64,000 nt of DNA, taken from positions 1 through 64,000 of the forward strand of contig NZ_JACDOH010000001.1 of assembly GCF_017656155.1 (NCBI RefSeq), written 5' to 3'. Origin of the DNA: Thermosyntropha sp. Its GTDB lineage: Bacteria; Bacillota; Syntrophomonadia; Syntrophomonadales; Syntrophomonadaceae. This document shows positions 1-64,000 of the stretch, piece after piece. How positions within the stretch are numbered: the first letter of the stretch is position 1; each line of letters starts with the position of its first letter. The notes below the pieces were generated by a model. The model was not told the DNA's origin, made no database searches, and saw nothing but the letters and a program-made list of their open reading frames with translations. The position numbers were made by a program, and so were the translations under genes.

Positions 1-168
1 CGATGGTAGGAATAGATATAAGCACTATAAAACCGGAAGAAAGGATGCAGGATCGCGGTTGGTAGTCATCACGTAATTATAGTTAGCAGGACAGGAGAGG
101 GAACTTGGGGGATTTTTATAGTGGAAAATTAATTTAAATTATTAATCTATGATAAGAGGGGCGATATT
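1..168. other. Upstream edge region, possible tail of a cut gene
   Basis: No complete gene is visible. One frame on the plus strand is open from the window edge to a TAG at 63-65 and could be the last 20 or so codons of a gene that begins outside the window. The rest is AT-rich leader of the chemoreceptor gene, ending in the AGAGGGG ribosome binding site at 155-161. I see no convincing promoter hexamers. Confidence 0.3.
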
Positions 169-3100
169 TTGGATATTGCTATGAAACGTAAAAATATGTT
201 GATGATTTTCGTGTTGAGTGTATTTTTAACTTTAATTATGATGCTTTTGGGTAGTATATTTTTATGTCATTATGAGGGGAAACTACTTAAAGATTTGCTT
301 GTAATTGCGGTAATTTTGGTATTCCCGATAATTATTCTCAGTAGTATAGCTTTTTATAAGGTTATGAAAAATGTTTTTGAATACATGAACCAAGGGGATA
401 AGAAATGGAAGTATAAAAACATTCCCAGCTGGATGCTTTTTTTAGTTTTGTTCTCCTCTTTTCTTCCTGTTTTTTTGGCTTCATTGTATCTTTTGCTGCA
501 GGGAAAGACTTATTTTTACCAATTTGCCTTCAATTCGCTGTTTAGTTTGATTATAGGCTTTTGCTGTGCCAATCTCTGTGCTTTCTTAACATCAAATTAT
601 TTAGTCAAATTGTTGGAAAAATATTTTTCGGTAACAACACCCGTAGAAATGGCGAAAGGATTAGTCGAAGGTTTGCCTGCTTCAGTACAGGGGCTTATTT
701 CTTCTAATCCAGAGGAAACAGTGACGGAGATAGAAAAATTTATAAAATTTATTGCTGAAACCAACCCTTTTATGATGAATGTGTATTTTGCTTTTCGTGA
801 AAATTATATTCCGGGAAAACGCTATCATTGTCCAGGATATATAAGAAAGGGGAACCATTTAGAACCGCTTGAAATTAATTACAATGAATATGATTACTTT
901 AATGCTGCTGATCCTAATATGGATTGGTATCATGGGGCAATAAAAGACCAAGGTTTACATATTACAGATCCTTATTTTGATGAAGGAGCTACTAATAGTT
1001 GGACTATATCAGTAACTGTCCCTATTTATGATTCGTCTGGTGATTTTATCGGGGTTGTGGGGGGAGATGTTTTACTTACCCCTGAAGAAGCCGAGGCAAT
1101 AATTTTTAATCAGGGTAAAGACGGGAGTCGACTTTTAGATTATATAGGTTACTCTATGAAATGGAAATTAACAGGGAATTTTTCCTTTATAATAGTTATT
1201 TTAGCGGCTGTAAGTATTTATAATTTCAATTATTCAGCGGCTGATATGGAAGAAGAAGTGTTAGCGAGATGTTCGTTGAGTGCACAGGTTGAGGCGGATA
1301 AGAGCTATGCACCTCTAAAAGATGCAATTGGGATAGTAACTTCTATGCCGATAGCAATTGTCAGCCAGATGGGGGATGATCCATTAGAGAATCTGGACAA
1401 GTGGAACAGTTACTTACATGATTTGGCCAGTAGTAACAAATTTCTGCTTAATGCTTATGTAGCTTTGAGAGAAAATTATGTACCAGGGGAAAAATATAAT
1501 TGTTTATTATGGGTGAATGATGGAGCTGAAGCCAAGCGTTTGTATTTAGATTATGCGGATTATGATTATTTTGATGCTGATAATCCTAATATGGCATGGT
1601 TTCATGATCCTATAAGACAGGACAGATTAGTCATAAGCAAACCTTACATGGATACGGGAGCTAATAACCAGATGTTGGTATCCATTACTGTCCCGGTAAA
1701 AGACCGAGAGGGAAATTTGATTGGTGTGGCTGGTGCGGATATTTCTCTGGATTATTTAAAAAATATGGTTAATGAAGTAGATGTAGGGAAAAAAGGTTTA
1801 GTTTTGCTTGTTGATCAAAGTGGGGATATTATAGCAGGTTCGAAAAAAGCGGGATTGCAAGGCAATTTATTTGAACTTTTGGAATCTTCTGGCGACAGCT
1901 TGGCTTCAAAGGTTGTCGAATCTTTAAGAGAGGGAAAAGAATTAACGGAAATCAGGAGGTCTGCTGTTAGTGATGAAAATGTTTTTTTAGCTACGGCGAG
2001 ATTGGGTGATACGGGTTGGCAACTTATATTCCAGTATAATTATATGGAACAAATGAGTGAAATTGTAAAGGCTGCGTATAATACTATTTTTATAATAATC
2101 CTTTCTATATTGATAACTTTTCTTATTTCGATGCTTTTCAATCGAGTTATAAATCGAGAAATTTCAGAGCTTACTGCATTATCGTCTGTTTTAGCTGAAG
2201 GTGATTTCAGACATAAGGTGGAAAAAACTTTTGGAGATGAGATGCAGTTATTGGCCAATATGCTTAATAATATGGCTGTAAAGCTCGCTTCAGTATTAAA
2301 ACAGGCCAGTAATGCAGCTAATCACAGTACAGATGTATCTGAACAGATAGCACAGAAGACTTTTAATATTAGGGAAAAAACCCATGAAATAGTATCCGCT
2401 ACGCAAGAAATATCAGCCGGAATGGAAGAAGCTTCTGCTTCTACTCAGGAAGTGAATGCAGTTGCAGAAAATATAAAGGCTGCTGCTGACTATATAAGCA
2501 CACAAACCAAGTCAGGGACTGAACAGTTACAACAGGTAAAGAAAAATGCTCAGAATATGAGTGAACAGTCCCTCAAAACCCGCCAGGAAGCATTGGATAT
2601 GATTAATGAACGCAGTTCCAAACTGGAACAGGCTATCAGAGAAGCAAAAATCATTGAAAAAGTAAAGAGCATGGCTGGACAGATCTCAGGAATAGCTTCG
2701 CAGACTAATCTGCTGGCTCTTAATGCAGCTATAGAAGCTGCCCGGGCGGGTGAGCAGGGTAAAGGTTTTGCTGTGGTAGCAGAGGAAATACGCAAATTGG
2801 CTGAAGAATCTTCACAAATAGCTGGAGGAATACAGCAGATTATACAGCAAGCAAGTATTTCCGTAGAGGGCTTAATAAATGATTCTTCTTTTATACTGGA
2901 GTTTTTAAATGAGCGTATAATTTCTGATTATGATTCGATGGTGCAAACTGCTGATAAATATGAACAGGATGCAGAAGCTGTATTGGTACTTATGGAAAAT
3001 TTCAACCGTTCTGCGGGTGAATTGGCAGCCTCAATTGAGGAAACTACTAAGGCTATTGAGGAAAATGCATTAGTAGTTTCGCACAGTGCAGCCCGGGCTG

Positions 3101-3225
3101 CTGAAATAGGAGATGCAGCCGGAGTAGTAGCAGAGATGGTTGATGACCTTAATGAGATTGTTAGAGGCTTAAGTCAGGTAGCAGAGATGTTAAAATCTTC
3201 AATTGACCGTTTCAAACTTGAATAA
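169..3225 (+). CDS. Methyl-accepting chemotaxis protein with duplicated Cache sensor
   Basis: This is a chemoreceptor that would pass ligand signals to CheA/CheW. Four hydrophobic helices lie at about residues 10-33, 42-63, 87-110 and 117-142. A first Cache-like module (about 155-306) is followed by a fifth helix (about 335-352), a second longer Cache region (about 375-625), a sixth helix (636-658), a HAMP linker (659-711) and a cytoplasmic signalling domain. The signalling hairpin tip (about 841-885) has the family's conserved [18 protein letters not shown] sequence. The two Cache copies are clearly related: both contain an ENY(I/V)PG motif and a (D/N)YDYF(N/D)A.(D/N)PNM.W(Y/F)H block. The TTG start is preferred because AGAGGGG lies 7 nt upstream; the ATG at 181 is the alternative. 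The protein is about 1018 residues, unusually long for this family. The ligand cannot be predicted. A terminator-like hairpin follows the gene. Confidence 0.93.
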
Positions 3226-3282
3226 AATAAAATGATAATAATTTTTTATCAATTTGTTTTGGTTAATTGAGAATTTACAGGG

Positions 3283-3330
3283 AAAACACCGTTTTTAGGA
3301 TGCTTATCTTTAAAAGCGGTGTTTTATTTT
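3283..3330 (+). terminator. Rho-independent terminator after chemoreceptor gene
   Basis: The inverted repeat AAAACACCG / CGGTGTTTT (left arm 3283-3291, right arm 3317-3325) extends on the inside through a T/C mismatch into TTTT/AAAA pairing. It is followed by a T-rich run. It separates the chemoreceptor from the next gene. Confidence 0.75.
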
Positions 3331-3447
3331 ATTTATAATTAACAATATGAAAGTCTTTTGATTTCTTATTTTTTCCTGGAATTTAAGGTAGGATTTTTGT
3401 AAGGTGAAGGAGAAAATAAGGGTAGCAAATGGAAAGTGAGGAAAAAC

Positions 3448-4596
3448 ATGAAGACGAGAAAGATAGTTTTTGCAGGAGCGGTAGTAACTACTCTGTTGGT
3501 GCAATTGGCAGTGGCGTATGAGCTGTCTGTTTTTATTTGGGCAGGAATTATTCTGTTTGGAGGATTAGTTACCACTTACTATATAGCTTTAAACAGTAAA
3601 TCATCGCAGGAGATAGCAGCGCTTCGAATACTTTTACGGGCTTATAAGGATTTAATATCACTGAATCAGGCTGAAAATGTCAGATATATTTTTGATAAGT
3701 GGTTATTGCAATTGGCTGATTGTGAGCAGATGTTTTATTATTCCCGAAGAGAGGAATTATCGGATTTGAATATTGAATTTTTGTATTCAGAATATGAGGA
3801 AAGAATAAAGGAAGGCCAGGGATTTGTGATTAACAACCGCAAGGAGCTAAAAAAGGTAAATAAAAATGGGAGGATACATTCGCTGTTGGTTTTACCTTTG
3901 CCTAAAGAAGAGAAAATAAGCGATTTTATATGTTTTGTAAACAGCAGTAAAGGATATTTTAGTTCTCATGATGTACAGGTTTTAAAGTGTTGGGTGGATG
4001 AAACAGGAAGACATGAAAAATATTTAAAGATAAGGGAAGTTGAGCAGGAGTTTTATCATAATTTGCTGGGCATTTTAATGCTGGCTTTGGAAAAAGGTAC
4101 TCCTGTGTTTGAGGGGCATGGCAAAAGGGTACAGAAAATTTCACTCCTTCTCGGGCAAAAGTTGGGATTGGATGAAGAGGAAATGAAAGTTTTATCCTGG
4201 GCTGCTCTTTTTCATGATATAGGGCGAAACATATCAGAAGAGGGAGAAGAAATTGACCTGCACCCGGTTTATGGGGCGGAGCTTTTTCCGGATGAAGGAA
4301 TTTTGGGAGAGGTGAAAAAGGCGATACTTTACCATCATGAGAGATATAACGGGAGTGGTTTTCCCGAAGGGCTGGAATATGATGATATTCCTTTTGTTTC
4401 CCGCATAATAGCGGTGGCAGATGTTTATGATGCAGTAGTTTACATAAATCGAGAAGGTGAGGAAGTAAATCATGATTTGGGCATGGCAGTGATAAAGAAA
4501 GCTACCGGAACCCTTTTTGATCCACTGGTTGTGAGGGCTTTGGAAGAAATAGAGGATGATATGAAAAGGTTCGAGGAAGATGAGATTGAAGAGTAA
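3448..4596 (+). CDS. Membrane HD-GYP domain phosphodiesterase
   Basis: Two N-terminal hydrophobic helices (about residues 5-22 and 26-45) anchor a region of about 150 residues of uncertain fold, possibly GAF-like. A C-terminal HD-GYP domain follows from about residue 220. The metal-binding HD pair is at H256-D257 in FHDIGR, and HHERYNGSGFPEG starts at H296, with Phe where the canonical GYP Tyr sits. HD-GYP proteins hydrolyse cyclic di-GMP, so this is probably a c-di-GMP phosphodiesterase; activity is inferred. The ATG at 3448 is chosen because GTGAGG lies 6 nt upstream; an in-frame GTG at 3436 has no better site. The gene lies between two envelope/sensory units, 65 bp before the envelope operon. 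Confidence 0.85.
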   Translation: MKTRKIVFAGAVVTTLLVQLAVAYELSVFIWAGIILFGGLVTTYYIALNSKSSQEIAALRILLRAYKDLISLNQAENVRYIFDKWLLQLADCEQMFYYSRREELSDLNIEFLYSEYEERIKEGQGFVINNRKELKKVNKNGRIHSLLVLPLPKEEKISDFICFVNSSKGYFSSHDVQVLKCWVDETGRHEKYLKIREVEQEFYHNLLGILMLALEKGTPVFEGHGKRVQKISLLLGQKLGLDEEEMKVLSWAALFHDIGRNISEEGEEIDLHPVYGAELFPDEGILGEVKKAILYHHERYNGSGFPEGLEYDDIPFVSRIIAVADVYDAVVYINREGEEVNHDLGMAVIKKATGTLFDPLVVRALEEIEDDMKRFEEDEIEE

Positions 4597-4661
4597 AGTT
4601 AGAGTAGGTTTTAGCCGATAAGATATTAGAGAAATATTTAAGTTTTTAAGGAGCAGGTTTT

Positions 4662-7523
4662 ATGCAGAAAAAGGTTGCAGCAATAGTATTTTTTGTTTTA
4701 TTTCTATTTTCAATCGTTAATTTTAAAACAGGGGAAGCAAAGGCGGCTTCGGCTGATGAAGTTTTAGCAGAGGCTTTTCCTTATGCTGGGCAGCTTTACT
4801 TAAACAGCAAGCATTATAACAGTGACGGCTTTATCCTGCGCGAATTTGGAGGAACTGAATTAATAAGGGACAGTGAAGGCGGACTTCTGAGCAAAGATGT
4901 GGTTTTAACCTGGAAAACAGGTGAAGCAACAGTTAATTATGCCGATCTTTTAGCAGCGCAGAAACAGTCAACAACTGAACTGGTTTACGGGTGCCTTTTG
5001 CTCAACATGCCATCTAATGTTGTGCCTGCTGACGGGAATTACCGCTTTATAGTAAAAACAGGGGATAATCCGGCTGTTTTTTATACTGATTTGTCCGGAG
5101 GAGTTTTTTCTGTTCCTCTTACTCCCGACAGCTCGAAGGCTTACAACCCTTTGACTAATCCTCTTCAGAAATCGATTATTGCCTGGAGGACTTCAACCGG
5201 ATGGCAAAAGATAGAGATAATGCCGGTCAGTGAAGCTGATGCAGTTTTGACAAGAGCTATGCCCAATTCTGCTTTAGATAAACTGGAGCTTAATGTTGTC
5301 CATTATAATCCGACAACCGGCATTTTATATCTTGATGTCAAAGAAGGAACCGGGGAGCTTAAGACTCCTGACGGGGTGGCTCTTAGCAAAGAAGAACTTT
5401 TGAGTTTTAGTACCGGCACTTTGATAGTCCGATATGCAGATACTTTGGCTGGGCAGGTTGGAATGGACAAAGATGGAAACACCTGTTACGGCTATCTGCG
5501 TCTTGATATGCCTTCAGATATTTCTAAAATAATCTTAAAGACCGGAGATAATGACGCTTTTTTTGATGATGCTTCCGAAGGAATTTTTTATATCCCTCTT
5601 ACCGAATATCCCGATAAGCCTTATAACTGGCAGACGAATCCCCTCAAAGAGGCGGTTATTGCCTGGCAAAACAGTTCGGGAGCCTGGACTAAGCTTGCTG
5701 TTATCCCGTTATCTCAGGCTGAACAGATTTTGAGTAGTGCGGCTTCTTCTAGTGTACCGCTGACACTATCTTCTGTTCTTTATGGCTCTGATGGCAAGCT
5801 TTATGCCGATGTTTTAAACAAGAGCGGGACTTTAACGGCTAAAGACGCTCAAACAATTTTGACCAAAGATAATGTTCCTTCCTGGGCAGGAGGTGTTTTA
5901 ACCCTTAACTATGCGGAAACCTTGGCTGGACAGAATACCGGGCAGGGCTATGGCAAGGTTGGGTTGACCCTTCCCGAAGATGTAATGGCTGATGATGGAC
6001 GCCCGCGGTTTATTTTAAAACAGGAAGGAAGAGACGCATATTTTTATAATTCGATAGATGATTTAATATGGGTTCCGTTTATTTATAATTCGGCAGAACC
6101 CTATCACATGCAGAATAATCCTTTAAAAGAAGCCGTTTTGGCCTGGCGTACGGCAGAAGGCTGGAAAAAGGCAGTTATAAAACCGATTCTTGAATATCGC
6201 ACACCCATGGTTAAAAATAAATTTCCGTATTCGGAATCTGATAAGTGGTTTGACGAGCAAAGCCTTAATCCGACCCAGATAAATGGCAAAGAAAGGTATT
6301 TTGTCGGGGTGGTTTTTGTTGATGAAGATGGGCTTTTAAAGCTGTCAGATGATATTATAAAACGACTTGGGTTTTGTCAGGTAGTATCTTCCGGCGGGAG
6401 CCAGGCTTCCGTGGTGGATGAAGAGCTTTTAGATTACATAGATGGTTTAAGTGAAACAGAAAAGAATGATTTTATAAATAAATACATATTTATCCGTGAC
6501 AGTGTCAAAAAAGAGGTGGTTTTACGACTCCCAATAAAGCAGCTCAGGCCTCAGACTTCTTATCAAATAAGCTTTGCGTCTGATCTGGTATTCTATGAAA
6601 ATGGCCGTGGAAATGAACCGATAACCTGGACTTTTACCACTATGGCTGTTCCTCAGATAAGTGGGATTTCTACCGGCAGTGTTGGAGAAGATTATGATTC
6701 AGCTGAACCTCTGATTATAAAAGGGAATTATTTTTACAGTGACAGTGTTACAGTAAAATTTAATGACATTTCAGCATCGCGGGTTGAAATAGCAGCTGAT
6801 GCAAACGGTGAAAAATATCTTAAGGTATACCTTCCCTCCGGAAGCAGCCGGCTTAAGGCGGGGATATATGATATTAAGGTAATAAATAACGGTAATGAAA
6901 ATTACCAGGAAATTTTGGCAGGAAGGCTTAGTGTAGTTCCGGCGGCTGATAAAGAACCTCCGGTAGAAGGTGAATTGATTCAAAATACTTATTACGGAGA
7001 AGTTCGTGAGAAGGTAAATAAAAGTGAAGCTGTCCTCACTTTGAAGTCCTCATATTGGGAAAGAAGCTATATATATTTGAACCTTGATGAAATCATGCGG
7101 GAAAGTATTGCCGTTCACAGAATAAGGTTTTCCGAAAGAAGTTGGCCTGTAATCTGGGAATTTAAAGTTGACTCTCATCTGGTTAAAGCTGTTTTTAGGG
7201 ATATGTTGGTTAGTAGTGGAGATGGAGAAGCTGAAATTTTAATTGGAAAAGCTGAACCGGAACTGGTAAGGGTTATAAGCAAAAAGCTTCCTTTAAATAG
7301 ATTGAGGTCGGAATTTATTGAGATTAATACCGATAATATAAGCTTCAGCGACCTTAATGTGACAATGTTTTTAAACCGTCAGGATGCAGGTGAAATTAAA
7401 GTTTTACGCTATGATGAAAGATACCGCCGGCTTTATGAAATACCTTGCCGGGTGGATTATTTAAATGGAGAGGCAGCTTTCAATACCGGTCAGGGCGGAA
7501 TATTTGTCCTGGTAGAACCGTAA
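4662..7523 (+). CDS. Secreted three-repeat surface protein with TIG domain
   Basis: A signal peptide is evident (basic MQKK, hydrophobic core to about residue 21, AKA-type cleavage site near residue 28). Three related units of about 155 residues follow (about 30-190, 190-350 and 355-510). Each contains a YAD/YAET strand, a YG-x-(L/V)-x-L-x-(M/L)P strand, a TNPL or NNPLK(E) motif and an AWR/AWQ...GW or WTK strand. A domain of about 150 residues ends in a TWTFTT strand, then comes an IPT/TIG immunoglobulin-like domain (about 663-760) and a beta-rich C-terminal region. I do not recognise the repeat as a named family. The protein lies 18 bp upstream of the giant TIG protein and is probably co-transcribed with it. 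A role in the cell envelope is inferred from the signal peptide and the neighbours. Confidence 0.85.
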   Translation: MQKKVAAIVFFVLFLFSIVNFKTGEAKAASADEVLAEAFPYAGQLYLNSKHYNSDGFILREFGGTELIRDSEGGLLSKDVVLTWKTGEATVNYADLLAAQKQSTTELVYGCLLLNMPSNVVPADGNYRFIVKTGDNPAVFYTDLSGGVFSVPLTPDSSKAYNPLTNPLQKSIIAWRTSTGWQKIEIMPVSEADAVLTRAMPNSALDKLELNVVHYNPTTGILYLDVKEGTGELKTPDGVALSKEELLSFSTGTLIVRYADTLAGQVGMDKDGNTCYGYLRLDMPSDISKIILKTGDNDAFFDDASEGIFYIPLTEYPDKPYNWQTNPLKEAVIAWQNSSGAWTKLAVIPLSQAEQILSSAASSSVPLTLSSVLYGSDGKLYADVLNKSGTLTAKDAQTILTKDNVPSWAGGVLTLNYAETLAGQNTGQGYGKVGLTLPEDVMADDGRPRFILKQEGRDAYFYNSIDDLIWVPFIYNSAEPYHMQNNPLKEAVLAWRTAEGWKKAVIKPILEYRTPMVKNKFPYSESDKWFDEQSLNPTQINGKERYFVGVVFVDEDGLLKLSDDIIKRLGFCQVVSSGGSQASVVDEELLDYIDGLSETEKNDFINKYIFIRDSVKKEVVLRLPIKQLRPQTSYQISFASDLVFYENGRGNEPITWTFTTMAVPQISGISTGSVGEDYDSAEPLIIKGNYFYSDSVTVKFNDISASRVEIAADANGEKYLKVYLPSGSSRLKAGIYDIKVINNGNENYQEILAGRLSVVPAADKEPPVEGELIQNTYYGEVREKVNKSEAVLTLKSSYWERSYIYLNLDEIMRESIAVHRIRFSERSWPVIWEFKVDSHLVKAVFRDMLVSSGDGEAEILIGKAEPELVRVISKKLPLNRLRSEFIEINTDNISFSDLNVTMFLNRQDAGEIKVLRYDERYRRLYEIPCRVDYLNGEAAFNTGQGGIFVLVEP

Positions 7524-7541
7524 AAAGGGGAGAGGTTAAGG

Positions 7542-10500
7542 ATGACAAGACATCTTAAGAAATGGAAAGCATTTTTGACATTATTTATATTTGCTTTTAC
7601 CGGGATTATAAGCCCGGTTTTGCCGGCTTACGCCTTTGACCCGGATAATTTTACGGTTGCGGAGATTACCATCGGCAAAACCTATGATCGTGACCGCAAC
7701 CTTACTGGCAGTTATTTATTGATAAAAGGAACCGACCTGCAGGATGCGGAGGTAGGGGTTATTACCGACGAAGCCGGGTATAAACCTCTCACAAACCGGA
7801 CAACCAATTCGGACAGTATTTTGCAATTTGAATTTACCGATAATATAAGGATTTCTTCTCTTATAATCGGGACAGGTGAAATAAATATTTCTGAAAGCCA
7901 GGGTATGCCTTCTCTTACCGGAATAGACCGTAAAGTCAAGGTTAATTCATCGGTAAACCTTACAGGCACTAATTTAGACCAGCTTGAGGCTAATAATGTG
8001 GAAGTAAAGATAAACAATACGATTATTGATAAGAGTGCTATTACGGTTCCTCCCGGACAAACAGAAAATGCTTCCATAGCCATGACTACCGGTGAAACCG
8101 GTATGCAGCAGCTTGTCTTTACCAGACAGCAATCCGGGGAATTGAAAGTAGGCGGGGTAGTTCGGTCTAATCCTCAGATAAACATAAAGTACACCTATAA
8201 AGACCAGTTCCTGTTAGTTCAGGATTTAGATATTTCTTCTGACCTGGAAATGTTTCCTAATCGGGGAGAAAAAGGTGATACTATCTTTTTCAGAGCTACC
8301 AAGCTGGATGATTATGATGTATTTTTTGTCAAAACATTAGACGGAACTGACCCTTATACTACGAATAACCGGGGGCAAAACCCGACTTTCAAGGCAGATG
8401 CGGAAGGAAGCCTTGATATTCTTACCGTTCAGGTGCCGGATATTCCTACTGGCGAATATTATGTGGTTTTGACCAATAAGGTTCCTGCCGGAGAGGATCC
8501 GATGAAAGCAGTTATAAGTGAATGGGTAGTAAGACAGGATAATTCTGATCCTTCTTCACTGCCGGAGATATTTACGGTAATTGATGCCAGCAACAAAGCT
8601 AAGATTTACAGTATTCAGCCTAATGAAGGGCCTGATTCCGGTTCACCGGCAGTTATCTCCGGACAGTTTTTAGGAACCCTTAATATAAATGATTTTACTC
8701 TGTATAGCGATGCAGAGGAAAGGACTTTTACTTCAGATAATGGAGAAACTTTAATTCGCAGTTGGCAAAAAACCGGGGGTAATGTAGGTAAATATAAAAA
8801 CACCATAGATATAAAAGAGGTTACCCGGCAGATCACGGTTATTATCGGCAATAAAGCTACCTTTCAGGAAGTATATAACAATGATACTTATAATTTTACC
8901 CAGGACTTGGATCGTTTACCCATCAATGTTCCACAGGTGACTGATGCTGCTACTGAACCGGTTAAAGATGTTATAGTAGAAACTACTACTGTGCTTACTG
9001 ATACAGCCGGGAATAATTATACATTTAAAGAGCGGGCTGTGCTTGAAAACGGATATACATTTATTCCCAGCATGATTCAGCCTAATATTACTGACATAGT
9101 TCCTGATAAAATAGAAGTAATAAAGGAAACCGACGATCAGTATAGGCTGCCTGAGCCGCGGTTGATAGCAATTCATGGGCAGAATTTTATGATTACCCGG
9201 TTTGAGAAAGATGGGCAGATAATAACACGTTACCCGGTTATAAGGATAGGGGAAATTGAACTCAACAAAGATATCGAGCCTGAGCTTCAGGTGTATGTTT
9301 TAAGCGAAGATGGGCGCATACTTGACGGAAGTAAAGATAATGAGATTGGAACCAAGATTATAACTGTTATTCCCGATAGCAAACGGATTACTTCTACTTC
9401 TATCGGTAAAACCTTTGTGGAAGTAGTTAATCCGGTGCGCAATTCGGAGCAGTTGGGACTGCACCATGTAGCGCAGGATCTAGTTGAGTTTGTTCTGGTT
9501 CCCGATAATAAAAAGCCGGTAATTGAAAAGGTTACCCCGGATGTAGTTACAATTGACGGCGGAGAAGAAATCATAATAGAAGGTAGCAATTTTGCAGAAG
9601 GTGTGAAGGTTTTTATAGATGGGGAAGAAGTGCCGGGGATTGAAAGGCAGGGAGACAGCAAGAAGATAACTTTTACGGCTCCTGAAGGACGGGAAGGGGA
9701 AACCCAGCTTCAGGTTATGAACCCGGAAGGCGGTATGGCTACCTGGCCTTTTACATATGTTAAGGCTTATACCAATCCTAAGATTACCGACTTTGCTCCT
9801 AAAAAGGGTAATACCGGAACCCTGGTTATGATAAAGGGAGATAATTTCCTTAAGCCTGACCCTACTGCCCGGGAAGATGCCATACTGAAACTGATAGGAA
9901 CCCGGGTGTTTCTGGAGAATATTGAAGTCAATGAATACAACATAGATGAAACTACGAAGAAGATTACCCTGCAGGATTATAATCCTGCACCCGACAAGGC
10001 AGAACCGATATTAGCCATTGTGGAGGGGGCTTTGAAACCTGCTTCATATTACCATGCGCTTATTTTTGAAAGTGCAGGCGGCCAGTTTTTTACTATGAAT
10101 ATCAATGCAAAAGGAGAGACAACTTTAAGCGACGGGGCAGGCACTATTTATACTTTTTATGTTAAAACCGAAAGCGATGGCACACATAAAATAATGGCCA
10201 GTAAAGAAGGTGGGGGGATTACCGAAGTCAATGTAATAAATACTGCTTCTTTGGAACTGGTTAGTGAAAATATTACCCTGCAGGCCAAGACCTTATATAA
10301 AGTAGAAGATGGGGTAATAACCGGCTGCCGGGTTAAGGTGATGGATATCAATACTATATTATTTACGGTTCCAATATTAGAGGCAGATGGCTATTATGAT
10401 GTTACTGTTATGAATCCGGATACCAGAAAAGACAGCAAAAAAGACCAGGCCGGCTTTTACTATTATACTCAACCCCAATCTAAGCCGCATATAACCGAGA

Positions 10501-13500
10501 TTAATCCGAGTGAAGGGTCGGTAAATGGAGGGTATGATGTTGAAATAATAGGAAGTGACTTTATTGATAATGGAAGTGAGAAGACCCGGGTATATGTAAA
10601 TGGAATGGAAGTAAAGACGGAAGATGTAAGTATTAATTCGACTGGTACGCTGATAACATTTAAAATGCCGGCTTATCCTGGAGACCTCAGAGAAGATAAA
10701 GGGACTGACCGGCTGGCAGTTCCGATAGTGGTAGTAAATCCGGACGGGGGAACTGACAGCAGGGAAGAAGGATTTATTTATGTGGTTCCTAGAAGTTATC
10801 CTTCTATAACTAAAATCGTTCCGGCCAAAGGGAGCGCCGCCGGCAATGATGTGGTGGAAATCACCGGAAGCGATTTCAGGTATTTTGAGCCTTATGATGA
10901 TATTAACCGGAATCAGCTGTGGGATGAAGGAGAGCCTTATAATGATTTAAACGGCAACGGCACCTGGGACAGTATAACCCAAAACAGCAGCAAAGCGGAA
11001 CCGGTATCTCTTAATCATCCCCAGTACAGCTATTATTTCAATTCCCCGATTTTGCCCCGGGTATATTTTGGTGATGAAATGGCAAAGATTGTGGAGTTTG
11101 ACCGGGGATACATTAAAGTTATAACTCCGCCCGCAAAAGCCGGACAGGTCGATGTATATATTGTCAACAACGATTCCGGGGTATCAAATAAGGTTAAATT
11201 TACCTATGAAGGTTCCAATCCTTCTATAACTAAGATTGTGCCGGATGAAGGGCGCAAACAGGGACGGGAAAATATTGAGATTTATGGTTCAGGTTTTGTA
11301 AATAGCAGTATTCAGATATACAGAGACGGTGTATTGATAAACCGCCAGATGCCTTTAGTTCGCTTTAGCGATATTTCCAATGAAAATATACCTAGAGAAC
11401 AGCCTGATTCTGGGAGAATAGACAGCGGAAGGGCTACGGTAAATTTAGATGGCGGGCTTAAAGTGGAATACAGGGCGGCAGGGGCTTTAGCCAACCTTAC
11501 GGTAAGCATAACCGAGAATGATGTGATTTATGAAAGGACTATCGATGGATATGATGGGACGGTTAAATTTATTGATGTAGAAAGTTTAATTTCAACTAAA
11601 GATGGAATAACCCGCTATACCGGATATGAGCTGATAAAGATAAGGGTGGAAGACCGCCGGCTCATAGTAGAAAGAGGTTATTCGCCGGAAGCCCAGCTTA
11701 TCCGTTCAACTCAGCTTACGGTTAAAACTCCTTCTTACTATACGGTAGGGCAGGTTCCGGTTGTTATTTGCAACCCGGATGGAGGAACGGCGAGCGGCAG
11801 CTTTACCTATAAGAATCCCGACAGCAAGCCGAAGATTATAAATATTACCCGGGATGGGAAAAATCCCGAAGATGTAACAGTTGATGGAGAAAATATAAAA
11901 GTTTTGAATATTAACTACAAAGCTAAAAGCCTGATAACCATTTTAGGTGAGGATTTCCGGGAAAATGCCAAGGTTTTAATCGGAGATTTTATGACTATAT
12001 CTCCTCAGGATATTGTTTATACCTTACCAGGGAAGCTGAGCTTCAATCTGCCGGTTGTGGAGGAGAGCCGGATAGGTAAGCTTTACCGGGTGGTAGTGGT
12101 GAATGAAGATGGGGGAACGGCAGCTTCAGATGATATGCCTTTCGGGCAAAAGCCTATTTATATTCAGTTTACCAAGGGAGAAACTACACCCCTGCTCAAT
12201 AAGGCTGAACCTTTAAAAGGGCCGGCTATCGGAGGAACTGTGGTAAAAATTGAAGGAAATGATTTCCGGGCTAATATGGAAGGCTATGAAGGCAAGACAT
12301 TTAAGGTTTTCTTTGGCGGAAAGGAAGCCGCCGAAGTTCAGGTGGTAGACTATAAGACGGTTTATGCCGTAACTCCGGATAATGTTCCCGGCAAACACAT
12401 CATTAAAATCGAGAATCCCGACGGAGAAACAGCTGAGCTTAAAGATGGCTTTGAATATATAAGTGTTCCCAAGATAACAGCGGTTGTTTCTGCTTCTGAT
12501 CCTGCTGAAAATAGCCGGGTTCGGGAAATTTCTACCGACGGCGGGCAGGAAATAAAGATTAAAGGTTCAGATTTTATGCCGGGAGCCAAAGTAGTTTTTG
12601 CTCCTTTGATAAAAACGGCTTCTGCTGATGAAGCAGATATATATAAAGTAAAAGATGAAACTAAGGAGTTCGCCGGGGCTAAAATTACCAGCAAAGAACT
12701 GGATTATTATGTCTTAGAGTCAGGAACTGATGCAGCGGAAGTGAATTTTATCGACAGCGAAACTTTGACGGTTAAGGTTCCTAAAGGCAAGCTGGATGCT
12801 AAAGGTGTAATTGTTATAAATCCGGATAAGGGTGGCAGTGATATCTATGAAGATTTGACATACACTTTACCTGAGATAAGTGCGCCTTTGGGAGTAACGG
12901 CGGAAATAATAGAAGATAAATATAACGATTCCGACTTTTATATAAAGGTTAACTGGAACAAGGTGGAAGGTGCTTCTCAATATGAGGTTTATGTGATAAG
13001 AGAAGATAAAACCCCGGAATTTGCCGGTTCAACTGATTTTACCTCCTTTATCTACAAAGATTTAGAACCGTACACCAGCTATAAATTCGTAGTTACTGCG
13101 GTAGGCAACTTTGGCTCTTCGAAATACTCGGCTTCCAGCAATGAAGTTATAACTGGAAGCAAGGTAGGAAAGGCAGATGAAGACGGCGCTTTAGGAGAAA
13201 AAACCGAGATAAAAAGACAGGGGCAAACAGTAAATGTCGCCATTGGAACGAGCGACTTTGAATGGAATAATCTGTTGATTGATTTAACCAGGGGAGAGCT
13301 TGCCGGAGCCAAAAAAGTGGTTATAAGCATTCCGGCCTGGGTGGCAGCTGATTCTTATGCAAAGGATGTTGAAATAAGAGGCAGCAGCTTTACAGTTAAA
13401 TTCAACCCCCGGATTTTTAGAACAAAACGGATTCTTGAAAACAGCAACCGAAGTGATGCGGGAGTAAAACTTACTTTTGAGCAGAACAGTTCCTTCCCCG

Positions 13501-13787
13501 GAATTAGCCGGGGTGGGCAGCTGTCTGAAATATTAGAGCTTAAAGCTGAATTTTTCAGAGAAAGCGAAATAACAAGCCTTGATTATCTGGCATCTAATAT
13601 GTCGATTATACTCGATTATGATCTGGCTAAAGCTGGTATGCGCAGGTTTAACCGGGTTTATATAGCAAGATATGATATAAACAAAGGAACCTGGGAACAG
13701 GTAGGAAGGGAACAGTATGTGACAGGAAGCATTGGAGAAAGCATAAACCGGCTGGGCAGTTATGCAGTTGCAGGAAGCAGGAGGTAG
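7542..13787 (+). CDS. Giant secreted IPT/TIG and fibronectin III repeat protein
   Basis: The protein has 2081 residues with an N-terminal signal peptide (cleavage near AYA, about residue 32). Roughly ten TIG/IPT-like units are recognisable by a P-x-I-x-x-(I/V)-x-P start and a GG-x-x-(V/I)-x-I-x-G-x-(D/N)F turn. They begin near residues 353, 514, 657, 744, 981, 1086, 1226, 1429, 1548 and 1642. A fibronectin type III domain lies at about 1779-1873, followed by a C-terminal region of about 200 residues. Inside the 1086 unit is an acidic, calcium-loop-like insertion at about 1115-1143 (DINRNQLWDEG and DLNGNGTWD). TIG and FN3 domains are extracellular beta-sandwich folds, so a surface fibre, adhesin or scaffold is likely; no enzymatic domain was found. 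It has no SLH domain itself; the fourth protein of the operon does. Confidence 0.88.
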   Translation: MTRHLKKWKAFLTLFIFAFTGIISPVLPAYAFDPDNFTVAEITIGKTYDRDRNLTGSYLLIKGTDLQDAEVGVITDEAGYKPLTNRTTNSDSILQFEFTDNIRISSLIIGTGEINISESQGMPSLTGIDRKVKVNSSVNLTGTNLDQLEANNVEVKINNTIIDKSAITVPPGQTENASIAMTTGETGMQQLVFTRQQSGELKVGGVVRSNPQINIKYTYKDQFLLVQDLDISSDLEMFPNRGEKGDTIFFRATKLDDYDVFFVKTLDGTDPYTTNNRGQNPTFKADAEGSLDILTVQVPDIPTGEYYVVLTNKVPAGEDPMKAVISEWVVRQDNSDPSSLPEIFTVIDASNKAKIYSIQPNEGPDSGSPAVISGQFLGTLNINDFTLYSDAEERTFTSDNGETLIRSWQKTGGNVGKYKNTIDIKEVTRQITVIIGNKATFQEVYNNDTYNFTQDLDRLPINVPQVTDAATEPVKDVIVETTTVLTDTAGNNYTFKERAVLENGYTFIPSMIQPNITDIVPDKIEVIKETDDQYRLPEPRLIAIHGQNFMITRFEKDGQIITRYPVIRIGEIELNKDIEPELQVYVLSEDGRILDGSKDNEIGTKIITVIPDSKRITSTSIGKTFVEVVNPVRNSEQLGLHHVAQDLVEFVLVPDNKKPVIEKVTPDVVTIDGGEEIIIEGSNFAEGVKVFIDGEEVPGIERQGDSKKITFTAPEGREGETQLQVMNPEGGMATWPFTYVKAYTNPKITDFAPKKGNTGTLVMIKGDNFLKPDPTAREDAILKLIGTRVFLENIEVNEYNIDETTKKITLQDYNPAPDKAEPILAIVEGALKPASYYHALIFESAGGQFFTMNINAKGETTLSDGAGTIYTFYVKTESDGTHKIMASKEGGGITEVNVINTASLELVSENITLQAKTLYKVEDGVITGCRVKVMDINTILFTVPILEADGYYDVTVMNPDTRKDSKKDQAGFYYYTQPQSKPHITEINPSEGSVNGGYDVEIIGSDFIDNGSEKTRVYVNGMEVKTEDVSINSTGTLITFKMPAYPGDLREDKGTDRLAVPIVVVNPDGGTDSREEGFIYVVPRSYPSITKIVPAKGSAAGNDVVEITGSDFRYFEPYDDINRNQLWDEGEPYNDLNGNGTWDSITQNSSKAEPVSLNHPQYSYYFNSPILPRVYFGDEMAKIVEFDRGYIKVITPPAKAGQVDVYIVNNDSGVSNKVKFTYEGSNPSITKIVPDEGRKQGRENIEIYGSGFVNSSIQIYRDGVLINRQMPLVRFSDISNENIPREQPDSGRIDSGRATVNLDGGLKVEYRAAGALANLTVSITENDVIYERTIDGYDGTVKFIDVESLISTKDGITRYTGYELIKIRVEDRRLIVERGYSPEAQLIRSTQLTVKTPSYYTVGQVPVVICNPDGGTASGSFTYKNPDSKPKIINITRDGKNPEDVTVDGENIKVLNINYKAKSLITILGEDFRENAKVLIGDFMTISPQDIVYTLPGKLSFNLPVVEESRIGKLYRVVVVNEDGGTAASDDMPFGQKPIYIQFTKGETTPLLNKAEPLKGPAIGGTVVKIEGNDFRANMEGYEGKTFKVFFGGKEAAEVQVVDYKTVYAVTPDNVPGKHIIKIENPDGETAELKDGFEYISVPKITAVVSASDPAENSRVREISTDGGQEIKIKGSDFMPGAKVVFAPLIKTASADEADIYKVKDETKEFAGAKITSKELDYYVLESGTDAAEVNFIDSETLTVKVPKGKLDAKGVIVINPDKGGSDIYEDLTYTLPEISAPLGVTAEIIEDKYNDSDFYIKVNWNKVEGASQYEVYVIREDKTPEFAGSTDFTSFIYKDLEPYTSYKFVVTAVGNFGSSKYSASSNEVITGSKVGKADEDGALGEKTEIKRQGQTVNVAIGTSDFEWNNLLIDLTRGELAGAKKVVISIPAWVAADSYAKDVEIRGSSFTVKFNPRIFRTKRILENSNRSDAGVKLTFEQNSSFPGISRGGQLSEILELKAEFFRESEITSLDYLASNMSIILDYDLAKAGMRRFNRVYIARYDINKGTWEQVGREQYVTGSIGESINRLGSYAVAGSRR

Positions 13788-13790
13788 CTT

Positions 13791-15485
13791 ATGTTAAAGA
13801 AATATTTGAGCTTTATTATGGCAGTTATAATTCTTCTTTCTTTTCCCGGAACGGGCAAAGGGGCGGAAAATCCCTTCATCCAGGGGTATATTGAAGGGTA
13901 CCTGGCAGGCATCAGCCTGCCGGAACCCGATAAAGATGGTCAGCTTGCCAGCAGTGGGAGCATAACGGTTGAAACTTATGATGGGGAAATGTTCAACATA
14001 AGTCTTAGTCCGAAATTTTCAGCCAGCATTGACAGGCGTCCGGCTAAAATTACTGATTTTAAGGCAGGAATAGAGGTTTATGCTAGAATTGTCGACAAGC
14101 AGGTTGTCCTTTTAGAAGGCTATTCTGTTGCGGGGACCAGTTATATATCTCCGGGAAGCAAAATTCGGAGGGGCATGATTTCTGGAATAGAAAATGACCA
14201 GCTTATATTAAAGGATTATGCAGGGGCTAAAGAGATTTATTATATTTCGCCGGCTACTTTGATAATGAAGAGAGGGAAGGTTATTACTCCCGACCTTTTG
14301 TATGCCGGGGATAAAGTGAAGCTTTATTTTGATGAGATTAATTCAAGCATGATAAGCCGATTAGAAGTAGAAGGGGATTCTGTTCTGGTAAACAATCTTT
14401 ACAAGGGGAAACTTAAAACAGCTGATTTTAAAGGAGAAAAGCTGGTTTTAAGCGATGTTTTCATATGGCGCAACGGCAGGTGGCAGACTCAGTCCGGGCT
14501 GCTTTATTTGCCTTACAGCACGGGGATAGCTCCTTTTATCGGGGGACAGAAGATAAATGAGGCCAAACTTTCTTATTATCAGGGAAAAGATGTATATGTG
14601 ATAACTAAAAATATACTGGGAAGGGAGACAGCGGAGCGGATTTTTTTGAAGAACCAGTATGAAACGGTGGTTGCGGATAAAGTCCTTGATATAAACTGGT
14701 ATGTGGATAAGTTTGAACTAAAAAACAAGAGCAACTTCGCCGTTCATGAGGGAAGTGCAGTTATAAAAGACGGCAGACTGCAGGATAAGATGACTTTATC
14801 ATCCGGCGATGATGTCCTGGTAATAGCAGATGGCAGAGGCATAAACAGGCTGGCTAATATAATTTATATTTATAATCAGGGGATTAATAATTCCAGTTTA
14901 GGCCAGCACTACCTGTATGTCGGAAGGTTGGAGCAGGTGGCAGAGTATAAAATATGGCTTAAAGATTATTTTCTCCTGGCCGGGAACAGCTGGGAATCAT
15001 ATACCGGGGTTAAGGAGCTTTATTATGATAATGATAGTTTTTTCTATGATGCTAAAAAGAAGAGTTTAATATCAAGTGAAGAGTTTTTAGCCGGAGATTA
15101 TGCGGTAGATGAAGATAGTGAACGGGTTAAAGAAGAAGGACTTAAGGATTGGTATGCCTATATTTGGACTGATGGGGATAGGGCATCGTCCCTGCTATTA
15201 CAGGAAGATATGGATTCTTTGCTTAGACAGAGAGTAACTGGTGGAATAATAGCAGAAATTGAAAATGATGAGGCGGCGGGGTGGACAATTCAAATCAGGG
15301 AACCGGTTGACTGGAGCGGGGTTAAGGAACAGTGGATGCCGAAAACTGCCAATCTGCGGGTGAATGTGGATAAAGCCATGATTATAAAAGACAACTGCTT
15401 AATCCTGCCGGAAGAACTTAAAACCGGGGACAGGCTTTATATAGTCCGTGATGATTTTTATGCCAAAGTAGTTATAGTAAAATAA
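13791..15485 (+). CDS. Secreted beta-rich protein of unknown function
   Basis: The start codon lies 3 bp after the stop of the giant TIG gene, and its AGGAGG site (13779-13784) sits inside that gene's last codons, so the two are probably translationally coupled. A signal peptide precedes a mature protein that starts near residue 25 (GAEN). The body is a chain of short units with the pattern G-x-I-x-x-I-x-x-x-x-L-x-L-K-D followed by GD(K/D)V strands, resembling small beta-barrel repeats such as DUF5666-type domains. That likeness is weak and by eye. No catalytic motif is visible. Position in the operon argues for a partner in assembling or anchoring the surface proteins. Function unknown. Confidence 0.8.
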   Translation: MLKKYLSFIMAVIILLSFPGTGKGAENPFIQGYIEGYLAGISLPEPDKDGQLASSGSITVETYDGEMFNISLSPKFSASIDRRPAKITDFKAGIEVYARIVDKQVVLLEGYSVAGTSYISPGSKIRRGMISGIENDQLILKDYAGAKEIYYISPATLIMKRGKVITPDLLYAGDKVKLYFDEINSSMISRLEVEGDSVLVNNLYKGKLKTADFKGEKLVLSDVFIWRNGRWQTQSGLLYLPYSTGIAPFIGGQKINEAKLSYYQGKDVYVITKNILGRETAERIFLKNQYETVVADKVLDINWYVDKFELKNKSNFAVHEGSAVIKDGRLQDKMTLSSGDDVLVIADGRGINRLANIIYIYNQGINNSSLGQHYLYVGRLEQVAEYKIWLKDYFLLAGNSWESYTGVKELYYDNDSFFYDAKKKSLISSEEFLAGDYAVDEDSERVKEEGLKDWYAYIWTDGDRASSLLLQEDMDSLLRQRVTGGIIAEIENDEAAGWTIQIREPVDWSGVKEQWMPKTANLRVNVDKAMIIKDNCLILPEELKTGDRLYIVRDDFYAKVVIVK

Positions 15486-15505
15486 AAAATTGGGGAGTAA
15501 GGGTT

Positions 15506-17008
15506 ATGAGAACAAAAAAGTTTTTAGCATTTGTTTTAGTTTTTTCTCTGATATGGGGGATAAATTATCCGGCATGGGCAGCTATGCCTGACATTACAGG
15601 CGGAATTAATAATGAATACGAATATGAAGAGATAGTCTTTATATCTGGAGAGCCGATTAAGTTTATCGGCAAATTCAGTGTGAGAACTAAAGAAAAGGAT
15701 GATGAGGCTACTGTTCGCTATAAGCTGGATTTGAGGCCGGAAGACAGCAGCATTAAAGGAAAGCTGAGCCGTCAGGTTACTTATGAGATAAGCTATGACC
15801 GCCGCACTGATAAAGGGCAGACGATTGCTACAATTGAGGTGGCTTCTTTTAAAGAATCTATTGATTTGGGTAAAGACAAATATAAGCTGGAAGATTATCA
15901 GTTTTCAGCTTCTGACGTGATTGATAACAGGCCGGCTTCAGATTTTTATTCCGGAACAATAACTGCGCGCAAATATTATACCATTAATAAAGACGAAGGA
16001 ACGGTGATTGTAGAAATAAATGGAGGAAGGGTGGGGTATTCGAATTTCTGGGGGAGCACTTTAACCCAGATTGTGGAACAGGTTATAAGCGTAAACCGCC
16101 AGATTACAACTGAGGATGAGGAAACAGAAAATGTTTCCTGGAAAGGAACAGTAAAGATAGATATTTCTGACAGCATGCGCAAATCCTTGAAGTATGAGGA
16201 AAATAAAGCTGATTTTGCCAGCTTCAGCGGAGGACATATGCGGATAACTAATCAAGAGATGTATTCGCGTTATGAATATGACCTGCCTTATGTTAGAGAT
16301 GGGAAAATAGATGACGGCAGGCGCAACAGGGGGGAAGTTGAGCTTTCCAAATCTATGGTTCCCAAAATTGAAAGGCTTATTGTGCCTAAATTTTATGATA
16401 CCAGAGGTCACTGGGCACAGGAGAGCATAGAGAAGCTTTATTCTTTAGATGTTTTTACTGATGATTCTTCATTTTTTGTTCCAGATGCTCCCATGACCAG
16501 GGTGGAATTTGCCCGGGCAGTTATAAAGGCATGTGATATAAGGGTCGATTCTGAGAAAAAGAAAAGGGTGAGCGTGCGCAATAAACAGCCGGAAGTTTCT
16601 TTGTTTGAGGATATGGATGTGGAAAGTGATGATTATAAATATGTAAAAAGTGCTTTTGAAAAGGGAATTATGAGCGGCGTAGCTCCTGACCTGTTTGGCC
16701 CTAAAGATAAGCTTACCCGTGCTCAGGCGGTTACTATCCTTATACGAGCTTTAGGTTTTGAACATAAAGCTCCTACGCCGGGATTTTTTACTTCATTTGT
16801 GGATGATGAAAAAATTCCGGATTGGGCTAAAGACAGCGTGTATGTTGCCAGGGAAATTAACCTGATAAGCGGAGATACCGGTGGAAGGTTTAATCCGGAT
16901 AAGGTGATGACCCGGGCAGAAGCTGCTGCGATGCTGGTGAAGTTTTTGGAATTTATGGAAAAAGACTTACAGAAGAATTACCGGGAAGAGATAATCCTTT
17001 ATAGATAA
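15506..17008 (+). CDS. Secreted protein with three C-terminal SLH domains
   Basis: A signal peptide (to about residue 26, AWA) is followed by a beta-rich region of about 265 residues and three SLH domains at about 295-345, 361-415 and 429-480. Each SLH unit shows an F-x-D or FYDTRGHW start and a TR-type motif (MTRVEFA, LTRAQAV, MTRAEAA). SLH domains bind secondary cell-wall polymers, usually pyruvylated, and tether proteins to the wall. This is the only protein of the operon with such an anchor, so it may hold the other secreted products at the surface; this is inference. It starts 20 bp after the preceding gene. Confidence 0.92.
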   Translation: MRTKKFLAFVLVFSLIWGINYPAWAAMPDITGGINNEYEYEEIVFISGEPIKFIGKFSVRTKEKDDEATVRYKLDLRPEDSSIKGKLSRQVTYEISYDRRTDKGQTIATIEVASFKESIDLGKDKYKLEDYQFSASDVIDNRPASDFYSGTITARKYYTINKDEGTVIVEINGGRVGYSNFWGSTLTQIVEQVISVNRQITTEDEETENVSWKGTVKIDISDSMRKSLKYEENKADFASFSGGHMRITNQEMYSRYEYDLPYVRDGKIDDGRRNRGEVELSKSMVPKIERLIVPKFYDTRGHWAQESIEKLYSLDVFTDDSSFFVPDAPMTRVEFARAVIKACDIRVDSEKKKRVSVRNKQPEVSLFEDMDVESDDYKYVKSAFEKGIMSGVAPDLFGPKDKLTRAQAVTILIRALGFEHKAPTPGFFTSFVDDEKIPDWAKDSVYVAREINLISGDTGGRFNPDKVMTRAEAAAMLVKFLEFMEKDLQKNYREEIILYR

Positions 17009-17047
17009 TTTTTTGGGGTGAGATATAAGAAAGCCAGGTGAGGACGA

Positions 17048-18514
17048 TTGCGGGGCAGTAAATTTTATATTACCGCTTTAATATTAGGGATTATTTGTGC
17101 TGCCTTTGTTATTTATTTTAGAGAGATTGTGCCCCCGGCAAAAGAGACAGCAGTTTTTGCTTTTACAGAAGAAGATGAGGAAAGTTTGCTTTTTCCTGCC
17201 CCGGATAAGACTTTGTATCAAATGGATTTGTATTTTGATGTAAACGAGCGGATGCTTTACGGCAAATCTATTATTACTACGATTAATACTTCTGGGCAGG
17301 ATCTTAATGATTTGTGGTTTACGGTTTATCCTAATGCCTTTGTTAAAAAAGATAAAACTCCAGCTCCTGAAGAGGCATATTATAATGGATTTGATAAAGG
17401 TTGGCTTAAGGTATCAAAGATGAAAGTTAACGGGAAAAGAGTTGTTTTTCTTGATAAAGGGGTTAATCTGGAAGTTATTCTTTTTGAAAAGATAAATAAG
17501 GGAGCTGATATAAAGATTGAAATAGAATGGCAGGCTAAAATTCCATATCTTGCGTACCGGTATGGCAGCAGAAATGGAGTTTTTATTTTAAGCAATTTTT
17601 ATCCGGCTTTAAATGTTTTAACTGAAGAAGGCTGGCTCAAGGCAGAAAATGTTTCTTTTGGAGATCCCTTTACTTTTCACAGTGCCAGCTATATTGTAAA
17701 TTTAAATATTCCCGAAGCATATGATGTTGTTTCAAATGGCTCTAAAACAGCCCGAACGCCGGAAGATAACGGGCGTCAGGGATATGTTATCAAGGCGCAA
17801 AATGTGCGTGACTTTTCAATGGTCTTAATGTATCATTACAAAGAGTTTGGAATTAAAACAGAAAATGGATATATAAGGCTTTATATTCCGGACAGTTATA
17901 AAGAAAAAGCGGTAAATATATTAAGAGAAGCTGCATCAATATTAAACTTTTTTTCAAAAGCTTTTAGTCCTTATCCTTATCGGGATTTTAAAATTGTTTT
18001 TGTGCCGATGCAGGGATTTGAAGGGATGGAATATTCAGGTCTTATATTTTTGAAGGAAGATTTCCTGAAACCTGATTTGCCTGCTGAACGCTTAAGTTTC
18101 ATTATGGCTCATGAAATAGCCCATCAATGGTGGTATAGCCTGGTGGGGAATGATCAGATAAGAGAACCCTGGCTCGATGAAGGATTAGCTAATTATAGTG
18201 CTTCTAAGTATCAGGAGAAAGTAAAAGGGAAAAAACATTCTGAAAAGAATATAAAAGGGGTTAATCTTGCTCGCGGACTTAAAGATATGTATTCACGGCA
18301 GGACTATTATCAGACTGCGTATTATGGGGGAGAATCATTCTGGTGGGGATTAGAAGGAATACTGGGCGAAGATAATGTTTTCAAAATACTGCGCCACTAT
18401 CTTGCCCAGTATAAATATGATATTGCTTCTACCGAGGATCTGTTATACATTATTAAACTGGAATCAGAAAAGGATCTTTCTTATTATTTTGCCAGATGGT
18501 TTAAGAAAGAATAG
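17048..18514 (+). CDS. Membrane-anchored M1-family metallopeptidase
   Basis: The zinc-binding gluzincin signature is complete: H355-E-I-A-H359 followed after 18 residues by E378 in WLDEG. A GFEGMEYSG segment upstream (about 325-333) takes the place of the exopeptidase GAMEN motif. One N-terminal hydrophobic helix (about residues 7-24) makes a signal anchor, so the enzyme should act outside the membrane. M1 enzymes trim N-terminal residues from peptides. The TTG start is set by AGGTGAGG just upstream. It lies 39 bp after the SLH gene and is probably the last gene of the envelope operon, possibly for processing or turnover of surface proteins. Length (488 aa) is short for M1 and lacks the large C-terminal helical domain. 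Confidence 0.9.
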   Translation: MRGSKFYITALILGIICAAFVIYFREIVPPAKETAVFAFTEEDEESLLFPAPDKTLYQMDLYFDVNERMLYGKSIITTINTSGQDLNDLWFTVYPNAFVKKDKTPAPEEAYYNGFDKGWLKVSKMKVNGKRVVFLDKGVNLEVILFEKINKGADIKIEIEWQAKIPYLAYRYGSRNGVFILSNFYPALNVLTEEGWLKAENVSFGDPFTFHSASYIVNLNIPEAYDVVSNGSKTARTPEDNGRQGYVIKAQNVRDFSMVLMYHYKEFGIKTENGYIRLYIPDSYKEKAVNILREAASILNFFSKAFSPYPYRDFKIVFVPMQGFEGMEYSGLIFLKEDFLKPDLPAERLSFIMAHEIAHQWWYSLVGNDQIREPWLDEGLANYSASKYQEKVKGKKHSEKNIKGVNLARGLKDMYSRQDYYQTAYYGGESFWWGLEGILGEDNVFKILRHYLAQYKYDIASTEDLLYIIKLESEKDLSYYFARWFKKE

Positions 18515-18519
18515 TTTAT

Positions 18520-18882
18520 CTATACAGAAGCCCCGTATTCTTTTAAGATATTTACGGCACTATTTGCTTTTTCGTTTTCTGTTACTACGGTTACCATATA
18601 AGAGTATCCTCCCGGGAGGTCAAAGTCTGCGGAGATTCCGCTTACCGTGGGGTCAGCGGCTAAGAGAGCACCAAGTGAGCGATCATAATCGGTGTTACCG
18701 ATAACCATAGAAGAGATACTGGTACTTGATCCTCTGCCTGGACTGCTGCCGGGAAACCGGGATATACTGTCAAGCTGAACATCAGTATATCCTTCCGCTT
18801 TAAGTTTTTCAACGGCCATTCTGGCACTATTATCATCAGCAAAATAAGCTAATATTGATCTTTGTCCTGGTTTTAGCTGCAT
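18520..18882 (-). CDS. Small conserved-looking protein of unknown function
   Basis: The 120-residue protein converges on the M1 peptidase gene, with 5 bp between the stop codons. It has an AAGGAG ribosome binding site at proper spacing. The N-terminal third (AYFADDNSARMAVEKLKAEG) and the C-terminal third (VTVVTENEKANSAVNILKEYGA) both read as a beta strand followed by an amphipathic helix. They may be two halves of a ferredoxin-like fold such as those that sense or bind small ligands. They are joined by a Gly/Ser-rich linker. There is no signal peptide. The function is not recognised. Confidence 0.7.
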   Translation of the reverse strand: MQLKPGQRSILAYFADDNSARMAVEKLKAEGYTDVQLDSISRFPGSSPGRGSSTSISSMVIGNTDYDRSLGALLAADPTVSGISADFDLPGGYSYMVTVVTENEKANSAVNILKEYGASV

Positions 18883-19001
18883 ATTTTGACTCCTTTCTGT
18901 TTTTCAGGTAATTTTATTTTGTCCACTAAGAAGGTTTTTTATAAGTTTTGCCATTTTTGTGACATAATATATAGGGGAAAAATAAAATAGGAGGATGTTT
19001 G
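18883..19001. promoter_or_regulatory. Divergent promoter region before argS
   Basis: This 119-bp AT-rich spacer separates the small minus-strand gene from argS. TTGCCA at 18948-18953 and a TATATA at 18968-18973 resemble promoter boxes, but the spacer of 14 bp is too short for confidence. No T-box leader, which would need about 200 nt, fits here. Confidence 0.3.
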
Positions 19002-20687
19002 ATGAATCCGATACAGGAGCTTAAAAATTTTTTAGAGAATACAGTGAAAGATGCCCTGGTTAAAGCTAAGGATGAGGGACTTATAAATTATGAGAATATC
19101 CCTGATTTTGTAATTGAGGTTCCGCGGGAAAAAGAACATGGAGATTTTGCCTGCAATGTGGCCATGCTTTTAGCCCGTCAGGCGCGTATGGCACCGCGTA
19201 AGATTGCGGAAATTATTGTTGAGAAGATGGATTTGTCGAAGGTGAGTTTTATAAATAAAGTGGAAGTAGCTGGTGCCGGGTTTATTAACTTCTTTTTATC
19301 TGTGGAATGGCTTTATGATGTTCCCCTTCTGGTCCAAAAAATGGGAGAAAGGTATGGCTATAATGGAGAAAAAGGGGAAAAGGTGCAGGTAGAATTTGTG
19401 AGCGCCAATCCCACTGGCAATCTGCATATGGGAAATGCAAGGGGAGGTGCATTAGGCGATACCCTGGCTAATGTTCTGGAATTGGCTGGATATAAGGTGG
19501 AACGGGAATTTTATATAAATGATGCCGGAAATCAGATTGAAATTTTTGGGGATTCTCTGGAAGCCAGATACCTGCAACTTACCGGACATGATGTGCCTTT
19601 CCCGGAGAACGGATATGCAGGGCAAGATGTAGTTGAAACAGTTAAAAATATAATTGTTCATTATGGCGATAGTTTACTGAATTTACCAGCGGAAGAAAGA
19701 AGAAAAATTTTAGTCGAATATGCTTTAAATGAAAAAATAACTTATATAAGACGGTCACTTGAAAATTTTGGGATAGTATATGATGTTTGGTTCAGTGAAA
19801 AGACTTTGCATGAAAGTGGCAAAGTAAAGGAAGTAATAGATTATCTTAAAGAGCAGGGATATGTTTATGAAAAAGATGGGGCATTGTGGTTTAAGTCTAC
19901 TTTGTTCGGGGATGAAAAAGATGAGGTTGTAATGCGTTCTAATGGCCTGCCGACTTATTTTGCAGCAGATATTGCTTATCACAAGGATAAGTTTGAAAGA
20001 GGGTTTGATTGGGTTATTAATATCTGGGGAGCTGACCATCATGGGCATGTAGCCCGTATGAAAGGGGCGATGAAAGCCTTAGGATACGACCCTGATCGCC
20101 TTGATATATTGCTTATGCAGCTGGTGCGCCTGTATCGAGGGGGCAATATTGTCCGAATGTCCAAGAGAACCGGAACTACTGTGACTTTGGATGAATTGAT
20201 TGAAGAAGTAGGCAAAGATGCTGCTAGATTCTTTTTTGTCATGCGTAGCCCGGACAGCCATTTGGATTTTGATTTAGAACTTGCTAAAAAACAAAGTCAG
20301 GATAATCCAGTATATTATGTTCAGTATGCCCATGCCCGTATATGCAGTATTTTCAGACAGGCAGAAACATTAGGCATTAAACTTCCGCCATTAGAAGAAA
20401 TTGATCCTAAAAAGCTTAAAGAAGCGGAAGAGTTGGAGCTTTTGCGTAAAATTGCGGATTTCCCGGAGGAAATAAATATTGCAGCCCGAAGTATGGCGCC
20501 CCACCGCATAGCCAGATATGTCTTAGATTTGGCAGCTCTTTTCCATAGCTTTTACAACAGTCACCGGGTGTTAAACCATGAAGATAAAGCATTGCAGGAT
20601 GCCAGGCTTTTACTCATGGATATAACCCGTATTACTCTAAAAAATGCTTTGACTGTTCTGGGAGTCAGTGCTCCAGAACAGATGTAG
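19002..20687 (+). CDS. argS: Arginyl-tRNA synthetase
   Basis: Class I synthetase that charges tRNA-Arg. Visible are the N-terminal Add-1 domain, the [15 protein letters not shown] block with the HIGH-like HMGN starting at H142, and a KMSKS-equivalent MSKRTGT at about 386. A helical anticodon-binding domain ends in the family's typical YNSHRVL and SAPEQM sequence. Its length of 561 residues is normal. ATG 19002 is chosen over the overlapping TTG at 18999 because AGGAGG ends 7 nt before it. It overlaps the SD of the next gene and so heads an argS/rpoE-like/hydrolase group. Confidence 0.98.
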
Positions 20688-20701
20688 GAGGGATGTTTGC
20701 G

Positions 20702-20932
20702 GTGCAGAGAAAGAAAAGTGAAACTGATTTGGCAGTAGATATTTTAATGGAAAATAAAGAGCCTATGTATTATAGGGATTTACTTAAAGAGATCGCCTTG
20801 AGGATGAATAAAAATGATGATCCGGAAACTATCACCTCTATTTATACAAGGCTTAATTTAGACAACCGTTTAGATTACCAGGGGGATGGGTACTGGTTTT
20901 ATGATACCAGCCGCGTGCGCAGGGAGGATTAA
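20702..20932 (+). CDS. rpoE: RNA polymerase delta-like HARE-HTH protein
   Basis: The protein corresponds to the N-terminal HARE-HTH winged-helix domain of RNA polymerase delta (AVDILMENKEPMYYRDLLKE, then IYTRLNLDNRLDYQGDGYW). It lacks the long acidic tail that delta has in Bacillus; only RREDD-like residues remain at the end. The gene sits near argS and pyrG, as rpoE does in B. subtilis, which supports the identity. The GTG at 20702 is preferred because AGGAGGG (20686-20692) is nearly adjacent to the earlier ATG at 20693. The protein is 76 residues. It may be a minimal delta or another HARE-HTH regulator. Confidence 0.8.
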   Translation: MQRKKSETDLAVDILMENKEPMYYRDLLKEIALRMNKNDDPETITSIYTRLNLDNRLDYQGDGYWFYDTSRVRRED

Positions 20933-20934
20933 AC

Positions 20935-21570
20935 ATGAAGATAAGATGGTTGGGACATGCTTCATTTTTGATAGAAACTGAAGGGAAGAAGATAATTACC
21001 GACCCTTTTGAAGAAAGGGTAGGATACCCTTTATATGAAGGCGAAGTTGATATTGCTACGGTAAGCCATGACCATTATGATCATAATGCTGTACATCTTC
21101 TTAAAGGGAATCCGGTAGCTGTAAAAGGTACAGGTTTTTTTGAGTTTGGAAACATAAAAATAACCGGATACCTTTCTTATCATGATAAAAACGAAGGTAA
21201 AGACCGGGGAGAAAATATTATATATAAGATCTCTGCCGAAGGTATTGATGTGCTTCATTTGGGAGACTTGGGGCATGTGCTGGACGATAATTTTGTCTCC
21301 CAAATCGGCAAGGTCGATATTCTTTTAGTCCCGGTGGGAGGAACTTTTACCATAGATGCGGAGGAAGCCTTTATTTTGGCTCAAAAAATAAAACCGGCGA
21401 TAATTATTCCCATGCATTTTGCTACTCCGGCACTTACTTTTACTTTATTACCGGTAGAGGCTTTTACCAGCAAATTTGATTATACAGTTAAAAAACATTA
21501 TTTAGATTTAACCAGAGAAGATCTAAATAATACCAGAGGAGAAGTTATAGTTCTTGACTATACATTTTAG
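20935..21570 (+). CDS. Metal-dependent hydrolase, beta-lactamase fold
   Basis: The protein carries the metallo-beta-lactamase signature SHDHYDH (about residues 43-49), with further metal ligands in HLGDLGH and PMHF. This places it with the UPF0173/UlaG-like group of small MBL-fold hydrolases. The substrate is not known for most members. It starts two bases after the delta-like gene, with an AGGGAGG site inside that gene. Its length of 211 aa is usual. The pairing with rpoE/pyrG suggests only co-transcription. Confidence 0.88.
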   Translation: MKIRWLGHASFLIETEGKKIITDPFEERVGYPLYEGEVDIATVSHDHYDHNAVHLLKGNPVAVKGTGFFEFGNIKITGYLSYHDKNEGKDRGENIIYKISAEGIDVLHLGDLGHVLDDNFVSQIGKVDILLVPVGGTFTIDAEEAFILAQKIKPAIIIPMHFATPALTFTLLPVEAFTSKFDYTVKKHYLDLTREDLNNTRGEVIVLDYTF

Positions 21571-21635
21571 TTGATTTTAGAAAATAAAGAAGGTAAAATT
21601 CTAAAGGATTTGCAAGCTAGAAAGCGAGGTTCTAA

Positions 21636-23271
<1,636 letters not shown>

Positions 23272-23282
23272 GTGCTGATTTT

Positions 23283-24650
23283 TTAAAAAGGTATACGGTT
23301 GGTTCGCGACCACAGTTTCATTTCTTTTGCGGCTTTGATCAAGTCATCACGGAAGTCGGGATGGGCAAGGTTAATTAAAGCTTCGGCTCTGCCCCAGATG
23401 GATAAGCCTTTTAAATTGGCTTTGCCGTATTCGGTTACCAGATAGTGCACGACCGAGCGGGGAACAGTTACTACTGCCCCCGGGGTAAGCAGAGGTTTTA
23501 TGCGAGAATGGATTTTTCCTTCTTTATCTTTATAGGTAGAAGTAAAGGCTAGAAAACTTTTCCCGTTTTTGGAATGGAAAGCTCCGATTACAAAATCAAG
23601 CTGGCCCCCGGTTCCTGATATCTGGCGAAGGCCGAAGGTTTCCGAACATACCTGAGACAAAAGATCTACTTCCAGGATATTATTTACAGATATAAAGTTA
23701 TCGTGCATGGCTATGCGATCAGGTGCATTGGTGTAGTAGACAGTGCATGACGCGAGTTGCGGATTGTCATCGAGAAATTCATAAGTTTCCTGGGTTCCCA
23801 GACAAAATGAATAGGTTGATTTGTTTATGTCATAAGCTTTTTTGGAGTTGGTGATTTTACCTGCTTCATACATTTTGACAAAGGCATCGCAGAACATCTC
23901 ACTTTGAATCCCCAGATTTTTCAAATCTGATTCTGCGATCATAGTTCCGATAAGATTGGGCAAGGCTCCTATCCCCAGCTGTAAGCAAGCGCCGTCCGGG
24001 ATTTCTTCTACGATGAGTTCAGCTATCCGTCTTTCAGCAGGGCTGGGCTCCGGAGCAGGCGGTAAAGTAAAAATAGGGCTGTTAGATCCTTCTATTATAT
24101 AGTCTACTTCACTTATATGGATGTACTCATCATTTCCGCCCAGGCAGCGGGGAAGATTTTCGTTTACTTCAACAATGGCTATTTTTGCGTTTAATGCTAG
24201 GCCACGGCTGTGGGAATTGGCAATTCCGAAGTTAAAACATCCGTGTTTATCCATGGGAGTGACCTGAGCCACCCATACATCCGCCCAGAGGCGGGAAAAG
24301 TTAGGGTCGTAAGCCAACATAGTTGCTTCATGATAGTTAAAGGGATTATGGGTAGAAAGCCCAAAATCCCCGGCTTTACGGTCTAAGGCAGTGAAATACC
24401 AACTGAAATACTGGAAGGTTTTTTGTTCAGGATCATTTTTTATTACTTCGGGAATGGGAAGAACAGAGCCGGTAGCTCTTATGGCGACATTTTGTAGATC
24501 AGTTCCCGCTCTTTTGGCTAGAGCAGCATCAAAATCTACCGGTTTGGTAGCAAACATACCGTATTCGATGATGGAATTCGATTTTACCAATTTGGCTGCC
24601 TGCTCGGCAGTTATAAGTTTACGTTTATATTCGTCCAGGTAAGTTTTCAA
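23283..24650 (-). CDS. Acetyl-CoA hydrolase/transferase family (butyrate-type CoA-transferase)
   Basis: Members exchange CoA between acyl-CoA and a carboxylate, often acetate. The glycine-rich CoA-site motif GIGALPNLIG is at about 226-235. It is followed by GIQSEMF, whose Glu251 aligns with the catalytic glutamate of the 4-hydroxybutyrate/butyryl-CoA:acetate transferases. The C-terminal part includes SGTGGQLDFV. The most likely role is butyryl-CoA:acetate or a related CoA-transferase, but the substrate cannot be fixed from sequence. The TTG at 24650 is chosen because a GGGGGG site lies 6 nt upstream; an earlier TTG (24674) has none. The gene is monocistronic and divergent from the femX-like gene. 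Confidence 0.88.
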   Translation of the reverse strand: MKTYLDEYKRKLITAEQAAKLVKSNSIIEYGMFATKPVDFDAALAKRAGTDLQNVAIRATGSVLPIPEVIKNDPEQKTFQYFSWYFTALDRKAGDFGLSTHNPFNYHEATMLAYDPNFSRLWADVWVAQVTPMDKHGCFNFGIANSHSRGLALNAKIAIVEVNENLPRCLGGNDEYIHISEVDYIIEGSNSPIFTLPPAPEPSPAERRIAELIVEEIPDGACLQLGIGALPNLIGTMIAESDLKNLGIQSEMFCDAFVKMYEAGKITNSKKAYDINKSTYSFCLGTQETYEFLDDNPQLASCTVYYTNAPDRIAMHDNFISVNNILEVDLLSQVCSETFGLRQISGTGGQLDFVIGAFHSKNGKSFLAFTSTYKDKEGKIHSRIKPLLTPGAVVTVPRSVVHYLVTEYGKANLKGLSIWGRAEALINLAHPDFRDDLIKAAKEMKLWSRTNRIPF

Positions 24651-24899
24651 AAAAATCCCCCCTTTTTTAGACAAGCGGATCCCTCTGTGTTTGAAAAATA
24701 ATCAGTAAAATTTAAAAAATGTTGTTATTAATGACATATATTAGAATATTCTCAAGAAACAAAAAATATCCTGCCTTGTATTAAAAAATTTACAAAAAGT
24801 GTCTGACATCTAAATATGTTAGAATCTTATTAGGAAGGGGCATAATAGCAATAAACAGCGCCTTCGCAAATAATAAAATTCAGAAGAGGGAGCAGGTTT
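24651..24899. promoter_or_regulatory. Divergent intergenic region
   Basis: This AT-rich region separates the CoA-transferase gene from the femX-like gene. On the minus strand a TTGAGA box followed 17 bp later by ATTAAT is a possible promoter. On the plus strand TTTACA at 24789-24794 precedes a TAAATA-type box, a weak match. A GAATATTC palindrome lies near 24742-24752. No riboswitch was recognised. Confidence 0.35.
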
Positions 24900-25985
24900 A
24901 TGTACAGAACAAGAGTAATTAATGTTAAGGAAAAACCGATGTTCAATAATTTTGTGGAGTCACATGATAAGGGGCATTTTCTGCAGTTATGGGAGTGGGG
25001 AATGGTAAAAAAAGGAATGGGTTGGGAGATGCTGCCTTTGGTTTTGGAAAAGGATGGAGAGGTTAAGGCATCTTTACTGATTCTAAAGAGAAGGCTTCCT
25101 TTGCCAGGAATAAATAAATCAATTTTTTATGCCCCCAGAGGGCCGGTTGCTGATATTCACGATGAGGAGATAAACCGCCTTTTATTTGAAGGGGCAGAAC
25201 GGCTTGCCCGTGAACATGGAGCAATTTTTCTTAAAATTGATCCAGATGTTTCTAAAGATGAACAGATTTTTGCCGATATTCTTAAAAAGTGCGGTTTTAG
25301 GAAAAATGAAACTGGTCTGGATTTTGAAGGGGTTCAGCCTAATTTTGTTATGCGCCTTGATATAAATCAAGATGAAGAAGCTTTGCTTAAAAATATGCAT
25401 TCAAAATGGAGATATAATATCAGGTTGGCTGAAAGAAGAGGAGTAAAAATAAGGGAGGCGAGAGGAAAAGAAGATTTAAAGGTTTTTTATGAGATATTAC
25501 AGGAAACAGCTCAGCGCGATAATTTCCTCATCCGCGGTTATGAATATTATGAGTGGATATGGGATTATATGATAGAAGCCGGTTATGCCAAGATTTTTAT
25601 GGCAGAGTATGAAGGGGAAGTTATTGCAGGGACCATAGCTATGAGGACAGGAAGGAAGGTTTGGTATCTTTACGGAGCTTCTAGCAATCGCCACCGCAAT
25701 GTTATGCCAAATTATCTTCTGCAGTGGCACATGATAAAGTGGGCTAAAGAAATGGGATGTACTTTGTATGATTTTAGAGGGGTTTCTGGCGATTTAGACG
25801 AAAACAATCCTCTTTACGGGTTGTATCGCTTTAAAAAAGGTTTTGGAGCTGAACTTACTGAGTTTATAGGTGAATGGGACAAGGTTTATTCTCCTTTTTT
25901 TTACTTCTTATGGACTAAAATTTTGCCGGTTTATCTTAAAATTACCCGGAAAAGGCTTAAAAAGCCTCAAAATAAGGAGGAATAA
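24900..25985 (+). CDS. FemAB/FemX-like aminoacyltransferase
   Basis: FemABX enzymes attach amino acids from aminoacyl-tRNA to the peptidoglycan stem peptide. The protein shows the two-GNAT arrangement of the family, with FLQLWEWG near the N-terminus, MHSKWRYNIRLAERRGV in the middle, and WYLYGASSNRHRNVMPNYLL near the C-terminus. It is 361 residues with no signal peptide, consistent with a cytoplasmic membrane-face enzyme. It precedes a divergent alanine racemase gene by 2 bp, so the two are very likely translated from one message. The amino acid it transfers is unknown. Confidence 0.9.
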   Translation: MYRTRVINVKEKPMFNNFVESHDKGHFLQLWEWGMVKKGMGWEMLPLVLEKDGEVKASLLILKRRLPLPGINKSIFYAPRGPVADIHDEEINRLLFEGAERLAREHGAIFLKIDPDVSKDEQIFADILKKCGFRKNETGLDFEGVQPNFVMRLDINQDEEALLKNMHSKWRYNIRLAERRGVKIREARGKEDLKVFYEILQETAQRDNFLIRGYEYYEWIWDYMIEAGYAKIFMAEYEGEVIAGTIAMRTGRKVWYLYGASSNRHRNVMPNYLLQWHMIKWAKEMGCTLYDFRGVSGDLDENNPLYGLYRFKKGFGAELTEFIGEWDKVYSPFFYFLWTKILPVYLKITRKRLKKPQNKEE

Positions 25986-25987
25986 AT

Positions 25988-27187
25988 GTGCCAGCTCCAG
26001 GTTATGACAAATGGATAGAAATTGACTTAGATGCGATAAAATCTAATTTTACGGAAATAAAAAAGATTTTGGATGAGGATGTAAGGCTTATAGCAGTGGT
26101 CAAGGCTGATGCCTATGGTCATGGGGCTGTGGCGGTTGCGCAGCTTTTATACAATAATGGAGTAGATTTTTTTGCGGTAAGCTATTTGGAGGAAGCCTTA
26201 AAATTGCGAAATGCAGGCTTAAAGGCGAGTATTATGCTTTTTTGTCCCTTGATTGATAGCGAAGATATGAAACAGGCGGTGGAAAATAATGTAGTAATAA
26301 GCATAACCTCTTATAAAGAGGCTGAAATCTTAAATGAAGCTGCTATGCGGCTTAATAAGATGGCCAGGGTGCACCTTAAGATTGAAAGCGGACTTCATCG
26401 TTTTGGACTCAATGAAGAAGAAGCCCTGGAGGTGTGCAGGTATTTAAGTGGCAATCCCTGCATATATATAGAAGGGATATACACTCATATGGCTTATGCA
26501 GCAGATGAAAAATATACTGAAAAGCAGTTTAAACATTTTATGCAGGTAGTTTCGCGTTTGGAAAGAGAAGGGTTTGATATTCCTATCAAGCATTGTGCAA
26601 ACAGCACAGTTTTTTTACGCTATTCCCATATGCATTTAAATGCGGTAAGAATAGGGACTCTTCTGTCCGGACAGCATCCACTGGGCAAGTTTGAAAAAAG
26701 GCTTAACTTAAAAGACCCATATAAATTTAAGAGCAGGATTATATCCATAAAAGAGGTTTCAAAAGGAAGCTATCTGGGGTATTTTAAGACTTATCGGCTT
26801 AAAAAGGATGCCAAAATTGCAGTAATTCCCGTAGGCTTCAGGGACGGATTGGCTCTGGAAGTTGCTAATCCACCTGTCGGATTTATTGATTTTTTGAAGA
26901 TAACGGCTAAAAGATTTTTGGCTTATCTGAATGATCCCCGTTACTGCATGAAGGTAAAGATAAAAGGAAAATTATATCCGGTAAGAGGAAAGGTTTTCAT
27001 GCAGATGGCTTTAGTAGAGCTTCCTTTAGAAGCCGAAATAGACGTAGGAGATGAAGTGGAAGTCCCGGTGAGAAAGACTTTAACCTCTGATAATGTCCCC
27101 CGGTTTTATATTTCACAGGGAGAACCAGGAAAACTGGAAGCAGATAACCGGATGGTTTATTTAACTGGTAGTGAGGAGGGGCTGTAA
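25988..27187 (+). CDS. Divergent alanine racemase-like PLP enzyme
   Basis: The fold-type III PLP signature VVKADAYGHG gives the PLP lysine at K39, and GLHRFG gives the phosphate-side Arg. Tyr265 occupies the catalytic tyrosine position of the family. Two conserved features differ from ordinary alanine racemases: the PIGYADG-type loop reads PVGFRDG, and the substrate-side MCMDQ motif reads MQMALV, losing the conserved Asp-Gln. An insert of about 30 residues follows PVGFRDG. It may racemise alanine with altered specificity, or act on another amino acid. The GTG start has AAGGAGG 7 nt upstream. It is coupled to the femX-like gene, so it may supply a D-amino acid for cell-wall bridges. Confidence 0.85.
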   Translation: MPAPGYDKWIEIDLDAIKSNFTEIKKILDEDVRLIAVVKADAYGHGAVAVAQLLYNNGVDFFAVSYLEEALKLRNAGLKASIMLFCPLIDSEDMKQAVENNVVISITSYKEAEILNEAAMRLNKMARVHLKIESGLHRFGLNEEEALEVCRYLSGNPCIYIEGIYTHMAYAADEKYTEKQFKHFMQVVSRLEREGFDIPIKHCANSTVFLRYSHMHLNAVRIGTLLSGQHPLGKFEKRLNLKDPYKFKSRIISIKEVSKGSYLGYFKTYRLKKDAKIAVIPVGFRDGLALEVANPPVGFIDFLKITAKRFLAYLNDPRYCMKVKIKGKLYPVRGKVFMQMALVELPLEAEIDVGDEVEVPVRKTLTSDNVPRFYISQGEPGKLEADNRMVYLTGSEEGL

Positions 27188-27188
27188 A

Positions 27189-28085
27189 ATGAAAAAAAAG
27201 TTGGTAGTTGCCTTTATGCTTGTTTTTTTACTTGTTGTAGGTTCTATAGCAGTTGTCAATGAAAAGGGAAAAACGAATTTTGCTGGTTCAGATTCAGTTA
27301 TAGGTATTATAAATGTTGAGGGGACAATTACCGGCAGTGGCTTATCCGGTATTATGGATAGCGGAGGGGCAAATGCCATTGAGATAATGGAAAATATAAA
27401 AACCGCCCGGGAGAGGCAGGATATAAAAGCTGTTGTACTGCGCATTAACAGTCCGGGTGGAACTGCTGCTGCTTCTCAGGAGATTGCTGAGGAACTGGAT
27501 AAGCTACGTAAAGCAGGAAAACCGGTAGTTACTTCTATGGGGGATATGTGTGCTTCCGGAGGATACTGGCTAGCTTGTAGCACAGACTATATAATGGCTA
27601 ACGGAGGAACTTTAACAGGAAGCATAGGGGTTATTATGCAGCTTGCCAACCTGGAGGAACTGTACAGCAAGCTGGGGATAAAGATGGAAACCATTAAAAG
27701 CGGTGAACATAAGGATATAGGGTCGCCAGCAAGACCTCTGACTCTGGAGGAAAGACAGCTTTTGCAGAGTTTGATTGATGATTCTTATGAGCAATTTTTG
27801 GAACAGGTAAAAAAAGGAAGAGAAGGGAAGATTTCCGAAGAAGAACTTCTCAAAATTGCGGATGGACGTATATTTTCAGGACGGCAGGCTTTGAAGCTGG
27901 GCTTGATTGATGGATTGGGCAATTATTATGATGCTATAAGACAGGCAGAAAAAATGGCAGGAATTAAAAAAGGGGAAGCTACAGTAGAGGTGTTGAACCA
28001 GCCTAATTTCTGGCAAAAACTGGGTTTAAGCAATGTCCGGGCAGGTGATATCCTTTTTAAAGATAACATTATGGAACTTCGTTAA
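27189..28085 (+). CDS. sppA: Signal peptide peptidase SppA
   Basis: This membrane serine protease degrades cleaved signal peptides. One N-terminal helix (about residues 3-21) anchors it. The Ser-Lys dyad is S123 in CASGGYW and K175 in SGEHKDIGSP. The 52-residue spacing equals that of the B. subtilis enzyme (S147, K199). The length (298 aa) fits the short Gram-positive form. The ATG is set by GAGGAGGGG, which overlaps the end of the racemase gene; an upstream in-frame start at 27171 lies inside that gene and is rejected. Confidence 0.95.
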   Translation: MKKKLVVAFMLVFLLVVGSIAVVNEKGKTNFAGSDSVIGIINVEGTITGSGLSGIMDSGGANAIEIMENIKTARERQDIKAVVLRINSPGGTAAASQEIAEELDKLRKAGKPVVTSMGDMCASGGYWLACSTDYIMANGGTLTGSIGVIMQLANLEELYSKLGIKMETIKSGEHKDIGSPARPLTLEERQLLQSLIDDSYEQFLEQVKKGREGKISEEELLKIADGRIFSGRQALKLGLIDGLGNYYDAIRQAEKMAGIKKGEATVEVLNQPNFWQKLGLSNVRAGDILFKDNIMELR

Positions 28086-28103
28086 AAGGAGAGAAGAATT
28101 TAT

Positions 28104-28685
28104 ATGAGTTTTACCGAGATTATTTATGGTATTTTGTTTGAACCGGTGAAAACCCTCCGTTATTTGGCAGAAAATAAACCTTTAGGGCAGGGGCTTCTAG
28201 TTTTTTTGGTTGTTTTGATATTTAACATTATAGTGGGGCAAGGAAATAGTAATTTGAGTTATGAGCTCTCTAATTTATCGCTGCCTGTGCAGATAGGGTG
28301 GTTTATAAGTGTAATTACTGGAATAATTTCTTTTTTTATGCTTTTTATTTCGGCTGCCCTTCTTTCCCTTATAGGTGAGATAATTTACAGAAAAAGCAAC
28401 GCCGTAGGACTTTTGACTTGCCTTTCATTTGCTTCTATTCCCGGTGTTTTAGGACCTGCGCTGGAATACCTGTTTTCTTTAGCCGGTATACAGTGGCTGG
28501 CAATTTTAATAAGCCTGGCAGTAGGCATCTGGGTTTTAGTTTTGCAGGTTCTGGCAGTAAGGGAGGCCTTACTTATCGATACCGGAAAGGCTATTATTGT
28601 TATGCTGATTCCTTTTGTTGTCTTAATAGCATTAGCGGTGTTGCTGGTAATAGGAGTGGCTACAATGTCTCCGATTTCCTATTAG
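28104..28685 (+). CDS. Yip1-family membrane protein
   Basis: The 193-residue protein has five predicted transmembrane stretches (about 30-46, 62-92, 105-127, 131-150 and 160-190) after a short amphipathic N-terminus beginning FTEIIYGILFEPVKTL. This pattern matches the Yip1/YIF domain family of bacterial membrane proteins, whose role is unknown. It starts 18 bp after sppA and is probably the last gene of the femX/racemase/sppA group. Its function cannot be stated. Confidence 0.75.
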   Translation: MSFTEIIYGILFEPVKTLRYLAENKPLGQGLLVFLVVLIFNIIVGQGNSNLSYELSNLSLPVQIGWFISVITGIISFFMLFISAALLSLIGEIIYRKSNAVGLLTCLSFASIPGVLGPALEYLFSLAGIQWLAILISLAVGIWVLVLQVLAVREALLIDTGKAIIVMLIPFVVLIALAVLLVIGVATMSPISY

Positions 28686-28726
28686 AAAATTGTAAATTTA
28701 TGTAGGAAAGTTTGCTGAAAAAATTA

Positions 28727-28753
28727 GCAGGATAAGTAATACATATAGCGAAA
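28727..28753 (+). promoter_or_regulatory. Possible sigma-H promoter of spo0F
   Basis: GCAGGATAA (28727-28735) and CGAAA (28749-28753) are separated by 13 bp. They resemble the sigma-H boxes RWAGGAWWT and HGAAT at the usual 12-14 bp spacing. spo0F is known to be sigma-H-controlled in B. subtilis. The match is imperfect, so this is a candidate. Confidence 0.4.
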
Positions 28754-28784
28754 TATATAGCAGATATTTTTAGGAGGAAGTCTT

Positions 28785-29168
28785 ATGGGGCAGCGTATAC
28801 TTATAGCAGATGATCAAAAAGGGATAAGGAGGCTTTTGGAAGAGCTTTTTAAAAGAGAAGGATGGGAAGTTATTCTGGCTGCTGATGGCAGAGAAGCAGT
28901 GGCTAAAACAGCTGAATTTAAGCCTGATATTGTCCTTATGGATATGAAAATGCCTAATATGAACGGGATAGAGGCAGTAAAAAGGATATTGACCGATTAT
29001 GGAGATATTAATATTATTATGATGACTGCCTATGGGGAAATGGAAGTAGCTAAAGAGGCTTTAAAAGCGGGAGTAAAAGAATGTATTACCAAGCCTTTTG
29101 ATATATTTGAACTTGTAGAAATGGTTAATGACCTGGTTAATAAGGATTGCCATCAAAAAATTGTTTAA
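28785..29168 (+). CDS. spo0F: Sporulation response regulator Spo0F-like
   Basis: A stand-alone 127-residue receiver domain that takes a phosphate from sporulation kinases and passes it on in the phosphorelay. The acidic pair D9-D10, phosphoacceptor D53 in VLMDMKMPNMNG, T81 and K103 in ITKPF are all present, with no output domain. Its position next to fbaA is the one known in Firmicutes genomes, which supports the name over CheY. It has a GGAGGAAG site before the ATG. Confidence 0.93.
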   Translation: MGQRILIADDQKGIRRLLEELFKREGWEVILAADGREAVAKTAEFKPDIVLMDMKMPNMNGIEAVKRILTDYGDINIIMMTAYGEMEVAKEALKAGVKECITKPFDIFELVEMVNDLVNKDCHQKIV

Positions 29169-29181
29169 GAGGTGATTTTTT

Positions 29182-30036
29182 ATGCCACTGGTAGCGGTAA
29201 GCGAACTTTTATGGAAGGCGGATCGTGAAGGATATGCGGTTGGTGCCTTTAATGCCAATAATATGGAAATTGTGCAGGCTATTGTAAAGGCTGCTGAACT
29301 GGAAAATGCTCCAGTTATAATGCAGGCCAGTCAGGGGGCATTAAACTATGCAGGTCTTTGTTATATTACCGAAATGGTAAAAATAGCGGCCGAGTCTACT
29401 CATGTGCCGGTAGCCCTTCACCTGGATCATGGAACTGATTTTGCTCAGGTGGTAAAATGTATAAGAAGCGGTTTTACATCTGTTATGTATGATGGATCCA
29501 AGCTTCCCTTAGAAGAAAATATCGCTATGACTAAAAAGGTTTTAGAAATTGCAAGGCCGATAGGGGTATCAGTAGAAGCTGAGCTGGGTAAAATAGGAGG
29601 GACAGAAGACCATATCCATGTAAGCGAAAGAGAGGCTATGTTTACTGACCCGGAAGAAGCCAAATACTTTGTAGAACAAACAGGGGTTGAGAGTTTAGCA
29701 GTAGCAATAGGGACTGCCCACGGCCAATATAAAGGAGAACCTAAACTTGATTTTGAGCGGTTGGCCAAAATAAAAGAACTCACCAGAATCCCTATTGTTT
29801 TACACGGTTCTTCCGGTGTGCCTGATGAATCGATAAGGAAGGCTATTGAGCTCGGAGTGTGCAAGGTTAATATTGACACCAACATAAGGGAAGCTTTTGT
29901 AGGGGCAATGCGTAAAGTTATAGCTGAAAAACCGGATGAGATAGATCCGCGCAAAATATTGGGACCTGCCCGTGATGCTACAGTGGAAATTATCAGAGAA
30001 AAAATAAGAATTTTCGGAAGTTCTAACAAGGCTTAA
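29182..30036 (+). CDS. fba: Class II fructose-1,6-bisphosphate aldolase
   Basis: Zinc-dependent aldolase of glycolysis and gluconeogenesis that interconverts fructose bisphosphate and triose phosphates. Metal-site segments HLDHGTDF, GTAHGQYKGEP and LHGSSGVPDESI are visible, with NVDTNI-like NIDTNIREAF near the end. Its length of 284 residues is normal. It follows spo0F by 13 bp and precedes the transaldolase-like gene. With glpX downstream it gives the cell a fructose-bisphosphate route usable for gluconeogenesis. Confidence 0.97.
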   Translation: MPLVAVSELLWKADREGYAVGAFNANNMEIVQAIVKAAELENAPVIMQASQGALNYAGLCYITEMVKIAAESTHVPVALHLDHGTDFAQVVKCIRSGFTSVMYDGSKLPLEENIAMTKKVLEIARPIGVSVEAELGKIGGTEDHIHVSEREAMFTDPEEAKYFVEQTGVESLAVAIGTAHGQYKGEPKLDFERLAKIKELTRIPIVLHGSSGVPDESIRKAIELGVCKVNIDTNIREAFVGAMRKVIAEKPDEIDPRKILGPARDATVEIIREKIRIFGSSNKA

Positions 30037-30066
30037 AAAATGAGTTAGAATAAGGTTTCTTTTAGA

Positions 30067-30092
30067 TGGGGGGATCAGCTTTGATCTCCCCA
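30067..30092 (+). terminator. Hairpin between fba and transaldolase-like gene
   Basis: An 11-bp stem (left arm 30067-30077, right arm 30082-30092, with one G-T pair) closes a 4-nt loop GCTT. There is no following T run, so it may slow or process the transcript rather than end it. Confidence 0.5.
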
Positions 30093-30134
30093 TTAAAATA
30101 GACAATTATGGAGAAAAAGGGGTGAAGATAGATT

Positions 30135-30785
30135 TTGCGTATTTTTATAGATTCTGCTAATATAGAAGAGATAAAAGAAATAAACGAAATGGGTTTTTTA
30201 GCAGGGGTAACGACAAATCCCACCTTGATTGCCAGGGAAAGGCGCGACTATAAAGAAGTGATAGCTGAGATCTGCAGGGTAGTAGACGGTCCGGTAAGTG
30301 CCGAAGTTATTTCAACCGAATTTTCCTCAATGGTTGAAGAAGCTCAAAGTTTAGCCGCTATTCATCCCAATGTAGTTATAAAAATTCCCCTTAATGAAAC
30401 AGGACTTAAAGCTATAAAATCCTTAAAAGATATGGGCATTAAAACCAATGCCACTCTGGTTTTTTCTGCCAACCAGGCTTTGTTGGCTGCCAGAGCAGGT
30501 GCTAAATATGTGAGCCCATTTTTAGGGCGTATTGATGATATTAGCTATGATGGGTTGGTGCTTTTAAGGGACATAATGGATATATTTGACAAGTATATCT
30601 TGGAGACTGAGGTTATAGCTGCCAGTATAAGACATCCAGTTCATGTCCTTGAGGCAGCCAAAATTGGAGCTCATATTGCTACTGTCCCCTACAAAGTAAT
30701 TAAACAGATGATAGCTCATCCGCTTACTGAGGCGGGAATTGCAAGATTTCTTGATGATTATAAGAAGGCTTTTCAGGATAATTAA
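30135..30785 (+). CDS. fsa: Transaldolase-like fructose-6-phosphate aldolase
   Basis: A 216-residue member of the small transaldolase/FSA group. The N-terminus [14 protein letters not shown], the TTNPTL segment, and Schiff-base Lys in VVIKIPL are typical. [10 protein letters not shown] follows in the family's usual place. Such proteins act either as transaldolase or as fructose-6-phosphate aldolase; the sequence alone does not decide. TTG is the start, with AAGGGGTGAA upstream. The gene is between fba and glpX, as in B. subtilis. Confidence 0.92.
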
Positions 30786-30804
30786 GGAATTGGAGGGTTT
30801 AGTT

Positions 30805-31794
30805 TTGGAACGCGAACTGGCGCTGGAATTTGCCCGGGTAACTGAGGCTGCTGCTTTAGCGGCTGCCTGCTGGGTGGGAAAAGGAGATAAAGAGGCAGCT
30901 GATGATGCAGCGGTTACTGCTATGCGGGCTATGTTTGATACTGTTTCCGTAGATGGAGTGGTAGTTATAGGGGAAGGGGAAATGGATGAGGCTCCCATGC
31001 TTTATATCGGAGAAAGAGTAGGTATGGGAGTTCCCCCTGAGGTTGATATAGCAGTTGATCCTTTAGAGGGAACCAACATAGTGGCTAAAGGGCTTAATGG
31101 AGCAATTGCCGTTTTGGCAGTTGCTCCGCGGGGAACCCTTTTACATGCTCCTGACATGTACATGGATAAGATTGCGGTAGGACCGGAATGTAAGGGCAGA
31201 GTACATTTAGATGCTACCGTAAGGGAAAACATAAAAGAAGTTGCCAAGGCTCAGGGAAAACTTATAAGTGAAGTTACGGCTGTAATATTAGACCGTCCCC
31301 GCCATGCCCAGATTATTGAAGAAATAAGGAGGGTGGGGGCACGGATTAAGCTTATAAGCGACGGAGATGTTTCACCTGGAGTGGCAACGGCCTATAAAGA
31401 TTCAGGGGTTGATATTCTTTTAGGGATAGGAGGTGCTCCGGAAGGAGTAATTACTGCTGCTGCCTTAAAGTGCATGGGAGGAGATTTTCAGGCCCGTCTT
31501 TACCCTGAAGATGAAGAAGAAGTTAAACGTTGTCAGGCTATGGGAATAAATAATATAAATAAAATATTCACAATTGACGAACTGGTAAAATCTGATGATG
31601 TTATTTTTGCTGCTACCGGGATAACCGATTCTTTTTTGCTTAAAGGTGTAAGATATTATAAACGCAGGGCAAGAACCCAGACTGTGGTTATGCGCAGCAC
31701 TTCCGGAACAATAAGGCTGATAGAAGCTGACCACTGTCTGGATAAAAAGCCACTTTTTAAAGATAAACGGATTAAACTTATGCTGGAATGGTAA
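30805..31794 (+). CDS. glpX: Class II fructose-1,6-bisphosphatase GlpX
   Basis: Dephosphorylates fructose-1,6-bisphosphate in gluconeogenesis. The protein begins with the family's [20 protein letters not shown] and contains [16 protein letters not shown] and DPLEGTN, with metal-site Asp and Glu residues. The C-terminal part has MRSTSGTIR. The TTG at 30805 is selected because GGAGGG (30792-30797) precedes it and the N-terminus then matches GlpX; the earlier start overlaps the previous gene. The length is 329 residues. Confidence 0.95.
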
Positions 31795-31808
31795 ATAATT
31801 TCTGGAGA

Positions 31809-31829
31809 GGGAGCCTTTTTAAGGCTCCC
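31809..31829 (+). promoter_or_regulatory. Hairpin in the rho leader
   Basis: GGGAGCCTT (31809-31817) pairs perfectly with AAGGCTCCC (31821-31829) across a 3-nt loop. There is no T run after it. It lies between the glpX stop and the rho ribosome binding site at 31844-31850, so it could partly block elongation or protect the message. Confidence 0.45.
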
Positions 31830-31856
31830 TGGTTTGGAAAAGGAAGGAGGAATAAA

Positions 31857-33113
31857 TTGAATATCGCTGATTTAGAGAAAAAAACGGTGCTTGAGTTGTA
31901 TCAGTTGGCCAAAGAACACAACATAAGCGGATATTATAAACTACGCAAAAAAGATCTGGTAATGGAGCTCACCAAAATTCTTACCCAGGCGGACGAAGTT
32001 CTGCAGGCTCAGGGAGTCTTAGAGATAATGCCTGATGGGTATGGCTTTTTGAGGCCTTTTACTTATCTCCCCAGCAGTGAGGATATATATGTATCGCCTT
32101 CTCAGATCCGCAAATTTGAGCTTAAGACCGGGGATTTAGTTTATGGACATGTCCGTTCCCCCAAGGAAAATGAAAGGTTTTTCGCACTCCTTAAGGTAGA
32201 GGCGATAAATGGTTTTCCACCGGAAGAAGCAGTAAAAAGGATACATTTTGATGATCTTACCCCGCTTTATCCTACAGAGAAGATTGTTCTGGAAACTGAA
32301 CCGCGCGAAATTTCAACCCGTATTATTGATTTGATTGCTCCTATAGGCAAGGGACAAAGAGGACTTATAGTTGCTCCCCCCAAGGCAGGGAAAACTATTC
32401 TTCTGCAAAAAATTGCCCAAGGTATAACTAAAAATCATCCGGAAATTAAACTGATTATTTTGCTGGTTGATGAAAGGCCGGAAGAGGTTACTGACATGGA
32501 GCGCTCTACTAAGGCAGAAGTGGTAGCTTCTACTTTTGATGAACCGCCGGAAAACCATGTAAAGGTTGCTGATATGGTATTAGAAAGAGCGAAGAGATTA
32601 GTTGAACATAAAAAAGATGTAGTTATACTGATGGACAGTCTTACCCGTCTGGCCCGAGCCTATAATTTAGTGGTTCCTCCCAGCGGTCGCACATTGTCCG
32701 GGGGAATAGATCCGGCATCTTTGGACAAGCCGAAGAGATTTTTCGGGGCTGCGCGCAATGTCGAAGAAGGGGGAAGCCTTACTATTATCGCAACAGCTCT
32801 TGTAGAAACCGGCTCTCGAATGGATGAAGTTATTTTCGAAGAATTTAAAGGACGAGGAAATATGGAACTGGTGCTGGATCGCAAACTGGCAGAAAGAAGG
32901 ATATTCCCGGCTATTGATATAAAAAGATCAGGAACCCGTAAAGAGGAACTCTTGTTAGCTCCTGAAGAGATGGAATTAACCTGGAATCTGCGTAATACCT
33001 TCAATGAATACACACCGGTAGAAAGCATGCAGGTAATCAGGGATACCATGCTTAAAACTTCTTCCAATACAGATCTTTTGAGAGCAGCACCTATAGTTTT
33101 TGGCAAAAGATAA
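31857..33113 (+). CDS. rho: Transcription termination factor Rho
   Basis: RNA-dependent ATPase that ends transcription. An N-terminal helical Rho-N domain ([20 protein letters not shown]) is followed by a cold-shock-like RNA-binding domain and the ATPase. Walker A is [14 protein letters not shown], and the [14 protein letters not shown] and [19 protein letters not shown] segments are standard. TTG 31857 is chosen with AAGGAGG 6 nt upstream; an earlier in-frame start lies within the hairpin leader and the glpX end. It has 418 residues. Confidence 0.98.
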
Positions 33114-33125
33114 AAATGAATAAAA

Positions 33126-33187
33126 ACCTCATTTCCGGGCAAGAATTATAAAGCAGAGCGGCTTATGCGTTTTTAAGGAAATGAGGT
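33126..33187 (+). promoter_or_regulatory. Leader hairpin covering the M23 gene ribosome binding site
   Basis: An 11-bp perfect stem pairs ACCTCATTTCC (33126-33136) with GGAAATGAGGT (33177-33187). The right arm contains most of the GAGGTGG ribosome binding site of the next gene (33183-33189). The loop of about 40 nt holds a small AAGC/GCTT hairpin. This could control translation of the M23 peptidase; it does not match a riboswitch class that I recognise. Confidence 0.5.
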
Positions 33188-33196
33188 GGAATTTTA

Positions 33197-34063
33197 GTGA
33201 AGCACAGATGGATATTTTTACTCCTTTTGTGTGCTTACTTCAGCTTTGCCGTAAATATTCCGACAATGGCTGCCTTATATGAAGGAAGTTTTATGCCTGC
33301 ATGTAAGACAGGGAGTATTTTAACCCGGAGTCAGATTAAATATTATCGGGTTAAAAGCGGCGATACTTTGTGGGACATAGCCATGAAGTATGGAGTTGAT
33401 ATAAAAATGATCATGGCTATGAATAATATTAATGAAAAGAGTATATTATCCATAGGACAGGTGCTTGTTTTTCCTGCCAGGAATACGCGGATCCATGTTA
33501 TCAAACCGGGCGAAACTATGTGGGATATTGCTATGCGCTATGATATCAGCGTGGATAAGCTAATTAATGCTAATAAGGAAAAAAACCCCAACCAGTTGAT
33601 GATAGGAGATACCTTGAAGATACCTGATGACAGCCCAGGTGTTCCTGTAAGTAAATTGACAACTCGACCTTCCCGGTCGGTTAAATTTAAAACTTTGAGC
33701 TATGCCTGGCCTTTGATAGGAACTATAACATCTCCTTACGGTTGGCGTAAGAGCGGTTTTCATCATGGCTTAGATATTGCAGGAGAAAGAGGAGATCCGA
33801 TCAGGGCAGTTGCAGACGGTGTGGTGGTTTTCAGCGGATATAAAGCGGTTTACGGCAATATGGTAATAATAGAACATTTAGACGGCAAACAGACAGTTTA
33901 TGCTCATGCTAGGAGCCTAAAAGTGAAAAAGGGACAAAAGGTAAGAAGAGGGCAAATAATTGCTACTGTTGGTACAACAGGCAGGACTACTGGACCTCAT
34001 GTGCATTTTGAGGTGAGATACAGAAATAAAACCCTTAATCCCTTAAACTTTCTTCGCCACTAA
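33197..34063 (+). CDS. LysM and M23-family peptidoglycan endopeptidase
   Basis: A secreted hydrolase that likely cuts peptidoglycan cross-links. A signal peptide (to about residue 28) is followed by two LysM wall-binding domains (YRVKSGDTLWDIAMKYG at about 52, HVIKPGETMWDIAMRYD at about 100) and a C-terminal M23 domain. The zinc ligands appear in HHGLDIA and in HVHFEV, with a Gly-rich TGRTTG turn between. The GTG start has GAGGTGG upstream, but this site lies in a strong hairpin. It follows rho and is the last gene before the repeat-rich accessory region. Confidence 0.95.
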   Translation: MKHRWIFLLLLCAYFSFAVNIPTMAALYEGSFMPACKTGSILTRSQIKYYRVKSGDTLWDIAMKYGVDIKMIMAMNNINEKSILSIGQVLVFPARNTRIHVIKPGETMWDIAMRYDISVDKLINANKEKNPNQLMIGDTLKIPDDSPGVPVSKLTTRPSRSVKFKTLSYAWPLIGTITSPYGWRKSGFHHGLDIAGERGDPIRAVADGVVVFSGYKAVYGNMVIIEHLDGKQTVYAHARSLKVKKGQKVRRGQIIATVGTTGRTTGPHVHFEVRYRNKTLNPLNFLRH

Positions 34064-34078
34064 AACCAATCATCAAAC

Positions 34079-34144
34079 GGGGACGGTTCTTTTTTAACGA
34101 TTTTTTACTTTTTATGGTAAAAGTCGTTAAATCAGAATCGTCTC
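34079..34144. repeat. REP-like palindromic repeat copy A
   Basis: The left half GGGGACGGTTCT (34079-34090) faces the imperfect right half AGAATCGTCTC (34134-34144), and an inner stem TTTAACGA/TCGTTAAA sits between them. This nested palindrome matches three other copies in the window and belongs to the dispersed repeats seen in many Firmicutes. Confidence 0.8.
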
Positions 34145-34268
34145 TTTTTGTTTGCCTTTGTTTGGGTATCAATAGAATCGTTTTTGCATCATTAGAGTAA
34201 TCAATCCGATTATAAGAACATAATATATCACTAGGACTGTCCCTGTGATATGGAGGGAGGGGAGTTTG

Positions 34269-36746
34269 ATGCCATCAGTGGCAAACTCGAAGGATTCTGT
34301 CCACCGGATAGGAAACGATGCTGAGTTTAGTGCGCCGACTTCTTTTTATGAACCGACTGAACGCATAGAAAATATTAAGGCTGAACTTCTGGCCAGCCCT
34401 TATTCCATCTGTCTGGAACGTCCGGTTTTACTCGATAAATTCTGGCACTCCAGGGATTATTCCCCTCATGATCATTACCTTGTAAAGCGTGCCAAGGCCT
34501 TAGCTTATGTTTTTTCTCATCGTAAGCCCCGAATTTATAATCATGAGCTCATAATAGGCAATATGACTTCCAAACGTATTGCGGCCAATTATTATCCTGA
34601 AGGTGGTTCCATAAATATTTTAGAGGACATCTTTCGCCTTGAAAAAAGGGCAGTACCGCTGCATCTCAGTCCTCGCGAAAAGCTGCATTTATTTTATCTG
34701 GGCATTCGTAATTTGAAACGCAGTGTGGGATGGGAAGCCTTTCTTAAGCATCCCGGACGTATATCATATTTGATCAATAACACCTTTTTGGCTCAGCGCT
34801 ATTTTGTTACCGAAGTAGCTGGTATTTCCCATCAGGCAGGTAATTACTGGAATATAGTGCACCACGGGCTCAGACGTGCAGATGAGATAGCTAGAACCTG
34901 TTTGGAAACTAAAAAGCTTATTGATGGCACCCCACTTAATGATGATCAGATTGCTTTTTATAATGCTATTCGCATAACTATTGACGGTATATGCAAAATG
35001 GCAGCAAACCTGGCTGATGAAGCGGAAAGGCTGGCAGCCCTCCCGGAAACATCCCCTGAACGCAGTAAGGAACTTCAGGAATTAGCCGGTATCTGTCGCC
35101 ATGTACCTTATAATCCGGCGCGAACTTTTTGGGAGGGACTTCAATCCTGCTGGTTGATGCACATAATCATGAATCTTGAAGATTATGAACAGGGGCTTTC
35201 CTGGGGACGCCTTGATCAAATCCTTTATCCCCTGTATCTCCGTGATATTGAGGAAGGCCGCCTTAATCCGGAAAAGGCTGTTGAATTAATAGCCAGTTTT
35301 CAGTTGAAATGCTGTGAAACCATGCCGTTGTTTTCCAAGAGAATAGACCAGTTTTTTAGTGGTAATACGGTGGGGCAGGGTATAACCCTGGGGGGAACAG
35401 ATGTTGAAGGGCATGATGTTACCAATGAGCTGTCTGCCTTATTTCTCGATGCCTATGCCCAGATATTGACCCGTGAACCTAATATTCATGTGAGGATACA
35501 TGAACATACCCCGGATTGGCTGCTGGAAAAGGCGGTTGAGGTTCTCCAAATGGGGAATGGTTCTCCGGCTTTATTCGGAGATAAGGCTATAGTTCGAGCA
35601 TTAGAAAATGCAGGCATGACCAGGGAACATGCGCGGGATTATGCGGTTATTGGTTGTGTTGAGCTGGGCAGCCAGGGTCGAACCTACAACTCCTCTGATG
35701 CAGCTCTGTTTAATCTGCCCCTCTGCCTGGAATTGGCTCTTAACAGAGGCCGCAAATTTTCATCCGGGTTCTTGCCTGGTAAGAGATTGGGCCCGGTAAC
35801 TCCACCTGTTTCAGCAATGAAAACGTTTGATGATGTTGTCAAAGCCTATCGCGAACAGGTAGCAAGTGTTGTTGACGAGGCGGTTAAAGTCATAGGCTGG
35901 CTGGAAAATGCCTATAGAAAAATCAGAACTAGTCCGGTTAATTCCATTATGACGGAAGGCTGCCTGGAAAAAGGGTATGATATAACTTCCGGCAGTGCCC
36001 GGTATGATTTTACCTCACTGCAAATCGTTGGGCTGGCAGATGTGGCTGATTCCCTTTATGCCATAAAAAAACTGGTATATGAAGATAAACGTCTTACTTT
36101 GGAAGAATTTACTCAAATATTAAAAAACAATTATAAAGGACATGAGGTTTTGCGAACAGAGATTATCAGCCGTTTCCCTCATTATGGGAACGGCAATCCC
36201 GAGGTTGATTATATGATGCAGGTTGCGGTAGATGCGTTTACTGATGCTGTTACTGCCCACCGCAATACCCGGGGTGGGCAGTACCTGGTCGGGGTATATT
36301 CAATGACCTGCAACGTACCTTTTGGAAAGGCGACCGGGGCAATGCCTAACGGACGCTTAGCAGGGCAGGTTTTATCCAATGGTCTATCTTCCTCTAATGG
36401 GGCAGACCGCACAGGACCGACGGCGGCTCTCCGTTCGGCGGCTTTTGTTGATAATCTTAATTTCGGAAATTGTCTGGCCTTGAATATAAAATTTGATAAA
36501 AAGGTGGTTGCCAACCGGGCGGGAAAAAAGGCAGTAGCTGCGTTGTTCCGTTCTTATCTGGTTGATCAAGGGGGTATGCAGGTACAGGTTAATATGATTG
36601 ACTCTGATTTGCTTCGCAAGGCTAAAGAAAACCCTGCTGCATATCCTGGACTTCTGGTTCGTGTTGCCGGTTATTGCGCCTATTTTAAGGACTTACCCCC
36701 TGATGTTCAGGACGAAATTATAGCCAGAACGGAATATGGAGGCTGA
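34269..36746 (+). CDS. Glycyl radical enzyme, substrate unassigned
   Basis: The C-terminal glycyl radical loop is RVAGYCAYF, with the radical Gly at 801 and the ARTEYG end typical of the family. The active-site cysteine loop is GCVELGSQGR (Cys463, Glu465), a Cys-x-Glu arrangement like dehydratase/lyase members such as choline lyase. But the Pro-Gln that follows Glu there is replaced by Leu-Gly. It is not pyruvate formate-lyase, which has adjacent Cys-Cys. Length (825 aa) is normal. ATG 34269 is chosen because GGAGGGAGGGGAG ends about 6 nt before it; an upstream GTG reading lacks a site. The activase follows directly, so the two form a complete radical system. It may be a decarboxylase, dehydratase or lyase. 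Confidence 0.92.
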   Translation: MPSVANSKDSVHRIGNDAEFSAPTSFYEPTERIENIKAELLASPYSICLERPVLLDKFWHSRDYSPHDHYLVKRAKALAYVFSHRKPRIYNHELIIGNMTSKRIAANYYPEGGSINILEDIFRLEKRAVPLHLSPREKLHLFYLGIRNLKRSVGWEAFLKHPGRISYLINNTFLAQRYFVTEVAGISHQAGNYWNIVHHGLRRADEIARTCLETKKLIDGTPLNDDQIAFYNAIRITIDGICKMAANLADEAERLAALPETSPERSKELQELAGICRHVPYNPARTFWEGLQSCWLMHIIMNLEDYEQGLSWGRLDQILYPLYLRDIEEGRLNPEKAVELIASFQLKCCETMPLFSKRIDQFFSGNTVGQGITLGGTDVEGHDVTNELSALFLDAYAQILTREPNIHVRIHEHTPDWLLEKAVEVLQMGNGSPALFGDKAIVRALENAGMTREHARDYAVIGCVELGSQGRTYNSSDAALFNLPLCLELALNRGRKFSSGFLPGKRLGPVTPPVSAMKTFDDVVKAYREQVASVVDEAVKVIGWLENAYRKIRTSPVNSIMTEGCLEKGYDITSGSARYDFTSLQIVGLADVADSLYAIKKLVYEDKRLTLEEFTQILKNNYKGHEVLRTEIISRFPHYGNGNPEVDYMMQVAVDAFTDAVTAHRNTRGGQYLVGVYSMTCNVPFGKATGAMPNGRLAGQVLSNGLSSSNGADRTGPTAALRSAAFVDNLNFGNCLALNIKFDKKVVANRAGKKAVAALFRSYLVDQGGMQVQVNMIDSDLLRKAKENPAAYPGLLVRVAGYCAYFKDLPPDVQDEIIARTEYGG

Positions 36747-36790
36747 CAAAATACTTCTTGGGCAGGGATAAATTGATCTGGAGGTTGGGT

Positions 36791-37816
36791 TTGATTATGC
36801 TATATGACAGTAAAAAGGAGCGACATCAGCCGCTGGTTTTATCTGTACAGCATTTTTGCCTGCAGGATGGGCCCGGGGTGAGAAGTGTAATTTTTTTTAA
36901 AGGCTGTCCTCTGCGGTGTGTCTGGTGTCATAATCCCGAGTCCTGGAGTATGTATCCGGAGCTGGCTTTTAAAAAGCACCTCTGTATTAACTGCGGATAC
37001 TGTATGGATATATGTCCTGAGAAAGCAATAAAATCTCCGGGACACTGGGATCGGGAGCGATGCAGGCTCTGTTTTACCTGTGTCCAGAATTGCCCTTCAG
37101 GGGCTTTAGAAGGTTTGGGGCTCGAACAGTCGGTAGAATCGATCCTGGAATCCCTGCGACCGGAATATACATACTATAAAAATTCGGGAGGAGGGGTAAC
37201 CTTTTCCGGGGGTGAACCTACTTTATTTTCAGGTTTTGCAGCTGAACTGGCTGATAGGTTACGCAGTGAAGGTGTGCATTTGGCAGCAGAAACCTGCGGG
37301 TTGTTTAATCTGGATGGTATTGTTCCCCGGGATAACAGTAAAATCTTGGCCAAAAGCAGAGATTCTGCCCGGGAAGTATGGAATTTTTTATCAAAATTAG
37401 ATTTAATACTTTTTGATATTAAAATCTTTGATGATGTTAAGCACCGCCAATTTTGCGGAACCGGTAATAGCAGGATCAAGTATAATCTTGAGACACTGGC
37501 AGTATTAGGTCATAACCATACAGGTCCTCCGGTTTGGCCCCGTTTACCTCTCATACCTGATATTACAAATACGACCGAAAATTTAGTGGAATGGGGCAGA
37601 TTTCTGCGAAAAATCAATCTGCCTTATCTTACCCTTGTTCCTTATCATCGGCTGGGTGAGTCAAAAAGGGAATGGATTCAGATTAAGAAAGGATTAAATA
37701 TTCGTGATCTCAATAATGGTGATTTAGAAACAGCCAAAGCTATCTTGAAAAGCGAAGGTATTACCTGTTATTCACCAGGGGAGGAAGAATGGACGAGATT
37801 AAGTGAGATGGGGTAA
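36791..37816 (+). CDS. Glycyl radical enzyme activase (radical SAM)
   Basis: Installs the radical on the neighbouring enzyme by reductive cleavage of S-adenosylmethionine. The radical SAM motif is CPLRCVWC (Cys-x3-Cys-x2-Cys). It is followed by two 4Cys ferredoxin clusters (CINCGYCMDIC and CRLCFTCVQNC), as in activases of dehydratase-type glycyl radical enzymes. GGVTFSGGEPT binds SAM. The start is uncertain: TTG 36791 is 6 nt from the GGAGG site, ATG 36797 is 12 nt from it. The gene begins about 45 bp after the glycyl radical enzyme. Confidence 0.92.
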   Translation: MIMLYDSKKERHQPLVLSVQHFCLQDGPGVRSVIFFKGCPLRCVWCHNPESWSMYPELAFKKHLCINCGYCMDICPEKAIKSPGHWDRERCRLCFTCVQNCPSGALEGLGLEQSVESILESLRPEYTYYKNSGGGVTFSGGEPTLFSGFAAELADRLRSEGVHLAAETCGLFNLDGIVPRDNSKILAKSRDSAREVWNFLSKLDLILFDIKIFDDVKHRQFCGTGNSRIKYNLETLAVLGHNHTGPPVWPRLPLIPDITNTTENLVEWGRFLRKINLPYLTLVPYHRLGESKREWIQIKKGLNIRDLNNGDLETAKAILKSEGITCYSPGEEEWTRLSEMG

Positions 37817-37836
37817 CGATTTTTAAATCATAAATC

Positions 37837-37903
37837 GGGGACGGTTCTGAATTGACGAAAATTTCCTTTTGCTGGAAAAGTTCAGCAAAAAAGAACCGTC
37901 CCC
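37837..37903. repeat. REP-like palindromic repeat copy B
   Basis: GGGGACGGTTCT (37837-37848) pairs perfectly with AGAACCGTCCCC (37892-37903). An inner TTTTGCTG/CAGCAAAA stem gives a cruciform-like two-stem structure. It lies between the activase and the end of metE. It is the best-preserved copy here and could also end transcription from both sides. Confidence 0.85.
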
Positions 37904-37954
37904 TTTTGTTGATTTCAGGAAAAAGCCGATGTGAAAGTCTGCAGTTTTCAAATA

Positions 37955-40243
37955 TTAAAGCATCTGACGCTGTTTTTGTACTGCGGTTACGAGATTGATT
38001 AAACTTGGTACAGTTTCGGCCATGCCTCTGGTTTTCAGTCCACAGTCGGGATTGACCCAGATTTTTGGCACTTCCAGTTTAGCAGTGATTTTATTTAGTA
38101 TATTCTGGATTTCAGTTACCTTTGGTATACGCGGCGAATGAATGTCATATACTCCAAGTCCTATCTCTCTGCAGAACCGGTTCTCTTTCAGGACATCAAG
38201 GAGAGACAGGTCAGAGCGAGCTGCTTCAAAGGAATAAACATCGGCATCCATCGCTTCGATTTCCTTAATGATGTCAGCAAATTCGCTGTAGCACATGTGG
38301 GTATGAATTTGGGTTTCTGCTTTTACCGAAGAATGTACCAGACGAAATGCCTTAATGGCCCAGTCTAGATATTCACTATTCCAGTCGGTTTTCCTGAGCG
38401 GAAGTTTTTCTCTAAGGGCAGCCTCATCAATTTGAATGATTTTGATGCCTGCCGCTTCCAGATCCATTACTTCTTCTTTGACGGCCAGGGCGATCTGGAA
38501 AGCTGTTTCTTCCAAACTGATATCTTCGCGCGGGAAAGACCAGTTGAGAATAGTAATGGGACCTGTGAGTATTCCTTTTACTAGTTTGTTTGTCAAACTT
38601 TGGGCATAGCATATCCATTCTACGGTAATGGCTTTCTCTCTTTTCACGTCTCTGAATATGATTGGTGGTTTTACCACTCTGGTCCCGTAGGACTGTACCC
38701 ATCCGTTCTGGGTGATGAGAAATCCCCGCAGATTTTCTGCGAAATATTCCACCATATCATTGCGCTCATATTCGCCGTGAACCAGTACATCCAAGCCGAT
38801 TTCTTCCTGTATTTTTATAGCTTCTCTTATATATTCGCGAATTTTATTTTTATACTGTTCTGTGCCTATATTTCCTTTGCGGTAATCGCTTCTCAGCTTC
38901 CTAACTTCGGCTGTCTGAGGAAAAGAGCCGATGGTCGTTGTAGGGAATATAGGCAGATTGAGTATTTCTTTTTGTTTTTTGATCCTTTCGCTAAAGCTGG
39001 GCTGTCTTATAAAATCTTTGCTGCTCAGACTGCTGATTTTGGCTTGCACGTCGGTAAAAAAGAAGTCCTGACTTATTTTCTTTCTTTGAATTATCTCCTG
39101 GTTAGCCTGGTAGATGAGATTTTCCTGGTAATTATCTGCCTGTAACAGTTGCTTCAAATCGGTAAGTTCCCTCAGTTTTTCCCGGGCGAAAGCCAGATTT
39201 TCTTTATAATAGGTCTCCATCTTATTCTCATTTTCTACCGTATAGGGCACGTGCAGGAGCGAGCAGGAAGTACTGAGAACCAGGCGGTCTCTGCTGACAA
39301 AGTTGAGTATATCATCTAGTACAGACATAGATAGGGCATAATTGTTGATCCAGATATTTTTCCCGTTTACAATACCGGCAAACAGTATTTTATCGGAAGG
39401 AAAACCGTACTGCCGGATAAGCTGCCGGGTCTTTTTTCCTTCTATAAAATCAAGCCCGATGGCATCGAAGTCTAATGAGATAACTTCTTTATATATATCG
39501 CGTATGTCTCCAAAATAGGTCTGCAGCAAGACCTTCACCCTGCCTTTTCGGGCAAGAAGTTTTTCATATATGTTTACAAAGCTGTTAACTTTAGCAGAAG
39601 ATAAATCCATTACAATGGCAGGTTCATCAATCTGCAGCATTTTCACCTGCAGGTCATTGAAACGGTCCAGAATTTCCTCGTAGACTGGTAAGACTGCCAG
39701 AAGCAGTTCGTTGAAATCTTTGTTAGTTTTTATCCGGGATAATTTTAAAAAAGTGAAAGGACCTATGATTACAGGTTTGGTTTCGATACCTTCAGCTAGG
39801 CTTTCCTGATATTCTTCAAATACTTTGCTGCTGTTTAACTTGAATTCGATACTATCATCAATTTCAGGAACAATATAGTGATAATTGGTGTTAAACCACT
39901 TTTTCATTTCCAGTGCCTTGACATCGCGTTTATCGTCCTGATATCCTTTAGCCATTGCAAAATAGGTATCTATATCATTTAAGCCGAGTTCTTTGTACCT
40001 GAGTGGTATAACGTTTAACATACAGGCCATGTCCAAAAAAGTGTCATAAAAAGAAAAGTCGTTAGAAGGAATCAAATCAAGCCCTTCCTTTTTTTGCAGT
40101 AACCAGTGATTGCGTCGCAATTCCTGAGCTCCGGAAAAGAGAGCTTCTCTGGAAATATTTCCCTTAAAATATGCTTCCACTAAGGTTTTTAATTCCCTTT
40201 TAGCACCTATTCTAGGAAATCCCACCACAGATGTTCTTAACAA
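37955..40243 (-). CDS. metE: Cobalamin-independent methionine synthase
   Basis: Transfers a methyl group from a methyltetrahydrofolate polyglutamate to homocysteine. The duplicated beta-barrel enzyme shows the zinc-site segments IHTHMCYSEF and NPDCGLKTRG, with VHGEYERNDMV and FPTTTIGSFPQT in the C-terminal half. The 762-residue length is normal. TTG start at 40243 lies behind a GGGAGG site. It is preceded by a cobalamin riboswitch, the expected B12-responsive control for this B12-free enzyme. Confidence 0.97.
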   Translation of the reverse strand: MLRTSVVGFPRIGAKRELKTLVEAYFKGNISREALFSGAQELRRNHWLLQKKEGLDLIPSNDFSFYDTFLDMACMLNVIPLRYKELGLNDIDTYFAMAKGYQDDKRDVKALEMKKWFNTNYHYIVPEIDDSIEFKLNSSKVFEEYQESLAEGIETKPVIIGPFTFLKLSRIKTNKDFNELLLAVLPVYEEILDRFNDLQVKMLQIDEPAIVMDLSSAKVNSFVNIYEKLLARKGRVKVLLQTYFGDIRDIYKEVISLDFDAIGLDFIEGKKTRQLIRQYGFPSDKILFAGIVNGKNIWINNYALSMSVLDDILNFVSRDRLVLSTSCSLLHVPYTVENENKMETYYKENLAFAREKLRELTDLKQLLQADNYQENLIYQANQEIIQRKKISQDFFFTDVQAKISSLSSKDFIRQPSFSERIKKQKEILNLPIFPTTTIGSFPQTAEVRKLRSDYRKGNIGTEQYKNKIREYIREAIKIQEEIGLDVLVHGEYERNDMVEYFAENLRGFLITQNGWVQSYGTRVVKPPIIFRDVKREKAITVEWICYAQSLTNKLVKGILTGPITILNWSFPREDISLEETAFQIALAVKEEVMDLEAAGIKIIQIDEAALREKLPLRKTDWNSEYLDWAIKAFRLVHSSVKAETQIHTHMCYSEFADIIKEIEAMDADVYSFEAARSDLSLLDVLKENRFCREIGLGVYDIHSPRIPKVTEIQNILNKITAKLEVPKIWVNPDCGLKTRGMAETVPSLINLVTAVQKQRQML

Positions 40244-40251
40244 TTTTTATT

Positions 40252-40345
40252 CCTCCCTTTTTAGAAAAATTTTTAGGAGGAAATAGAAACAATCGCTTTT
40301 AAATTGTCTCTATCTCCATACTTCGCACCCAAAGTGTGGGGATAT
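40252..40345 (-). promoter_or_regulatory. Expression platform of the metE riboswitch
   Basis: On the minus strand GGAGATAGAGACAAT pairs with ATTGTTTCTATTTCC (40303-40317 with 40279-40293, with G-T pairs), a candidate terminator hairpin. A second possible pairing puts the CCTCC at 40276-40280 against the GGGAGG ribosome binding site (40252-40257) of metE. The two share bases, so they may be alternatives. Which is used when B12 is bound is inferred. Confidence 0.6.
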
Positions 40346-40349
40346 TACG

Positions 40350-40530
40350 ATTATAGGGCAGGTCTCCTGGCTTCTCTTCATCTTACTTTCTTTCCCTTCC
40401 CATCTAAGACTTAGACAGTGGATATGAAAGATTTCATCCGAGTTACAGTAGTGGGGGCTGCTCAGGATTTGCACCTGATTCCCTATTATCCCAGCTTATT
40501 AAGCCGGGCACCCTATAATCCCTATCCAGT
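40350..40530 (-). ncRNA. Cobalamin riboswitch upstream of metE
   Basis: The minus strand has the conserved B12 box AGCCAGGAGACCTGCC near 40357-40371. At the 5' side it has the GGTGCAAATCCTGAGC and GCCCCCACTACTGTAAC blocks that form the core helices. This is a known riboswitch class that binds adenosyl- or methylcobalamin and shuts off the downstream gene. It should repress metE when B12 is present, implying a B12-dependent MetH elsewhere. Confidence 0.93.
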
Positions 40531-40545
40531 AAGCTTGTCTTAATA

Positions 40546-41178
40546 TAGTAATATAGTCCCCGCTAATTTCCAGGCATCCCCCCTTTCAGTTCATCATTAA
40601 GTGGTTGGGCTTGATTTCTTGTAGCGGAGAAAATGTATCTAAAGCTCAGCCATGTTTTAAAAAGCATTTCTTTTATAATCTTCATATTCTGAGAAAGAAT
40701 GAAATATATATTTGCTTTCATATTTGAGGTTTTTGCCGAAATGTTTGCCAAAATGGCGCTTGGTTTTTGGCGGTGAGTTGTAGATTATTATTTGTCTTAA
40801 TTGTTGGTAAATCTGCTTCTGGCCTTGCTCTGCGGTTTTGGGTACTAACAGGTATCCAGCTTTTATTAACGGGTTTTATATATAGTGATAAATGACAGCT
40901 TGTTCAAATACACCTACCGATAATATGATAAGCAAATTTTTATACTGATAATATTACTACATTAAATATCTATTTTCCATAATTGGTTGGGGATTGTGAA
41001 TTCCAGGGACGGTTCTGTTTACTCCCGCTTTTGTGGAAGAAGCAGCCCGGGGATGCTTGGATGAGGCTAATTTTGAATTTTATATCTAAATTTAATGGTG
41101 CCCTGGAAAAATACGAAAAAGAAGAGAGGGTTGGAGATAGTGGGGGATATTAGAACCGTACCTGTAATATATCGAAGA
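40546..41178. other. Gene-poor region with degraded repeat
   Basis: No gene is supported here. A 62-codon minus-strand frame lacks a ribosome binding site and is likely spurious. At 41005-41016 and 41152-41163 are halves of the REP-like repeat in inverted orientation (AGGGACGGTTCT and AGAACCGTACCT). Between them is about 135 bp of coding-like remnant. The rest is AT-rich with no structure I could name. Confidence 0.5.
41005..41163. repeat. REP-like repeat copy C with filler
   Basis: Inverted half-sites AGGGACGGTTCT (41005-41016) and AGAACCGTACCT (41152-41163) bracket about 135 bp. The filler has a short frame that starts at the repeat and contains EEAARGCLDEANFEF before a stop. It may be debris of a gene or transposase. 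The right half-site is degenerate. Confidence 0.45.
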
Positions 41179-41814
41179 TTAAATCCAACCGAGTATTCCA
41201 CCAAAGGTGATAAGGCATAGGATGTCAACTGTAAAAATGCTGGTTACGGTTATAGCCTTCTTTTTGATACTGTCCATGTCATATACCCAGAATGCAACCA
41301 GGAAGAAAGGCAGGTAACCGACTAAAAAGATCAGCCACGGAGCAGAAATACACCACCAGGAATAGTTCCAGGTCAGAGCTCCTATGAAGTTCAGCCCCAT
41401 TTCAACTGCCACACAGAAGAGTGACCCTATGACGGCTATGAACCAGCGGTTGGGGATACCGAGAATTCGGGCATGTTTATCTTTAAGAAGCAGTTTAGAC
41501 CAGCCGATTCCGGCAATGGCAAACATAAAACATATTTCTATATTCAGACCAATCAGGATTAAAAAGGCCGTTTGGCCCGGAGCTCCCCAGACAGGAGCAT
41601 ATTGAGTAAAGTGGAATACCAGACCGTTCCATATCTCGTTAAACCAATCCATTCCCCAGAAGGCCAACCCGGCAAAAAAACCATTCCAGTTATTGTTCTC
41701 TGCTTCCAAGGCATAGATATACATGGTAATTGCCAGTAACGGTATTACATACCATTGAAACTGGCTGCTGTCACGCAAAATATCCAGGGCCGCCTGAGCC
41801 GAAGGGGTGGGCAT
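41179..41814 (-). CDS. Six-helix membrane protein of unknown function
   Basis: The 211-residue protein has about six hydrophobic helices (about 22-40, 46-68, 83-105, 124-147, 152-178, 188-210) rich in Trp, Phe and Asn. Motifs ENNNWNGFFAGLAFWGMDWFN and GLNIEICFMFAIAGIGW are striking but do not match a family I recognise. AAGGAGG precedes the ATG by about 6 nt, so it is a real gene. Its leader has an inverted repeat that could fold next to the ribosome binding site. It sits between two REP-like repeat copies, apart from other genes. No function is proposed. Confidence 0.75.
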   Translation of the reverse strand: MPTPSAQAALDILRDSSQFQWYVIPLLAITMYIYALEAENNNWNGFFAGLAFWGMDWFNEIWNGLVFHFTQYAPVWGAPGQTAFLILIGLNIEICFMFAIAGIGWSKLLLKDKHARILGIPNRWFIAVIGSLFCVAVEMGLNFIGALTWNYSWWCISAPWLIFLVGYLPFFLVAFWVYDMDSIKKKAITVTSIFTVDILCLITFGGILGWI

Positions 41815-41830
41815 AATTGTTCCTCCTTTC

Positions 41831-41896
41831 GCATATGCAGTTTAGTTTCTGACCTGTTACAGCTTATTAAAAGAATCTGCATATATGCCTGTCAGG
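41831..41896 (-). ncRNA. Structured leader of the unknown membrane gene
   Basis: On the minus strand GCATATATGCAG (41877-41888) pairs with CTGCATATGC (41831-41840), and CTGAC (91-95 of 418xx) can pair with GTCAG (49-53 of 418xx). The order of the four arms makes an H-type pseudoknot possible. The last arm ends directly before the AAGGAGG of the membrane gene. It is a candidate regulatory RNA; no known class was recognised. Confidence 0.35.
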
Positions 41897-42160
41897 GGAA
41901 AAGAAGTCTTTATTTTTGCAATTTACCGTCCAGGCGTCTGCCCCGTGTTCTGAAAAAACCGCAATTAAGTGTAAATTAACAGCATCAATTTTTTATGGTG
42001 TATATCGCTCTGTTTTGATCATTTTGCTGTAACCACAGACCAGCTTAATTTTAATCCGTCCAGCTTCTTGATTATAGCCGGTTTAAGGGCTCTTATTTAA
42101 ATAAACCTGAAAGGAAAGCCCTCCTACCAATTTCCAATAAAAGTAAATTTTCGTCAAATC

Positions 42161-42172
42161 AGAACCGTCCCC
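42161..42172. repeat. REP-like half-repeat copy D
   Basis: AGAACCGTCCCC is preceded by TTTTCGTCAAATC, the reverse complement of the left end of copy B apart from one base in about 28. It is followed by GTTTGTTGATTTC, the right flank also seen in copy B. Only one half is present. It lies upstream of the radical SAM gene. Confidence 0.7.
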
Positions 42173-42250
42173 GTTTGTTGATTTCTGGACTTTGAGATAA
42201 TGTTGTTCTATTATTTATAGAGTAAGTTTTGAGTAATTGAGGGTTAGGGT

Positions 42251-43504
42251 ATGTATTTGACTTTATATGCTACTGAAAAAGGTGAAGTTTTGGAACATCC
42301 TGGCGTCATGATGTTGGGGCGCAGCGGCAATGAATGGCTGGTTCCCGAGGAGATGGAGATGATTCCTCTGCCTAAAGGGGCTTCTTTGGTGGCTATTCCT
42401 GATTGCTTGCCGGTAGGGCTGGGACTTGATGAAAGGGTTGTTGCCATAGAGAAGGATCCTTATAATGTCCGAAAAAAGGTTAGTCCGGTGGCGGCTCTTT
42501 TGCCGCAGGGATTTACCCGCACCTTGTTGCCGGCTTTTGTAAAAAGAGATTCTGAAAAGAATATGCCTTTATTTGGATATGCGGCGGTAGGACTTAAGGG
42601 AGATAAGATTTATGTTGCAGCTGTAAAGACAGATGAACACCGTAAATGGCATCCTGTGTATTACAACACGGAAGGATTGCCTGCAAGGATAAATCGTATG
42701 CTCGAAAAATTTCCGGATAACCGCATATTAAGACAACTGGCCCGTTGTTCTTTAGAATACAGTTGTTTTACTGCCCAGAATATTTTTTATCAGAGATGGG
42801 AAGGCGGGATTCCTACTATGCCAAGCTGTAATGCCAATTGCCTTGGTTGTATATCGGAAGATCATGCCGGGGTTCCATCTCCGCAGAACCGGATTAATTT
42901 CAGACCTACTTCCCATGAAATAAGCCAGATAGCTATTGAACATTTGACAAAGGCAAATGATGCTATTATAAGCTTTGGACAGGGATGTGAAGGTGAACCT
43001 TCTCTAAATGCAGAGGTTTTAGCTGAAGCGATAAAAATTATACGCAGCAGGACAGAGAGAGGGACTGTCAATATAAATACTAATGCCGGATATACCAGAG
43101 GAATAAAAAAGATGGCAGATGCCGGGCTTGATGCCATGAGGGTTACTATATTTTCCTGTATTGAAGAGAACTATAACCGCTATCATCAGCCTAGAGGATA
43201 TACTTTAGCTGATGTAAAAGATTCAATTAACTATGCGGCAGACAAAGGGATAAAAGTATCGTTAAACCTTTTAGTTTTTCCGGGGATTACTGATAGAGAA
43301 GAAGAGATAGAGGCTTTGCTCGATTTTGTTGCTAGGAATAATGTGCATATGATTCAGATGCGCAATCTTAATATTGACCCTGATTATATAATGCGGTATT
43401 TCCCGTCAGATGAAGCGGGAATAGGGATGACGGAATTTATTAATCTCTTGAAATATGAAATGCCTGGATTAAAGATAGGGTCATATACTCATCCAGTTCG
43501 ATAG
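42251..43504 (+). CDS. Radical SAM protein of unknown function
   Basis: The iron-sulfur motif is C193-x3-C197-x2-C200 in PSCNANCLGC. Strands with GQGCEGEPSL, TNAGYTRG and LVFPGITDREEE give the usual radical SAM barrel. The first 190 residues are an unusual beta-rich extension. It resembles conserved Clostridia proteins encoded beside the YhaM-like gene, but no substrate is known to me. The ATG is preceded by GAGGGTTAGGG. It ends 35 bp before the nuclease gene, a likely shared transcript. Confidence 0.85.
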   Translation: MYLTLYATEKGEVLEHPGVMMLGRSGNEWLVPEEMEMIPLPKGASLVAIPDCLPVGLGLDERVVAIEKDPYNVRKKVSPVAALLPQGFTRTLLPAFVKRDSEKNMPLFGYAAVGLKGDKIYVAAVKTDEHRKWHPVYYNTEGLPARINRMLEKFPDNRILRQLARCSLEYSCFTAQNIFYQRWEGGIPTMPSCNANCLGCISEDHAGVPSPQNRINFRPTSHEISQIAIEHLTKANDAIISFGQGCEGEPSLNAEVLAEAIKIIRSRTERGTVNINTNAGYTRGIKKMADAGLDAMRVTIFSCIEENYNRYHQPRGYTLADVKDSINYAADKGIKVSLNLLVFPGITDREEEIEALLDFVARNNVHMIQMRNLNIDPDYIMRYFPSDEAGIGMTEFINLLKYEMPGLKIGSYTHPVR

Positions 43505-43539
43505 CTGAAAGGTAAGTCATTGGAGAGGAGAGGTTTTTT

Positions 43540-44505
43540 TTGGATAAAAGAGGACCTTATGTGGTTAAAGATATAAAAAAAATGGCTCAAGGGGCTCAGG
43601 TATGGGGAAAGTTTTTGATTACGGAAAAAAATAACCGTAAAACTAAGGACGGCAGAGAGGTTGTAAATCTCAGGATAGGCGATTCTACTGGGGAAATAGA
43701 TGTAGTGGTATGGGAAAATTGCCAGGTAGGAGGGGTTCTTCAAACCGGTAAGGTTATAGGGATTCTAGGCGATGTAGGGAGTTATAACAACCGTATTCAG
43801 ATTACAGCCAAGAAGGTAAAGGTTTTAGATGAAGACCCTTCTTCTTATCTTAAGACTCCGTCCGTAAGCATAGAAGAGCTTGTTAATAGATTTGAACAGA
43901 TGCTAAAGATGGTTGATGATTCATATCTTAAGGATTTACTGGATATTATTTTTACTGATGATATAAAAAGGGCTTTTTTTAAAGCTCCGGCGGCAAGAAA
44001 AATACATCATAATTATGCTGGTGGTCTTTTGGAACATACGATACGAGTAGCTGAATTGTGCATTAAAGCAGCTTCTATCTATCCTAGTTTAAACCGGGAT
44101 CTCCTAATAACCGGAGCTCTTTTGCATGATATAGGGAAAATTGAAGAATATGAGATGAATGTCTTGCCTGAATATACTGTTCCCGGAAGAATGGTAGGAC
44201 ATATAGTATTAGGTCATGAAATTTTGGATGAGGCTTTGAAAAAACTAGTTATGACAAGGCCAGACATGCCAAAGGAGCTGCCTATAATGCTGAAACATAT
44301 GATTTTAAGCCACCACGGCAGTTTAGAGTATGGATCACCTGTTAAACCTTTATTTCCTGAAGCCCTTCTTTTGCATATGATGGACAACTTAGATGCCAAG
44401 CTGTATGTTTTTATGAATAGAATAGAGGAGGAAGAAGATGAGGAAGGGCTTTTTACCAGTTATGACACTTTTTTTGAACAGTATTTCTTTAAGTACAGGT
44501 ATTAA
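43540..44505 (+). CDS. yhaM: YhaM-like 3'-5' exoribonuclease (OB-fold and HD domain)
   Basis: An N-terminal OB-fold (about residues 15-95; GEIDVVVWENCQ) binds nucleic acid, and an HD domain has H196-D197 in ALLHDIGKIEEY and further ligands in GHEI and LSHHGSLEYG. YhaM homologues trim single-stranded RNA or DNA 3' ends. Length (321 aa) is normal. TTG start with a GGAGAGGAGAGG site. It follows the radical SAM gene and ends just before a hairpin. Confidence 0.92.
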   Translation: MDKRGPYVVKDIKKMAQGAQVWGKFLITEKNNRKTKDGREVVNLRIGDSTGEIDVVVWENCQVGGVLQTGKVIGILGDVGSYNNRIQITAKKVKVLDEDPSSYLKTPSVSIEELVNRFEQMLKMVDDSYLKDLLDIIFTDDIKRAFFKAPAARKIHHNYAGGLLEHTIRVAELCIKAASIYPSLNRDLLITGALLHDIGKIEEYEMNVLPEYTVPGRMVGHIVLGHEILDEALKKLVMTRPDMPKELPIMLKHMILSHHGSLEYGSPVKPLFPEALLLHMMDNLDAKLYVFMNRIEEEEDEEGLFTSYDTFFEQYFFKYRY

Positions 44506-44518
44506 ATTAAAAAGAGAG

Positions 44519-44546
44519 GGGCAGATATTAAACTTAATATCTGCCC
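44519..44546 (+). terminator. Terminator after yhaM
   Basis: A 12-bp or longer stem (GGGCAGATATTA at 44519-44530, TAATATCTGCCC at 44535-44546) with a 4-nt loop follows the gene. The tail is TATATTATT, T-rich but not a clean run. Confidence 0.7.
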
Positions 44547-44598
44547 TATATTATTAACAAAGGTCTGCTTTTTTAACTTTATCAATAATAAATATAAT

Positions 44599-45357
44599 TT
44601 AAATTTCTTTTTTAACCTTTGAGATTATTAGCTTAGTAATTTCTATAATATCATGATGATGTTTCTTAGAAGCCATTCCAAAGACTTTGACCAGATTAAC
44701 AAGATTTTGCACATTATTTTTATCAAAAATATAAATCAGTGTGTCTCCTTTTTTGGAGGTTTTTCCCAAAATTTGTGTATGATTTATGAAAGAGGTAATT
44801 GGAATGCAGAAATACACCATGGGTTGAACCCCAGAGGCATACTGCTGCTGTTTTATGGAAATTTCTATTGTAGTTTCATCTGGTGTGGCATCAAAAAAAA
44901 GTGTAGGCAGCTCAATGCTGGTTTCCCTGAATTTTATAGCTTCATTAAGGCTAACTTCTTTTATTTGACTTTTTGTTTTTATCGATTTATGGTCAATGAA
45001 GTCGTTGTAAGATTCAATTTCTCGCAGCAAATCATTAGCCTGTTCAAGTGAAAGAAGTCCCTGCTTGAGCGCTAAATAGAAGATGTCTGACAATTCTACG
45101 GGATATTTCTTTTTTCCATTGCTTGCAATAAAAGTATTGGGTATTCGAAGTTCTTTCGGATTTTTGACTTCCTTTTCGAGGATATCATAACTGATCTGCC
45201 ATTCTAAGTATGTAGTTTTGTCAAAGGGATTGTTTCGCGTTGCAAAGGTTTCCCCAAAACTGTATTTATTTTCTCTTTTTTTAAATCTGAATTTCCCTTC
45301 GTTATTAGCATTTATTATTACTTCGATATTTCCTTCGTTATTAACTTCAATTCTCAC
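44599..45357 (-). CDS. Unknown protein divergent from a DNA methyltransferase gene
   Basis: The protein of about 252 residues has a beta-rich N-terminus, a helical middle (SLEQANDLLREIESYNDF) and a beta-rich half containing ELPTLFFDATPDETTIEISI. No signal peptide, membrane helix or nuclease motif such as PD-(D/E)xK is clear by eye. GTG 45357 is used because GGGGAGG is 8 nt upstream; a TTG at 45363 is only 2 nt from it. Its position opposite the methyltransferase and low GC content suggest a restriction partner or other defence protein, but this is a guess. Confidence 0.65.
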   Translation of the reverse strand: MRIEVNNEGNIEVIINANNEGKFRFKKRENKYSFGETFATRNNPFDKTTYLEWQISYDILEKEVKNPKELRIPNTFIASNGKKKYPVELSDIFYLALKQGLLSLEQANDLLREIESYNDFIDHKSIKTKSQIKEVSLNEAIKFRETSIELPTLFFDATPDETTIEISIKQQQYASGVQPMVYFCIPITSFINHTQILGKTSKKGDTLIYIFDKNNVQNLVNLVKVFGMASKKHHHDIIEITKLIISKVKKEI

Positions 45358-45613
45358 GAACAATTCCTCCCCTTTGATGAGAACTTTGCACGTTAATTAG
45401 CCTAAGAAGAGATGAAGTCACTTATCATTTTCGATAGGGATATTAATTTTCCTTTGAGGATGTTGTGAAAAGGGAAATATAATATTTTTGTCGAACGATT
45501 ACTTGTATTTTATTTGATTCTTGTGTTTTTGGCTATAATTAATTTGTTTGGGAAAAACATAAGTATTAAACTTAAAAAAATCAGAGTCCTAAATTAAAGG
45601 AGGGGAACAATAT
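45358..45613. promoter_or_regulatory. Divergent region before methyltransferase gene
   Basis: AT-rich. TATAAT at 45534-45539 follows TTGATT (45514-45519) at a 14-bp spacing, shorter than usual; another upstream box is not evident. AAGGAGGGG at 45597-45605 is the ribosome binding site for the TTG start. No riboswitch was recognised. Confidence 0.4.
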
Positions 45614-47167
45614 TTGTCAAGGAATAATATAGATGAACAAATTGTGAGTATAATTAAAAACATAAGTAGAAGATATAGTATTTCGAAGATTGAGGCAGTG
45701 TTATTTATGCTGGAGGCTTTAAATAGTATGGAAACAGAAGGACGAGTTGGTATTTCAGATGATATTTTAAGAAAAATTAAAAAACTTGAATTATCAACAT
45801 TTGAAATTTATAACTTTATAAAACACAATTTTAATAAACTCCTTTCAGATTTAGACAGGATAGTATACGGTAAATATTATACCCCTAAGTTTCTTGTAGA
45901 GCTTGTTTATTCGTATATTAGACCATATATAAAAGAAAATGCTGTTATTTTCGATCCTGCTTGCGGTTGCGGTGCTTTTTTAAATTATAATGACAATTTT
46001 GGAAGTGTAAGAATAGTAGGCAATGATATAGATAAAAACGCTGTCCGGCTTTTGCAAATGTTGAAGATGGATAATGTTGAAATTTATAATGAAAACTTTT
46101 TGCTGCAGGTGAATAGGGCTAAGTATAATTTAAGCGGCAATGATTTTGTAATTGTGATAGGTAATCCTCCATATAATGATATAACTTCAAAAAATAAAAA
46201 GACAGAGAAAAAATCAGCTGATATTGGATTAGGTATTGATGATGATATTAAAACGCGTGATTATGGTTTATCTTTTTTAAGGGCTTTTAATAAACTGAAA
46301 GCAGATGTAGTATGTATCCTTCATCCTTTATCTTATTTGATTAAGAAAACTAATTTTAATCTGTTAAAGGAATTTAAGGATAATTACCAGCTCAAAAAGG
46401 CAATTATATTTTCAAGCAGCGAATTTGCAAAGACAAGGAAAACGCCTTTCCCTATTGTAGCAGCTCTTTATGTCCGGGGGGGAGGAATGGATTATGAGTA
46501 TATCAAAAACTTTAAGTTCGATATTCTATACAGTGATAAGAGTTTTTGTTTAAAAGATGTTCCCACAATAGATGGCTATATTAATAAATATCCTCCCAGA
46601 AAAAAAGATGGAATAAAGGTATCCGATATATCACTTTATATGTATAACTTTAGGGATTTAAACTCTTTGTTAACTACGGCTAATTTTACCGAAAAAGAAG
46701 ATTTTAATAACCATATTACTATAAATTATAAAGATTTATATAAGTATGCCTATTTAAACTGCATGAAGCGCTATTTCGGCAAAGATTTTTTGTTAGGCAA
46801 TTTGTCGCCAGTTGTCATAATAGAGGATTTAGAAAGTGAATATTTTAAAGATCTGTTTATTATTGACACGATAATGAATAATCAATATATTTCTATATTT
46901 AATATCGATAATCCAAACAGTATTTTATGGACGAGGGGATTATTTGAGGAGTATAAAACTAAAAGCGCAGGTTTTATAGAAGAGCATGGAAGGATAAATA
47001 TTTATCGGATATTTACTGATTTTGTGGAAGGTAAAGGGGGTAAAGAAATGATAAGAAAAATAACATCCGAATATTTTTATAATATAAAGGAGCTTTTTTC
47101 GTGTCCGCTATCGGAAAATCAAATAGGTTTACCGCCGATTGGCAATATTGATAAAATCGCATTGTAG
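45614..47167 (+). CDS. N6-adenine DNA methyltransferase
   Basis: The SAM-binding motif I is FDPACGCGAFL (about 113-123) and the catalytic motif is GNPPYND (about 182-188), N-to-C order as in gamma-class adenine methyltransferases. A helical N-terminal part is followed by YGKYYTPKFLVELVYSYI, typical of TaqI/type II and type I modification proteins. The C-terminal 300 residues are likely the target-recognition region. The protein has 517 residues. The target site is unknown. The GC content is lower than that of the flanking genes, suggesting transfer. It is probably the modification half of a restriction system. Confidence 0.88.
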   Translation: MSRNNIDEQIVSIIKNISRRYSISKIEAVLFMLEALNSMETEGRVGISDDILRKIKKLELSTFEIYNFIKHNFNKLLSDLDRIVYGKYYTPKFLVELVYSYIRPYIKENAVIFDPACGCGAFLNYNDNFGSVRIVGNDIDKNAVRLLQMLKMDNVEIYNENFLLQVNRAKYNLSGNDFVIVIGNPPYNDITSKNKKTEKKSADIGLGIDDDIKTRDYGLSFLRAFNKLKADVVCILHPLSYLIKKTNFNLLKEFKDNYQLKKAIIFSSSEFAKTRKTPFPIVAALYVRGGGMDYEYIKNFKFDILYSDKSFCLKDVPTIDGYINKYPPRKKDGIKVSDISLYMYNFRDLNSLLTTANFTEKEDFNNHITINYKDLYKYAYLNCMKRYFGKDFLLGNLSPVVIIEDLESEYFKDLFIIDTIMNNQYISIFNIDNPNSILWTRGLFEEYKTKSAGFIEEHGRINIYRIFTDFVEGKGGKEMIRKITSEYFYNIKELFSCPLSENQIGLPPIGNIDKIAL

Positions 47168-47228
47168 AATTATAGAAATCGGTTTATTTATAAATATATG
47201 GTATGAATAGATAGAAATTAATATCCCC

Positions 47229-47257
47229 TTGAGTTTTGTTTTTTTTCTTGTTATAAT
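47229..47257 (+). promoter_or_regulatory. Sigma-A promoter of rpmE
   Basis: TTGAGT (47229-47234) and TATAAT (47252-47257) are 17 bp apart, close to consensus. The gene starts about 85 bp downstream. Confidence 0.8.
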
Positions 47258-47272
47258 GATTCTTGCAGTTTA

Positions 47273-47292
47273 TTCAGGGGTATTGGCCTGAA
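47273..47292 (+). promoter_or_regulatory. Possible L31 leader hairpin
   Basis: TTCAGG (47273-47278) pairs with CCTGAA (47287-47292) in the rpmE 5' UTR with an 8-nt loop. GCAG repeats (from 47265 and 47294) flank it. Ribosomal protein L31 genes of Firmicutes are known to carry leader structures for autoregulation; membership in that class is a guess. Confidence 0.4.
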
Positions 47293-47342
47293 ATGCAGTT
47301 TATATATAATGATATATCCTCATTTGAAGAGAGGTGAGAATA

Positions 47343-47546
47343 GTGAAGGCAGGTATTCATCCTCAATATTATCGAACTACTATTAGATGTGCCTGTGGCA
47401 ATGAAGTAGAAGTAGGTTCAACTAAAAAGGATATCCGCGTAGAACTTTGTTCTAAATGTCATCCTTTCTACACGGGAAGTAAGACCAGAGTAGTTGATAC
47501 CACCGGAAGAGTAGACAAGTTCAAGAAAAAGTACGGCTTAGATTAA
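47343..47546 (+). CDS. rpmE: Ribosomal protein bL31, zinc form
   Basis: The 67-residue large-subunit protein has the zinc ribbon [11 protein letters not shown] and [10 protein letters not shown], so it is the zinc-containing form and not the zinc-free paralogue YtiA. The GTG at 47343 is preferred with AGAGGTGAG just upstream, giving the family's standard MKAGIHP start. In B. subtilis it lies next to rho; here about 14 kb separates them. Confidence 0.97.
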
Positions 47547-47550
47547 ATTA

Positions 47551-47580
47551 TAGCAGAGCAATTGTCTCTGCTATTTTTCT
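47551..47580 (+). terminator. Terminator after rpmE
   Basis: TAGCAGAG (47551-47558) pairs with CTCTGCTA (47566-47573) across a 7-nt loop and is followed by TTTTTCTT. This is a standard intrinsic terminator. Confidence 0.85.
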
Positions 47581-47636
47581 TAATGGAGATCTTAAGGTTT
47601 GTGATTTTTAAATAAAATTATGATTTGGTGATATTT

Positions 47637-48551
47637 ATGAATAAAGATATACAATATGGCGGCATGGCAGTGATAGAAGGTGTTATGATGAAGGGAAAAA
47701 ATAAAGTTGCAGTTGCTGTGCGCCGGCCTGATGGAGATATAGTTTTGGAAAAAGAAGAGCTTAAACCTCTTTCTCCTAAACTTGTCTGGCTTAAATGGCC
47801 TTTTATAAGGGGCACTTATATGCTGATTATTTCTATGGTTTTAGGGGTAAGGATGCTCAACAAGTCAGCCAATATGTCAGTAGAGGAAGAGGAAGAAGAA
47901 CTGAGCTTTGCTGAAATTTTGTTTACTACTCTTACCGCTTTTATTCTTGCCGTGTTTTTGTTTATAATACTACCTGTGGGAATTGTCCATTTTGTAAGTC
48001 CCTTTTTAAGAGGAGTATTCTTGCAGAATGTTGTGGAAGGAACTATAAGGATTATTTTCTTTCTTTTGTATATTTATCTTATTTCCAAATTAGAGGATAT
48101 TGAACGTGTTTTTATGTACCATGGTGCAGAACATAAATCTATCTCAGCATTGGAAGCCGGAGAAGAGCTTACGGTTGAAAATGTTCGCAAATATAGCACT
48201 TTGCATCCCCGCTGTGGAACCAGTTTTTTATTAACGGTTATGATAGTTTCCATATTGGTTTTCGCTCTTTTGGGGGAAGGTAGCCTTTTTTACCGGATAT
48301 GGTCAAGGCTGCTGGCTTTGCCGGTGGTTGCAGGCATAGGATATGAATTTATAAGGCTTTCTGGCAAATACTACCACCTAAGGTGGGCGAAAATTTTAAT
48401 TGCACCGGGGTTGTGGTTGCAGAAGCTTACAACAAGGGAACCTGATGATGAGCAGATTGAGGTAGCTTTGACAGCATTAAAAGCGGTTATCCCGGGACAT
48501 ACGATATTGGAAGAAAGAGTATCAGTTGATGCAGTCCTGGTGAAGAGCTAA
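47637..48551 (+). CDS. DUF1385 membrane protein
   Basis: A conserved protein of Firmicutes encoded beside rpmE and prfA. It starts NKDIQYGGMAVIEGVMMKG and has YHGAEHKSISALE with His/Glu residues that could hold a metal. RCGTSFLL is also typical. Four or so hydrophobic helices follow. Function is unknown; the family is often annotated as a putative metal-dependent enzyme. ATG 47637 has a GGTGAT-type site 6 nt upstream. Confidence 0.9.
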   Translation: MNKDIQYGGMAVIEGVMMKGKNKVAVAVRRPDGDIVLEKEELKPLSPKLVWLKWPFIRGTYMLIISMVLGVRMLNKSANMSVEEEEEELSFAEILFTTLTAFILAVFLFIILPVGIVHFVSPFLRGVFLQNVVEGTIRIIFFLLYIYLISKLEDIERVFMYHGAEHKSISALEAGEELTVENVRKYSTLHPRCGTSFLLTVMIVSILVFALLGEGSLFYRIWSRLLALPVVAGIGYEFIRLSGKYYHLRWAKILIAPGLWLQKLTTREPDDEQIEVALTALKAVIPGHTILEERVSVDAVLVKS

Positions 48552-48581
48552 AAGATTTAAGGAGCAAGGGAGGCAGTTTAT

Positions 48582-49649
48582 ATGTACGAAAAGCTGAAAA
48601 AGCTTGAAGATAAATATAATGAATTAACTGAACTATTGAGTCAGCCTGATATCATTGCTGATCAGGTGAAATTTCAGAAATATGCCAAGGCACATGCTGA
48701 TTTGGAGGAAATAGTAACTAAATTCAGAGAATATAAAGATGTTTTGAAGGGTTTGGAAGAGACCAAACAGATGTTGGAAGGAGAAAAGGATCCTGAGTTC
48801 AGGCAGATGCTCGTGGAGGAGAGAGATAATCTTATAGCAAGGCAAAAAAAACTGGAACATGAACTTAAAGTGCTGCTTTTGCCGAAGGATCCGAATGATG
48901 AGAAAAGCGTAATTATGGAAATTCGTGCCGGTACGGGAGGAGAGGAAGCAGCTCTTTTTGCCCATGATCTTTTCCGTATGTACAGCCGCTATGCAGAAGA
49001 GCAGGGCTGGAAGATAGAAATAATGGATGCTCATTATACGGATATAGGCGGGATAAAGGAAATAATCTTTGTGGTTGAAGGACAGGGTGCATACAGCAAA
49101 TTAAAATATGAGTCAGGTGTACACAGGGTGCAAAGGGTTCCTGCTACTGAGTCAGGGGGCAGGATTCATACTTCGGCCGCTACGGTTGCAGTTCTTCCAG
49201 AAGCAGAAGAAGTGGAGGTAGAGATTGACCCCAACGATTTAAGGATTGATGTTTACTGTTCCAGCGGCCCGGGAGGGCAGTCAGTTAATACTACTCAATC
49301 AGCAGTGAGGATTACTCATATTCCTACCGGTCTGGTGGTAACCTGCCAGGATGAAAAGTCGCAGCATAAAAATAAAGCTAAAGCTTTAAGGGTTTTGAGA
49401 GCTAGACTTAAAGAACTTCTGGAAGAACAGAAAAATGCTGAACTGGCAGGAGAAAGAAAAAACCAGGTAGGGAGTGGAGATAGAAGCGAACGCATTCGTA
49501 CTTACAACTTCCCACAGGGAAGGGTAAGCGACCATCGCATCAACCTTACCCTGCATAAGCTTGACTATATACTAGAAGGACATTTAGATGAGATTATCGA
49601 TGCTTTAATTACCCACGACCAGACTGAGCGCATGAAACAGGTGGATTAA
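48582..49649 (+). CDS. prfA: Peptide chain release factor 1
   Basis: Recognises UAA and UAG stop codons and releases the peptide. The stop-codon-reading PAT motif (about residue 187-189 in VPATESGG) distinguishes RF1 from RF2, and the catalytic GGQ is in GPGGQS at about 230-232. Its length of 355 residues is normal. It directly precedes prmC, whose product modifies the GGQ glutamine. Confidence 0.98.
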
Positions 49650-50504
49650 GTGCAGAATATATGGAGAATAAGAGATTTATTAGATTGGACAACCCGGTAT
49701 TTTTCAGAGAAAGGCCTTGACAAGCCGCGTTTAGAGGCGGAACTTCTTCTTGCCGAGGCTTTAGGTAAAGACCGGGTTTATTTGTATACCAATTATGATT
49801 TACCGGTTAACCGGAATGAGCGGGAGATTTACAAAGAATGGATAAAAAGAAGGGTAAGAGGGGAACCGCTTGCTTATATAACTGAACATAAAGAATTTAT
49901 GTCCCTTGATTTTAAAGTTAATCATCATGTTTTAATTCCTAGGCCGGATACAGAGATTCTGGTGGAAACTGCCATGAAAGCGGCAGAAGATTTTGAGGGT
50001 GAAATTAGAATTTGTGATGTAGGGACAGGTTCGGGAGCAATAGCAGTAAGTTTGGCTTTTTACCTTAAAAAGGCAAAGGTATATGCAACTGACATATCTC
50101 CCGAAGCTTTAGATGTAGCCCGCGAAAATGCGCAGAGAAACGGAGTGGAGCTGGTTTTAGGTCAGGGGGATCTTTTAGAGCCTTTTAAAGATGAAGAAAG
50201 GTTTCATATCATTACGGCTAATTTGCCTTATATAAACGAAGCAGAGTATGAAGCATTAGATATTACAGTTAGGGGATATGAACCGCGTTTAGCTTTGTTT
50301 GCCCCTGGTGATGGGCTTGATATATACAGGCGGCTGGTGCCTGAGGCTTATGAACTTCTTGAAAACAATGGGTATCTGTTGATAGAGATAGGCTATAACC
50401 AGGCTGAAGAAGCATTAAAGGTAGTAAAAGATTTTGCCAGCGCAGAAATAATAAAAGATTTAGCCGGAAGGGACAGGGTTATAAAGGCTAAAAAGGAGGA
50501 GTAA
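49650..50504 (+). CDS. prmC: Release factor glutamine methyltransferase
   Basis: Methylates the GGQ glutamine of release factors. SAM motif I is CDVGTGSGAIAVSL. The substrate-binding NPPY motif reads NLPY (in ITANLPYINE), a variant at the second position. The GTG start is immediately after the prfA stop, so the two are translationally coupled. The length is 284 residues. Confidence 0.95.
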   Translation: MQNIWRIRDLLDWTTRYFSEKGLDKPRLEAELLLAEALGKDRVYLYTNYDLPVNRNEREIYKEWIKRRVRGEPLAYITEHKEFMSLDFKVNHHVLIPRPDTEILVETAMKAAEDFEGEIRICDVGTGSGAIAVSLAFYLKKAKVYATDISPEALDVARENAQRNGVELVLGQGDLLEPFKDEERFHIITANLPYINEAEYEALDITVRGYEPRLALFAPGDGLDIYRRLVPEAYELLENNGYLLIEIGYNQAEEALKVVKDFASAEIIKDLAGRDRVIKAKKEE

Positions 50505-50508
50505 TTTT

Positions 50509-51486
50509 TTGGAAACCACATATTATAAAATAAATCCGAAAAAGCCCGAACTTTATATACTTAAAAAGGCGGCAGAGCTTTTAAAAAAGGGAGAGATAGT
50601 AGTTTTTCCTACGGAAACTGTTTATGGTGTTGGAGCAGTTTTCTACGACCGTGAGGCGGTAAAAAAAGTGTTTAGGGCCAAGGAAAGACCGGCAGATACT
50701 CCTCTTTTAGTGCATTTAAGCTCTTTTGAACAGGTTTATATGGTAGCTGATGAAGTTCCTGATTTGGCTTTAAAGCTTATGGATGCTTTTTGGCCTGGAC
50801 CTTTATCCTTAATCTTACCGGCCAGAAATAATGTTCCGCCAGAGGTTACCGGAGGAAAAACGAGTGTAGGGTTAAGAATGCCTTCTCATCCAGTGGCCAA
50901 AGCCCTTATAGATATGACCGGGCCTTTGGCAGCGACCAGTGCCAATCTTTCGGGAAGACCTAGTCCGGTAAATGCAGAACATGTAAGACAGGATTTAGAC
51001 GGAAGGGTTGCTTTAGTGTTAGATGCTGGAGAAACTGGAGTGGGGCTGGAATCTACCGTTCTTGATATGACAGGTGAAAGGCTTAAGGTTTTAAGAACTG
51101 GAGGCCTTGGTATAGAAGATTTGGAAAGAGTTTTAGGAACTGATGTGCTGGAAGTTGACCTTAAAGGTCAGGATAAACATTATATGATTAAGACCAGGGT
51201 GCTGTTAGCACAGAATGAAGATGATTTTCAATCACTGCTTTTAAGGCAGAGTGTTGAACCGCAGAAGATAGGAATAGTATTTTATGATAAGAAGATGCAT
51301 GATTTATCAGCAGGATACAAAGAATACCGATTAGATCTAAGAAAAAAGGGTATATCTTTTTTTTCCCTTTTACGAGATGCAGAAAAAAACGGAATAGAAG
51401 CTTTAATCTTTGCTCCCCTGCCTGAGGACAGGGAAGGACTGAATAAATCACTGATAGATAGGATTTATAAGGCAGTAGTGAAATAA
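50509..51486 (+). CDS. ywlC: Threonylcarbamoyl-AMP synthase Sua5/YwlC
   Basis: First step in making the t6A modification of tRNA position 37. The YrdC domain contains KGEIVVFPTETVYGVGA and SANLSGRPSP. The extra C-terminal domain of about 110 residues makes it the Sua5 type. TTG start with GGAGGAG upstream. It lies 4 bp after prmC, in the order seen in B. subtilis. Confidence 0.95.
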   Translation: METTYYKINPKKPELYILKKAAELLKKGEIVVFPTETVYGVGAVFYDREAVKKVFRAKERPADTPLLVHLSSFEQVYMVADEVPDLALKLMDAFWPGPLSLILPARNNVPPEVTGGKTSVGLRMPSHPVAKALIDMTGPLAATSANLSGRPSPVNAEHVRQDLDGRVALVLDAGETGVGLESTVLDMTGERLKVLRTGGLGIEDLERVLGTDVLEVDLKGQDKHYMIKTRVLLAQNEDDFQSLLLRQSVEPQKIGIVFYDKKMHDLSAGYKEYRLDLRKKGISFFSLLRDAEKNGIEALIFAPLPEDREGLNKSLIDRIYKAVVK

Positions 51487-51518
51487 AAAAATGATTTTTA
51501 GCAGAGAGGTAAATTGAA

Positions 51519-52106
51519 ATGTCAGAACAGCTTATAACTGTAATTTTAGTTGCAGTCGTTTTGGGGATGGATGCTTTTTCCCTATCCATGGGCATGGGGC
51601 TTAATGGGGTAAGCCGTAAATATGAAATTAAGTTTGCCTCTACAGTAGGGGTCATGCATATTATAATGCCCCTTTTAGGTTTAAGTTTAGGGCTGGCTGC
51701 AGGGAAAATATTAGGGGTTTGGGCAGGAAGGCTTGGTGCAGTTATACTGGTATATATCGGGATAAATTTTTTAAGACACGGCTATCGCGATATAAGAGGG
51801 GAAACCATATCGTTTGCCGAGGCCAAAAAAAGGCTTAAAAAAAATGGAGAGATTATACAGGATGATTTAAAAACAATATTAGTTCTGGCTTTTTCAGTAA
51901 GTGTTGATGCTTTAACCGTAGGATTCAGTTTGGGAACATTAGGGATGCCGATTGTTGTTACAGTCGTTATTATGGGAATAGTTGCAGGTTTTATGACTTT
52001 TTTAGGTTTTATAGGAGGCAGGATCTTCAGTCGAATAGTAGGGAGTTATGCGCAAATAGCAGGAGGAATTATTCTCTTAGGGTTGGCGGTAAAGTTGGTA
52101 TTTTAA
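51519..52106 (+). CDS. mntP: Manganese efflux pump MntP
   Basis: Six-helix membrane protein of 195 residues with the paired helices GMDAFSLSMGMG and SVDALTVGFSLG, whose conserved Asp residues bind metal. Exports manganese. It has a central charged loop (about 90-115). It sits between ywlC and ywlE in the conserved order. Confidence 0.93.
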   Translation: MSEQLITVILVAVVLGMDAFSLSMGMGLNGVSRKYEIKFASTVGVMHIIMPLLGLSLGLAAGKILGVWAGRLGAVILVYIGINFLRHGYRDIRGETISFAEAKKRLKKNGEIIQDDLKTILVLAFSVSVDALTVGFSLGTLGMPIVVTVVIMGIVAGFMTFLGFIGGRIFSRIVGSYAQIAGGIILLGLAVKLVF

Positions 52107-52118
52107 AGGGGGAGCGAT

Positions 52119-52610
52119 ATGGATATAACCAATATTTTGTTTGTATGCACAGGCAATACCTGCCGAAGTCCTATGGCAGCAGCTCTTTTTTTAAAACTTC
52201 TAGAGGAGAAGGGGTTAAAGGATAAGTATAATGTTCTGTCGGCAGGGATTTTTGCGCGTGAAGGAATGAAGGCGAGCAGAGAAGCTGTGGAAGCTATGAA
52301 AAAGGAAAATATTGATTTGAATGACCATTTATCTCAACCGGTCTATCCAGATTTAGTGAAGGATGCAGATTTAATTCTTGCTATGACCGGTGAACACAAA
52401 GAGATTTTACTAGATAGATTTCCGGAAGCTGAAAACAAGATTTTTACCCTTATGGAATATGCAGGGATTGAAGGTGAAATATATGACCCTTTTGGGAGGG
52501 GACAGGAAGAATATTTTAAAACTGCAGGGCAGTTAAAAGAAAGTTTACAGATGGTTATAGAGCGTTTGCTATCAGAAGCAGAAGAGGATAAGGAAGGAGA
52601 TTTGAAATGA
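52119..52610 (+). CDS. ywlE: Protein-arginine phosphatase YwlE-like
   Basis: Low-molecular-weight phosphatase with the C10-x5-R16 loop in FVCTGNTCRSP. Thr14 matches Thr11 of B. subtilis YwlE, the residue that selects phosphoarginine over phosphotyrosine. An Asp in YDPFGRG is the general acid. It would counter McsB-type arginine kinase; no such kinase is seen in this window. Overlaps rpiB by 4 bp. Confidence 0.9.
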   Translation: MDITNILFVCTGNTCRSPMAAALFLKLLEEKGLKDKYNVLSAGIFAREGMKASREAVEAMKKENIDLNDHLSQPVYPDLVKDADLILAMTGEHKEILLDRFPEAENKIFTLMEYAGIEGEIYDPFGRGQEEYFKTAGQLKESLQMVIERLLSEAEEDKEGDLK

Positions 52611-53059
52611 AAGTAGCTATAGGAAATGACCATGCTGGAGTAGCTCTTAAAGAGGAGATTGCCGCTTTTTTAAGACAGGAAGGGTATGAAGTTATAAACT
52701 GCGGTACAGATACCTTTGATTCTGTAGATTATCCTGATATTGCCGAAAAGGTGGCAGAGGAGGTATTGAAGCAAAATATTCCTGGAATTATAATATGTGG
52801 AACAGGGATAGGTATTTCTATTGCTGCTAATAAAATACCGGGTATAAGGGCGGCTCTTTGTAATGACCTTTTTACTGCGCGCATGACTAGAAAACACAAC
52901 AATGCCAATATTTTAGCATTAGGAGCCAGGGTGATAGGAGCAGGTTTAGCTGTAGAAATTGTGAGAGAATTTTTAAATACCGATTTTGAAGGAGGAAGGC
53001 ATCAAGCCCGAGTAGAAAAAATAAGTGCAATAGAAAAAAAATACAGGGAGAAAGTTTGA
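52607..53059 (+). CDS. rpiB: Ribose-5-phosphate isomerase B
   Basis: Interconverts ribose-5-phosphate and ribulose-5-phosphate. The N-terminus [17 protein letters not shown] and the CGTGIG loop with catalytic Cys are typical, and ALGARVIG follows. Length of 150 residues is normal. ATGA overlap with ywlE. Confidence 0.95.
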
Positions 53060-53061
53060 CT

Positions 53062-53538
53062 ATGCAGGGATTTGAATTCGGCCAAAGACCGGGATGGGAT
53101 GAGTATTTTCTGCAGCTAGCCAGACTGGTGGCCAGCAGATCAACCTGTATTAGAAGACAGGTTGGTGCAGTTTTGGTAAAGAAAGACCGCATTATTGCAA
53201 CTGGCTATAATGGAGCTCCGCGGGGGCTTAAACACTGTCTGGAGGTAGGATGTTTGAGGGAAGCTATGAACATCCCATCTGGACATAGATATGAATTATG
53301 CCGTGGGGTGCATGCAGAACAAAATGCTATCATAAATGCTGCGTATTATGGAGTATCCACTGAAGGGGCTGTTTTATATTGTACGAATCAGCCCTGTATA
53401 ATATGTGCCCGTATGATAATAAATGCCGGAATAACCAAGGTAGTTCATGAAGGAAATTTTAATGATGATCTGGCTTTAGAACTTTTGAATGAAGCAGGGA
53501 TTGAGCTGGTTTTATACAAGCCTGGCCAGGATAGTTAG
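53062..53538 (+). CDS. comEB: dCMP deaminase
   Basis: Zinc deaminase making dUMP. The zinc site is HAEQNAI and PCIICA (His, Cys, Cys), with the Glu between. It has RPGWDEYF and GYNGAPRG N-terminal motifs of the family. ATG 53062 has a CAGGGAGAAAG site; an earlier TTG at 53056 overlaps the rpiB stop. Length about 158 residues. Confidence 0.93.
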
Positions 53539-53625
53539 TGGTATAATGGAGATTAAAATGACGAAAGATAATAAACAAGTAAACAATATGCAGGCAATAA
53601 AAGCATTTTATATCCGATAAAAATG

Positions 53626-53655
53626 TTGGCAATAATACATGGCGTATTGTAATAT
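53626..53655 (+). promoter_or_regulatory. Possible promoter before MazG-like gene
   Basis: TTGGCA (53626-53631) is followed after 18 bp by TAATAT (53650-53655), just overlapping a perfect TATAAT (53653-53658) whose spacing would be 21 bp. The gene starts about 24 bp downstream. Confidence 0.4.
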
Positions 53656-53678
53656 AATAAATACTGGGGAGAGTCTTT

Positions 53679-53990
53679 ATGAATACTAAGATACTTTCAC
53701 TGCCGAAACTGAACCAATTAAATCCGACCCTGGAGTCTACTGCCCTAAAACTTATGGAGGAAGCAGGAGAACTTGCTCAGGCGATTGGAAAATTTCGTGG
53801 CCTTAGTGGAGAAAAGGTTAATATGCCGGAAGATGAGGTTCTGCGCCAAATTGCTCGGGAACTCCTGGATGTTGCCCAGACAGCAGTGACAATGATGTTT
53901 GTTATGGAAGATAATTATGGGATTAATATAGATGAGATGCTTAAAGAGCATGTTGATAAGCTTCTGCAAAAAGGATATTTGGATTTATAG
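53679..53990 (+). CDS. MazG-like nucleotide pyrophosphohydrolase
   Basis: The 103-residue protein has the EExGEL motif (EEAGELAQAIGK) and a second ELLDVAQTAV helix, as in MazG-like or phosphoribosyl-ATP pyrophosphatase-like proteins. These hydrolyse nucleoside triphosphates. The substrate is unknown. It stands before the atp operon, 161 bp away. Confidence 0.85.
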   Translation: MNTKILSLPKLNQLNPTLESTALKLMEEAGELAQAIGKFRGLSGEKVNMPEDEVLRQIARELLDVAQTAVTMMFVMEDNYGINIDEMLKEHVDKLLQKGYLDL

Positions 53991-54077
53991 GCAAAGCAAA
54001 ATACAAAAATTGATAGATGTTGATAAATTTTCCGAATATTTTGAGTGAATTGTCGCAAAAAATGAAAAAATTTTAGG

Positions 54078-54106
54078 TTGAGTAGAAGGGATTTTAAAAA
54101 TTTTAT
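54078..54106 (+). promoter_or_regulatory. Weak candidate promoter of the atp operon
   Basis: TTGAGT (54078-54083) and TTTTAT (54101-54106) are 17 bp apart, a poor -10 match. A promoter is expected in this gap of about 160 bp, but this is the only option I could see. Confidence 0.3.
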
Positions 54107-54151
54107 TGAATAGATTAAGATGGAATAATATCCTCTTAAGGAGATTTTTAA

Positions 54152-54403
54152 ATGGCTGAAAAAAAGCAAAACTGGCCTAAAGCCCTGGCAAATGCGATAA
54201 ATTTGGCTACTTCAGTAGCAGCATCTGTGGCCTTAGGGATTTTAGGCGGTGGATGGTTGGATAAAAAGTTTGATACCCACATGGTATTTACAGTAATTGG
54301 AACTTTATTAGGAATAGCAACTGCGGGTAAAATAATGTGGGAAAGGCTTAATGACAGAAGGGTGTCTTCTGTTAACGAACAAAAGAACGAAGAGAGAGAA
54401 TGA
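54152..54403 (+). CDS. atpZ: AtpZ/AtpI-family ATP synthase accessory protein
   Basis: The 83-residue two-helix protein (helices about 21-38 and 44-62; ALGILGGGWLDKKF) is of the AtpI/AtpZ type found ahead of atpB in many Firmicutes. It has been linked to ring assembly and magnesium or calcium transport. A typical longer AtpI is not present between it and atpB. AAGGAG site upstream. Confidence 0.85.
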   Translation: MAEKKQNWPKALANAINLATSVAASVALGILGGGWLDKKFDTHMVFTVIGTLLGIATAGKIMWERLNDRRVSSVNEQKNEERE

Positions 54404-54404
54404 A

Positions 54405-54427
54405 TTCAACCTGCTTTAGCAGGTGAA
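54405..54427 (+). promoter_or_regulatory. Intercistronic hairpin atpZ-atpB
   Basis: TTCA-A-CCTGC (54405-54414) pairs with GCAGGTGAA (54419-54427) around a TTTA loop, with one bulged A. No T run follows. It may be an RNA-processing or stabilising element. Confidence 0.5.
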
Positions 54428-54470
54428 GATATGCGTTTTATGAAAAAAGGCGCAGGAAGGGGGGAAAAAG

Positions 54471-55157
54471 ATGTTTACCTTTGGTATGTTGGATGGAGCA
54501 CTTTTTCACATAGGTCCTATACCGGTTGACCATATAATTGTCACACAGTGGGTGATAATAGCCTTAATAGGGTTAGTTGCTTTTATGGCAACCAGAGACA
54601 TGCAGATGGTTCCGAGGGGTTTGCAGAATGCTTTTGAAGCCCTGATAGTATGGACTTATGATTTTTTTACCCAGCTCATGGACAAAGAACATATTGCGAA
54701 AAAGTATGCTCCACTTTTGTCAACATTTTTCCTGTTTATAATTGTTTCCAACTACAGCGGTTTAATCCCTGGTGCTGGGAACATACCTGGCTATCAACCG
54801 CCCACCGCAAACTGGAATACTACTTTAACCCTTGCTCTTATAACTGCTATTACCGTTCAAATAGCTGGTTTTTCTGAACATGGTGTACATTACCTGGGGC
54901 ATTTTATAAGCCCGAGTCCGCTCATGCTGCCGCTTAATTTGCTGGAAGAAATTACACATCCCTTATCCCTGTTTCTCCGTCTATTCGGAAACATATTTGG
55001 AGAAGAAATGATTCTTGCTTTTATGCTGTATTTGGTTCCATTCTTTGTTCCAGCTCTTCTTATGGGGTTAAGTGTGCTTCTGGCAGCTATCCAGGCGGTA
55101 GTATTTACTATTTTGTCCGCCAGTTACATAGCTACTGCAACTGGTGAAGGACATTAG
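54471..55157 (+). CDS. atpB: ATP synthase F0 subunit a
   Basis: Five- to six-helix stator subunit that conducts ions past the c ring. The essential Arg lies in LFLRLFGN at about 169, with SNYSGLIPG and EEITHPLSLFLR typical. Length of 228 residues is normal. GGGGGG-type site before ATG. Confidence 0.97.
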   Translation: MFTFGMLDGALFHIGPIPVDHIIVTQWVIIALIGLVAFMATRDMQMVPRGLQNAFEALIVWTYDFFTQLMDKEHIAKKYAPLLSTFFLFIIVSNYSGLIPGAGNIPGYQPPTANWNTTLTLALITAITVQIAGFSEHGVHYLGHFISPSPLMLPLNLLEEITHPLSLFLRLFGNIFGEEMILAFMLYLVPFFVPALLMGLSVLLAAIQAVVFTILSASYIATATGEGH

Positions 55158-55217
55158 AACTTTGAGGTCTATGATTAACCCATTGATATTGATGATGCTG
55201 TGAAAGGGGGGAAAAAA

Positions 55218-55436
55218 ATGGGTATTGCTTTAGGAGCAGGTTTAGCTGTATCTATTGCAGGTCTTGGCGGTGGCGTTGGAATGGGTATTGCCGGCGGCAA
55301 AGCTATTGAGGCTATTGCAAGACAACCAGAAGTAGGTGGGGATGTAAGAACCCTTATGTTCATTACCTTCGCATTTATTGAAACCTTAACTATTTATGGT
55401 CTTTTGATTGCATTTATGCTGGTTGGGAAAATGTAA
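55218..55436 (+). CDS. atpE: ATP synthase F0 subunit c
   Basis: The 72-residue two-helix hairpin has the ARQPE loop (34-38) and the ion-carrying Glu55 in FIETLTIYG. T56 and Y60 resemble sodium-type c subunits, but the helix-1 Gln of the sodium site is Met22 here, so a proton ring is more likely. ATG 55218 with AAAGGGGGG upstream gives the usual length; the GTG at 55200 is inside the ribosome binding site. Confidence 0.96.
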   Translation: MGIALGAGLAVSIAGLGGGVGMGIAGGKAIEAIARQPEVGGDVRTLMFITFAFIETLTIYGLLIAFMLVGKM

Positions 55437-55466
55437 TAGTACTACACCGTCAATTCATTTTTGCAG

Positions 55467-55508
55467 GGCGATAGAGCACTTATTATTTGGAAATTTAGCT
55501 CTATCGCC
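55467..55508 (+). promoter_or_regulatory. Intercistronic hairpin atpE-atpF
   Basis: A perfect 11-bp stem GGCGATAGAGC (55467-55477) and GCTCTATCGCC (55498-55508) encloses a 20-nt loop. There is no T run, so it probably stabilises or processes the atpE message instead of terminating it. Confidence 0.65.
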
Positions 55509-55546
55509 TGAATACTATTTGTTCTGAGATTGGAGGTAAAACGTCC

Positions 55547-56167
55547 GTGATAAGAAAAAGAAATGTTTTTATGATCCTCCTTTTAACCCTTATTATGACC
55601 ATAGGATTTGCAAGTTTAGCTTATGCCAGTGGAGCCGGGGCAGGAGGGGTTATACCTGCACCTGAAGGGCATACGCCTAAGCTGTTTAACTGGTATGCCA
55701 TAGGATGGACTGCTGTTAACTTTTTTATACTGTTAGCGATATTATATAAGTTTGCTTTTGATCCGATTAACAATATGTTGGAACAGCGTACTAATACTAT
55801 TGAAAGCTCACTTAAGCATGCCGAACAGGTAAAAGTAGAAGTTGAAGAAATGAGGAAAGAAGCACAGGCTAATTTAGCTGAGTCCCGCAAACAGGCTCAG
55901 GAAATAGTAGCCCGTGCCACCAAGGCTGCAGAAGATGCTAAAGATGAAATTATAGCCAAGGCTCAGCAGGAAGCCGACAATATCAAAGATAAGGCTTATG
56001 CAGAAATCCAGGCAGCGACTGAAAAAGCTAAGATGGAACTTAAAGATGCTGCTGTCATGTTAGCTTTAATGGCAGCAGAAAAGGTTTTAGAACGTGCAAT
56101 TACTGATGAGGATCACAAGAACATGGTGAAAAACTTTGTTAATGAGGCAGGCGATTTGATGTGTTAA
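55547..56167 (+). CDS. atpF: ATP synthase F0 subunit b with N-terminal extension
   Basis: The peripheral-stalk subunit has its membrane helix at about 51-68 (TAVNFFILLAILYKF), then PINNMLEQR and a long coiled coil rich in Glu, Lys and Ala. Unusually, about 28 residues with a signal-peptide-like helix precede it (MILLLTLIMTIGFASLAYAS). The length of 206 exceeds the usual 160-170. GTG start with a GGAGG site. It overlaps atpH by 7 nt. Confidence 0.95.
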   Translation: MIRKRNVFMILLLTLIMTIGFASLAYASGAGAGGVIPAPEGHTPKLFNWYAIGWTAVNFFILLAILYKFAFDPINNMLEQRTNTIESSLKHAEQVKVEVEEMRKEAQANLAESRKQAQEIVARATKAAEDAKDEIIAKAQQEADNIKDKAYAEIQAATEKAKMELKDAAVMLALMAAEKVLERAITDEDHKNMVKNFVNEAGDLMC

Positions 56168-56709
56168 ATAAAAGCGTCGCTAGACGCTATGCCGAAGCTT
56201 TTTTCAGCCTGGCACAGGAACAGGGAAAGATTGATGAATTTGAAAAAGATTTAGAAACAGTAGTTAAGATACTCAATGAAACCGAATATTTAAAGGAATA
56301 TTTAGGGCATTTGTTAATCCAGCCCCAGGCCAAAAAAGATGTGATGACAAAGCTTTTGGCTGAAAAGGTATCTCAAAATACGCTTAACTTTATACATTTG
56401 ATTGTTGATAAAAGGCGTGAAAAATATATAGAAATCATAACCGAAGAGTATAAGAACATGGCGGATGAATCACGCAATATCACAAAGGCGGAGCTTGTGG
56501 CTGCTCGTGAAGTGCCGGAAGAATATATTAAGGATTTAGCTGAAAAGCTGTCAAAAGCAACAGGAAAAACTATTAAAATTACACAAAAAGTTGAACCTGC
56601 TTTACTTGGGGGCGTGAAAATCCGGATTGGCGATCAGGTTATTGATGGTACGGTAGCCAAGAAACTGGAAACGCTGCGTGAAAAATTAAGACAGGCAAAG
56701 ATAAGTTAA
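56161..56709 (+). CDS. atpH: ATP synthase F1 subunit delta
   Basis: Links the stalk to F1. The start LNKSVARRYAEAFFSLA and the C-terminal GGVKIRIGDQVIDGTVAKKLE are diagnostic. 182 residues. GTG start inside the atpF end. Confidence 0.97.
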   Translation: MLNKSVARRYAEAFFSLAQEQGKIDEFEKDLETVVKILNETEYLKEYLGHLLIQPQAKKDVMTKLLAEKVSQNTLNFIHLIVDKRREKYIEIITEEYKNMADESRNITKAELVAAREVPEEYIKDLAEKLSKATGKTIKITQKVEPALLGGVKIRIGDQVIDGTVAKKLETLREKLRQAKIS

Positions 56710-56730
56710 TTGATAGGGGTGAGCACATAA

Positions 56731-58245
<1,515 letters not shown>

Positions 58246-58256
58246 GCGGTGATTAG

Positions 58257-59141
58257 ATGGCAGGAGCAAGTGTAAGAGACTACAAACGCCGGATACGCAG
58301 TGTAAAAAACACTCAGCAAATCACCAAGGCTATGAAAATGGTAGCAGCAGCCAAACTGCGCCGGGCTCAGGAGAGTGCGGAGGCTTCCCGGCCTTATACT
58401 GAAACTTTGCGTGATACCATAGCCCGTTTAGCTGCTGTAGCAGGTGACATTGAACATCCATTGCTGCAAAAAAGGGAAGAAGTGCGAAAAGTGGGATATA
58501 TAGTGGTTACAGCTGACCGCGGGCTTTGCGGTGCATATAATACTAACATTATTAAAGCGGTTAATACTGCTATTGAAGAGGACGAACGAGATGTTGAATT
58601 TAATGTTATAGCAGTAGGGCGTAAAGTGCGCGATTTTTTCCGAAAGCGTGGTGGACTGGTAGCTGAATATGTTAACCTGGGAGACGTTGTGAATTATGCA
58701 GACGCCAGGGAAATCGGGCAGTATGTAATGAAAGCCTATGAAGACGGTGAACTTGATGAAGTATATGTTGTTTATGCACGCTTTGTAAATGCGCTGCGTC
58801 AGGTTCCGACAATTGAAAAGATATTGCCCATTGAACCACCAACTCAGGAAGGGGAAACGGAAGAAACTTTTGTTGAGTATATTTACGAGCCGGATGTCAA
58901 AATTATACTGGAAAGCTTATTACCACGCTATATCGGCAGCCAGATATATCATGCCATGCTGGAAGGGAAAGCGAGTGAACACGGTGCGCGTATGACCGCA
59001 ATGGGCAATGCAACTGAAAATGCGGGAGAAATCATTGACAGTTTGACTCTGGAAATGAACAAAGCGCGTCAGGCTGCAATTACCAAAGAAATCCTGGATA
59101 TAGTTGGTGGAGCCGAAGCTCTCAAAAAAGGAGGAAAGTAG
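58257..59141 (+). CDS. atpG: ATP synthase F1 subunit gamma
   Basis: The rotor shaft subunit: N-terminal helix RRIRSVKNTQQITKAMKMVA, TADRGLCGAYNTN in the middle, and the C-terminal helix ARMTAMGNATENA. 294 residues. Starts 11 bp after atpA. Confidence 0.98.
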   Translation: MAGASVRDYKRRIRSVKNTQQITKAMKMVAAAKLRRAQESAEASRPYTETLRDTIARLAAVAGDIEHPLLQKREEVRKVGYIVVTADRGLCGAYNTNIIKAVNTAIEEDERDVEFNVIAVGRKVRDFFRKRGGLVAEYVNLGDVVNYADAREIGQYVMKAYEDGELDEVYVVYARFVNALRQVPTIEKILPIEPPTQEGETEETFVEYIYEPDVKIILESLLPRYIGSQIYHAMLEGKASEHGARMTAMGNATENAGEIIDSLTLEMNKARQAAITKEILDIVGGAEALKKGGK

Positions 59142-60575
<1,434 letters not shown>

Positions 60576-60578
60576 CCT

Positions 60579-60998
60579 ATGGCAGAAAACACCTTTATGT
60601 TAGAAATAATTACGCCGGAAGAAATCCTTCTGCGTGAAGAGGTTCAGTTTCTTGTAGTTCCTGAAACCCAGGGTGAACTAGGGGTTTTGAAAAATCATGC
60701 ACCAATGATTGCGGCTTTGAATATTGGGGTTTTAAGATATACTGATGCTGATGGTCAGATTCGTAAAGTCGCTATCAGCGGAGGCTTTATGGAAGTAATT
60801 TATAATGAAGCCCGGGTTTTGGCAGAAACAGCAGAACTGGGAAATGAAATTGATGTGTTGAGGGCTCAGGAAGCCTTGAAACGGGCTAAAAGAAGGCTAG
60901 AACAGCGAGACGAAAATATTGACTTTGTTCGTGCCCAAAAGGCTTTGCAGAGAGCTATTGCGAGGCTTAAAGCAGCTGATGCTTATAATGAACAGTAG
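60579..60998 (+). CDS. atpC: ATP synthase F1 subunit epsilon
   Basis: Rotor subunit that regulates ATP hydrolysis. The beta-sandwich (VVPETQGELGVLKNHAPM) is followed by a C-terminal helical pair rich in Arg. 139 residues. Completes the operon order a, c, b, delta, alpha, gamma, beta, epsilon. Confidence 0.97.
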   Translation: MAENTFMLEIITPEEILLREEVQFLVVPETQGELGVLKNHAPMIAALNIGVLRYTDADGQIRKVAISGGFMEVIYNEARVLAETAELGNEIDVLRAQEALKRAKRRLEQRDENIDFVRAQKALQRAIARLKAADAYNEQ

Positions 60999-61005
60999 AA
61001 TTGTT

Positions 61006-61034
61006 AAAGCCGGAAGTTTTGTGCTTCCGGCTTT
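61006..61034 (+). terminator. Hairpin after atpC
   Basis: AAAGCCGGAAG (61006-61016) pairs with CTTCCGGCTTT (61024-61034) across a 7-nt loop. Only a short T stretch is present, so read-through to the small genes downstream is possible. Confidence 0.65.
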
Positions 61035-61069
61035 AAGCTAGAAAAAGAAAGGCTTAAAGAGGTTTGAAT

Positions 61070-61285
61070 GTGGATAAGCAAAGCATAATTAAAGTTTTTT
61101 TAATAGCTATCCTTATCTACTATCTGATTAAAGTAGCCTTGTTCCTTTTATTATGGCAGATCTTGCACCAGATGGAGGAAAAGGGAAGAAAGAGAGTTGA
61201 AAAGAGAAAAAGGATTATAGAAGAACAGCGCCAAAAAAGGCAGGAAAAATGGGCTAAATATTATGATGGTAAAAATAAAAAATAA
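61070..61285 (+). CDS. Small membrane protein with basic tail
   Basis: One hydrophobic segment (about residues 5-30) is followed by a very basic helix rich in Arg, Lys and Glu. GTG 61070 has AAAGAGG 7 nt upstream; a TTG at 61064 is too close. 71 residues, unknown function. Confidence 0.65.
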   Translation: MDKQSIIKVFLIAILIYYLIKVALFLLLWQILHQMEEKGRKRVEKRKRIIEEQRQKRQEKWAKYYDGKNKK

Positions 61286-61306
61286 TCAGATTTTGAGGGA
61301 TAAAAT

Positions 61307-61468
61307 ATGCAGGAAAAATTTATATATATGATAGTTTCTGTTTTTGTTATTACGGTGCTTTTTGGTATACTTATATGGTGGCAGCTGGGAAGAGTCCAGA
61401 AAAGGGCTTTAGAAGCCAAAAAGAAAAAAGAGATTTACTTGGAACAGATGCAAAAAAAACAGGAATAA
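61307..61468 (+). CDS. Tiny membrane protein with basic tail
   Basis: The 53-residue protein has one helix (about residues 5-24, ending IWWQ) followed by a Lys/Arg/Glu-rich tail ending QKKQE. GAGGG lies 7 nt before the ATG. Same layout as its upstream neighbour 21 bp away; the two may be related. Unknown function. Confidence 0.55.
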   Translation: MQEKFIYMIVSVFVITVLFGILIWWQLGRVQKRALEAKKKKEIYLEQMQKKQE

Positions 61469-61535
61469 ATTAGTTGGGTTTTACCTGATTTTGTTGAAGG
61501 GTGTATTGATGAAAAAGGAAAAGATAAATAATTCG

Positions 61536-61567
61536 AAAACCTGCTCAAAGCAGGTTTTAATTTTTTT
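61536..61567 (+). terminator. Terminator after the small genes
   Basis: AAAACCTGCT (61536-61545) pairs with AGCAGGTTTT (61549-61558) across a 3-nt loop and is followed by AATTTTTTT. A good intrinsic terminator that likely ends the atp transcript. Confidence 0.88.
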
Positions 61568-61650
61568 CCCCCACTTTAAATCATGAATAAACCTGTTTAG
61601 TCAAGGCAAAAATTTTTAATAGGAAAGTATTGGGGGAGGTTTTTTTATTT

Positions 61651-62394
61651 ATGAAAAAGATTTTATTATATTTAACAGTTTTTACAATATTATGTTTTTT
61701 TGGCAGCTTTACTATAGATTACACTATTGGCAAACAGCTTACGAATCGTTCACCATATTACCTAGCTTTTACATCAATCGGTGCAAATTCTCTCTCATCA
61801 AATTTAGATGCTTGGGCAAAAATAAAAACAGATTCATCTCCTTCTGAATTAAAGGCATATATGCTAAAAATACTGGCAGGTTTCAATATATCTTTTACTC
61901 CGGAGAACATGAAGTTGGTGGAAGATGATAAAAAGAATACGATTTTTTATCAATACAGCGATAACAAGATGAAAATCGTTTTAGTTTTAGAATCGGATCT
62001 TATCCTAGAGGAAACCTTTTTTGTAGTATCTGTCAATGAAAAGGGAGATATAACAGATTTAAGAAAATGGGAGTCCCGGCTCAATGAGCTTATCGGGATA
62101 AAATGGACGTATTATTATACCTATCAAGGAGAACTTGACGGAATAATTAATTTTGAATCACAAGATGAACTTATAAAAGTAATATTAAAAAATTTAGATG
62201 CGAAAGAGAGAAACTGGTTTAAAAATAAAAAAGTTACCAGCTGTGCAGCCTATTCTTCAAAACTTAAGCCATATATCAATTCAGTGCAAGTCGGAGTTAA
62301 TAGATGCAACTTACAGATAGCCATTACCCCGGATGAAAAAAGGAATAAAACATATATAATAATCGGGGCACCGCTTATATTAGGAGAATATTAA
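61651..62394 (+). CDS. ywmB: YwmB-like TATA-box-fold protein
   Basis: An N-terminal hydrophobic helix (MKKILLYLTVFTIL) is followed by a region of about 220 residues of mixed strands and helices, as in the YwmB family. It lies before murA and spoIID, the same place as ywmB in B. subtilis, which is the main support. ATG 61651 is 11 nt from GGGGGAGG, a long spacing. Function of the family is unknown. Confidence 0.75.
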   Translation: MKKILLYLTVFTILCFFGSFTIDYTIGKQLTNRSPYYLAFTSIGANSLSSNLDAWAKIKTDSSPSELKAYMLKILAGFNISFTPENMKLVEDDKKNTIFYQYSDNKMKIVLVLESDLILEETFFVVSVNEKGDITDLRKWESRLNELIGIKWTYYYTYQGELDGIINFESQDELIKVILKNLDAKERNWFKNKKVTSCAAYSSKLKPYINSVQVGVNRCNLQIAITPDEKRNKTYIIIGAPLILGEY

Positions 62395-62408
62395 ATTTTG
62401 CGTAAAAG

Positions 62409-62437
62409 CCCGACACTTTCAATAATTTAGTGTCGGG
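62409..62437 (+). terminator. Terminator after ywmB
   Basis: CCCGACACT (62409-62417) pairs with AGTGTCGGG (62429-62437) across an 11-nt loop, followed by TATATTTTA. It ends 31 bp before the murA start. Confidence 0.7.
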
Positions 62438-62468
62438 TATATTTTACCCTGAAAGGAGGTGATTATTT

Positions 62469-63710
62469 ATGAAAATGGTTGTTCAGGGAGAAGCCAGGCT
62501 TACCGGAGAGGTGGAGATAAGTTCATCTAAAAACGCAGTACTGCCGGTTTTAGCGGCTACACTTTTAACAGAAGAAAAGGTAGTTTTGAGAAAGGTGCCG
62601 TTTATAGAGGATGTAAAAGTAATAAAGTTTTTGTTGAAAGAATTGGGAGTAGAAGTTAAAGAAGATAAAAAAGACCTGAATATTATTGGACAAGCCAGAT
62701 ATAATCATCCCCCATATGAAATGGTGAAGAAAATAAGGGCTTCATTTCTTTTGATGGGACCTGTTTTAGCAACCAAAGGATTAGTGAGGGTTTCTTTGCC
62801 AGGAGGTTGTGCTATAGGAACCAGGCCGATTGATTTACATTTAAAAGGGTTTAAAGCCTTGGGAGCTCAGTTTACTTTTTCCGGGGGCGATATTATAGCA
62901 AGGGTTAATAAATTGAAAGGGACTCATATCTATTTAGATTTTCCAAGTGTAGGAGCAACAGAAAACATAATGATGGCAGCAGCCCTGGCAAGTGGAACAA
63001 CTTACATTGAAAATGCGGCTCTAGAGCCGGAAATAGTAGATTTAGCAAATTTCATAAATTCAATGGGAGGGAAAATAAGCGGAGCTGGTACTAATATAAT
63101 TAGAATTGAAGGGGTAAAAGAACTTAAAGGAACAGAATATTCCTGTATTCCTGATCGGATTGAAGCGGGTACTTTTATGTTAGCAGCAGCTGCTACGGGA
63201 GGAGATGTTTTAATAAATAATGTTATTCCCGAACATGTAAAAGCAATTACTGCCAAGCTTATTGAAACAGGAGTCGAAGTTGAGGAAAGGGGTAGTCAGA
63301 TAAGGGTAAAAGGACAGAAAAAAATAAATCCGGTTTATATCAAAACTATGCCATATCCCGGTTTCCCAACAGATATGCAGGCCCAATTTATGGCTTATTT
63401 AAGCTGTGCGGATGGAAGCAGCATAATTACAGAATCGGTTTTTGAAAATAGATTTATGCATGTCCAGGAATTAATGCGCATGGGGGCATCTATTAAAATT
63501 GAAGGTAAAACAGCAATAATAAAAGGAGTTTCAAAATTACATGGAACAGAGGTAATTGCTACTGATCTGAGGGCAGGAGCAGCCCTTTTAATAGCTGGGA
63601 TGATGGCTCAAGGAAGTACGACTGTTACTAACAGCTATCATATTAACCGGGGTTATGAAAATGTAGTGGAAAAATTAAGAGCTTTAGGAGCAGATATAAA
63701 AGAGGTATAA
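62469..63710 (+). CDS. murA: UDP-N-acetylglucosamine enolpyruvyl transferase MurA
   Basis: First committed step of peptidoglycan synthesis, adding enolpyruvate to UDP-GlcNAc. Catalytic Cys is C114 in [10 protein letters not shown], matching C115 of E. coli MurA and implying fosfomycin sensitivity. [15 protein letters not shown] and [11 protein letters not shown] are standard. 413 residues. GGAGGTGAT site. Confidence 0.97.
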
Positions 63711-63747
63711 CTGGCATATAAGTCTTTTTTTTTTAATAAAATTTGGC

Positions 63748-64000
63748 ATGAAGAAAAAATATGTAATTATTTTATTGATTTTTATAATTATTTTTTTTGG
63801 TTTAAAATGTTCAAAAAATAAAATGGAGGTTAGGGAAGGGCTTGATATAAGATTATATTTAAGCAGAGAAAAGAAAATAATAAAAATAAATTTAGAAGAG
63901 TATGTAGTTGGGGCAGTTGCAGCGGAAATGCCGGCTTCTTTTGAAATAGAAGCGTTAAAAGCCCAGGCAGTATGTGCAAGGACTTATGCAGTAAGAAAAA
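63748..64000 (+). CDS. spoIID: SpoIID-like stage II sporulation protein, cut by window end
   Basis: Only the first 84 codons are in the window. A signal-anchor helix (to about residue 20) is followed by [17 protein letters not shown] and [14 protein letters not shown], the conserved start of SpoIID, the glycan-cleaving transglycosylase of engulfment. No strong ribosome binding site precedes the ATG. Position after murA matches B. subtilis. Confidence 0.9.

Follow-up and report, generated by a model that had tools for sequence, protein, structure and literature searches.

Does a tight run of five envelope genes in Thermosyntropha sp. encode a surface structure of its own, or is it part of a wider cellular system? 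The run occupies positions 4662–18514 of the forward strand in the stretch of DNA analysed here (64,000 nucleotides, hereafter the window), and its genes are referred to below as A to E. An initial annotation had proposed a self-contained structure made of a fibre or scaffold, a wall anchor and a processing enzyme.

Layout of the operon and its encoded proteins

The operon begins with A (4662–7523, 953 aa), whose secreted product contains three copies of a repeat of about 160 aa, with 35–45% identity between copies. This is followed by B (7542–13787, 2081 aa), encoding a giant secreted TIG/FN3 protein, C (13791–15485, 564 aa), encoding a secreted beta-rich protein, D (15506–17008, 500 aa), encoding an SLH wall anchor, and E (17048–18514, 488 aa), encoding a membrane-anchored M1 metallopeptidase. 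All five ORFs are co-directional on the forward strand and separated by gaps of 18, 3, 20 and 39 bp, exactly as first described. Inspection of the N-termini by eye likewise confirmed Sec-type signal sequences on A, B, C and D and an uncleaved N-terminal anchor on E.

On the 5′ side lie a gene for a methyl-accepting chemotaxis receptor (169–3225, forward strand; PF00015, 7e-28), which is context outside the set, and a gene for an HD-GYP-type protein (3436–4596, forward strand; PF13487, 2e-20), to which a NosR-type c-di-GMP phosphodiesterase model matched below cut-off. An HD-GYP-type gene also stands upstream of A/B in most loci of the same family. On the 3′ side, inspection of translations identified argS, a metallo-beta-lactamase-fold hydrolase and pyrG. 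Between E and argS, on the opposite strand (18520–18882), is a 120-aa ORF with no match in Pfam or NCBIfam; ORFs similar in size and orientation occupy the same place in several own-family loci. Elsewhere in the window, a cobalamin riboswitch (40340–40534, reverse strand; 127.6 bits) overlaps a tRNA-Ile call made by ARAGORN, which is therefore probably false, and the region 44001–48000 has a low GC content (32%, versus about 40% around it).

The Pfam scan of B returned IPT/TIG (PF01833, E = 1.6e-65) and a weak fn3 match; residues 1796–1868 correspond to an FN3 domain matching solved FN3 chains. Profile iteration counted 10 TIG units in the window protein, with a C-terminal domain besides, and no vWA family was matched in the Pfam scan at E-values of up to 1. 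A calcium motif was also considered for B and dropped, as it was not conserved. Since TIG and FN3 units fold as Ig-like beta-sandwiches, a series of 10–21 of them gives an extended rod. C matches no curated family in Pfam, NCBIfam, PHROGs or PDB sequence profiles; weak DUF5666/CusF/S1-like matches suggest small beta-barrels, and an AlphaFold model built from a two-row alignment consisted mostly of strands at low confidence (mean pLDDT 45).

D combines a conserved N-terminal domain with three C-terminal SLH domains (PF00395; 16388–16513, 16616–16729 and 16796–16927, forward strand) carrying the motifs TRVE, TRAQ and TRAE. For the N-terminal domain, the four profile collections searched with C offered nothing usable, and the AlphaFold model of D, again from a two-row alignment, had a mean pLDDT of 45. 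The ligand of SLH triplets is pyruvylated secondary wall polymer; a CsaB-type pyruvyl transferase (PS_pyruv_trans, C10:34743) is encoded in the genome. E matches Peptidase_M1 (PF01433, 2.7e-22) with an intact HEXXH-X18-E zinc site at residue 355.

Conservation of the B–C–D core

Among 81 relatives, C was found in 28. The neighbourhoods of C-bearing relatives and of 40 further genomes were read and searched with purpose-made profiles, and the order B–C–D was kept in 61 of the 65 loci with D. A TIG fibre protein and a wall anchor as a co-travelling surface set, as the initial annotation had it, were thus borne out. Of the four exceptions, one is a contig end (L053) and one is an extra C–D copy (L080) alongside a complete set in the same genome (L147). 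The remaining two, from family f79 (L091 and L092), have D together with a C that is 1006–1009 aa long and has diverged strongly, and B does not adjoin; further on in L092 come an S41 peptidase, mbl and flgFG. The genome with two C–D sets belongs to family f50: one set (L147, 4222–14843) includes B and lies after flgFG, and the other (L080, 10468–14946) lacks B and stands downstream of a flagellin gene.

Across the phylum (398 genomes), the N-terminal domain of D, with SLH excluded, occurred in 76 genomes from 26 families, and about 68 genomes had a strong match to C, typically with its gene immediately 5′ of D. Relatives of A, by neighbourhood reading, were confined to families f1, f8, f47, f85 and f129, and E stood after D and before argS in f1, f2, f3, f36 and f61 only. 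Most B–C–D loci of other families have neither A nor E, whereas the tight five-gene spacing is kept within the genus of the window. The arrangement is conserved far beyond chance, and A and E lie outside its conserved core. Independent occurrence in relatives had been named as the observation that would speak against a common structure; B, C and D are almost never separated, but A and E do vary.

The SLH protein had also been taken for the only wall anchor. This is so in the window, where C, as in the rest of its clade, has no SLH triplet. However, in more distant families (f2, f3, f23 and Geosporobacter ferrireducens, L027) C carries an N-terminal SLH triplet of its own ahead of the shared part. 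The missing triplet on own-clade C hints that a single anchor may serve both C and D.

Association with the flagellar system

The gap before A holds TAAAGTTAGAGTAGGTTTTAGCCGATAA (4594–4621, forward strand), which matches the sigma-28 (FliA/SigD)-type pattern TAAAGTT-N13-GCCGATAA with zero mismatches and is the sole exact site of this kind in the 64-kb window. In the congener a similar site is kept at an equal distance, and similar sites precede 12 of the 14 own-family loci, with the window locus counted in. Scored with a model built from the E. coli and B. subtilis consensus and slightly altered after a first look, so that its thresholds are not fully independent, own-family upstream regions ranked above 57 control regions (p = 3e-8) and other stand-alone B–C–D loci scored moderately higher than controls (p = 0.001), p-values that overstate independence given that loci of one family are kin. 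The controls were regions upstream of argS, MBL, pyrG and CoA-transferase genes, scored identically. Loci behind flgKL scored no higher than controls (p = 0.89), which is expected from read-through from the flagellar promoter, if they are so transcribed. f2, f3 and several other families showed no clear sigma-28-type site and had no flagellar genes alongside. Another genome-wide pattern, TAAA-N14-16-CCGATAA, gave 13 matches versus 8 for the control; its spacing cannot fit the window site and this count has no value as evidence. The genome itself encodes FliA, FlhA, FlgK/FlgL and a flagellin, whose gene has a similar promoter. From these sites the B–C–D operon is predicted to fall under the sigma-28 (FliA) regulon.

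The operon of the window is not itself beside flagellar genes; flagellar-operon placement was seen in other families. In 10 genomes from six families other than its own (L062, L068, L071, L072, L077, L085, L087, L088, L089 and L093), B–C–D follows flgK-flgL, with fliW and/or the flagellin gene (hag) alongside, and the gap between flgL and B was 13–118 bp in the five loci measured. The rod genes flgF-flgG stand directly 5′ of B in f50 (L147), near B in L074 and L075, and a few genes from D in f45, f65, f79 and f137. No further flagellar cluster was detected in the wider flanks of f23, f38, f47, f85 and others with a limited profile set. Sporulation, considered as a linked trait in view of a spoIID neighbour in f65, was set aside, as spoIID belongs to a spoIID/M23-mbl-flgFG block.

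Two further observations concern the flagellar genes of this genome. Contig C4 carries genes for two additional SLH proteins (L117, 1606–4428 and 6934–10134), of which one has a subtilase domain, at 8–18 kb from flgK-flgL. Possible glycosylation of the flagellin is suggested by the gene directly after it on C8 (L118, 7908–9689), which has a match to an MptE-like domain and a weak one to the Maf N-terminal domain.

Co-occurrence with FlhA pointed the same way as gene order. FlhA was present in all 76 genomes with D and in 250 of the 322 without (Fisher p = 6.6e-8, 398 well-completed phylum genomes), and the difference was maintained among SLH-bearing genomes (76/76 versus 206/255, p = 1.4e-6). 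At the family level it was weak (26/26 versus 76/90, p = 0.037), and part of the genome-level signal is therefore shared ancestry. As D was absent from 250 of the 326 flagellated genomes sampled, flagella as such do not require it. FlhA was not matched in three own-family genomes with C (80, 80 and 97% complete; less complete or contaminated). Missing contigs are a likely cause, since two of these loci (L035 and L042) keep sigma-28-type sites.

The promoter, the placement in flagellar operons and the co-occurrence with FlhA, a context that the initial annotation had missed, indicate that B–C–D belongs to the flagellar regulon and is not free-standing. Judged from these genomic data, a link between B–C–D and flagella is very probable.

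Proposed function and comparison with known systems

We consider B–C–D to be a wall-anchored accessory complex of the flagellar system, read broadly, with a probability of roughly 65%. From the domain content we infer that B is a fibre and that B, C and D act as one complex. The core would be exported by Sec, bound to the cell wall and made within the flagellar (sigma-28) regulon. D, together with C where its SLH triplet is kept, would dock on the secondary cell-wall polymer, and C would bridge to D or co-anchor with it. B, as a rod of 10–21 Ig-like TIG units, would reach outward as a fibre or coat and would be produced at the filament stage of flagellar assembly. Its most likely site of action would be extracellular, where filament, wall and surroundings meet, and there it may aid flagella-driven movement over surfaces or between cells. 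A role in surface motility in particular, which is proposed by analogy, is tentative and somewhat less than an even bet. A bolder version, in which B–C–D is an undescribed extracellular flagellar module of SLH-walled bacteria with no counterpart in model organisms, a wall-fixed fibre or collar through which the turning flagellum is coupled to the envelope or to adjacent cells, is rather doubtful.

The proposal of a self-contained five-gene surface structure with no link to motility, in which E serves as the processing enzyme, now appears highly improbable. The tight spacing in the window and its genus agrees with it, as does the position of E after D in f2, f3, f36 and f61. However, A and E come and go, being missing from most B–C–D loci elsewhere, and the sigma-28-type promoter and flagellar context tie the remaining core to the flagellar regulon. 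The enzyme also seems an unlikely candidate for the part, as M1 peptidases are generally aminopeptidases, which remove residues from the N-terminus and do not as a rule cleave large fibres. An adhesin or matrix fibre, which attaches to surfaces or partner cells and shares flagellar regulation for timing only, is less remote than this and still improbable. Adhesive surface proteins typically have long TIG/FN3 chains and a wall anchor, and the genes beside the operon in its own family, one for an HD-GYP-type protein linked to c-di-GMP turnover and one for a chemoreceptor, would suit such a role; integration into flagellar operons in six families and the absence of D from every sampled genome without FlhA nevertheless exceed what timing needs.

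The main rival, a little more credible and still unlikely, is a bushing or stator scaffold, that is, a wall- and S-layer-bound collar round the rod and hook or a brace steadying the motor against the envelope. B–C–D would then be a functional counterpart of the P and L rings, which to our knowledge Gram-positive bacteria lack, or of the contact with the S-layer that has been proposed for archaella. This is consistent with SLH anchoring and with rod genes adjoining B in f50 and lying near D in four further families; work on archaella also points to an S-layer as stator scaffold (PMC12448462). However, flgFG near the f45, f65 and f79 loci is part of the generally occurring spoIID/mbl-flgFG block, and late (sigma-28) expression and placement with flgK-flgL-fliW-hag suit the filament stage better than rod assembly. 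In addition, a TIG chain of 2000 aa is large for a collar, and 206 of the 282 flagellated SLH-bearing genomes are without D.

If B–C–D is indeed an accessory complex of the flagellum, its distribution across 26 families and its absence without FlhA in our sample would make it a common extracellular partner of the flagellum, and one seemingly unstudied; a literature search for S-layer homology together with flgK and flgL found no paper. B. subtilis is the usual model for reading the flagella of Clostridia-like bacteria and, as far as we know, has no SLH-type surface layer. B–C–D may offer a handle on flagella that work through or with such a surface, and three unnamed proteins become testable motility genes in cultivable strains.

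In a literature search on TIG-domain proteins of flagellar operons, the sole functional study found was that of CmoA from Paenibacillus sp. NAIST15-1, a secreted protein of 1064 aa with a vWFA domain and eight IPT/TIG units, whose gene forms part of the flagellar operon yvyC-fliD-fliS-cmoA (PMC5072692). CmoA is reduced in the absence of flagellin, is required for movement on hard agar in particular, and works when added from outside (PMC5072692). B resembles it in being large and Sec-secreted, with a tandem IPT/TIG array and a flagellar-operon link. Unlike CmoA, B is 2081 aa long, has FN3, lacks vWFA and is accompanied by the SLH partners C and D, the likeness resting on TIG. The position of the genes also differs: cmoA comes after fliD-fliS, whereas B lies behind its own sigma-28-type promoter or after flgKL. 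In this genome fliD is on contig C4, away from B, and elsewhere the neighbours of B are flgKL, fliW and hag, not fliD. We do not class B as a CmoA, since vWFA is absent and the likeness is known for TIG only, and treat CmoA-like action as a lead.

D has its closest parallel in SlhA of Paenibacillus alvei, a 1335-aa protein with three C-terminal SLH domains that is required for swarming, flagella still being made without it (PMC3776848). Both are surface proteins with an SLH triplet at the C-terminus, compared here by their SLH part only; D is much shorter (500 aa), and the SLH motifs of SlhA deviate from the common TRAE. More generally, D, and C outside its own clade, share the SLH triplet with SLH-anchored S-layer and surface proteins, in keeping with the CsaB-type gene, but the non-SLH parts of both match no curated family. 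By analogy, B–C–D would combine CmoA-type and SlhA-type features in one operon, with a distribution that is both wide and consistent.
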